From positions 1-28,131 of the IMG/VR virus record IMGVR_UViG_3300026142_000016: DNA of 28,131 nucleotides; one strand, 5' to 3'. Position 1 is the first letter of the stretch. Every line of letters begins with the position of its first letter. The notes below the pieces were generated by a model, which ran no database searches, was not told where the DNA came from, and saw nothing but the letters and a program-made list of their open reading frames with translations. The DNA comes from a virus. Below are positions 1-28,131 of this stretch, one piece after another. Made by a program: the position numbers and the translations under genes.

Positions 1-290
1 GTGATGACGATTCCAACCCCGATGTAGATGTATTTCGCGTGTTTCTTCTGCTCGGCACGATTCTCTTCTGCCTGCCGCTGGTTCTCTTCGTGCTGCTGAT
101 CCCGCCTTGCTTCGGCTTTTTCTAGCTCATGGCGAACGTCCAAGGCGTCCTGCTTTGCGTTGTTGGCCTTATGGGTAGCTAGGTCATAGGCATATTGGCG
201 CATTTTGTCTTCGAGAGTAGGAGGCCCAATCACAATACGTTCAATGTTTAGCAAGGCAGTCTCCACGCGCGTTACTCGCTCTTCCAACAC
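1..290 (-). CDS. XhlA-like coiled-coil/membrane lysis accessory protein (partial)
   Basis: About 96 residues are visible before the gene runs off the left edge of the window. The first ~75 residues are charged and heptad-like (a segment reading EERVTRVETALLNIER, then a long Lys/Glu/Gln-rich helix). The last visible residues (YIYIGVGIVI) start a hydrophobic membrane helix. A coiled coil followed by a C-terminal membrane segment directly after an endolysin is the layout of PBSX XhlA-type lysis proteins, which act at the inner membrane with a holin. The frame opens after a TAG at about 312. The start is probably GTG at 290 or TTG at 287, both just after a GAGGGGG ribosome-binding stretch. The assignment is by architecture and position only; a spanin or another membrane protein is possible. 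Confidence 0.6.
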   Translation of the reverse strand, partial: MLEERVTRVETALLNIERIVIGPPTLEDKMRQYAYDLATHKANNAKQDALDVRHELEKAEARRDQQHEENQRQAEENRAEQKKHAKYIYIGVGIVI

Positions 291-323
291 TCCACCCCCT
301 CGGTTCCCACCTCTCTAAACTGC

Positions 324-776
324 TCAAACATTGCTCACGCTCCCCTCTGGGGGTGTCAAAAATAGTTTTCTCTCTGCCTCGCGCCGTCTCTGCAGACCTG
401 GATTGACTTTCCCGTTTACTTTGTTCCATATCAAAATTGCCGCAGAAGCCGCTAGATATTGGTTCTCATTCAGGCTCCGCAGAACTGTCGAGCATGCAAA
501 GTTCCCACGCCCGATGTTGTAGACCAGAGACACAAGCGCATCGAACTGGTTCTGTGTCAGTGGAACTTGCACCAGATCATTGATTGCGGCCTCTGCCGTC
601 TTCAGGTCGTCAGCTAAGAACTGCTCGGCCTGAGTGATGTTGCAGGTATCGCCCATGTGCACGCCTGAGGTGTGACCGACTCCAATCGTCGGAATGCCGT
701 TTTGGTCCTTGTACGCAGAGGGGGAGAAGCCTTCAAACTCTTCAATGAGCTTGCGGCCAATCGGGGAGGTCGTCAC
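324..776 (-). CDS. Endolysin, GH24 lysozyme (T4/P22 type)
   Basis: This 150-residue protein should hydrolyse the MurNAc-GlcNAc bonds of peptidoglycan to release phage. It shows the GH24 signature EGFSPSAYKDQNGIPTIGVGH near the N-terminus. The catalytic triad is readable as E15, D24 and T30, with the same 9- and 6-residue spacing as Glu11/Asp20/Thr26 of T4 lysozyme. The length fits the family (about 145-165). There is no N-terminal signal or anchor, so it should need a holin to reach the cell wall. The start is GTG, overlapping the stop of the upstream gene in a GTGA junction, which suggests translational coupling to the depolymerase gene. The XhlA-like gene follows 33 bp later. Confidence 0.93.
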   Translation of the reverse strand: MTTSPIGRKLIEEFEGFSPSAYKDQNGIPTIGVGHTSGVHMGDTCNITQAEQFLADDLKTAEAAINDLVQVPLTQNQFDALVSLVYNIGRGNFACSTVLRSLNENQYLAASAAILIWNKVNGKVNPGLQRRREAERKLFLTPPEGSVSNV

Positions 777-3700
777 TGGATTGTGAACCCTCCTGTAATC
801 GTCATGCCGCCCGTCATGCTAGGTAGGCTCGCAGGGGTCGTGATGGTGTACGCCGCAGAGCCAACCGAAGAATCCAGGAAGCCAGATTCCGATGCGATTG
901 CCTTTAGCGTGAGCGAGGATGCGACAGATACAGCCGTGGAATAAGTCGAGCCGTGAGTGCAAGTACCTGCGCCGTTTGCAGTAGGGGTTGACCCGTCTGT
1001 GGTGTAGCAGAGCGTTGCCCCTGCGGTGGTGGAGGATAGGACAACGCTCTGAGTGCCGGTATACGTACCCGCCACAGGCAAGAAGGTGGGCGTTGCCGCA
1101 GTCGGGGTGCCTCCGGGCGAGATCACCACATTGCCCGTACCGGTTGCGGCGAAGGTCAGCGTTCCAGCGTTATCCGTAGTCGCAGAGGCCGGAGCGCCTG
1201 TGGCCGAGATGCTGTAGGTCGTGTTCGGGGTGAGGTCTGCAACGTAGTGGGTGGTCGCCCCGGAAGCCGGGTAAGTCACACCGGTAAACGTTGCCAGCGA
1301 GCGCATGAAGCAGCCCATCACGGTTTCGCCTGCAGTGAAAGCACAGTCGTATCCTTGGCCTGCCGTCGATTGCACCAGGGTCGGAGTGCCGGGAGTAAAG
1401 CCACTCGCTCCCCACTCCAGATCGTTCAGGAATTGTGCCGAGGTTGTGTTCGATGGTGGCGAGACTTTGAGAGAGGTATAAGGCTCCCAATCGTTCGGTT
1501 GGAAGTTGTCCAGATCGCCAGAGAAAGTTCCGCTCGATGCCCCGCTGATGACGGTGACGTTCCCGCCAGAGTTCATTGGGTTTGTCGCCGCGACAACGGC
1601 TCCGTTCCAATAGCAGCGGATGTTGGCCGAGCCGAGAGCTACGCCGGTTACTAGCCCCGTGCCGTTGACGGTCGCAACGCTCGGGGTGTCTGAGGTCCAC
1701 GCGGCACTCGCGCTCACATCTGCCGTCGATCCATCGGCGTAATGTAGCGTGCAAGTCTGCTGCATTGATGTTCCATTTTGCAGAAGCGCAAACGTGCCAG
1801 TCTGGAAGATGTATTGAGGGAGTTTGACGTTGGTTAGTGTTCCGCTCGCAGGCAGGAGAGTGGTGTAAGCCGCTTTCTGCGCTCCAGAGCGAGTCAGCCA
1901 CACAGCCTGGTTGCCGGTGATCGTCGGGGCTCCAGGGGTGTTGATCTGCACTGACTTTGGGTTGGAGGTCGTAGTCGTCGCGCGGTCGTAGGTGAGGATG
2001 TGATTCGAGCCACGCAGATAGAGGAAGTCCCGCGAGGAACCGAGGATGTCCAAATACCCGACGTACTCGTTGAATCCGCCCTTGGTGTTGATCTGTGCTG
2101 CTGCGTAGGTGGGCAACTCGGAATGAAGCAGCGGAGAGAAGTCCTGCTGTAGCCCGTGCCACCAGTCGCCACCTGAAGCGTAAGACCAGTAGTAAACGCA
2201 GGCAGGAGTGCCGCAAGAGCCTCCCGTGTTCGTGATGGAGGGCATGTTGGCTTGCGTGGCCGAACTCATCAGCGCGTTGTAGTCGTCGAACTCTGTACGG
2301 CCTTTGGTGATGTACTCATTGCCTGAGTAGACCTGGAATCTTCCACAGGTTGGGTGCTCGTGGTCGATTAGGGCGATGGCGCACCCAAAGTCTACGTAGG
2401 AGTTTGCATTCCCGCCTGTCCAGCCATTCCTCAGAATGAGGTGCTGGTTGTAGCTGCCGTTATAAAGATCCGTTGGAAGGGAAGGTCTCGGGTCTGCAGG
2501 TGGAGAGGTAACGGGATTGCCTGAAGGCAGGGCGAGGAAGAGATTGAACGCGACGCCTCCGGCAACGTCGTTCGAGAGTTCCGCCACAAGTCCGCAGTTG
2601 TCGGAGCAGCCCATCGCCGTTCCGTCAGGTCCGCCGAAAGCCGTATTGAGAATCGGCCACTCCAGTAGTGCGTTGCGGTCGGTGCGGCCCGTGTAGGTGT
2701 CAAACGTCAGGGTTGCCGCAGAGGTGCCAAACCAGCCAGGGAAGCGGTAGTACTGATTCGTGTCGCCAGAGTTGATGAATGCAAAGGCTGGAGAAGTCCC
2801 TGCGAGATTGCCGTTCTTCGGCGCCATGCCAGAGAGGAATTCAAGGTCAGCAACTCCATGCAAGTCCCACCAACTCGACGTTGCAAGGGACATCTGCGGC
2901 CCATAAGTCAGCGGATCGGTATACCCCGCAGTCCAGACCATATTCAGCGCGTCTCGGAGAGAATGAAGTTCCGCACCGTAGCCTGAACCTTCACTCGACT
3001 CTCCACCTCGGCCATCGCCAAAGCACGGAACCTGCCCTGGCCCTATCTCCGCGTCCCCCTGCCAGTTCGCGCACATCGGCTGCGTTGGGAGGTTGGCATA
3101 CTTCGCATTGAGGGCTTGCCACGAGACGTTCGGGTCTTCGAGGTGGACGTAATCGCCATAGAGATAGACCGAAGTGAAGTAGTTGAAGAAAGCGTGGCGA
3201 GAGCCGGCAGTCCAGTCTGGGCAGACGGTTGAACGCGAGGCCGAGCAGGTATTCGAAGGTGGAGGGTCGTCGGTGTTGTTATCGTCGAACGTTAGGGACA
3301 GTCCAGCCAATAGCGTGTTGCGCGCAAGAGCGTAGTTATTGCCCATCGTTCTGACGCGGCTCACAGCTCCTCCGAGAGCTGCGAGAGAGTTGTAGGTTGA
3401 CGTATCGTTTGTATTGCCGTTCGGCGGCAGCCAAGCCACTGCGCCAAACGTTCCGGTCACCGTATACCGGAGGGCGTTGTAGACATAGTTTCTGGCTACG
3501 GTGAGGTCTGCCGGGGATGTAATGGCTCCAGATCCGATCAGCCAATCTGTATCGACGGCATAGTAAACGTCATCCCCGCGCCATTCATCCTCACCCGGAG
3601 CCTGTGCCCCTGAGTTGAACTGGTTCATAAACCACACCCAGCCGTCATGGCCGTAGCAGTTCCAGTTGTAGGTTGGATCGGAAGGGTCTACCAGGGCCAT

Positions 3701-4273
3701 CAGGGCGTAGTAGAAGACGTGGCGCTGCATGAACCCATCTCCACTGCCGCTGGGGGTGTGGGTGCCTCCGCACGCCCCGCCAGTGCCCCAGCCAAAGAGA
3801 GCGTTATCGGTGTTGAACCACGAGATAGCCTGATTCTTGAGAGCTGTAGCTTGCGGGCTGCCCGCTGCAAACTTGGCCTGCAGCGCTGTCAGATCGGAGG
3901 CGCGGATGTAGAGTCTTGGGTGAGTTGTGGCAGGGGTCGGTGAGCCGGTGATCGTGATGGTCGATGTGCCCGCGACGGCTCCGTTCGCGTTCGACGTTGC
4001 CGTGAGGTGGTATGTGCCTGCGGTAGTCGTATAGAGAGCGGCGGTGCACGGCTCGTTGACCACGCAGGGGTTCGTGCCGACGATGGCGCCGCCATCAGGG
4101 GCAGTCCAGGTGACCGTCTTATCATTGACGCCATTCACGATCGCAGTGACGGTCTGATAGGACCCGCGAGGCGCTGTCACCGTGGATGGATACACGTAGA
4201 TCGACTGCCCATAGAGCCAGCCATTGCAGGCGTAGAGGGCGAAGAGCGCGGCGAGTTTGAGGAGGGCTTTCAC
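773..4273 (-). CDS. Secreted heparinase II/III-like polysaccharide depolymerase with Ig and chitobiase-C-like domains
   Basis: A 1166-residue protein. Residues 1-22 form a Sec signal peptide (short basic start, leucine/alanine core, predicted cut G22|Q23). An Ig-like segment lies at about 23-112. From residue 118, HPRLYIRASDLTAL starts a region typical of heparinase II/III and alginate-lyase-like proteins. An all-beta region with HEHPTCGRFQVYSGNEYI near 640 and NHILTYDRA near 760 fits the beta-sandwich half of that fold. A Big2-like Ig domain (WTSDTPSVATVN) lies near 860 and a chitobiase/hexosaminidase C-terminal-like domain (CYTTDGSTPT) near 1090. It probably degrades or binds host surface polysaccharide as a tail-associated or released depolymerase. 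The start is GTG, in a GTGA overlap with the 43-residue gene upstream. I cannot confirm catalytic residues. A signal peptide on a phage depolymerase is unusual. Confidence 0.7.
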   Translation of the reverse strand: MKALLKLAALFALYACNGWLYGQSIYVYPSTVTAPRGSYQTVTAIVNGVNDKTVTWTAPDGGAIVGTNPCVVNEPCTAALYTTTAGTYHLTATSNANGAVAGTSTITITGSPTPATTHPRLYIRASDLTALQAKFAAGSPQATALKNQAISWFNTDNALFGWGTGGACGGTHTPSGSGDGFMQRHVFYYALMALVDPSDPTYNWNCYGHDGWVWFMNQFNSGAQAPGEDEWRGDDVYYAVDTDWLIGSGAITSPADLTVARNYVYNALRYTVTGTFGAVAWLPPNGNTNDTSTYNSLAALGGAVSRVRTMGNNYALARNTLLAGLSLTFDDNNTDDPPPSNTCSASRSTVCPDWTAGSRHAFFNYFTSVYLYGDYVHLEDPNVSWQALNAKYANLPTQPMCANWQGDAEIGPGQVPCFGDGRGGESSEGSGYGAELHSLRDALNMVWTAGYTDPLTYGPQMSLATSSWWDLHGVADLEFLSGMAPKNGNLAGTSPAFAFINSGDTNQYYRFPGWFGTSAATLTFDTYTGRTDRNALLEWPILNTAFGGPDGTAMGCSDNCGLVAELSNDVAGGVAFNLFLALPSGNPVTSPPADPRPSLPTDLYNGSYNQHLILRNGWTGGNANSYVDFGCAIALIDHEHPTCGRFQVYSGNEYITKGRTEFDDYNALMSSATQANMPSITNTGGSCGTPACVYYWSYASGGDWWHGLQQDFSPLLHSELPTYAAAQINTKGGFNEYVGYLDILGSSRDFLYLRGSNHILTYDRATTTTSNPKSVQINTPGAPTITGNQAVWLTRSGAQKAAYTTLLPASGTLTNVKLPQYIFQTGTFALLQNGTSMQQTCTLHYADGSTADVSASAAWTSDTPSVATVNGTGLVTGVALGSANIRCYWNGAVVAATNPMNSGGNVTVISGASSGTFSGDLDNFQPNDWEPYTSLKVSPPSNTTSAQFLNDLEWGASGFTPGTPTLVQSTAGQGYDCAFTAGETVMGCFMRSLATFTGVTYPASGATTHYVADLTPNTTYSISATGAPASATTDNAGTLTFAATGTGNVVISPGGTPTAATPTFLPVAGTYTGTQSVVLSSTTAGATLCYTTDGSTPTANGAGTCTHGSTYSTAVSVASSLTLKAIASESGFLDSSVGSAAYTITTPASLPSMTGGMTITGGFTIQ

Positions 4274-4401
4274 AGTGCTGCCGCCTTGTACTTGAACTTC
4301 GGGTGAGACCGGATGTAGGCGTGGGCCTCACGCTGAGTCATGTAAGGCGAGAACATCAGGCCGTTGTTGATGAGCAGGATTTGGTAGTCGGTGAGTTTCA
4401 T
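4270..4401 (-). CDS. Small phage protein, 43 residues, unknown function
   Basis: A short ORF (MKLTDYQILLINNGLMFSPY...) between two secreted-protein genes. It is supported by coupling at both ends: its ATG overlaps the upstream stop as ATGA (4398-4401) and its TGA overlaps the depolymerase GTG start (4270-4273). The product is basic at the C-terminus (RSHPKFKYKAAAL), has no signal peptide and no convincing membrane helix. It is the only gene of the fibre cluster without a signal peptide. I recognise no family; the double overlap is the main evidence that it is real. Confidence 0.68.
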   Translation of the reverse strand: MKLTDYQILLINNGLMFSPYMTQREAHAYIRSHPKFKYKAAAL

Positions 4402-4730
4402 TTCGTCACCACCGTGCAGACCACGCCGGTAATCGTCTTGGTGCCGTCAGGATTCGCAATGACCGTAGAATCGGGTGCGAGGGCGCAGGTAAACTTCCCT
4501 GTAAGACCAGAGAGGGAGACTGACCCTGTGGCAGCCGCAGTCGTGCCGGTCACTGGAGCCTGATAGGCCGGAAAGGTAAACGAGCACGTTCCGCCGTTCC
4601 TCGGAATCTTGCAGGCCGCTGACTGACTTTGGATCGCAGCCGTACCTGTTACCGGGGCAGGAGGCACGGAGGCAGTCTGGGCAAACCATGGAGGGCAGAA
4701 CAGGAGCAATAGAAGGAGTAGCCTTTTCAT
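4398..4730 (-). CDS. Small secreted fibre-cluster protein, 110 residues
   Basis: It begins MKRLLLLLLLFCPPWF with a predicted signal-peptidase cut at A17|Q18. The mature part is Thr/Ala/Pro-rich with four cysteines and short beta-like repeats, such as PVTGTAAIQ and PVTGTTAAATG, around residues 26-70. The start ATG lies 6 bp after the stop of the 1047-residue fibre gene, with an AGAG-type ribosome-binding stretch over that stop. The stop overlaps the next gene (ATGA). The composition suggests an exported or virion-surface beta protein, perhaps a fibre cap or chaperone. No family is recognised. Confidence 0.68.
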   Translation of the reverse strand: MKRLLLLLLLFCPPWFAQTASVPPAPVTGTAAIQSQSAACKIPRNGGTCSFTFPAYQAPVTGTTAAATGSVSLSGLTGKFTCALAPDSTVIANPDGTKTITGVVCTVVTK

Positions 4731-4736
4731 TGGTCT

Positions 4737-7700
4737 CTATAGCCTGGCGATGCAGATGTAATTCACCTGGTCAGTTCCGGTGCCGTGGATTGTGAGGACT
4801 CCGGCAGTGGCAGACACCTGAACGGCGGCTACTGCGGTCACGTCAGACGCGGTGCATACTGGGGAGTGGGCATAGGTGGTAATGAAGGTGTAAGTGGCCA
4901 CGCCGCCAGAGAGAGTCAGGGTGCCCGCAAGATCGGAATTGGCGGTGGTCGTGGTGATGTGGTTAGGGAAAAGGTTGAAGGAGTCCAACTCTAATGCACT
5001 GAGAACGGCGGTATTATCGTTGGCGGTCCCGTTACCGAAATGGATAGTACCTGCCGAGTCCCGCCACATGCAGGTGTCCGCAGACGAAGGTGTCGGCGAA
5101 GGGTTGGCGATGTTGGTGACATTGGCCCAGCAGTATCCTCGGTTCGCGGCGGCGATTTCTCCTATTCCATCGTTGATCCAGAGGAAATTGGTGCCGCTGC
5201 CCAGGTCGCCGCCGTTGTTGAATATGAAATTTCCACCGGAGTTCGCAGTCGATGGAACAACGAAGTTCTGGGTTCCGGGCGTCAGTCCCCAGCCATACCG
5301 ATGCGCCGCTCCTCCGTCAAACATCGTTAGGTCAAAGTTGCCGTAGTTCGTCCCGAAGTTGATAGTGTGGTTCAGGCCTCCGCTGCCGCCGATGGTCACG
5401 TCTCCGTTTGCGACGAGGGAGCCGACTTGTAGACCCCGGTCCGCCGTCACGACAAAGGCGCTGCGGGCATTACCCTGACTGGTCACACACAGGTCGCTCG
5501 ATACCCCGGTGAACGGATTCAGGTTGCACGGGGTGAGGAAAGTTGGGGTAAGTCCTCCACCGGCAGGAAAATCAAACTCCACGCCCGCATGGTTACTAGC
5601 TCCATCTCCCGTCCCGGATACCAAGCCGGTGTGGGCGCTAAGAATCCCGGTGCTCCAAAACGAATTGCCGAAGATGTCGTGATCGAAGTGGAATCCGTCG
5701 GTCGCAATCGAGAAGATGCCCCAGCTCGGGTCGCGCCAGATGTTGTAGGAAGTCTGCCCCGGCTGGTGCGCGCTGAAGTAGAAGCCATTGGTCAGGGGCG
5801 TATAACTCGCCTGCAACGTGCTGTCGAATACACCCACCTGCTGCAGGAACCATGGCTCAGAGAGCGGCCCACCAAACGGCGTGTACGAAGAAGTCGGCTC
5901 GGCATTCTGGCCTATGATCGCAGTCGCCAGGCCGTTCGCCCCGTGCCCTGCAATAGCCGAACGGAATCCCAGCAGTTGCGCATTGGAGACAGAGGGCTGG
6001 TCCAGCAGCGCCGTCAAATCCAGCCCAATGATGTTCTGCGATTCATAGTGCGGAGACTGTAGGGCATCGCCAACCGAGAAGTACGAGTTAGGCGAAAGCG
6101 TGGGCAGCGATTCGCCTGGAGTCCACGCCGAGCCTAATGGGTTGGTTGTATCAACCTTCAAAATGCGAGCAGTGGCATAGAGGTGAATGCCCGAGCTGGC
6201 CCCACCATCAAATGTCTCCCAGGCATATCCAGGGCTCGGCCACTCCAATGCTTTGTCCGCCCCATAGTTTTCGAATGTAGCCAGCACGTGCGAGCCATCA
6301 ATGGAGATTGCCGGCAGTGCAATAGGGGCAAGTTGCGCATCCATCGACAGCGCCATGCAGTCGCCCTTCGCAATCAGGATCGACGTGTTCGGCATAGACA
6401 GGGGAATGGTGATGGTCTGGGTGGGAGAAGTGCCGCTCACCGTCGAGATAATGTTCTGCTCGGTGAAATTCGACCCGATGACGCAGGCATGGTCTCCAGC
6501 CGCAAACGTACCCGCACCAGCTCCAAGGGTAAACGTCTGCGACACGGGAGCATCCCACGAGGTATTCGGCGTCAGGTTCGCGCTGATAGCCGTGCCCCAA
6601 GCCGTAGCCGCCGGTGGCGCAAAGTCGGTAGAGATCGATGATACCCAACTCACACCGGCCCCGCCGGGGGTCATTCCAGTTGCATGGCCGGACCCTCGCA
6701 CCACCGAGAGATCGACCATCCATCCACCGCTAACCGGGGCGCAGGACTGATTCTCCAGAGCGCTGCAGCCTCCGTCGCTGGTGAACGTCGGCGCGGTGTT
6801 GGTGCCGCCCGTAATCGTCCCAGTCCAGGTGTTGATGACCTCCCCTATACGCCAGAAATTCTTGCAGCCTTCGTCGCTTGGATAAGCCACGCCCGTCTGG
6901 CAGTTGTGGTCGGACTGCTGCCCTTGGAAGTCTCCAATCCCAAACCCGGAGGTATTGCTTGACCAAAGTTGCTTGATACCGGAGGTGACGAAGGCTCCAT
7001 TATTCGAATCGGCAAAGAGCTGCGAGCTGCGGCTCTCAAACCCTCCATATCCAGAGTTCCCGCCGTAGACATTATGGGTAAGGACGAACGCCGCCAGATT
7101 AGAAGTTGCGCCGGGTAGCCCGTGCATGGACCCGTCATCAGCACTATCTACGGCGAAGCACCCCCATTTAGTGAATGTTGGTCCCGTCAGGATGCAGTTC
7201 GGAGCCGCCACTGTCATTTGGAATGGGTTCTGCACTCCGCTGATACTGCTGGCCTCAAAGAAGTGCGAACTTATCGTGCTCGCCACAGAGGAAGTAGCCA
7301 GAGGGACAAAGTTTAGGGTCTGACCCGAGAGAGCCCCGCTCCCCAAGCAATTGAAACTTGCGCCATTAGCCGAATACTTCAGGCAATGCGACACAGAATC
7401 GGCATAGAGAATGTCGTGCCCTGCTGCCGCTGTGGCTGCGGTACCTTCTAAGGCATTGAGCGTCCCACCCTGCCCAGTACCGGTGTTGACCGAGAGCGGA
7501 TGGGTGATAGTCGTAGTCGTGCCGTCATCGCAAACAGGAAGAGAGGAGGTTGAGGTCGTTCCCGATGCGGCTTTGGGTGCGCAGCCTGCAGTTTGCCCGG
7601 AAAGTGTTCCCGATCCCGCAGGTACGCAGGAATTCGACTGCGGCGAATAGACGTATCCCGGCGTCGTGCAGCTTGGAGCACTCTGTAAGAGATTGCCAAT

Positions 7701-7880
7701 GTCGGAAGAGGTGCCCGGACGCGAAGTTGTGGAGCTGGTGCCATAAACAACCGCATTTGTCGGCAAAGTGGCCCCTGATCCCGCGGTTGTGCCTACTTGA
7801 ACGCCTTTCCCAAGCTGAACTTGGGCGAGGGCAAGCGCAGAACCTCCCAGCAACGCGATAATGGCGAGCAGTCTTTTCAT
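4737..7880 (-). CDS. Large tail-fibre/receptor-binding protein with signal peptide
   Basis: A 1047-residue protein. I chose the ATG at 7880 because AAGAGGAA sits at ideal distance before it, just after the upstream stop (7891-7893). A longer in-frame reading from 7916 would overlap the upstream gene. Residues 1-19 are a signal peptide (MKRLLAIIALLGGSALALA|QVQ). The rest is low in charge, rich in Gly/Ser/Thr and Asn, and looks like a trimeric beta-structured fibre, with LSGQT repeats near the N-terminal third. The C-terminal ~65 residues (DLAGTLTLSGG ... HSPVCTASD ... GTDQVNYICIARL) resemble a terminal domain seen on other phage fibre-like proteins. It probably recognises host surface glycans. 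No intramolecular chaperone motif was recognised. Confidence 0.75.
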   Translation of the reverse strand: MKRLLAIIALLGGSALALAQVQLGKGVQVGTTAGSGATLPTNAVVYGTSSTTSRPGTSSDIGNLLQSAPSCTTPGYVYSPQSNSCVPAGSGTLSGQTAGCAPKAASGTTSTSSLPVCDDGTTTTITHPLSVNTGTGQGGTLNALEGTAATAAAGHDILYADSVSHCLKYSANGASFNCLGSGALSGQTLNFVPLATSSVASTISSHFFEASSISGVQNPFQMTVAAPNCILTGPTFTKWGCFAVDSADDGSMHGLPGATSNLAAFVLTHNVYGGNSGYGGFESRSSQLFADSNNGAFVTSGIKQLWSSNTSGFGIGDFQGQQSDHNCQTGVAYPSDEGCKNFWRIGEVINTWTGTITGGTNTAPTFTSDGGCSALENQSCAPVSGGWMVDLSVVRGSGHATGMTPGGAGVSWVSSISTDFAPPAATAWGTAISANLTPNTSWDAPVSQTFTLGAGAGTFAAGDHACVIGSNFTEQNIISTVSGTSPTQTITIPLSMPNTSILIAKGDCMALSMDAQLAPIALPAISIDGSHVLATFENYGADKALEWPSPGYAWETFDGGASSGIHLYATARILKVDTTNPLGSAWTPGESLPTLSPNSYFSVGDALQSPHYESQNIIGLDLTALLDQPSVSNAQLLGFRSAIAGHGANGLATAIIGQNAEPTSSYTPFGGPLSEPWFLQQVGVFDSTLQASYTPLTNGFYFSAHQPGQTSYNIWRDPSWGIFSIATDGFHFDHDIFGNSFWSTGILSAHTGLVSGTGDGASNHAGVEFDFPAGGGLTPTFLTPCNLNPFTGVSSDLCVTSQGNARSAFVVTADRGLQVGSLVANGDVTIGGSGGLNHTINFGTNYGNFDLTMFDGGAAHRYGWGLTPGTQNFVVPSTANSGGNFIFNNGGDLGSGTNFLWINDGIGEIAAANRGYCWANVTNIANPSPTPSSADTCMWRDSAGTIHFGNGTANDNTAVLSALELDSFNLFPNHITTTTANSDLAGTLTLSGGVATYTFITTYAHSPVCTASDVTAVAAVQVSATAGVLTIHGTGTDQVNYICIARL

Positions 7881-7890
7881 TGATTTCCTC

Positions 7891-9087
7891 TTAGTGGCCG
7901 AAGCAAACCCAGCCAACCGGCATGGAATTGGTGAAGTGAACGGAAGTCTGGGAAGTGTCGAGCGAGACTGTGATGTGCCCTATATCGAAGGCGGGGATCA
8001 GAGTAGCGACCATGTTCCAACCGCTTGTGGGGTTCTCCGATTGCACGTCCGCTGTGCAGCTAAACACTGCGTTCGGAAAGGTCAAAGGGAGAGCAGTAGA
8101 AGGCGAGCTGCAATGACTCGCCCCACATGCACTGACGGTAATGACGCCCCACTCGACAATGACTCCCCCTGGAAGAGAGGCCCAGCCATTCGTCGAGAGT
8201 CCTGAGCCTGCAGTCGGTAGAGCTATGCCGGTGTCCGTGGTGTTTCCAGAGGCGTCGAATACCGCAATATCTCCCGAGGTCGTCGTGCCAGTAGAGTGCT
8301 GGACCTTTAGCCCTGTGCCCTGGTTGTCTGTGATGGCCGTTCCGGAGGCTACTTGCACCGAGGTAGGGTTTATCGCTCCAGGAAGGGCTACATAAGCGGT
8401 CGTGGCTACTTTGGCGGAGTTGTCACTTGCAGGCTGAGTCGTCGCCGTGATCCCGTCAGGAATCGAGCTTGAGCCTGCGATATTGCTTCCCGCTGCGGGG
8501 TAGATAGCGAGCTGATTGATGGTCCCTGCAGCAATCGCCCCAGCCCCTAGGGAGGCCAAAGCCGTTGCGGGAGTCGTAGTATCGAACGTCCATGATGTCG
8601 GTGTTCCTAAGGCCCCAATCGTGACGTAATGCGCACCCAAAGTGCCGATGTTCAGCGTGTGGTTGGTGGTGTTGATGGTTATCGAGGAGTCGCAGGTAAG
8701 TCCACTTGCGGAAGGGTTTGCAATCTGCACCGCAGAGGCCGGGGAGCATGGGAATAAGTTCCCTGCGTTGACCTGATCCACCGACCAGATGGTCGATCCT
8801 GACTGGTCTTTCAGAACAAACTTGTAGGAATTGTTGCCAACCCAGATATTCGCCCCGCCTGCAGGGTCAAGGATGATAGGGTTGGTGTTCATACTGGTGC
8901 CGCTGGCATCCGTATAGGTCGCTAACGGGGTAGTTGTCCCAGCGACGAACGTCTGCAATGTGCAATGAGCGCATGGGGCGCCTGCACCATTCACAAAAGT
9001 CACATGCGGGTTCTGGACTGGGGAAACAGGCACCTGCGCCCCCAACGCGCAACACATCGCAGCCGCAATGAGCAGCAAACGTTTCAT
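7891..9087 (-). CDS. Tail-fibre protein with virion-binding-type N-terminus and signal peptide
   Basis: A 398-residue protein. Residues 1-17 are a signal peptide (MKRLLLIAAAMCCALGA|Q). They are followed by a region common at the N-terminus of podovirus fibres and spikes (VTFVNGAGAPC, TLQTFVAGTTTPLATYTDASG, then NIWVGNNSYKFVLKDQSG), which in other phages attaches the fibre to the virion. The middle is Ala/Ser/Thr-rich. The C-terminus (VIVEWGVITV ... LPLTFPNAVFSC ... PVGWVCFGH) resembles the gp53-like fibre-tip domain. The start is ATG with AAAGG upstream. It is first in the fibre cluster and next to the parS-like intergenic region, so its promoter may lie there. The signal peptide in front of a virion-attachment domain is the odd feature. 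Confidence 0.8.
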   Translation of the reverse strand: MKRLLLIAAAMCCALGAQVPVSPVQNPHVTFVNGAGAPCAHCTLQTFVAGTTTPLATYTDASGTSMNTNPIILDPAGGANIWVGNNSYKFVLKDQSGSTIWSVDQVNAGNLFPCSPASAVQIANPSASGLTCDSSITINTTNHTLNIGTLGAHYVTIGALGTPTSWTFDTTTPATALASLGAGAIAAGTINQLAIYPAAGSNIAGSSSIPDGITATTQPASDNSAKVATTAYVALPGAINPTSVQVASGTAITDNQGTGLKVQHSTGTTTSGDIAVFDASGNTTDTGIALPTAGSGLSTNGWASLPGGVIVEWGVITVSACGASHCSSPSTALPLTFPNAVFSCTADVQSENPTSGWNMVATLIPAFDIGHITVSLDTSQTSVHFTNSMPVGWVCFGH

Positions 9088-9334
9088 TTAGTGACCTTTC
9101 TGGGTAAAATGCGCTGGTTACTGCTGATTCCGCTGGTGTTTCTAGGGCAATGGCTCAGACGGAAGATTCGCGGCTGGCCTTACAGGTAACCTTTCGCCTT
9201 TTGTTCCACGTGGAACATTCGCGTGTAGCGGTGTACACTGCTTGCCCGTACCGTTGCTGCTGGATTGGGAAATCTAGCCGCCCCAAGGGTGCCAAGCTCA
9301 CTGGTGCAACGGGACGGACCTGCTTGGAGGCCAA
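9088..9334. other. Intergenic control region carrying a parS-like palindrome
   Basis: With the adjoining small plus-strand gene this is the only break of more than 300 bp in the structural block (9088-9495). It holds the 16-bp palindrome at 9202-9217, a GTGTACAC palindrome at 9231-9238, and a loose inverted repeat CCAAGC/GCTTGG (9292-9297, 9322-9327). A weak plus-strand promoter can be drawn (TGGAAC at 9211-9216, 17-bp spacer, TACACT at 9234-9239) that would overlap the parS-like site. I see no clear promoter for the minus-strand fibre genes. A 26-codon plus-strand reading frame (9109-9189) lacks a ribosome-binding site and is not called. Confidence 0.5.
9202..9217. promoter_or_regulatory. 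parS-like ParB-binding palindrome
   Basis: The sequence TGTTCCACGTGGAACA is a perfect 16-bp palindrome. It matches the chromosomal parS consensus TGTTNCACGTGAAACA at all but one position, and that difference (GGAACA for GAAACA) makes it symmetric; such GTTCCACGTGGAAC forms are used as parS in some bacteria. ParB binds such sites and spreads or clamps along DNA for segregation. No parA or parB gene is in the window, so the site could use host ParB or a ParB encoded elsewhere on the phage. It lies between the fibre and ejection-protein genes. Confidence 0.7.
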
Positions 9335-9499
9335 ATGCTTGCGATATTCGCGGTGCTAGTGCTGTGCGGCTTTGTCCTATTTCTGGCAGACTTCATCCAG
9401 GGATTCATCGTGGACGCTAGGACTTCGGCTGCGGTGGGGCTGACTAGTCTGGGCGTTTGCGCGTTACTCTTGGTTGGCTTCTTCGCGTTTTGTCTTTAG
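9335..9499 (+). CDS. Small two-helix membrane protein, 54 residues
   Basis: This plus-strand ORF has a strong ribosome-binding site (GGAGG, 5 nt before ATG). It encodes a very hydrophobic 54-residue product with two predicted membrane helices (about residues 2-18 and 34-53) joined by a short loop with D28/R30. It ends by a 3-nt convergent overlap with the stop of the minus-strand 606-residue gene. Among the phage structural genes it is the only call on the opposite strand. Size and topology would suit a holin, antiholin, superinfection-exclusion or other moron membrane protein. There is no family match I can name. Confidence 0.6.
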   Translation: MLAIFAVLVLCGFVLFLADFIQGFIVDARTSAAVGLTSLGVCALLLVGFFAFCL

Positions 9500-11316
9500 T
9501 TACTGAGAATTCTTCGCGCCTGCAAAGCAAGGCTTTTCATAACGGCAGAGCCTGGCTTCATGCTGCTAGCCCTCAACAAGAGCTGCTGACCTTCTGGTTT
9601 CGCCTTGAGTGCTGATAAATCCTGTGAACTTAGCCCCTCGGTCGCTAAATTGGTCGCACCCTTATCGGTCCAGACCTGTGTCGCTGGCTGGCGTGCCTGA
9701 ATCCTAGCCTTGAGGACATCCGCTGCAGTGGGGTCAGGGGTATATTCTGGACCGCTGATCCCCGTCGAATTGCCAGTCACAGGAGTGCGAGCCATAGAAG
9801 GCGGGGGAACGCCTGTAGATGTCGGCTGGGGAAGATTCAAAGGCTGAGGCCGGATACTTCTGAGTGCTGTATTGACTTGCCGGTTACCAATGATTTCCGG
9901 GCCGCCCTGTGCGGGTTGCAGTATCAGACGGTCTACTAGACCGGCCTTGCTTCCGATAGAACCAACCGTCGTTCCGCCCATGGCCTGCTTGCCTGCTGCA
10001 GCGGTATCCGTATTAGCAGACATCTGAGCCTCATCCGCGATAGTGCGGAGCTTTCCGGCCTGCTGGCGCACAGCAGCAATATCCGAAGGCTGTAGCCCTG
10101 TTGCCTGCGCGAGTTTGTTGTGCAGAATGTTTGTAAGTGCTTGCTTTTCTGCAATCAAATCAGCATCGCTGACGTTAGCTGCACTGGTCTGGGACGCCAG
10201 CCCCTTGCGATAGTTGGGGTTCAATTCCTGATTGATCGTATTGATTCGGTCATTGATCGACCCAAGTGTGGCGTTTGGGCCTTCGCCTACCGTAGCACCT
10301 CTATAGTTCGCCGGGACAGAGGTGATCTGCTTGGCGTTTGGTCCAAGCAAGGCATCGTCAAAGTGAGCCTGTACCGCATCAGCCGCCTGCTTCGCGGCAT
10401 TGGCGAAATCAACTTTAGAGTTGATCGGAATGTTATTTTTCTGCGCATAATCGACGATTGTTCCCGCTTCATCCGTCGCCGCCCGAATGAAACTAGGTGC
10501 TGCCTGAGGGGAAACTACCAGAGCCTTCGCTAGATTGCGGGCCGCCATGGTCTGCTGTGTTGCCGACTGCGTTGAAGGATAGAAGCGCGATTTTGCAGCG
10601 GCAGCCGCATCGGATACTGTGCCAGGAATAGACCGCATCGCATTTATGCCTGCCTGCACTGGCGCGGGATTAGGAATTACAGGCCGCCCCGGAACGGTCG
10701 CATCTGCCACTCCCAAGACCGCTGGCGCAGCCTGTGCGGAAGCGCCGATCAGTGTGCCGAGCGAACCGGGATTAGTGAGCGTGTCGCCTACTTGAGAGAG
10801 GTAGGACTCTCCTGGTTTAGGGGTGGGCTGTTGGTCTGCCAGTTTATCCATCGCAGGCCCGACTATAGGAATGGCCGTCACTGCGTGCTGGACGACGCCA
10901 GCGGTGTTGCCCTGCTTGCCTGCCTGATAAGCTTGCTTGACCTCGCTCCCGGACCTCATAAGCCCTTGCGTGAGGCCGTCGATTGCGGTCTGCCCCGTAA
11001 TTCCTTCGAGGAGCTGCTGGATGGGATGGGCGCGGAATTCATCTAGCTTTTGCTTGGCGGCTTCAGCAGTAATGCCTAATTGAGAGCCTAGCGAGTGCCA
11101 GAGGCCTTCAGGCGGAGCCTCGCTTTGTGCTGTCACAGGCTTGAAGCCTGCTTTCAGTGCGTCCTGCTGGCGGTCCATAGGGATATACCCCGCCTTGCCA
11201 TCCGGCGAGGTCATCTCTACGGCCTGCTTGAAACCTTTGGCTATGGCCGCCTGAACCTGTTCTTGCGGAACTTCACCCGAGGTGCCGTCAGGGGCGAGCA
11301 TGGGAACTGTCGGCAT
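9496..11316 (-). CDS. Internal virion/DNA-ejection protein (P22 gp16 position)
   Basis: A 606-residue protein in the place of P22 gp16, the last of three consecutive genes that in P22-like phages encode the ejection proteins forming the DNA channel. The N-terminus has two copies of a short module (residues ~8-30 and ~37-59) of form xPDGxxGxxPxxxxxxAxxxGFK. The rest is Ala/Gln-rich and helical. A mildly hydrophobic Ala/Gly/Pro stretch (GTLIGASAQAAPAVLGVADA) near residue 190 could touch the membrane. The start ATG overlaps the upstream stop (TAATG) with GGAAAGG before it. Sequence alone does not prove ejection function; position and composition do most of the work. Confidence 0.65.
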   Translation of the reverse strand: MPTVPMLAPDGTSGEVPQEQVQAAIAKGFKQAVEMTSPDGKAGYIPMDRQQDALKAGFKPVTAQSEAPPEGLWHSLGSQLGITAEAAKQKLDEFRAHPIQQLLEGITGQTAIDGLTQGLMRSGSEVKQAYQAGKQGNTAGVVQHAVTAIPIVGPAMDKLADQQPTPKPGESYLSQVGDTLTNPGSLGTLIGASAQAAPAVLGVADATVPGRPVIPNPAPVQAGINAMRSIPGTVSDAAAAAKSRFYPSTQSATQQTMAARNLAKALVVSPQAAPSFIRAATDEAGTIVDYAQKNNIPINSKVDFANAAKQAADAVQAHFDDALLGPNAKQITSVPANYRGATVGEGPNATLGSINDRINTINQELNPNYRKGLASQTSAANVSDADLIAEKQALTNILHNKLAQATGLQPSDIAAVRQQAGKLRTIADEAQMSANTDTAAAGKQAMGGTTVGSIGSKAGLVDRLILQPAQGGPEIIGNRQVNTALRSIRPQPLNLPQPTSTGVPPPSMARTPVTGNSTGISGPEYTPDPTAADVLKARIQARQPATQVWTDKGATNLATEGLSSQDLSALKAKPEGQQLLLRASSMKPGSAVMKSLALQARRILSN

Positions 11317-12761
11317 TAGTGAGCCTTTCCCCCAAACTGCGCGAATGGATCAGCGGTATTCCCGCCGTTTTGATCCCCGAAGTTCGGCTTACCCTGCTGG
11401 CCTTGGTTGTACTGTGCCTTGAGGTTGGCAGCCTTGGAATTCAATAACAGCCGGTAGGTGGCGATGGCACCCTTGAGCTGGATCGGGCTTTGTACGCGGC
11501 TGAAAGTGCTATCTACCTTGGCAATTTCCGGATCTGTAGCACCCGAAGCCTTCAGCGTCGCCGCTACTTCGCCAGCCATCGCGTTCTTAGCCGCCTCAAA
11601 GTTAGTCGGAGCGGGGTTTCCTGTCTGCTGTGCCCACGCCTGCGCAGCTTTGTTGAATACCTGAATATTCGAGTTATTGAGATCGGTCGCCAGTTTATCG
11701 AGCAAATTCAAGTGTTGTGTTGCGGTATTGAACGCAGTGAGCTGCTGGCCGCCCTTGCCGCTTGTGAAGTACTTCTCATTGGCTTGAACAGTCTTCACGT
11801 CGCCGCTGTTCGGAGCTTCTTTGCCAATTGCATCCTTGCGGGTCACAAAGACCGTGTTTCCTGGATTGTTTGGGTCGGCTACTGCCTGTGGCATCTGCAG
11901 ATAAGTGGAGGCCCTGACTTCTGCAGGCTGAATCTTCGTCTCTTTCGTGTACTCCTTGAACGCCGCCAAACGGTTCTGTGCGGTGTCAGGCAGCCCATTA
12001 GCTTTCAGATAGTCCGACTCGAACTTGTCTACATCGGTACTCCCGCCGCGAGCCACGTTCATGTTCTTTTCGGCTGCGGTCGCTGTTTCCGAAGCCGTCT
12101 GCGCCTGCTTTTGAGCCGCATCCATCTGCTGCGACTCAGACATCAGACCCTTTTGCATTAGGGAAAGCTTCTGACGAATCGCTGCGGGATCGCCGGATTG
12201 AGCAATCTGCTGGGCCATCTGAACATGCGGAGGGTCCAGCAAGCCTTTCTGCGCCAAATCCTGAGCCGTCTGGACCAATCCTTGCGCCAGTTGATCGTCC
12301 GGCATATTGGAAACATTGCCCAACGCCCCGGCGATCATGTCGTTTTTGCCCTTCATCGTTTCGAGATTCTTCGCACCGGTGGTCGCGTCATCCGCAGCGA
12401 TCTTGGAATAGGTCTGCTGCTGCTCCAAGACTTTGCTCTTTAGCCCCATGACGGCTTGGGCCGAGGCACCATTCTTGATAACCAGCGGAATGAGCGAATT
12501 TACGTCTTTACCATCCCAATCGTGCATGGCCGCTGTCATGGCCTGCTGGTCCTTCAGCGCCTGTTGCTGCTGTTGGATACCCAACTGCCCAGACTGAATG
12601 CTCTGCTGGGCCTGCTGCTGCTGCAGGGGTGCCATAGCGGCGCGCTGCTGATATTCCTGCTGCGCATTGCGCAAAGCGGCGAGCTGCCCGAACTTCTGCA
12701 GGATGTCAGGCTGCTGCGGGGTCTTTAGATCGAGCGCCGGTAATGCCATCAGACTGCCCAT
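11316..12761 (-). CDS. Gln-rich internal virion protein (P22 gp20 position)
   Basis: A 481-residue protein, strongly helical. Its first ~75 residues are glutamine-rich (QQQQAQQSIQ and QQQQQALKDQQ), followed by coiled-coil-like segments up to ~240. Such Gln/Ala-rich proteins between the gp7- and gp16-like genes are typical ejection proteins of P22-like podoviruses. The first codon used is ATG at 12761. A second ATG four codons in (MALPALDL) is an alternative start. The next gene downstream begins within its stop codon, so the two are probably translated together. Confidence 0.65.
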   Translation of the reverse strand: MGSLMALPALDLKTPQQPDILQKFGQLAALRNAQQEYQQRAAMAPLQQQQAQQSIQSGQLGIQQQQQALKDQQAMTAAMHDWDGKDVNSLIPLVIKNGASAQAVMGLKSKVLEQQQTYSKIAADDATTGAKNLETMKGKNDMIAGALGNVSNMPDDQLAQGLVQTAQDLAQKGLLDPPHVQMAQQIAQSGDPAAIRQKLSLMQKGLMSESQQMDAAQKQAQTASETATAAEKNMNVARGGSTDVDKFESDYLKANGLPDTAQNRLAAFKEYTKETKIQPAEVRASTYLQMPQAVADPNNPGNTVFVTRKDAIGKEAPNSGDVKTVQANEKYFTSGKGGQQLTAFNTATQHLNLLDKLATDLNNSNIQVFNKAAQAWAQQTGNPAPTNFEAAKNAMAGEVAATLKASGATDPEIAKVDSTFSRVQSPIQLKGAIATYRLLLNSKAANLKAQYNQGQQGKPNFGDQNGGNTADPFAQFGGKAH

Positions 12762-13652
12762 TTAGCCTCCAAGTTCGTTCGGGATGCCGAAGAGTCCGCC
12801 GCCACTGCCATACCCGCTGCTCATGCCGCGCAGCAGAGCTAGATTCGTCAGATTCCCTCCGATTCCGCTGATGCCCTGATTCCATGCATTCGCTCCGCCG
12901 ACATAGCCCGAAGCCGTCGCAGCAGCAGCATTATTCAACTGCTGGCCCTGCTGGGCACCAGATGTCAGGAGATTGTTGGTCACGTTATTCGACGCAGCCT
13001 GCCCCTCTTGACCTAATTGAGCTGCCGTGGTCTGTCCGACTCCTGAAAGTGCAGCAAGCCGGTTGTACTGGTTCGCCTGATTGGTGTTGTAGGTGTTGTA
13101 ATTCGTGTCAAACGTGTTCAGCGCCCTGTTGTAGACGTTCGAGTATTCGTTGGAGGCATAGTCCTCCCCAAACGCGTCCAGCGCCTTGGCGGTGCCTCCG
13201 GTGAGCACTGAGCCCCTGGCGGCTGCTGAATGCTGTAAGGCATCCGTACCCAACTTCAGTCTCGCCTGGAAGCCGGGGTCGTTTTGCTCGGTCAGTGCAG
13301 TGGGAGCGGTGAACGTTCCGGAATAAGGAGTGGTCAGTGACCCTTGGCCTACTCCTGATCCGTTTGCTGTCCCGCCGATCCCTAGACCGTACTGCAGAGC
13401 GTTGAGACCACTCTGTCCTGCCTGCAACCATGGAGCCTGTTGCTGTTGCGAGGTCTCGTACTGCTGCTTTTGGAAGTCGAGCGCGTCTTGTGAGTCCTGA
13501 TGCTGAAGTTGGGCCGCGCTTTGGGCTGCCTGAGCCTGAGTAGACGCAGCATTTCCGGCAGCATTGGCACTGATGGCCGATCCTGCGATGCTCCCGGCTG
13601 CCCCGATTCCCCCGATAATCCCCAGCGTCGTTGCTGAAATCGCTCCGCTCAT
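12762..13652 (-). CDS. DNA-transfer/ejection virion protein (P22 gp7 position)
   Basis: A 296-residue protein starting with a Gly/Ala-rich hydrophobic stretch (residues ~10-30, LGIIGGIGAAGSIAGSAISA). This is followed by a Gln-rich coiled coil (to ~75) and a conserved-looking block around 125-175 (DPGFQARLKLGTDALQHSAA, then ARGSVLTGGTAKAL and FGEDYASNEYSNVYNRAL). That block is familiar from podovirus proteins annotated as DNA-transfer or minor virion proteins. The C-terminus is Gly/Asn-rich. The ATG overlaps the upstream cupin gene as ATGA. It probably forms part of the channel ejected ahead of the genome. Confidence 0.72.
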   Translation of the reverse strand: MSGAISATTLGIIGGIGAAGSIAGSAISANAAGNAASTQAQAAQSAAQLQHQDSQDALDFQKQQYETSQQQQAPWLQAGQSGLNALQYGLGIGGTANGSGVGQGSLTTPYSGTFTAPTALTEQNDPGFQARLKLGTDALQHSAAARGSVLTGGTAKALDAFGEDYASNEYSNVYNRALNTFDTNYNTYNTNQANQYNRLAALSGVGQTTAAQLGQEGQAASNNVTNNLLTSGAQQGQQLNNAAAATASGYVGGANAWNQGISGIGGNLTNLALLRGMSSGYGSGGGLFGIPNELGG

Positions 13653-14008
13653 CGTCTAGTCACCAAGGCTTCATATTCCCCTGTAAATTCCTCTTCTGCC
13701 TGCTCCAAAGTCTCTGCATCTGTGCGAAAGGTCATGGTGATATGCGTCTCCTCCATGCCCACGAAAATCTGCTTTCTGCCTGCTTTTGCAGGGATGACGT
13801 TATAGCCCTCAAGCTCTATCCAGCCGTCGCCAGTGAAAACACGGCATTTCCCCGAGACAATCAACAGCGTAGGAACCTTGATCTGGGCACCCATCAGGAC
13901 TATCTCTGGGCCAATCGTCACTGTTCTGACATACATTCCCGCATGCAAAAAGTGCTCGGTATGCACTTCCTCTTGCGGGAGGGTAAGCATGTGCTCCTGC
14001 ACCTGCAT
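13649..14008 (-). CDS. Cupin-like phage protein
   Basis: A 119-residue protein of alternating beta strands with a cupin-like pattern: HAGMYVRTVTIGPEIVLMGAQIK, then LLIVSGKCRVFTGDGWIELEGYNVIPAKAGRKQIFVG. Small proteins of this look occur beside tail and ejection genes in other podoviruses, commonly near an acetyltransferase as here. Role unknown; metal ligands are not obvious, so it may be structural. It sits 8 bp after the GNAT gene and overlaps the next gene by 4 bp (ATGA). Confidence 0.6.
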   Translation of the reverse strand: MQVQEHMLTLPQEEVHTEHFLHAGMYVRTVTIGPEIVLMGAQIKVPTLLIVSGKCRVFTGDGWIELEGYNVIPAKAGRKQIFVGMEETHITMTFRTDAETLEQAEEEFTGEYEALVTRR

Positions 14009-14016
14009 AAGCTGGC

Positions 14017-14460
14017 TTAGGACAGCGGGCGATAGAACACTGAGTTGGTCTGCTGATATTTCTTGGCTGATAACACCCTCTCTAATTGCCCGCCAGCGGG
14101 AGATGAGTACAAAATGCCCTTACAGCCGACTTCGAGCGCATATTTCTCCAGTGCCAATAGCAGTTCCCGGCCAATGCCTGACCGTCTCGCATCCTTACTG
14201 ACAAACAGCGTTTCCACTGTCGCCACACGTACCCCGTAATGGGGCAGAATGGGCGTCAGGACGTTCGCAAACCCCACTAAGCCACCGTGATATGCCGCGA
14301 AGCTCTGGAGCGTCCCTGCGGCCTCTAATGCGGCATAAATCTGAGGTTGCGGGTTGACTCTCCCAATGCCGGGAATAGAGCACTCATCGGCGTATTCCAG
14401 AATCAGCGGCTGGGCCTCTTCGCTGAGAAGCCAGTCGGCATAACTGACGCGCCGAATCAT
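14017..14460 (-). CDS. GNAT-family N-acetyltransferase
   Basis: A 147-residue protein with a clear GNAT motif A at residues 82-105: VETLFVSKDARRSGIGRELL, where R92-x-x-G95-x-G97 forms the acetyl-CoA pyrophosphate loop. The preceding strand (LVGFANVLTP, 61-70) and the C-terminal strand (NSVFYRPL) complete the fold. Substrate unknown. Embedded by an ATGA overlap with the upstream gene and followed by the cupin-like gene, it may modify a virion or host protein late in infection. A near full-length family member with no sign of decay. Confidence 0.85.
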   Translation of the reverse strand: MIRRVSYADWLLSEEAQPLILEYADECSIPGIGRVNPQPQIYAALEAAGTLQSFAAYHGGLVGFANVLTPILPHYGVRVATVETLFVSKDARRSGIGRELLLALEKYALEVGCKGILYSSPAGGQLERVLSAKKYQQTNSVFYRPLS

Positions 14461-15026
14461 GTTGCTTGCACCTGCCCAATCAAGAGACCGTTTTGGAATG
14501 TCATCGAACCCTGACTTCCAAGCCCTGTGAGTGCCGCCGTGGTAATCGTCACTGTGATTCCGGGAGAAAATGCTGTTGCTATGGCAGAGGTCGCAAACGC
14601 CTGTGCATTCGCTTGTGCTGCATTCGCCTTGGTGGTTGCGTCTACTGCCGCCGCTGCCTGCGCTGTCGCTGCTGACCCTGATGGGTCAAACGCCGAACTT
14701 GGCTGTATCGCTGCCGTTCCTAGAGTGTTGCTCGATGCCCCTGCCGGGAGGATGACTGCGCCCTGCTCTGAAGTCGTCGCTGCGGGCAGACCAGCGGGCT
14801 TCATTACGCCCAAATCCGTCAAATGCTGGACGATGGTTGCTAGGGTTTTGCGCCCTACAATCGTTGCTAAAGCGCCAATCGGGCCTTGATAGTTCCCTGC
14901 AGGGTCAAAGGCTCCATTGACCGTTGAACCCACTGCCTGCATCCACCGAATAAGCGCATAGGTAGCTTTTCCATCACTGTCTACCAGGGGAACATTTGGC
15001 GTGTTATTCGATACGACTGAACTCAT
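14457..15026 (-). CDS. Virion-associated protein following the gp10-like gene
   Basis: A 189-residue protein in the slot where P22 encodes its tail needle. The first third (VPLVDSDGKATYALIRWMQAVGSTVNGAFDP) looks like the N-terminus of a structural protein family of podoviruses. Residues ~115-150 form an Ala-rich helical stretch (AQAAAAVDATTKANAAQANA), and the C-terminus is short beta strands. It might be a tail needle or fibre-adaptor equivalent, but the sequence is not similar enough to a known needle for me to claim that. Both ends overlap neighbours by ATGA. Confidence 0.55.
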   Translation of the reverse strand: MSSVVSNNTPNVPLVDSDGKATYALIRWMQAVGSTVNGAFDPAGNYQGPIGALATIVGRKTLATIVQHLTDLGVMKPAGLPAATTSEQGAVILPAGASSNTLGTAAIQPSSAFDPSGSAATAQAAAAVDATTKANAAQANAQAFATSAIATAFSPGITVTITTAALTGLGSQGSMTFQNGLLIGQVQAT

Positions 15027-16495
15027 GATGCCCTGACAAAACCCTCAGTAATGCTGTAGGGAACTGGATCGGAAAAACTCAGCTCAAAGACTCGCCCATA
15101 TCTGGTTTGGCCTAGCCGCTGCCATCTGACAAACGTTTGATACTGCCCGGCAAACCCAATCCCTCTGACGTGCTCGTTCGACCATGTATTTCCCGAATCG
15201 TCACTCCAGCGCAGCATGATCTGCGGAGGTCTATCGTTGCCGTCTCCGTCCTTAAGTGGCGGTTGGGGTCCGAGTCCTGCAGCGACCTGAAGTTTCAACT
15301 CGGGGAAATAGATTCGCTCTAACTCATTCATCAGTGTTGGAGCCCTTCGCAGTCTCCTGATCGTCGCCCCGTTGTCCGTTACAAAGGCATACACTCCCCC
15401 GCCCTTGTCGTAAGCCAACTTCATTTCGTACAGGTTGCCGGTCTGGTAATCCCCTACTAAATGCTTGCCGAACGCATAGACGTGATTCCACGACAGATGC
15501 GGGCCGAATTTACCATTTACTGGATTCCACTCTGCCCGCTTATGCCAAAGTCCTTCAGCCACGTCATAAACGAACGATGCATCGCTGTTCGGGATATAGA
15601 GAAGCCAGAATAGGTGTCCGCCATCCTGATAGGAATAAGACACCAAGTTGGCAAAGTCATCCTGCGACCATAAAGAAAGCCACGCTTCTACCGCATGCGT
15701 AGAAATTCTCTGCGGAGTATAGCCGTTGGCTCTCCAGCACATCCGCGCTCCGCGCTCATCCTCATTCACCCAAAGAACCGTGTTGTCGAGCTGGCAAGCA
15801 CTGAATGTCGCCGCGCATCCTGTTTCGATAAACCCGCTTGGCGCTACGTCGAAAATCTCATCTGTCCCGGTGTCTTGATAGGGCTGGGCGTGTCTCGCTC
15901 CGAAAACCCACAATTCCCTATGACTGACCTCAATTGAGACGATATTCTCCGCAAACACCGAGACTTCATTGACCTGAATCCCCGGCCACACGGTTCCATC
16001 GAGAATGTCAGAGATTTGAAACTTATTCGAATCCTTGAAGCAAACAATAAAGTACCCATCCGAGTATTTGGTCTTTATTGGAACACCTGCGAGCGAAGCA
16101 GTTACGTCTACATACGTGTTTGTCGCGAGGGTGTAGCAGTAAGCCCTGCCACCAGCCACAATCAGCAGTTGAATGTTGCTTGCCGCTATAGAAACCGGAG
16201 CGCCAAACGTGTCCAGAACTCCGTCCATACGCGCAACAAAGCTCTTATCGGCCATGACTTCATAAAGAGTGTCCGCAGATGCCTCAAAAACTCTTCCATT
16301 GGCCTCGATTCCGCCTCTTGTCGGGCCATCGGTGAAGGTGCAGAACAATTCAAGCCCCGGAGTGCCGATATAAGAGAGCTTGGCTTGTGCTCCTGGGGTC
16401 TCAGCGGTCTCGGCATACTGGTTGATGCATTCTTCGTCCGCAATCGTGTTGAATTTGGCGGTGTAAGACGCGCCAATTAGGCCGAATTTACTCAC
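15023..16495 (-). CDS. P22 gp10-like tail hub / packaged DNA stabilisation protein
   Basis: A 490-residue beta-rich protein with the features of the P22 gp10 family: an N-terminal block with ECINQYAETAE and GTPGLELF, a central propeller-like region (VIVSIEVSHRELWVFGARH-type strands), and a highly typical C-terminus with MLRWSDDSGNTW, then GRVFELSFSDPVPY. In P22 this protein forms the hexameric hub below the portal and gp4 and holds packaged DNA in. The length matches (P22 gp10 is about 470). The start is GTG, in a GTGA overlap with the gp4-like gene. Confidence 0.9.
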   Translation of the reverse strand: MSKFGLIGASYTAKFNTIADEECINQYAETAETPGAQAKLSYIGTPGLELFCTFTDGPTRGGIEANGRVFEASADTLYEVMADKSFVARMDGVLDTFGAPVSIAASNIQLLIVAGGRAYCYTLATNTYVDVTASLAGVPIKTKYSDGYFIVCFKDSNKFQISDILDGTVWPGIQVNEVSVFAENIVSIEVSHRELWVFGARHAQPYQDTGTDEIFDVAPSGFIETGCAATFSACQLDNTVLWVNEDERGARMCWRANGYTPQRISTHAVEAWLSLWSQDDFANLVSYSYQDGGHLFWLLYIPNSDASFVYDVAEGLWHKRAEWNPVNGKFGPHLSWNHVYAFGKHLVGDYQTGNLYEMKLAYDKGGGVYAFVTDNGATIRRLRRAPTLMNELERIYFPELKLQVAAGLGPQPPLKDGDGNDRPPQIMLRWSDDSGNTWSNEHVRGIGFAGQYQTFVRWQRLGQTRYGRVFELSFSDPVPYSITEGFVRAS

Positions 16496-17247
16496 TGGTT
16501 TGGCATTCCGCTGTAATAATTCCAGTCTCCCCGTCTATCGAGTCCCGGCATGCCCGCATCTGCCGACGATCCTCTGGGAGAGGCAATGTTGTTCGTCTGG
16601 ATTGCCTTGATTGCCTTCGATTCCAACCGCAGGAGGTCTTGCGATGCGGTTCTTTCAAAGGACGGGCACAGACTCACTGCCAAGGGGTAGACAATCGCAT
16701 CCCAATACGCCGGAGGCATGGAGAACGTCTGAGCGTAATCCGTGATCTGGCCCAGAATTGTCGCCATCTGCAGTCTCATGCCATTCGCTTGTGTGGGAAT
16801 AGGCCAGAACAAGCATTGTCCATTCGGCCAATCAGGAGAGTAGTAGAGGTCTGTGGGGTACGTTGATGTAAGGTTTTTGACTCTCTGATCGGCCCACCAT
16901 TGTTCATCGCGGATATTCAGCGGCACATCGACATTGGACGGGTCTTGAGTCAGCACCACGGCAGCGGAGATGATCTTGACCGGCCTCTGGTTTACGTCGA
17001 AGTCCTGTCCGGGCCCTATGGTGTGAGGTGAATGATTGGCCTGCAGCGTGAACAGAGAGAAGTTCACGTTGTAGACCATCGCTTCGCGGGCGTTATAGCG
17101 GTCAATCAGCCTTTGGAGCTTCTGTAATACCCACGCTTGATCGTCGCTGGACGGGGTTTCCCCGCCCGCCAAGGCCCCAATCTCCTGCATGGCTGCAGTG
17201 ATGAGGTCGAGAGCCTTGACGGTGATGGAATTGGCGGTGGTTGGCAT
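16492..17247 (-). CDS. P22 gp4-like tail accessory / head-to-tail adaptor protein
   Basis: A 251-residue protein recognised by the start (ALDLITAAMQEIGALAGGE, then VLQKLQRLIDRYNAREAM) and the central block (DLYYSPDWPNGQCLFWPIP), both typical of the P22 tail accessory factor family. It should bind below the portal and nucleate the gp10 hub. The ATG overlaps the stop of the preceding small gene (TAATG). It is longer than P22 gp4 (about 166) but close to homologues in other podoviruses. Confidence 0.85.
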   Translation of the reverse strand: MPTTANSITVKALDLITAAMQEIGALAGGETPSSDDQAWVLQKLQRLIDRYNAREAMVYNVNFSLFTLQANHSPHTIGPGQDFDVNQRPVKIISAAVVLTQDPSNVDVPLNIRDEQWWADQRVKNLTSTYPTDLYYSPDWPNGQCLFWPIPTQANGMRLQMATILGQITDYAQTFSMPPAYWDAIVYPLAVSLCPSFERTASQDLLRLESKAIKAIQTNNIASPRGSSADAGMPGLDRRGDWNYYSGMPNQ

Positions 17248-17657
17248 TAGACTGCGTTAGCTCCCGTAGTCGCCTGCGTGTTGTCGGTGATGCCTTCGCC
17301 CTGCGTCTGGGTCCAGTCGCCTGCGCCGTACTTCTCTGACCCGCTGCCCTGCGCTTCCGCCGCTACTTGGTCGTGCGTGGTCTTCTCGCCCTCGAAATTC
17401 TCCTCAGGCGGAACCACAGGGATGTGAGGTTCGAGCTTATAGCCCTTGCCCTCAGCGACAGCCTGCTCATCCGGGTTGTTCACCACGAGAGTTGCATGCT
17501 CGTGCGTCTTGTCCTCAGGATGGAGGTAGACCATCTTTGGGAATTCCTGCGGTTCGGTGACGTGATAGCCGTTGTGGAGAGCGGCGTCCAGCTCTTCCTG
17601 CGAATTGACCACTACGGACTCAGGACCGGGTGTTCTGTACACTCTCTGGGGAAACAT
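17247..17657 (-). CDS. Small protein with two copies of a repeated FPKxVY module
   Basis: A 136-residue protein. Residues 2-31 (FPQRVY ... VVVNSQEELDAALHNGY) and 39-73 (FPKMVY ... TLVVNNPDEQAVAEGKGY) are two copies of a ~32-residue module also found once in each of the two genes just upstream. Residues ~75-136 are acidic, Gly/Thr-rich and probably disordered. The start is set by AAGGAG 6 nt before ATG, overlapping the upstream stop region. Its place right before the gp4-like gene suggests a head-completion or capsid-decorating role; function unknown. Confidence 0.7.
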   Translation of the reverse strand: MFPQRVYRTPGPESVVVNSQEELDAALHNGYHVTEPQEFPKMVYLHPEDKTHEHATLVVNNPDEQAVAEGKGYKLEPHIPVVPPEENFEGEKTTHDQVAAEAQGSGSEKYGAGDWTQTQGEGITDNTQATTGANAV

Positions 17658-17786
17658 TCATTTCTCCTTTTTGGTTGGGTCGTCCGTTGTCCAGCCAATG
17701 CGAAGCAAGGCCTCTAGCTCTTGAGGTGTGTTAGCCGTCAAGACCTTCGGCTTACCTTCGCGCGGGTAATAGACCTTCTTAGGCAA
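17658..17786 (-). CDS. Tiny single-module protein (LPKKVYY), 42 residues, TTG start
   Basis: The frame is open further upstream, but that part overlaps the preceding gene in another frame and has the composition of a shadow (Arg/Ser-rich). I place the start at TTG 17786: AAGGA lies 5 nt before it, giving an 8-nt overlap with the upstream stop. The product is essentially one copy of the shared module: PKKVYY ... KVLTANTPQELEALLRIGW, then a charged tail. It lies between the two other module-bearing genes. Function unknown. Confidence 0.62.
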   Translation of the reverse strand: MPKKVYYPREGKPKVLTANTPQELEALLRIGWTTDDPTKKEK

Positions 17787-18222
17787 CTTGATCCTTACGC
17801 GGGCGTCCGGGCTTACGGCGCGACTGCTCAAGCTGCTCTTGGAGGCGATTCGCTTCTGCCTCATACTGCGGAGACAGAGTCGGCGGCTGTTGGATTCCGC
17901 CGACCGGAGCCTGTTCGTCCCAGCCATCGTCAATCGCTTGGGCCAGCTCCTCTTCCGAATGCACGAGCATGGTCAGGTTTCCGTCGCCGTAGACCATTTT
18001 GGGGAACTTCTGGTACTTGTACGGCTCTTTGGGCGGGTTGTTGAGATCGATAGTTTTCATCGGCTGCCGCGAGACATCGTGATCTTTCACGATCTGCCGC
18101 ATGCGCTCGATTTCTGCGTGGGAGAGTTCCATGTTCACTCCGTAGACAGCAGCTAACTGCTTTTGCCGCTGCTCTTTTGAAAGATTGGATGGGCGGTAAA
18201 TTGCCGGTTCTGGTATGGGCAT
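17779..18222 (-). CDS. Module-bearing structural-region protein, 147 residues
   Basis: The N-terminal 55 residues are helical (NLSKEQRQKQLAAVYGVN, ELSHAEIERMRQIVKDHD). A single shared module follows at residues 73-101 (FPKMVYGDGNLTMLVHSEEE ... DDGW). The C-terminus is a Gln/Glu coiled coil ending in a basic KPGRPRKD patch. The ATG at 18222 has no ribosome-binding site because a terminator T-tract lies there. The ATG at 18132 (GGAG 5 nt upstream) is a good alternative start that would remove 30 residues. It follows the terminator downstream of the head genes. Confidence 0.65.
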   Translation of the reverse strand: MPIPEPAIYRPSNLSKEQRQKQLAAVYGVNMELSHAEIERMRQIVKDHDVSRQPMKTIDLNNPPKEPYKYQKFPKMVYGDGNLTMLVHSEEELAQAIDDGWDEQAPVGGIQQPPTLSPQYEAEANRLQEQLEQSRRKPGRPRKDQVA

Positions 18223-18252
18223 AAAAAAGTGGGGCGCTGAACAAGCCGCCCC
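18223..18252 (-). terminator. Rho-independent terminator between head and tail blocks
   Basis: On the minus strand GGGGCG (18247-18252) pairs with CGCCCC (18231-18236) across a 10-nt loop. It is followed by AC and six T (A on the given strand, 18223-18228). The T-tract runs right into the ATG of the next gene (18222), so it probably reduces expression of tail genes relative to coat rather than stopping it fully. Confidence 0.72.
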
Positions 18253-18259
18253 AAGCTGC

Positions 18260-18733
18260 CTAGAAGACTACGGTTCCAAGGCTGTAGATCGTGATCGTGC
18301 CCAACGCGGTTGCGGTTGGGAGCGCAGTCACTACGGCCATGAAGGTCTTCTGGTTGTTCTGTGCGACCGTTACCGTATCGCCAGAGTTGAGAGTGATGCC
18401 GGTTCCAGCCACGAGGGTAATCGTGTTGGCCCCGGCAGACTTGTTCCTGACCGTGAAATAGACTGCCGTGCCTACCTTTGCGCCTTCGATAGCCTGAAGG
18501 ATGTTGGTCGCGGTGTCTGTGGTGTAGTTCGCTGCGCCGGTGGGAATCCCGATGATGAAGCCACCGAGAATCTGCGCCGCAGTGAGGGTTTGATTCGTCC
18601 CAGCAAAGCTCGTGATGGTGACGATTTCGTTGATTTGCCCCGAAAAACTCGGAGACTGCTTCTCCGGGGTGTAGTCCTGAATGGGCTTGGGATTTGCGGT
18701 CTGCCCGAGAGTGGCGGATGCAAGATTTGCCAT
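18260..18733 (-). CDS. Small structural protein following the coat gene (possible decoration protein)
   Basis: A 157-residue protein, low in charge and rich in Thr/Ala/Gly, mostly beta: TAAQILGGFIIGIPTGAANY, then AVYFTVRNKSAGANTITLVA and NQKTFMAVVTALP. The pattern resembles small phage capsid-associated beta proteins. Location immediately after the major capsid gene and just before a strong terminator suggests high expression and a decoration or stabilisation role. It starts MAN- with GGAGCG as ribosome-binding site lying inside the coat gene's last codons. Confidence 0.6.
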   Translation of the reverse strand: MANLASATLGQTANPKPIQDYTPEKQSPSFSGQINEIVTITSFAGTNQTLTAAQILGGFIIGIPTGAANYTTDTATNILQAIEGAKVGTAVYFTVRNKSAGANTITLVAGTGITLNSGDTVTVAQNNQKTFMAVVTALPTATALGTITIYSLGTVVF

Positions 18734-18736
18734 GGT

Positions 18737-19975
18737 TTACGCTCCTGCAACGGTGATGGCACCGTTGTCCTGGTAGAGATTGCCGAGCCCGAACAGTGAA
18801 TCCATGCGGTTGACCTGCACCGACCGAACAGGGTCCCACGCCTTGACCTTGCGCACCGACAGTCCGGTGTCGGGGTCTTGCGCCACGCCAGCCTTCTCGA
18901 CCGACTGCGGAACATACAGCTTCGCGCCGACGATTGCGAATGCCTGACGAGTCAGACCCAAACCAACCGTGCCAACCTTGCCATTGGGCGAGGTCGTACC
19001 GGGCCAGAGCGTCAGAGCAGCCGAGTTCGCGGGGAGCGCATCGACGTTCTGATACTGGCTGGTTGGGCCGTAGATTGGCGGCATGAAGTTCAGCACGTCC
19101 GCACCGCCGCCCGCAGCCGTAAGAGCCTGCGTGACGGTGAAGACCTTGTTGTATGCCTTGCCGGGGATTCTGCGGGTCATGGGATTGACGAGGTTCACGT
19201 TGGCGATGGAGAACTTGTCTCCAACGTTGAACGTGTCGCCTGCGGTCGCGGTGATCGTGATGGATGTTCCGGTTTGGTTGGCACCGTTCACCGTCACGCC
19301 TGCAGCCCAAATCCCAGCAGTGTGCGAGAACAATGACTGGCTCTCGTAGAACATGAACGCGCCCAGCTCACCGATCACGCCTTCTTTCCATGACTTCGTA
19401 ATTTCGTCGGCGGGATGGAAGATTGTGGTGATGTTTGTTCCCAGAGAGGTCATCATGCTCGAAGAGATGAGCATGCAACGCTTCCCCAGCACTCCTGCGG
19501 CGTTCTCCTCAAGCCTCTGCCGTGCGGAGAAATAGGTGCTGACCGAGGTGGGGTCAGTGCCCAAAGCTCCAACTTCCATGGAGGCATTCTGGTAAGCCCA
19601 GCGAGCGCAACGGGAGTCGCACTCCTGCGCCAGAGCAGCAGCGGCAGGCTCGAAATACTGAGCCTGAAGCTCCGACTCGGAACGCTCCAGCTTGACTGCC
19701 TCTTCGTAGTCATCCCACTCGAAGGCGACCTGCATCCACTGGTCGAGATTGACCGGAGTCTGCAGACGGTTGATTCCCTGCGGATCGTAGCTCATGCCGT
19801 CAGAGACGGTGAACCGCTGCGGGAACTTGACGGTGACTTGAGAACCCGGCGCGAACTCTTTGGTGAAGTCCTTCTGCCAGGAACGGTTGAAATACTCCGC
19901 CACAATCAGCTTATTCAGCAGGAGGCGAAGTACCTGCATGGATACCCATGTGGTATTTAGAAAATTGTTTGCCAT
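18737..19975 (-). CDS. Major capsid protein, P22 coat (gp5) family
   Basis: A 412-residue protein with the hallmarks of the P22 coat family: MANNFL start, then LLNKLIVAEYFNRSWQKDF and FPQRFTVSDG near the N-terminus. An inserted beta segment at about 225-285 (GTSITITATAGDTFNVGDKF) matches the place of the P22 I-domain. A C-terminal block (FAIVGAKLYVPQSV ... WDPVRSVQVNRMDSLFG) completes it. It forms the icosahedral shell with HK97 fold. Length is close to P22 gp5 (430). The ribosome-binding site GGAGCG overlaps the stop of the scaffold gene. Confidence 0.92.
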   Translation of the reverse strand: MANNFLNTTWVSMQVLRLLLNKLIVAEYFNRSWQKDFTKEFAPGSQVTVKFPQRFTVSDGMSYDPQGINRLQTPVNLDQWMQVAFEWDDYEEAVKLERSESELQAQYFEPAAAALAQECDSRCARWAYQNASMEVGALGTDPTSVSTYFSARQRLEENAAGVLGKRCMLISSSMMTSLGTNITTIFHPADEITKSWKEGVIGELGAFMFYESQSLFSHTAGIWAAGVTVNGANQTGTSITITATAGDTFNVGDKFSIANVNLVNPMTRRIPGKAYNKVFTVTQALTAAGGGADVLNFMPPIYGPTSQYQNVDALPANSAALTLWPGTTSPNGKVGTVGLGLTRQAFAIVGAKLYVPQSVEKAGVAQDPDTGLSVRKVKAWDPVRSVQVNRMDSLFGLGNLYQDNGAITVAGA

Positions 19976-19978
19976 TGG

Positions 19979-21025
19979 TTACGCTCCGCGGCGTCGGGCG
20001 AGGTCTTTTCTGTTCTCTGCGTCAAGGAACGCTCGAACAGCTTTGGGATCGCCACGCTCGATTGCTTGGAAAGCGCGGTCCGCCTCATCCATCGGCCCGG
20101 TACCGCGAGAGCCGACTTCCAAGGGAGGTGCTGGTGCGCTTTCTGGCCCACGTTTGGCAGGAGGAGTTTTCGCTTCAGGCTCTGCGGCCTGAAACTGGCC
20201 TTTGTCATTGCGCGGTTTGGACAACTCAGCTTCGATCAGTGCTTCCATCTTGGCGACGTATCGGATTGCTTTGGTAGGGCTACTCTTCGCCATTTCGAGG
20301 AACTTTGAGGTTTCCGCCTCATCGCTGCCGATGGTGTAGAGCAAATCCGGCAAAACATCCGAGTCATTCAGGATGTCGAACACGTTCTGCGGGACAAGAG
20401 CCTCACCTTTGGGGGTAATGATCTTGCTGAGAAGCCCTGACTGAATATCGTCAAAGTTCTCATACCGCGCTCGTGCATCCTTCAGTTTCGCTTCGAGGGC
20501 ACTCGCCTGCGCTTGTCGCTGCTGGTCAATCGACCTAAAGTAGTCCCGCGCATCCGCTAAGTGATCCACCATGGCCGCCTGAGCCTCTTCATAACTGGCA
20601 TCGGGGTTGGCTTCCGCATACTTGGAAACCCACTCCTGCGCCTTGAAGCTCTTGCGGTACTCCTGGTAGTTCTGCGGGGCCTTGGGTTCTGGCTGTTTCG
20701 CCGCTTCCTTCGGCTTGCGGGCTTCCTCCAGGTCGCGTTCAACCTGCTTGAGTCGCGCTGTGAGTTCGCCAATCCGTGCTTCTGCGTCAGGCTTGCGACG
20801 CTCCTGCTTCTTTCCCGATTCCGGGTCGGGTGCGGGTTCTGGCTTGTCAGCCTCGGAGGTCACCTCTTTCGGCGGGTCAGCGGGGGCCGGGTCCGCAGGC
20901 TTCGGCTCGTTCTTGGGCAGCTCACCGGTTTTCCGCCATTCGACGTACTCAGGGCTGTTGCTGCGCGGAATCTCTAAAGTGGGCTCCGCGGCAGACGGGG
21001 CCGCGACTTCTAGCGTCTCTGGCAT
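19979..21025 (-). CDS. Scaffolding protein (P22 gp8-like)
   Basis: A 348-residue, highly charged helical protein between portal and coat. The N-terminal ~90 residues are Pro/Glu/Lys-rich and disordered, followed by a coiled coil (ARIGELTARLKQVERDLEEA) and more helices. The C-terminus is basic (RAFLDAENRKDLARRRGA), which fits the coat-binding helix-turn-helix end of scaffolds. It should direct procapsid assembly and then leave. ATG with AAAGGA upstream. Confidence 0.85.
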   Translation of the reverse strand: MPETLEVAAPSAAEPTLEIPRSNSPEYVEWRKTGELPKNEPKPADPAPADPPKEVTSEADKPEPAPDPESGKKQERRKPDAEARIGELTARLKQVERDLEEARKPKEAAKQPEPKAPQNYQEYRKSFKAQEWVSKYAEANPDASYEEAQAAMVDHLADARDYFRSIDQQRQAQASALEAKLKDARARYENFDDIQSGLLSKIITPKGEALVPQNVFDILNDSDVLPDLLYTIGSDEAETSKFLEMAKSSPTKAIRYVAKMEALIEAELSKPRNDKGQFQAAEPEAKTPPAKRGPESAPAPPLEVGSRGTGPMDEADRAFQAIERGDPKAVRAFLDAENRKDLARRRGA

Positions 21026-21064
21026 TGGTTTTCCTTTGTGCTCTTACGCCGAGCAGGCGAAAAC

Positions 21065-23200
21065 TTACTCGGCTGGCTGCGCTTCTTGCTGTTGCGCCTG
21101 CAAGCCAGCCTGATTCTGTGCATTCTGGTCGGCTAACTGGCTTTGGTTATCGGCCTGTTGCTGGCCCTGCTCCAATGCCTGCTGATGCTGTTGCGCCGCC
21201 ATATCGCGTTCGTGGGCTTGCTCTTGAGCCTGTAAGCCAGCTTCGTGCGCCTGCTCGTGGCCCTGAGAAACAATGTCGCTGAAGGTTTGAGTACGTTCGG
21301 ACTCCACTTGCGCCTTCGTGCCAATCTCCGCGACGGCGATTTTGGTTTCGCGGTCCATCTGCGCTTCGGTGAGCCTGACTTGAGCGTCCTGCTGCTGTAA
21401 GGCCATTTTGCCCTGCATTTCGATGACCTTGCCCTGCTTCTCCAGCATGAGTTTCTGCAGCGCAGCCTGCATCTCCTGCATTTGCTGCTGCATTTGCGCG
21501 CCCTGCTGCTGCATTTGAGCCAACTGCTGAGAAGTTCCGCCCTGCTGTGGGCTGATAATGTCGGCAAGCTGATCGCCCAGAGGTCCGAGCTGCTTCAACC
21601 TGACAAGCAAGGCTAAGACCTGAGCTGCCTGCGGAGGCGCCAGAGGCAAGCCCTTCATGTTTTGCACGAAAGTATCGACGAAATCAGAGGCTTCCTGTCT
21701 CTGCGACTCGGTAGAAACTCCGGTAGAGATGGTTACCTGATAACGGCCTTTGTCATCTGCGATTGGGAAGTGGTAATCATGGCCATCTTCCTCAACTGGA
21801 GAGTCAGTGTTGATCTTGACGAGCTTATGTTTCCCATCTGCAAGCCTGACCGGTCTTTCGGTCTCGCCTAAATCCGTCTCTGCAAGCCAGCCATTGACGA
21901 TTCTTCCGGTGAGTTTGATAGCTCTCTCATACGAATCCACCAGATGATAGCTACCAACAGACTGCTGGGATTGGATCTTCTCTAACGCGACTCCAGACTT
22001 CTGATTCTGCCTCTGCGCTGCAGTTGGGAGGGCGTTGATCCCCATCGCAGACATGATTGCTCTGCGGCAGATGTCCGTCCCTACTGAGTAAGCCGAGAAA
22101 TCAGGCGTGGATTTCGCCCAGCCTAAAGGCATCATCGGCTGGCCCTGCCCATCCAGCACAGCATCCGGGTCTAACTGCAGATAAGGGTGAAAGACCTGAT
22201 TCATAGTCTTCCATGCTTCCTCATCTGTCTCAAACTGGCCTTTCCAGCCAATGAATGAGGTTTTGGGTAACTGCCCGACATTCTCCAGCATGGAACTCAT
22301 CACATACGCGAGAGCTTTTTGCGGGTCACGCGCCAATGAGACGAGAGAGAGTAGGAATCTTTCCGCTCCGCCTCCATAGTCAACCCACAACTCCTTGCCA
22401 AACACAGGAACAATCGGAATGTACGGTCCTGGTTGGGGGTCGGCCTTCCTCAGAATCTCTACGCCGTTCGTGATGTACTGCGTCACTGTGCGGGTATAGG
22501 TCTTTCTGCCCTTTTTGCCAACAGTCCTGGGGGTTTGCTTGATCTCCCAATACGAAGCAATCAGCAATGCCTTGCCGTCATACCAGAACGCAGCGTCTTC
22601 GCCAAAGTCATCCGCAGTAAAGCTTTTCTTCTCCGCGTCGGGATATTCGGCCTCAAAGACATCTACAGGAATGCGGTCCAACTCAAACGCCCAGCGAATG
22701 TCCGAGCCGTCCAGCTCTTTGAAGTCCGGGTCGATCACAATCGCGTCAGGATTCATGACCGGCAGAATCACAATCTCCTGCTCGTCCGAGTCATCCGCAA
22801 CGTAGGTTCTGGATACTCTCCAGTAGCCCATATTGCGTTCTACAGCCGCTTGCAAGCCGTTCAGGTAGGCTTGGGCCGCATTACAGGCATACTCAATCGC
22901 CCTGATGCGATTCTCGCGGTATTCCGCCAGCTCCACCGTTGCCTGATCGCCTGCGGGGTCGATCTTGATCCCCCTTGGGGACATTCTGGCCGTGTTAACT
23001 ACCGCATTGACATACTGGTTCAGCTCATCCGCGCAGACTGTCGGTCTTCCTTGACGGGCAGTCTTGTCTGCATCGTCCCAAGGATCACCGGAGACGTAGC
23101 GGATGTTCTTCTGGCCTTCTTCGCGGTTGCGCCGCCACTTATCCATGCCATAGCGGTACCTTTGGCGGATACGCTTTAGCAGCTCTTCGTTGTCAGGCAT
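21065..23200 (-). CDS. Portal protein, P22 gp1-like
   Basis: A 711-residue protein matching the P22 portal in size (725) and style: RIRQRYRYGMDKWRRNREEG start, conserved GDPW near 55, then NQYVNAVVNTARMSPRGIKI, DPDAIVIDPDF and LDSYERAIK-like segments. It forms the dodecameric DNA entry channel. The last ~165 residues (from ~545) are very Gln-rich and coiled-coil, like the C-terminal barrel of P22 portal that reaches into the capsid. The start overlaps the upstream zinc-ribbon gene by 8 nt. Confidence 0.92.
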   Translation of the reverse strand: MPDNEELLKRIRQRYRYGMDKWRRNREEGQKNIRYVSGDPWDDADKTARQGRPTVCADELNQYVNAVVNTARMSPRGIKIDPAGDQATVELAEYRENRIRAIEYACNAAQAYLNGLQAAVERNMGYWRVSRTYVADDSDEQEIVILPVMNPDAIVIDPDFKELDGSDIRWAFELDRIPVDVFEAEYPDAEKKSFTADDFGEDAAFWYDGKALLIASYWEIKQTPRTVGKKGRKTYTRTVTQYITNGVEILRKADPQPGPYIPIVPVFGKELWVDYGGGAERFLLSLVSLARDPQKALAYVMSSMLENVGQLPKTSFIGWKGQFETDEEAWKTMNQVFHPYLQLDPDAVLDGQGQPMMPLGWAKSTPDFSAYSVGTDICRRAIMSAMGINALPTAAQRQNQKSGVALEKIQSQQSVGSYHLVDSYERAIKLTGRIVNGWLAETDLGETERPVRLADGKHKLVKINTDSPVEEDGHDYHFPIADDKGRYQVTISTGVSTESQRQEASDFVDTFVQNMKGLPLAPPQAAQVLALLVRLKQLGPLGDQLADIISPQQGGTSQQLAQMQQQGAQMQQQMQEMQAALQKLMLEKQGKVIEMQGKMALQQQDAQVRLTEAQMDRETKIAVAEIGTKAQVESERTQTFSDIVSQGHEQAHEAGLQAQEQAHERDMAAQQHQQALEQGQQQADNQSQLADQNAQNQAGLQAQQQEAQPAE

Positions 23201-23729
23201 CGTCCCTTACGCCCATGCATGCGGGGCAGTGCTCAGTCATCGTCACAGGGTTGTAGACCCAACCTGCCCTGCGGGCTTTCATAATCACCGCGACAGGTGT
23301 TTCCTCGCCAATTGTGGGAAAAGACTCTTCCTTGGTGCATTTCGAGCAAGTCAGGGTCAGGGTTCTCTTGGCGATTGCCTGAGCCATAGCCTTCTGAGCG
23401 GTCAGAACGTCTTGTGCAGGCTTGAACTCCTGCAACGTCCCATCCGGCATCAGAGTTGGGAGTTTTTCTCGCTCTGCCTGCTGCTGGGCGTCGGCTATGT
23501 ATACATCCAGAGGCTTAGCCCGGAACGTCAGATGGGGCCGCACAGAGTCATAGAAGCTCTGCCGGAACGATGGGTCTGTTTCGGTGATAAGCCTCTGGAA
23601 ATGGGCATGGTCGCGTATGGTCGCAGACAGCGCAGCAATGGCCTCATTGATACTCAGAGGGATGCCGAGCTTTGCCATGATCTTCTTGAGAAAGGCTGAA
23701 TCGCCTTGTATCTTGCCAAAATCAATCAT
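23193..23729 (-). CDS. Zinc-ribbon phage protein upstream of portal
   Basis: A 178-residue protein. The N-terminal two thirds is helical; the C-terminus holds two CxxC pairs (C128/C131 and C168/C171), the second as HCPACMG, probably one zinc ribbon. Residues 58-70 (SFYDSVRPHLTFR) resemble a conserved patch in phage proteins found between terminase and portal genes. The ATG overlaps the HNH gene stop (ATGA), so it is likely translated with it. Role unknown, possibly packaging- or nuclease-linked. Confidence 0.65.
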   Translation of the reverse strand: MIDFGKIQGDSAFLKKIMAKLGIPLSINEAIAALSATIRDHAHFQRLITETDPSFRQSFYDSVRPHLTFRAKPLDVYIADAQQQAEREKLPTLMPDGTLQEFKPAQDVLTAQKAMAQAIAKRTLTLTCSKCTKEESFPTIGEETPVAVIMKARRAGWVYNPVTMTEHCPACMGVRDDA

Positions 23730-23947
23730 TTGCCCAGCACCCGTGCTAGATAAGCAATCGCATTTTGCATAATTTCTTTACTCTCCCTCAGCAACCCGAT
23801 TCCTTGATTGCACTTGTGGCATAAGAGCCCACGGACGGTTCCCGTAGTGTGGTCGTGATCCACAACGAGCATTTCTTGAGCGTCTCCACAAATCGCGCAC
23901 TTACCAGACTGTGACTCGTACATGGAGCTGTACTGCTCCAAAGTCAT
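23726..23947 (-). pseudogene. Endonuclease VII-type HNH nuclease, C-terminal catalytic part of a split gene
   Basis: A 73-residue product carrying the complete endonuclease VII core: zinc cysteines C17, C20, C43 and C46 (CAICG, CHKCN), catalytic D30-H31 in VVDHDHTTG, and N47 after the last cysteine. Family members usually have a long basic N-terminal helix before the TLEQY motif. Here that part is missing and the ATG falls exactly at a junction with transposase DNA; no ribosome-binding site precedes it. A matching basic helical fragment lies 1.46 kb upstream on the same strand (25406-25603). The active centre is intact, so it may still be a small functional nuclease. It overlaps the next gene as ATGA. 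Confidence 0.75.
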
Positions 23948-24146
23948 GCGTGGATTGAACGGGACATATATCAGCGTGGAGCCGGTTCACTTAGACCGCT
24001 ATGTAGATGAGCAGGTATTTCGGTTCAACAATCGCCACAATACAGAGGGCGATATGGGCCGCTTCAAGTCCGTTCTGAAAGACATTGTGGGCCGCAGACT
24101 CACATACGCAGAGCTGACGGGGAGGACGGCCTCAGCGGCCTTCTAA
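23948..24146 (+). pseudogene. IS1595/ISXO2-type transposase, 3' remnant
   Basis: The plus-strand frame reads RGLNGTYISVEPVHLDRYVDE ending in RLTYAELTG, with FRFNNR between. This is the C-terminal end of ISXO2-like (IS1595 family) DDE transposases. The N-terminal zinc finger, helix-turn-helix and most of the DDE domain are absent: homology stops at about 23948, the first base outside the HNH gene. The frame continues a few codons left into the antisense of that gene, which is not transposase. The stop TAA (24144-24146) overlaps the stop of a convergent small ORF. Confidence 0.75.
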
Positions 24147-24277
24147 CCCTTACCGCCGTGGGCGGGGGCGGAAGAAGGCTTCTTCTCAGCGGGCTTTACC
24201 ACCTGCCGAAGCAGATCCTTGAATGCAGCGTATGCCGGGGGGATATGCTGCGCCGGTGATGAAGGTTTGCTTTTCAT
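24143..24277 (-). CDS. Small basic protein next to the transposase remnant, 44 residues
   Basis: An ORF with ribosome-binding site AGGA 5 nt before its ATG. The product starts MKSKPSSPAQHIPPAYAAF, has a short helix (FKDLLRQVVK) and a Lys/Pro/Gly-rich tail. It converges with the transposase remnant, overlapping at the stops. Small convergent ORFs are found beside some ISXO2-like elements, so it may be a passenger of that element; this is a guess. Function unknown. Confidence 0.5.
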   Translation of the reverse strand: MKSKPSSPAQHIPPAYAAFKDLLRQVVKPAEKKPSSAPAHGGKG

Positions 24278-24299
24278 ATAAATCCTACCGTTTCAGCGT

Positions 24300-24305
24300 T
24301 ATACT
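24300..24305 (+). promoter_or_regulatory. Possible -10 element for the tRNA-like gene
   Basis: TATACT lies 10 bp before the tRNA 5' end, within TTATACTTAG. No convincing -35 box was found at the expected distance (24277-24282 reads TATAAA). Confidence 0.35.
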
Positions 24306-24315
24306 TAGGCTGTGG

Positions 24316-24391
24316 GCCCCCGTAGCTCAGTGGATAGAGCGCACTCGTCGAACAGTTGAGGTCGTCGGTTCAAATCCGTCCGGGGACTCCA
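24316..24391 (+). tRNA. Degenerate tRNA (nominal anticodon CGA)
   Basis: A 76-nt cloverleaf with encoded CCA. D-arm GCTC-AGTGGATA-GAGC, U33, variable loop AGGTC and T-loop TTCAAAT are canonical. The stems are damaged: acceptor pair 2-71 is C-A, anticodon stem pairs 29-41 (C-T) and 31-39 (C-A) fail, and T-stem 50-64 is T-T. The loop GTCGAAC places CGA at 34-36, which would read UCG (Ser), yet there is no long variable arm as expected for tRNA-Ser. It is therefore probably a mutated or recombined tRNA rather than a working decoder. It lies on the plus strand, opposite the phage genes, within the foreign insert. Confidence 0.65.
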
Positions 24392-24450
24392 CTTTACCTT
24401 GACAGATTATACAAAAAAGAGCATAGTATAAACATTCGACGAGTGTGCTC
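24337..24450. repeat. 16-nt inverted repeat: tRNA anticodon arm and downstream copy
   Basis: GAGCGCACTCGTCGAA (24337-24352, the 3' D-stem strand through the anticodon) is matched by TTCGACGAGTGTGCTC (24435-24450) in inverse orientation with one difference. In RNA that position would be a G-U pair, so all 16 nt could pair. Spacing between arms is 82 nt. Such a match at this distance is not expected by chance. Confidence 0.85.
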
Positions 24451-24474
24451 GGTGAACCCGACACAACGGAAACG

Positions 24475-24515
24475 GCCGAGGGTGGCGTAGACAACCTCCT
24501 CGGCTTTTCTCTTTT
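24475..24515 (+). terminator. Rho-independent terminator after the tRNA-like gene
   Basis: GCCGAGGG (24475-24482) pairs with TCCTCGGC (24497-24504), one G-T pair, 14-nt loop, followed by TTTTCTCTTTT. It would end a plus-strand transcript carrying the tRNA and its inverted copy. The PIN remnant on the other strand ends within the T-tract. Confidence 0.75.
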
Positions 24516-24813
24516 AAGTACCCTCTACGACGGGATCGAAAAGACCTGTCAACGCAGGCTGCTTTACCTCTGACACTTCCGGTATTTCCGGAGGCGGAGG
24601 CTCCGGTCTGGTGACCTTCAGCGCGTACTTCTCGATGATCGGATTCGCCAATTGCATGAGGTCGTTAGGACGCTTTCTCTTTCCGCTCCCATCGTATGTG
24701 TGCAAAGCGGTAGCTTTATATTGAATGGCTGTCGCTAGATGAATCGAATCCGGTACAGGGATTTTCACGCCGCGAGCCTGGTAGTAGTCGCGGATCTCCC
24801 GAGCCTTTATGGC
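24514..24813 (-). pseudogene. PIN-domain (VapC-like) nuclease, 5'-truncated remnant
   Basis: The frame reads KAREIRDYYQARG, then KIPVPDSIHLATAIQYKATALHTYDG and KRPNDLMQLANP, the C-terminal third of a PIN-domain ribonuclease, including the conserved D-x-x-H-L-A-T-A helix. The N-terminal acidic residues of the active site are missing: the frame meets a stop (24829-24831) just upstream, and recognisable similarity begins where the 172-residue gene ends (about 24807). A GTG at 24768 could start an 84-residue product. It has a Pro-rich tail (RPEPPPPEIPEV). Likely an inactive relic of a toxin gene. Confidence 0.68.
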
Positions 24814-25325
24814 AATTCTCGTTGTGCATCAACCCGCCCAACCAGTTCATCGCGTTCGCGTTCGTCGCCTGCAATCAGGCGCGTCACTTGAACATCGAAA
24901 TCCTTATCGATTTTCACGCTTTGGTTTTGCTCGTTGGACACCAGTAAGCGAATTCCTCGTTTCGTCGTGGGCGATGCGATTGCCTTGAACGTTTCGAGCG
25001 TCCTAAGGTCTAGTCTCTCGGCATACCGATGATTCTTTCGCACAACGCGGAGGGAAGAGGCAAAGCGTCTCGATATGCGTCGTGGCAGAGCGGTGTATGC
25101 AGGCTCTCGGGACGAGATCGCTATTGTTACTTTTGAAGGGCTGGAGTGGCTTAAGCCGGTGACGCGATAGCGCACCGCGTTTTCCTCGCGGCGCAAGACG
25201 ATACGCTCGGTCTGCCGGAGGGCATTCCGGATCGCAGTCAACTCATCTATGAATTCGCCAAGCTGGAGGTCGCCGCCTGAAGCATCGTCGCCTTCCAGCT
25301 CAACAGTGATGAAGGCGTCAGCCAT
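24807..25325 (-). CDS. Unrecognised 172-residue protein upstream of the PIN remnant
   Basis: No family recognised. The N-terminal part is acidic (FITVELEGDDASGGDLQLGE), followed by a helix (FIDELTAIRNALRQTERIV), then strands and a Ser-Pro motif (VTGLSHSSPSKVTIAI). A basic Arg-rich helix follows around residues 80-110. The C-terminus ends abruptly as VGRVDAQRELP where the PIN remnant starts, so its 3' part may also have been lost in a deletion that joined the two genes. In other genomes PIN genes often follow a partner or antitoxin gene, but I have no evidence that this is one. No good ribosome-binding site precedes the ATG. Confidence 0.5.
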   Translation of the reverse strand: MADAFITVELEGDDASGGDLQLGEFIDELTAIRNALRQTERIVLRREENAVRYRVTGLSHSSPSKVTIAISSREPAYTALPRRISRRFASSLRVVRKNHRYAERLDLRTLETFKAIASPTTKRGIRLLVSNEQNQSVKIDKDFDVQVTRLIAGDERERDELVGRVDAQRELP

Positions 25326-25370
25326 GATGTGAGGCCAACTTACTCAAATCATGGTCGGCTGGCAATGAGC

Positions 25371-25393
25371 AAAAGTGTTAAGACCACTAACAC
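25371..25393 (-). terminator. Weak terminator-like hairpin at the right end of the insert
   Basis: Minus strand GTGTTA (25388-25393) pairs with TAACAC (25375-25380) around a 7-nt loop and is followed by TTTT. The stem is short and AT-rich, so activity is doubtful. It lies just past the end of the N-terminal endonuclease fragment. Confidence 0.35.
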
Positions 25394-25405
25394 GAACCTA
25401 TCTGG

Positions 25406-25603
25406 TTACCCAAGTATATAATTACCGATATTCTCTCTATTTCGCTCTTGGTGGGCCTTCACCTGACTCAATATCTTCTCCCGGTTGCGCTCATATTTCT
25501 TTTTCGCCCGGATACGGTATTTCTCCGGGTTAGCTGCTCTGTCTGCACGCTCCCACGCCAATCGGTAGAGCTTTCCAGCTTCACTACTTGCCCAAGACGG
25601 CAT
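25406..25603 (-). pseudogene. Endonuclease VII-type protein, N-terminal basic helical part of a split gene
   Basis: 65 residues starting MPSWASSEAGKLYRLAWERA, then ANPEKYRIRAKKKYERNREK and QERNRENIGNYILG. Repeated (N)PEK/REK basic helices of this kind form the N-terminal arm of many phage endonuclease VII-like HNH proteins. The reading stops (TAA) before any HNH motif. The matching catalytic half is at 23726-23947. I chose the ATG at 25603 (AAGG upstream, 20-nt overlap with the preceding gene); the more upstream open frame is shadow of that gene. Probably now only a fragment, though it could be translated. Confidence 0.65.
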
Positions 25604-25784
25604 TGGCCTTCTTTCTGATCTTCGCCGCCGAAGCAGGAGAGAGATTGCCCTTCTTGACCTGCTGCGAAGCACGGGCCTTCGCGTTTGCCGCATGAGCTGG
25701 GTCGGGCATGGGGTATTTCCTTGATCCAGGCAGGCCAAACTTGCTGGTCGGAATCGCTTTGCGTGCTGCTGCGTTTAGTTTCAT
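25584..25784 (-). CDS. Small basic phage protein, 66 residues
   Basis: It reads KLNAAARKAIPTSKFGLPGS, then KYPMPDPAHAANAKARASQQ and KIRKKANAVLGK. This is a familiar small conserved protein of phages and phage-related islands (basic, helical, with the FGLPGSRKYP ... DPAHAANAKARAS pattern). Function unknown; a nucleic-acid- or virion-binding role is possible. ATG directly follows the terminase stop with GGGGGTGAG as ribosome-binding site. Confidence 0.75.
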   Translation of the reverse strand: MKLNAAARKAIPTSKFGLPGSRKYPMPDPAHAANAKARASQQVKKGNLSPASAAKIRKKANAVLGK

Positions 25785-25785
25785 C

Positions 25786-27078
25786 TCACCCCCATGCGGT
25801 TACAGGTCGCCTCTGCTGCTGTTTCTCTTGCTTCTGTCGCTCAGGCTCTTGAATGCCTACTGCAAGCGTTCTTAGTGCGTCTGCAGGGTGTGAGGCATCA
25901 TCGTGCAGTGGTTCTCGTCTTGCCACACCCAAGTTCGTTGGCGGACCCCACTGGTACCTGCGGAGATACTGCAGCCCGTCAAAGCAGTTCTTTTCGTCGA
26001 AGTACAACGATGGAAACAGGGTTCTGACTGCATTAATGCCCTGATGTACTTCCAATCTGCGGACCACGCGGACTTTGAAGCCGTTGGCCCGCATAACATC
26101 TTCGATTGACTTGCCGGTCCCTAATTCTTTGGTTGCGCCGTCCCACGGCAGCCAGCAGGTTCCTAAGACATATCCCCACGTCTGCATTTCCTTAAGGTAA
26201 TGCCCAATAGGTTGGTGATCGTCCTGAAAGTAGCGAATGACTCTGGTTTCAAATGGGGTTCTTTGCACTGCCCAGATGGAGACCCTGTCTCCATACCCGA
26301 GGTCGAAATAGGTGTCTACTGGGGTTGTAGCCAGATAAGGCACTTCCCGTATACGTCCTGAACGCTCTGCAGCCTGAATCTCTTGCTTGTAGATCGCCCC
26401 TTCGACTGTGGACCGCGTAGCACCTTCGTAAACATGGTGGTACGTGTCATAGTCCCTCTCTTTGAGGGTTTCGATCTTCTGGCGAGACTCCTCACTTAGC
26501 CAGTTGTTATCGCGGAAGGAAATCTTGCAGACAAACGACCCCTTTGGGGGGTTGATGACAAAGTCCTGATAGACCGCATCGGTCTCCAAGTCAGGATTCA
26601 GTGAAAACCATATCTCCGAGCCCTTTTTGCGGATCGTCGGGAGCAGGATTGTCAGGCTCCTGCGCGAAACAACCGAAGCCTCTTCCACCCAGCAGATGTC
26701 AATGGCTTCATAAGACTTCAGCGACCCAACCGTCTGCTTTCTTAGGCCGGCAAATACAAACTCTGTGCCGTTGATGCCCCGAATCTCCGACTGCAGAGGC
26801 TTGTAGAAGTCATCCAAGCCCAAATTGCTAATCTGGTCGGTTAGGAGCTGGTGCACTGACTCCCGAATGGAATCCATCGTTTCGCGAGCACAAAGGATTC
26901 TGAGAGGCTTCTGGGCGCCCAGGATCAGTAAAGCTCTGGCAATCGACCATGACTTGCAGCCATCACGCCCGCCATAAAGAATCTTGAATGGGTGCGGCTC
27001 GAACAGCTCGGCCAGCTTCTCTGGGAACTCCGCCTTGACCCTGTTACTAACTGGTAAACTTTCGCCAATCGCGCTCAA
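25786..27078 (-). CDS. terL: Terminase large subunit (ATPase/nuclease)
   Basis: A 430-residue PBSX/Sf6-type large terminase that pumps and cuts DNA at the portal. Walker A lies at residues 36-43 (GGRDGCKS, a variant of the usual GGRGSGKS). Walker B is at about 126-133 (IDICWVEEA with catalytic Glu). Coupling motif and nuclease domain follow, with DTYFDLGYGDRVSIW supplying an acidic metal ligand and a late DDASHPADALRT block typical of the family. The frame has no ATG or GTG near its start: TTG at 27078 is used here, with only a weak GGGA upstream. An alternative start through a leader ORF is described separately. Confidence 0.93.
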   Translation of the reverse strand: MSAIGESLPVSNRVKAEFPEKLAELFEPHPFKILYGGRDGCKSWSIARALLILGAQKPLRILCARETMDSIRESVHQLLTDQISNLGLDDFYKPLQSEIRGINGTEFVFAGLRKQTVGSLKSYEAIDICWVEEASVVSRRSLTILLPTIRKKGSEIWFSLNPDLETDAVYQDFVINPPKGSFVCKISFRDNNWLSEESRQKIETLKERDYDTYHHVYEGATRSTVEGAIYKQEIQAAERSGRIREVPYLATTPVDTYFDLGYGDRVSIWAVQRTPFETRVIRYFQDDHQPIGHYLKEMQTWGYVLGTCWLPWDGATKELGTGKSIEDVMRANGFKVRVVRRLEVHQGINAVRTLFPSLYFDEKNCFDGLQYLRRYQWGPPTNLGVARREPLHDDASHPADALRTLAVGIQEPERQKQEKQQQRRPVTAWG

Positions 27079-27118
27079 GGATATATTCCCGAGAATCCCC
27101 GCACTGTTTTGAATGGAA

Positions 27119-27151
27119 TCAACACTTTGGCTGTTTACTAACTTCTAACAT
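27119..27151 (-). other. 10-codon leader ORF before terL, possible +1 frameshift start
   Basis: ATG at 27151 overlaps the end of terS (TGAAATG), with AAGG 5 nt upstream inside the terS 3' end. It encodes MLEVSKQPKC and stops at TGA (27119-27121). A +1 shift at TGT-TGA-T would continue in the terL frame (GAT TCC ATT CAA), which is open from there to TTG 27078 and onward. Whether this happens is not shown. Confidence 0.35.
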
Positions 27152-27152
27152 T

Positions 27153-27638
27153 TCAGCCTTGCGGCTTCGATTTGACGAATTCGACCGTGATTGCAGCCTG
27201 GATTGGGTTGCCATTCTGCCCACCAAGGTTCATATCTACCCTGTCGCCGTACTTCTTGGCATCCAACTGCCCCGCCCGCTTGAGCAGGGTCTGCACAATC
27301 AGCTTGGATCGCTCCACATTGTCAGCAATGCGAGTCTCAGCAAATGTTCCATCCTTGGTCTCTTTCACGGACTCGATCTTGCCGATAAGTGGTGTCTGTG
27401 CAATGATCTGCGCCCGGTCATGCAGTAATTCAGCCTGCATCTTTCTCGCGCGCGCGGATTGCTCCGCAAATTCAGGGAACTCGTTGAGCCATTTGTAGAT
27501 CGTCGTACTGCTTACAGACGAACGATTTGCGTCTTTGCGTTCCTGCAAGACCTGCTCAAGTCCTAGCTCTGTCGTGGCTATACGCTCACAGATGAAGTCA
27601 GCTAGTTCCTGGTCGAATGGAATGCTTGGTCTGCCCAC
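27153..27638 (-). CDS. terS: Terminase small subunit
   Basis: A 161-residue protein with an N-terminal helix-turn-helix-like region (GLEQVLQERKDANRSSVSST, then TIYKWLNEFPEFAEQ). A helical oligomerisation core (ARARKMQAELLHDRAQII) and a KKYGDRVDM segment follow, all typical of Sf6-type small terminases. It should recognise the packaging site and deliver DNA to the large subunit. The start is GTG (27638), 6 bp after the upstream stop, with no strong ribosome-binding site. The large subunit gene follows. Confidence 0.88.
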   Translation of the reverse strand: MGRPSIPFDQELADFICERIATTELGLEQVLQERKDANRSSVSSTTIYKWLNEFPEFAEQSARARKMQAELLHDRAQIIAQTPLIGKIESVKETKDGTFAETRIADNVERSKLIVQTLLKRAGQLDAKKYGDRVDMNLGGQNGNPIQAAITVEFVKSKPQG

Positions 27639-27643
27639 GGAGT

Positions 27644-27877
27644 TTAGGTCGTCGCAGGAGGAGTCTGGGGCTCCGCATCCTTCAGGTTCTGGTCGATGGT
27701 CTTCAAAGAAGCATCTGCGGTCTGTAGCTTGCTGATTGCAGAGGTCAAATCCACAGGTGTGCCCGCTGATTGCGCGGCCTTGAGTTCGTCGAGCACAGTC
27801 GAGACGTTGGTTGCTACATCGGTTAGGTCTGCGGAGAGAGAGTCGATTGCTGCGTTTAGATCGTCTAGTTGCGCCAT
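27644..27877 (-). CDS. Small coiled-coil phage protein, 77 residues
   Basis: MAQLDDLNAAIDSLSADLTD, then a long helix through TNVSTVLDELKAAQ and a second helix (LTSAISKLQTADASLKTI), ending in a Pro/Thr tail. This pattern is common in small soil-phage proteins near terminase or lysis genes. I prefer ATG 27877 because GGAGAA stands 5 nt before it. A GTG at 27958, directly next to the upstream stop, would add 27 residues with a short hydrophobic start (LALLIL) and is a real alternative. Function unknown. Confidence 0.65.
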   Translation of the reverse strand: MAQLDDLNAAIDSLSADLTDVATNVSTVLDELKAAQSAGTPVDLTSAISKLQTADASLKTIDQNLKDAEPQTPPATT

Positions 27878-27958
27878 GGTTTTCTCCTGGTTGGATAGGA
27901 TTTGGGCGTTCTGATTCGAGATGTGCCGCAAGGTGCGGAGGATGAGAAGTGCCAGCAC

Positions 27959-28099
27959 TTAGAACCTGCCGACAAGGATGGAGCCCATGTACGCCGCGAG
28001 TCCTGCTGCAATCAAACGTACGCGGTAGGGCTCTGGATTCCAGACTGCTGCAATAACGAAGAACACGAGCGCGAACACAATCAGGATGGTTGCGAGCAT
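27959..28099 (-). CDS. Small two-helix membrane protein, 46 residues
   Basis: ATG at 28099 preceded by GGAG at 6 nt. The product has a strongly hydrophobic first helix (TILIVFALVFFVIAAV, residues 4-19), a NPEPYRVR turn, and a second helix (LIAAGLAAYMGSILV, 29-43). The stop abuts the GTG alternative start of the next gene. Holin-like in size and topology, but also like many small phage membrane proteins; not assignable. Confidence 0.65.
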   Translation of the reverse strand: MLATILIVFALVFFVIAAVWNPEPYRVRLIAAGLAAYMGSILVGRF

Positions 28100-28131
28100 A
28101 GAGTCTCCAGTCGTGCCAGAGTGCTGTTTAC

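Follow-up and report, generated by a model that had tools for sequence, protein, structure and literature searches.

Predicted Sec signal peptides on a P22-type tailspike and its companion fibre-module proteins suggest export of a podovirus receptor-binding module

Results

We analysed a viral DNA stretch of 28,131 nucleotides (IMG/VR record IMGVR_UViG_3300026142_000016), here called the window, which is identical, over the genes searched, to part of the 40.6-kb record IMGVR_UViG_3300005616_000115; this longer twin also carries an integrase-like gene. All features given below with coordinates lie on the minus strand. The major head protein of this genome matches phrog_283, and the tail hub gene (15023..16495) encodes a leaderless head closure protein Hc3 of the P22 gp10 type (phrog_578, 7e-87). 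Three ejection-type proteins of 606, 481 and 296 residues (9496..13652) have neither leader nor cysteine, the 296-residue protein matching phrog_598. Between these ejection genes and a leaderless phage lysozyme (endolysin; 324..776; PF00959, 3.7e-46), which overlaps the end of p1166, lie the genes for p398 (7891..9087), p1047 (4737..7880), p110 (4398..4730) and p1166 (773..4273), in the usual place of a tailspike. Both the gp10-type hub gene and the late-operon position are those of P22-type phages. The genome is best explained as that of a temperate P22-like podovirus with these four genes as its receptor-binding module, a reading that we consider probable jointly with the export and docking at lysis proposed below.

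The first-pass annotation had assigned to each of the four proteins a signal peptide with a cut before glutamine, and we recover the same reading frames and cuts: G22|Q23 in p1166, A17|Q18 in p110, A19|Q20 in p1047 and A17|Q18 in p398. The start MKRLL is common to three of them, while p1166 begins at a GTG codon with MKALL. On a rule-based scorer, which gives at least 6.0 to 28 of the 30 known E. coli signals in a small reference set, the predicted signal peptides score 7.6 for p1047 (MKRLLAIIALLGGSALALA/Q, 7824..7880), 7.1 for p398 (MKRLLLIAAAMCCALGA/Q, 9037..9087), 5.5 for p110 (MKRLLLLLLLFCPPWFA/Q, 4680..4730) and 4.6 for p1166 (MKALLKLAALFALYACNGWLYG/Q, 4208..4273). The remaining 20 called genes of the window all score 1.7 or less, and no called gene in the stretch of the twin record read beyond the window reaches 5.5. 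The features of a Sec signal cut by signal peptidase I (basic n-region, hydrophobic core, small residues before the cut) are clear in p398 and p1047 and weaker in p110 and p1166. Taken alone, the p1166 signal is the weakest; its assignment also draws on a chromosomal Acidobacteriota homologue that is leader-bearing too and whose similarity sets in at the first mature residues. All four proteins thus carry plausible Sec signal peptides, with cleavage by signal peptidase I predicted.

Lipoprotein (SPII) signals were rejected for want of a good lipobox: by inspection, [LVI][ASTVI][GAS]C is absent from p398, p1047 and p110, and p1166 has a poor version, LYAC, which is absent from the 1125-residue protein of the related contig L003 with a similar leader. 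The earlier suggestion that one signal was copied between genes is likewise rejected, being without DNA-level support: nucleotide identity over codons 2-5 does not exceed that of random synonymous codons (P=0.19-0.92), and relatives use different leader sequences.

The leaders exceed chance expectation. Of genes at least 150 residues long, 34 of 158 score 6 or more in contigs with a leader-bearing tailspike; where the homologous tailspike lacks a leader, the count is 8 of 1041 (P=2e-24).

In p398, a leader-bearing tailspike or adaptor with a gp53-like C-terminal domain (PF21882, 3.6e-7; phrog_26190 and phrog_4209, tail fiber), the leader directly precedes a P22-type tailspike head-binding domain (about residues 28-110; 8758..9006). 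Profile and fold comparisons agree on this domain, bearing out the virion-attachment N-terminus that the annotation had suspected after one of the signals. The family profile matches PDB 7eeq_A (Pam1 tailspike head-binding domain, E=1.5e-9) and 9vyg (Pan3), and Foldseek with the predicted model returns 7eeq (1.8e-6), P22 9jg6 (2.6e-4), Sf6 7sg7 and also Pan3 spikes. The model has a pLDDT of about 80-92 over the head-binding domain and is confident almost nowhere else; beyond the gp53-like C-terminus we found no beta-helix family match, in a part where the model is unreliable. No other clear domain of this type lies in the twin record, and without p398 the genome has no recognisable receptor-binding protein.

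The p398 leader has diverged yet is kept in all close relatives, including those at about 60-70% identity, and the A|Q site is invariant in 12 homologues. On the other hand, leaderless homologues exist in phages, cultured ones among them (Xanthomonas PBR31, Rhodoferax P26218, Podoviridae from Manatee Spring and others), with start methionines that align at or beside the p398 A|Q cut. The conservation of the signals among homologues, which had been put forward as a check, holds for close relatives and fails for these downstream-starting proteins, the kind of homologue that the annotation had named as counter-evidence. Within its head-binding domain p398 has a CxxC (C39, C42; 8962..8973), where the aligned leaderless homologues mostly have PLxGG. 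A standard P22-type tailspike is expected to have no leader and to be made and attached in the cytoplasm; p398, with its signal peptide, may work like one and yet is not a standard member of the type.

p1047, the second gene of the module, bears a leader, and its residues 463-739 are related to a tail fiber of the cultured Acidobacteriota phage Tunturi_3. Directly after the predicted cut lies QVQLGKGVQVG (7791..7823), a conserved motif and possible docking peptide. When relatives are compared, their second module gene keeps AQVQLGKNVQIG immediately past the cut. p110 is a small, putatively secreted fibre-module protein with four mature cysteines. The enzyme-like p1166 has Big_2 and CHB_HEX_C domains, and its residues 6-809 are 40% identical to the secreted protein on the Acidobacteriota chromosome, whose neighbours look, by eye, like polysaccharide biosynthesis or glycosyltransferase genes. 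This suggests an enzyme that acts on host polysaccharide and may be either released or borne on the virion. The p1166 core has no Pfam or NCBIfam match and its single-sequence model is unusable (pLDDT 31.5), so its lyase-like look remains a resemblance only. Nine further module proteins of relatives gave no Pfam matches.

To place these leaders in a wider set, we surveyed 191 distinct head-binding domains from viral contigs, phages and genomes. Thirty-one pass the leader test; four (L205, L229, L242 and L265), leader-like by inspection and below the test, were set aside, which leaves 156 leaderless. At least two cysteines occur in the head-binding domain of 29 of the 31 leader-bearing proteins and in 1 of the 156 leaderless ones; two leader-bearing copies on Acidobacteriota chromosomes have none there. 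The layout varies by subgroup, with CxxC in the clade of the window, GGC...NCASG in another and FFC with PC in L091. Complete leader-bearing spikes have 6-16 mature cysteines, an even number in all 25, as opposed to 32 of the 84 leaderless spikes with any cysteine. The same parity appears when all cysteine-containing proteins of these contigs are counted (even in 67 of 73 with a leader and 48 of 108 without) and when each homology cluster is represented once (41 of 43 and 37 of 77). The window proteins have 8, 20, 4 (p110) and 20 mature cysteines, with a cysteine content of 1.97% against 0.55%.

Paired and even mature cysteines, as expected for periplasmic disulphides, are thus found throughout the complete spikes and in nearly all clusters, and the simplest reading is that disulphides form and the proteins therefore leave the cytoplasm. 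This signature argues for real export, which is well supported at the level of sequence; in principle, lysis could precede disulphide formation, which would then not be periplasmic. A tree, weakly resolved, places the leader-bearing and leaderless groups mostly apart; it requires at least seven changes and is compatible with a single origin of the leader. Because these proteins fall partly into clades and the leader may have arisen once, its association with domain cysteines is not phylogenetically independent, and an independent-pairs test on this tree yielded too few supported pairs. The per-cluster parity is less affected by kinship than that association.

Leader-bearing spikes and fibres are not limited to the window, and occur in many relatives, on an Acidobacteriota chromosome and in the cultured podovirus Tunturi_2. 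In relatives most or all fibre-module proteins have leaders (391, 209, 150 and 1125 residues in L003; 587, 646, 401 and 665 in L068); in the L005 module one of four falls just below the score cut-off. The Acidobacteriota chromosome L215 carries cysteine-free ejection-type proteins and then a leader-bearing spike and fibres, in the same order. A comparable and less clear set lies in the Betaproteobacteria genome L205 (a MAG), where the scorer misses the spike leader, whose n-region is unusually long. Tunturi_2 has leaders on five tail-module proteins (ORF12, 13, 14, 16 and 17, one just under the cut-off). Their mature cysteines number 20, 10, 20, 1 and 34, and cysteine makes up 2.05% of these proteins and 0.42% of the remaining structural proteins. 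Tunturi_3, which grows on the same host strain, has no leaders on its fibres or elsewhere in the structural region, and we therefore reject leaders as a general trait of Acidobacteriota phages. In the cultured phages PBR31 and BcepC6B the second fibre gene has a leader-like start.

In two Acidobacteriota genomes that contain such spikes we found VKOR and DsbA-like families and no DsbB match. Host-wide cysteine parity, as a positive control, was not seen: among exported proteins sampled from one of these two genomes, 14 of 29 had an even number, at a cysteine content of 0.38%. Because the sampled host proteins show no parity and DsbB is unmatched, the cysteine richness of the phage proteins is not fully explained.

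Discussion

Based on these results, we consider it probable that the four proteins are exported by Sec and oxidised in the periplasm, and that p398 is attached to heads at lysis. The four products would be made with cleavable Sec signal peptides and moved into the periplasm, a step well supported by sequence; the signals would be trimmed before glutamine, and the mature proteins would fold there with disulphide bonds, as the cysteine pairing suggests. Heads and tail hub would meanwhile be assembled in the cytoplasm. At lysis, mature p398 would dock on the hub through its P22-type head-binding domain, and the remaining fibres would then add to p398. P22 tailspikes are the last to join otherwise complete particles and do so spontaneously in vitro; joining the particle at lysis would therefore call for no new chemistry.

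The first-pass annotation had left the choice between export and anchoring open, and leader conservation together with cysteine number, pairing and parity favours export. It had further proposed that exported fibres act as released depolymerases or decoys. That the proteins act, before or after lysis, mainly as secreted, free enzymes or as decoys that mask receptors, and not as virion parts, we regard as rather unlikely. The likeness of p1166 to a secreted chromosomal protein amid apparent polysaccharide genes, and the GDSL lipase and laminin-G-like domains in the modules of relatives, fit such a role, which p1166 itself may have. It fails to explain, however, why p398 conserves the only clear head-binding domain of the genome, in a tailspike-typical gene place and with no other recognisable receptor-binding protein encoded.

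Anchoring would require that the hydrophobic N-termini stay uncleaved, as an inner-membrane tether or an aid to virion insertion, with assembly on the cytoplasmic side. The weak scores of p110 and p1166 and the predicted nature of the cut leave some room for this, but the leaderless homologues begin at the cut and have the head-binding domain though the segment is missing, the A|Q site is invariant, and even mature cysteine numbers are hard to explain in the cytoplasm. Because homologues start at the cut and the mature parts are even in cysteines, we disfavour anchoring and consider it improbable. We judge just as improbable that each gene gives two products, a leader form exported as enzyme or decoy and an internally started form built into virions in the cytoplasm. 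Some leader-bearing genes do have an in-frame ATG, GTG or TTG near the cut; an ATG is found there, however, in 5 of the 31 leader-bearing spikes as opposed to 157 of 160 leaderless ones, and a simple test found no SD-like motif at the candidate internal starts. Finally, the existence of leaderless homologues could mean that the leaders are untranslated artefacts of start-codon annotation, which is barely credible given that the leader codons form an open frame of conserved character, that SD-like sequences precede the leader start in most homologues (weakly for p110), and that the domain start usually lacks an ATG while cysteine pairs track the leader. Leaderless homologues form largely separate groups without cysteine pairs, which suggests that the leader was gained or lost and not that the start is wrong.

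Phages normally synthesise their tail parts in the cell and attach them there, and the receptor-binding proteins of tailed phages are treated as cytoplasmic. If tailspikes are exported, the order of assembly, phenotypic mixing and the rules used in annotation would change for a set of soil phages, and disulphide-stabilised spikes could be made by letting them fold outside the cytoplasm. More tentatively, there may be a class of tailed phages assembled in two compartments, a cytoplasmic head and hub and a periplasmic, disulphide-bonded receptor-binding apparatus that are joined only at lysis, with spikes mixable between phages. If so, spikes from co-infecting phages, or released ones, could mix, and the spikes of a virion need not match its own genome. 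Tunturi_2, on a cultured soil Acidobacteriota strain, allows direct testing of export. In the part of the open-licence literature covered by our search we found no report of exported tailspikes, and for the Hankyphage the lack of a signal peptide was used as support for the phage origin of proteins (PMC6199706).

With the tailspikes P22 gp9, Sf6 gp14, Pam1 and Pan3 the present system shares a homologous head-binding fold, a gp10/Hc3 hub gene and a location near the ejection genes. It differs in that p398 has a gp53-like C-terminus with no beta-helix family match and is accompanied by further leader-bearing fibres; the P22 tailspike is synthesised in the cytoplasm, with no leader. Use of host Sec by a tailed phage for a late protein is known from Sec-exported and SAR endolysins, such as Lys44 of phage fOg44 (PMC6116005). 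Those are lysis enzymes, whereas the cargo here would be a receptor-binding module with a virion-docking domain. In filamentous phages, pIII and pVIII are virion proteins with cleavable signal peptides, and pIII is disulphide-bonded; their virions, however, assemble at the membrane, whereas the present head is of the tailed-phage type, built in the cytoplasm. The T5 lipoprotein Llp, a secreted receptor-blocking protein, is similarly phage-encoded, exported and surface-acting, but the genes studied here have no good lipobox and a late-gene position, and p398 has a head-binding domain. Tunturi_2 (PP885685), whose description does not mention signal peptides in its main text (PMC11924767), resembles the window, as compared on leaders and cysteines, in its run of leader-bearing, cysteine-rich tail-module proteins.

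Results

Predicted Sec leaders occur on proteins other than the leader-bearing tailspikes. In two relatives (L018, 7789-8622; L246, 1551-2276), the major head protein gene is directly followed by a gene for a leader-bearing protein whose mature form contains four cysteines, and which is perhaps an exported head-decoration protein. Contigs L085, L087 and L095 have a leaderless tailspike and encode large leader-bearing proteins of 914-1688 residues.

Homologues of p1166, the leader-bearing enzyme-like protein of the window, are also found on an Acidobacteriota chromosome (L311; G137 C2:1378001-1397000), where the genes, encoding 959 and 1931 residues, adjoin glycosyltransferase-like genes.

Within the window, the leader-bearing tailspike gene p398 is separated from the ejection-type genes by an exact parS-like palindrome, TGTTCCACGTGGAACA (9202-9217), for which sequence shuffles gave an expectation of 0; its core, GTTYCACGTGRAAC, is present too in L006/L007, L246, L265, L268 and L020. 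The structural region also contains a tRNA-Ser (CGA) at 24316-24391. Amid the tail genes, the interval 13649-14460 holds two genes assigned by eye, one small and cupin-like, the other for a GNAT-like acetyltransferase.

Among cultured phages, Tunturi_2 and Tunturi_3, which infect Acidobacteriota, likewise have annotated acetyltransferases amid their structural genes. In the proteobacterial phages PBR31 and BcepC6B, the fibre gene products QIN95346.1 and gp19 ('tail fiber protein') have leader-like N-termini, MKKLIA...LG|AT (L042, 5142-5951; L216, 9001-10074).

Follow-up and report, generated by a model that had tools for sequence, protein, structure and literature searches.

The tailspike-like glycan enzyme WceF of Pantoea stewartii carries an export signal (PMC7949094), the mosaic adhesive trimer fibres of Bdellovibrio comprise phage-fibre-like proteins placed behind signal peptides (PMC10769870), and the gp40 esterase of Xanthomonas phage PBR31, which has an N-terminal signal peptide, resembles tail-associated hydrolases (PMC10975493). 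WceF is, however, encoded by a bacterial gene and has a Tat signal and a beta-helix fold (PMC7949094), and the Bdellovibrio fibres are bacterial and surface-displayed, with no mention of a particle-mounting domain in the sections describing them (PMC10769870). Like the protein P0001 described below, the PBR31 esterase is encoded by a phage and starts with a signal peptide; it is a hydrolase, but a lone protein discussed alongside spanins (PMC10975493), and the tailspike of the same phage has no signal peptide by the home-made rule used here. A block of signal-peptide genes is found in the cultured Acidobacteriota phage Tunturi_2, in which five of the 15 genes tested (gp12, gp13, gp14, gp16 and gp17) have such starts; none was found in the stretches examined of Tunturi_3 and Tunturi_4. 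The Tunturi paper uses neither 'signal peptide' nor 'mass spectrometry' in its main text.

In the window (the whole stretch of soil-phage DNA analysed, 28,131 nucleotides), four adjacent late genes (773-9087) all start with a Sec-type signal-peptide-like sequence, and these are the only such starts among the 21 genes tested. The calls were made with the home-made rule, not SignalP, and include n-, h- and c-regions and a cleavage site of the signal peptidase I type. The block and the adjoining lysis gene comprise:

324-776, minus strand: endolysin (phage lysozyme), from Pfam (E 3.7e-46) and the sequence of an identical stretch in L002
773-4273, minus strand: putative exported heparinase-like protein P0001, 1166 aa, from the ORF, Pfam and relatives in five further viral contigs
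4398-4730, minus strand: 110-aa protein with a predicted signal peptide (MKRLLLLLLLFCPPWFA, then Q; home-made rule)
4737-7880, minus strand: large protein, judged fibre-like from its position and by eye and starting with a predicted signal peptide (MKRLLAIIALLGGSALALA, then Q; home-made rule)
7891-9087, minus strand: tail spike/fibre protein P0007, 398 aa, with signal peptide, head-binding domain and Gp53-like C-terminus, from Pfam, PHROG and PDB matches
9037-9087, minus strand: predicted signal peptide of P0007, residues 1-17, cut before Gln18 (home-made rule)
8752-9033, minus strand: tailspike head-binding domain of P0007, residues 19-112, from the PDB 7eeq match and podophage tailspike N-termini
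7897-8175, minus strand: Gp53-like C-terminal tail-fibre part of P0007, residues 305-397 (Pfam PF21882 at 31.1 bits, cut-off 24.9)

The first-pass annotation, which dealt with P0001, had overlooked the signal peptides on the neighbouring tail genes. Because these genes carry them, the question becomes one of an exported tail module and not of a single odd enzyme, and 773-9087 is best read as a candidate exported adhesin/depolymerase module. Within it, P0001 would be a Sec-exported heparinase II/III-like enzyme, most likely a lyase of acidic surface polysaccharide, a reading to which we assign a probability of about 0.6. The gene order around the block is conventional for a phage. The large protein, whose signal peptide is read from an internal ATG at 7880, matches nothing in Pfam, PHROG, NCBIfam or PDB, and the 110-aa protein has only a chance-level, sub-threshold Pfam match and no PHROG.

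The signal-peptide calls were also counted under a stricter rule, with an added [AGS]Q condition and mechanically chosen ORFs. The 18 loci of head-binding-domain relatives gave no positive among 103 ORFs, and the first 50 kb of Tunturi_3 and of Tunturi_4 together gave none among 94. By contrast, 13 of 75 ORFs were positive in the five heparinase-family loci and 44 of 236 in the 22 CHB_HEX_C loci, the latter rate being biased upward because a domain characteristic of secreted proteins had served to pick those loci. Runs of at least two signal-peptide genes occur in three of the five and ten of the 22 loci, respectively, and signal-peptide genes adjoin the P0001 relatives in L005, L036 and L039. 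In the window, 5/25 mechanically chosen ORFs were positive, one beyond the four. The home-made rule is itself fallible: it made a probable false call on a Tunturi_3 endolysin, scored an internal start within the ejection-region ORF 11316-12761 as positive, and missed L040, the signal peptide of which was discerned by eye only. Within positions 14-34, an [AGS]Q pair occurs in 56 of the 70 signal-peptide genes and in 53 of 199 others, an excess that fits a cleavage site.

The arrangement in P0007, whose ATG is preceded by an AGAAAGG ribosome site, differs from that of the relatives examined. Residues 19-112 resemble the N-termini of podophage tailspikes, for example that of phage PBR31, and residues 47-112 match PDB 7eeq (E 2.1e-5), presumably from cyanophage Pam1; the protein thus has the head-binding domain, but behind a 17-residue predicted signal peptide. 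In all 18 loci examined, the relatives lack this peptide and start at the head-binding domain, at the equivalent of P0007 residues 16-20, around the predicted cut between A17 and Q18, the start positions being compared partly via annotated starts.

Cysteine content is high in the predicted exported genes and not in the head genes. From residue 26 onward, cysteine makes up 52 of 2633 residues in the four window genes versus 17 of 3886 in a chosen set of 12 other late genes, and 84 of 4087 in the five signal-peptide genes of Tunturi_2 versus 11 of 1877 in six others (Mann-Whitney p 1.2e-4, both phages). This enrichment argues for an oxidising compartment as the probable destination. The Tunturiibacter phage Tunturi_2 block (gp12-gp17, PP885685) thus resembles that of the window in being cysteine-rich and made of signal-peptide genes, and it also has a CHB_HEX_C and Big-type C-terminus and a pectin-lyase-like protein. 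The two differ in that the Tunturi_2 block has beta-helix/pectin-lyase-like proteins of its own, and P0001 is matched there over its CHB_HEX_C part only.

P0001 itself is an ORF of exactly 773-4273 with a GTG start, the stop of which overlaps the endolysin start by four bases (GTGA). Its parts are as follows:

4208-4273, minus strand: predicted signal peptide, residues 1-22, cut before Gln23 (sequence and home-made rule)
3944-4207, minus strand: N-terminal Ig-like beta domain, about residues 23-110 (strands, pLDDT about 60-74)
2504-3925, minus strand: helical catalytic part, possibly an alpha/alpha toroid, about residues 117-590 (conservation in six relatives, low-confidence helices, weak HepB match at residues 111-138)
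3332-3346, minus strand: MGNNY, residues 310-314, inside the helical part
2978-3007, minus strand: GGESSEGSGY, residues 423-432, inside the helical part
1838-2506, minus strand: strand-rich part, about residues 590-812 (profile matches to heparinase II and eight heparinase II/III-family proteins)
2336-2368, minus strand: catalytic-histidine-like motif I-D-H-E-H-x3-G-R-F, residues 636-646, in the strand-rich part
1616-1783, minus strand: Big_2 Ig-like domain, residues 831-886 (Pfam E 4.9e-9)
863-1078, minus strand: CHB_HEX_C_1, residues 1066-1137 (Pfam E 1.8e-13)

The signal-bearing start, the Ig and chitobiase-C-like domains and the place beside tail spike/fibre genes had all been proposed from the first reading of the DNA and are borne out. 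The N-terminus reads MKALLKLAALFALYACNGWLYG followed by Q, this Gln23 aligns with the Gln that follows the predicted cut in L036, L039, L037 and L005, and a signal peptide is also present in a relative from another viral contig (41% identical in pairwise alignment). The CHB_HEX_C_1 match, which Fn3_assoc overlaps (E 6.9e-9), scores 50.6 bits against a cut-off of 22, as befits a chitobiase/beta-hexosaminidase C-terminal domain. The Ig-like N-terminal region has no Pfam match and is the best part of the AlphaFold model (pLDDT about 60-74).

The assignment of P0001 as heparinase- or lyase-like, also made by the first-pass annotation, is supported at the level of remote homology. Pfam gave nothing over the catalytic part at E up to 1, and, at E up to 10, only a chance-level ComK match for one of the six family members; PF07940 (Hepar_II_III_C), which is positive in three of 14 control genomes, has no match in the virus record; and the NCBIfam HepB match (E 0.029) spans residues 111-138 only and is absent when the six trimmed catalytic parts are searched. 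Since neither PF07940 nor an NCBIfam lyase model reaches its cut-off, P0001 is named heparinase-like and not filed as a family member. The family profile does match heparinase II at the histidine motif (consensus IDHEAQTSGRFDVYSNGE versus LNHQHQDAGAFQIYYKGP), at E 1, with an unrelated spike-peptide construct scoring better (E 0.33) in the same search. HHalign aligned the same motif with a profile of eight heparinase II/III-family proteins, the probabilities of the heparinase-profile matches being only 4% and 12%, and none of 200 column shuffles reached the real profile score.

Heparinase II (PDB 2fuq, 2fut, 3e7j, 3e80) and its superfamily have in common with P0001 the histidine motif, an HPRLY-like N-terminal stretch and the order of three motifs (partly by eye), but P0001 is phage-encoded, lacks a curated family match, has a catalytic part of about 700 residues and adds Ig-like, Big_2 and CHB_HEX_C domains. 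The family's GGE.SEGS.Y aligns with DGGW.EG..Y of the heparinases, an alignment that alone is not significant. In two AlphaFold runs the mean pLDDT was 34; the models do not resolve the fold, and their helix-then-strand order fits a lyase better than a beta-helix spike. A structure comparison with this poor model placed alginate lyases and heparinase II in five of the top 13 rows, at Z values (up to 5.5) within the chance range and with a mitoribosomal chain at rank 1.

Under the preferred reading, the host Sec machinery and signal peptidase I would export all four products (the head-binding spike/fibre protein, the large fibre-like protein, the small protein and the enzyme) late in infection, and their cysteines could form disulfides outside the cytoplasm. 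Lysis by the coupled endolysin would then free enzyme and fibres alongside the particles, and P0001, whose putative fold joins a beta-sandwich to a preceding helical toroid and which is probably kept on the glycan by its Ig and CHB_HEX_C domains, would strip surface polysaccharide, releasing progeny from the dead cell's coat and opening that of neighbours.

Tailed-phage virions are generally taken to assemble in the cytoplasm. A stronger form of the preferred reading, and compatible with it, is that some soil podoviruses, among them one cultured on Acidobacteriota, send an entire adsorption module (depolymerases, fibres and spikes) out via Sec and fold it with disulfides outside the cytoplasm, the virions being finished either in the periplasm or once the cell has lysed. 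The fibres, possibly together with the enzyme, would then fold in the periplasm and mount through the head-binding domain only when lysis brings them into contact with the particles. The position of that domain directly behind the P0007 signal peptide, the 18 relatives starting at the predicted cut and the disulfide-type cysteine content favour such two-compartment assembly, and completed P22 particles take up their tailspikes in vitro; nevertheless, efficient joining at post-lysis dilution is demanding, P0001 starts with a signal peptide and Ig-like region and has no head-binding domain match in Pfam, PHROG and one further search, and the Tunturi paper's main text is silent on mass spectrometry, so that this route is put forward tentatively. 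It is quite improbable that the hydrophobic starts stay on as N-terminal anchors or assembly tags of proteins that, like those of other phages, join the virion from within the cytoplasm: the fibre-type domains, the gene order and a near-lipobox in P0001 (LYAC, 13-16) would suit this, but the near-lipobox is absent from the four aligned relatives, and both the [AGS]Q excess and the cysteines speak against it.

That P0001 is no enzyme but a large adhesin, exported and built on a degenerate scaffold of the lyase kind, is unlikely, if less easily set aside, given the missing curated matches and the replacement of D-H-E-H by N-H-A-S in L005 and by N-H-E-A in L037 and L040, from which it follows that catalysis may not persist in all relatives. 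The window copy nevertheless retains D-H-E-H, at the start of the putative beta-sandwich, together with GGESSEGSGY and MGNNY, and MGNNY, E428-G429, Y432 and H638 do not vary among the six sequences. Soil viruses with secreted CAZymes are known, and the bacterial-type architecture, with accessory domains frequent in secreted proteins, could point to an enzyme freeing sugars for the host during infection, apart from adsorption or release; this has little likelihood for a gene that is last in the fibre block, with a spike/fibre protein as one neighbour, and whose place and endolysin overlap suggest late expression.

With a signal peptide before a particle-mounting domain, a block of signal-peptide genes and a similar block in a phage available in culture, the two-compartment route becomes testable. 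Even if the parts stay free, these phages devote a large late block to adhesins and polysaccharide enzymes that are rich in cysteine and predicted to be exported, a point relevant to phage action on soil exopolysaccharide.

The derivation of P0001 from a host carbohydrate-use gene, as first suggested, is unsupported, since relatives of the catalytic part occur, among the searches made, in viral contigs only, and two genome scans with short peptide patterns confirmed no bacterial relative. A further copy, identical over residues 1-1166, lies in IMG/VR contig 3300005616_000115 and is perhaps not an independent sampling. At L036, the signal-peptide proteins neighbouring the P0001 relative match GDSL-esterase and CBM5/12, both below Pfam cut-offs.

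The 28,131-base window, an IMG/VR virus record, carries a head and packaging block with terminase, portal, scaffold, coat, head closure and DNA ejection families; among the records that match the portal, several bear the annotation 'phage P22 like portal protein'. The late genes considered here are the following:

7891-9087, minus strand: tail spike/fibre gene P0007, which continues the head and packaging block
4737-7916, minus strand: large fibre-like gene, between P0007 and the small gene
4398-4730, minus strand: small gene (110 aa) with a strong predicted signal peptide
773-4273, minus strand: gene of the putative heparinase-like protein P0001, an ORF of 1166 aa with a GTG start
324-776, minus strand: endolysin gene, the start of which overlaps the P0001 stop by four bases

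A home-made rule for signal peptides, which looks for a basic start, a hydrophobic core of nine residues and a cut at a small residue, was applied to 21 window genes and calls four; these are the four adjacent genes at 773-9087, and the predicted cut in all of them is A-Q or G-Q. At the level of sequence, the window is predicted to encode a block of export-signal proteins that ends in an overlapping endolysin gene, with one member bearing a particle-mounting domain and another being lyase-like. The small 110-aa protein (4398-4730), situated between the fibre-like and lyase-like genes, is cysteine-rich (4.5%) and has no convincing family match. Upstream, in the head-to-tail region, a 119-aa protein (13649-14008) that lacks a signal peptide matches short tail fibre/adhesin PHROGs (E 2.6e-16). 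A second IMG/VR contig, which reaches beyond the left end of the window, contains P0001 at 100% identity with surrounding ORFs of equal length.

The P0007 protein combines a predicted signal peptide with a head-binding domain. Its residues 47-112 match the solved 'Tailspike head-binding domain' 7eeq (E 2.1e-5), its C-terminus has Gp53-like tail-fibre sequence (Pfam), and residues 19 to ~112 match the N-termini of proteins from phages, several of which carry a tail spike or fibre annotation, in 29 of 30 records (10 of these 29 were examined; the thirtieth matches the P0007 C-terminus alone). In all 18 head-binding relatives compared (8 of them IMG/VR sequences, the other 10 belonging to named phages; about 16 distinct, L043/L045 and L047/L048 each apparently being one protein twice, with equal length and score), a start codon is found at a position corresponding to P0007 residue 16-20, and the same rule gives no signal peptide; in L057 and L059 a second possible start lies some four residues further on, and in L056 and L059, where earlier in-frame start codons exist, the annotated start was used. 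The P0007 cut is predicted after residue 17, so that the signal peptide reads as a clean addition to the particle-mounting domain. A start at Met11, the only other methionine in the signal peptide, was rejected, as there is no ribosome site before Met11 and a good one before Met1. A profile of 19 head-binding domains found no further copy of the domain in the other loci compared, and its exact pairing with a signal peptide is thus seen in the window's virus alone; in other phages, signal peptides occur on different fibre-type proteins.

In Tunturi_2, a cultured Acidobacteriota phage that grows on the soil isolate Tunturiibacter psychrotolerans X5P2, the rule calls gp12, gp13 (annotated tail fiber), gp14 (pectin lyase), gp16 and gp17 (virion structural) among 15 genes tested, whereas in Tunturi_3, which has the same host strain, and Tunturi_4 together it calls one of 40 genes, an endolysin and probably a false call. 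A stricter count, which additionally required [AGS]Q near the cut and was made on mechanically picked ORFs, gave 0/94 for Tunturi_3 and Tunturi_4 together, over 50 kb from the start of each, and 0/103 for 18 loci with head-binding-domain relatives, in comparison with 5/25 in the window (longest run four), 13/75 in five heparinase-family loci (runs of at least two in three of the five) and 44/236 in 22 loci selected for CHB_HEX_C (runs of at least two in 10), the last rate being biased by that selection. The signal-peptide tail block follows the phage rather than the host, because Tunturi_2 (L003/L075) has it and Tunturi_3 (L076), from the same host strain, has none in its first 50 kb, annotated tail fibres included. 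Runs are also seen in two other virus contigs, with six plus-strand ORFs in one (L022:2572-12321), four of them consecutive with A/G/S-Q cuts, and five successive plus-strand ORFs in the other (L016:6840-16287).

The predicted exported proteins are rich in cysteine. With counting begun at residue 26, the window's four signal-peptide genes contain 52 Cys in 2633 residues (1.97%) versus 17 in 3886 (0.44%) for 12 other late genes, and the five of Tunturi_2 contain 84 in 4087 versus 11 in 1877 for six others; this comparison took 12 of 17 window genes and six of ten Tunturi_2 genes without a signal peptide, so that terminases, endolysins, gp12's and later small genes are not all represented. By gene, with both phages pooled, the difference gives p = 1.2e-4 (Mann-Whitney). 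Across 47 loci the median is 2.15% for 70 signal-peptide genes versus 0.88% for 199 others (p = 2e-14, although genes of one contig are non-independent). The five annotated tail fibres of Tunturi_3 contain 9 Cys in 2537 residues, and P0001 contains 21, one of which falls within the signal peptide. Such a content would fit folding in an oxidising compartment. The cysteine and [AGS]Q counts leave out duplicate loci of the window contig, near-duplicates (L010, L024, L026-L028, L032), repeat copies (L038, L061-L066) and plasmid loci (L060, L067-L074), and the 47-locus count also L075-L077.

The first-pass annotation had described P0001 as a heparinase-like protein with Ig-type and chitobiase-C-like domains. 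Pfam confirms the domains (Big_2 and CHB_HEX_C), which accompany the lyase-like body and are of kinds common in secreted proteins. For the catalytic part, no curated model (Pfam, NCBIfam) for a heparinase or lyase scores above cut-off, and the reading stands on remote profile matches at a histidine motif. The HepB model matches residues 111-138 (E 0.029), a match that is gone with trimmed catalytic parts. Searching every solved structure with a profile built on six relatives gave six hits with E up to 10, namely heparinase II four times (E 1, over the histidine motif), an unrelated spike-peptide construct that scores better (E 0.33) and one unrelated protein (E 2.6). Built from eight heparinase II/III and alginate-lyase-like proteins carried by plasmids, a further profile (plasmid locus L068 was left out of alignment A9) aligns to the histidine motif both with the whole catalytic part (P 0.01, HHalign probability 4%) and with the strand-rich part (P 0.0024, 12%). 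When the columns of the family alignment were shuffled 200 times (191 shuffles yielded a scored match), none reached the observed score, the best being 24.4 versus 31.7 for the whole part and 23.4 versus 32.1 for the strand-rich part. These three lines, the HepB match and the two profile matches, are weak and concur on a lyase. Furthermore, GGE.SEGS.Y of the P0001 family aligns on DGGW.EG..Y of the heparinase family (P 0.54, by itself not significant), MGNNY has by eye a counterpart, MGHNWW, in two heparinase-family members, and the motif order is common to both families.

AlphaFold predictions, made from six sequences each for the full length (A5) and the catalytic part (A6), have a mean pLDDT of 34. 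The catalytic-part model shows seventeen helices within the first 490 residues, followed mostly by strands with two more helices, an order that would fit a toroid plus sandwich rather than a beta-helix and that at this confidence proves nothing. Structural comparison of this poor model with solved structures places alginate lyases and heparinase II at ranks 2, 4, 5, 7 and 13, with Z of 3.3-5.5, which is under the tool's trustworthy level and is used as a weak hint alone. We judge the probability of a heparinase-like fold at roughly 0.8, and consider enzymatic activity of the window copy somewhat favoured. A lipoprotein reading (LYAC, residues 13-16) was rejected, as the near-lipobox is not conserved in aligned relatives.

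Peptide-pattern scans of viral contigs located the catalytic part in five further contigs, at 48% (L036), 42% (L039), 39% (L005, the contig of L038), 37% (L040) and 36% (L037, truncated) identity to P0001 in the six-sequence alignment, and a later scan of viral contigs added no relative. In L040 (8533-12270) the lyase-like gene lies on the opposite strand to most neighbours, thus outside any fibre run, and its end is Fn3-like by eye. The earlier suggestion that P0001 was taken from a host gene is unsupported, because two scans that covered 84,980 species with one genome each, dependent on short conserved peptides, gave 31 and 63 pattern hits and no confirmed relative. Likewise, within the limited sensitivity of these searches, plasmids gave an Ig-domain match only, and matches in phage records were confined to the CHB_HEX_C and Ig parts. 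As a pointer to the host, the CHB_HEX_C similarity to Tunturiibacter phages is only a hint; among the 25 listed out of 199 records, the best portal matches come from proteobacterial or uncultured phages, with ~27-30% identity. A host call from the Gln at the cut through the Bacteroidetes Q-rule was dropped, since Acidobacteria are absent from the main text of the source paper (PMC5837995).

The module proteins would be exported by Sec, would form disulfides, would be set free at lysis and may then act on surface polysaccharide. They could serve as free enzymes and adhesins or, alternatively, as components added to the particle outside the cytoplasm, and the evidence differs between the two proteins: the head-binding domain of P0007 favours joining, whereas P0001 has no such domain. 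Surface-coat processing would be the simplest common purpose, because the signal-peptide neighbours in L036 show a GDSL-esterase match (L036:6365-8668, adjoining the lyase-like gene; E 1.2e-6, just under the Pfam cut-off), a CBM5/12 match below cut-off and a match to tail fibre PHROG families. The L036 protein with the tail fibre match and Tunturi_2 gp17 (major-tail-protein family, over the C-terminal Ig-like part) are the two PHROG matches among ten signal-peptide neighbours; Pfam matches occur in three of eight, all below cut-off.

For a phage to encode a heparinase-like lyase is a variant of a kind already known. Precedents also exist for a signal peptide on a phage enzyme (PBR31 gp40 esterase; PMC10975493) and for export signals on a bacterial tailspike-like protein (WceF; PMC7949094) and on bacterial fibre-like proteins (Bdellovibrio; PMC10769870). 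In titles and abstract starts, with subscription papers and preprints outside scope, no report was found of a signal peptide before a phage head-binding domain in a run of such genes, which is no proof of absence; nor did titles or abstract starts describe, as a phage feature, tail fibres or tailspikes that carry signal peptides, and a term search of the main text of the Tunturi paper (PMC11924767) did not find the words 'signal peptide'.

In several modules, the exported enzyme that comes last has a similar short end (TGGMTITGGFTIQ, LQGVILKGVTVN, LTGTISITGSAVIR, MQGVKVQGARIQ), at the following positions:

window 776-815
L005:10390-10427
L039:12060-12105
L003:3900-3941

A motif written after seeing these ends is found in 4/58 signal-peptide C-termini, 6/205 others (two of which, in L005 and L039, are signal-peptide genes that the rule put in the wrong class) and 5/1358 internal stretches, and does not catch gp17 or L036; on these post hoc statistics the stretch is possibly a tag for docking or secretion. 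The exported block of L005 also includes a signal-peptide protein (L005:2976-4478) that matches no Pfam family and resembles, by eye, an alpha/beta hydrolase (GSMGG motif).
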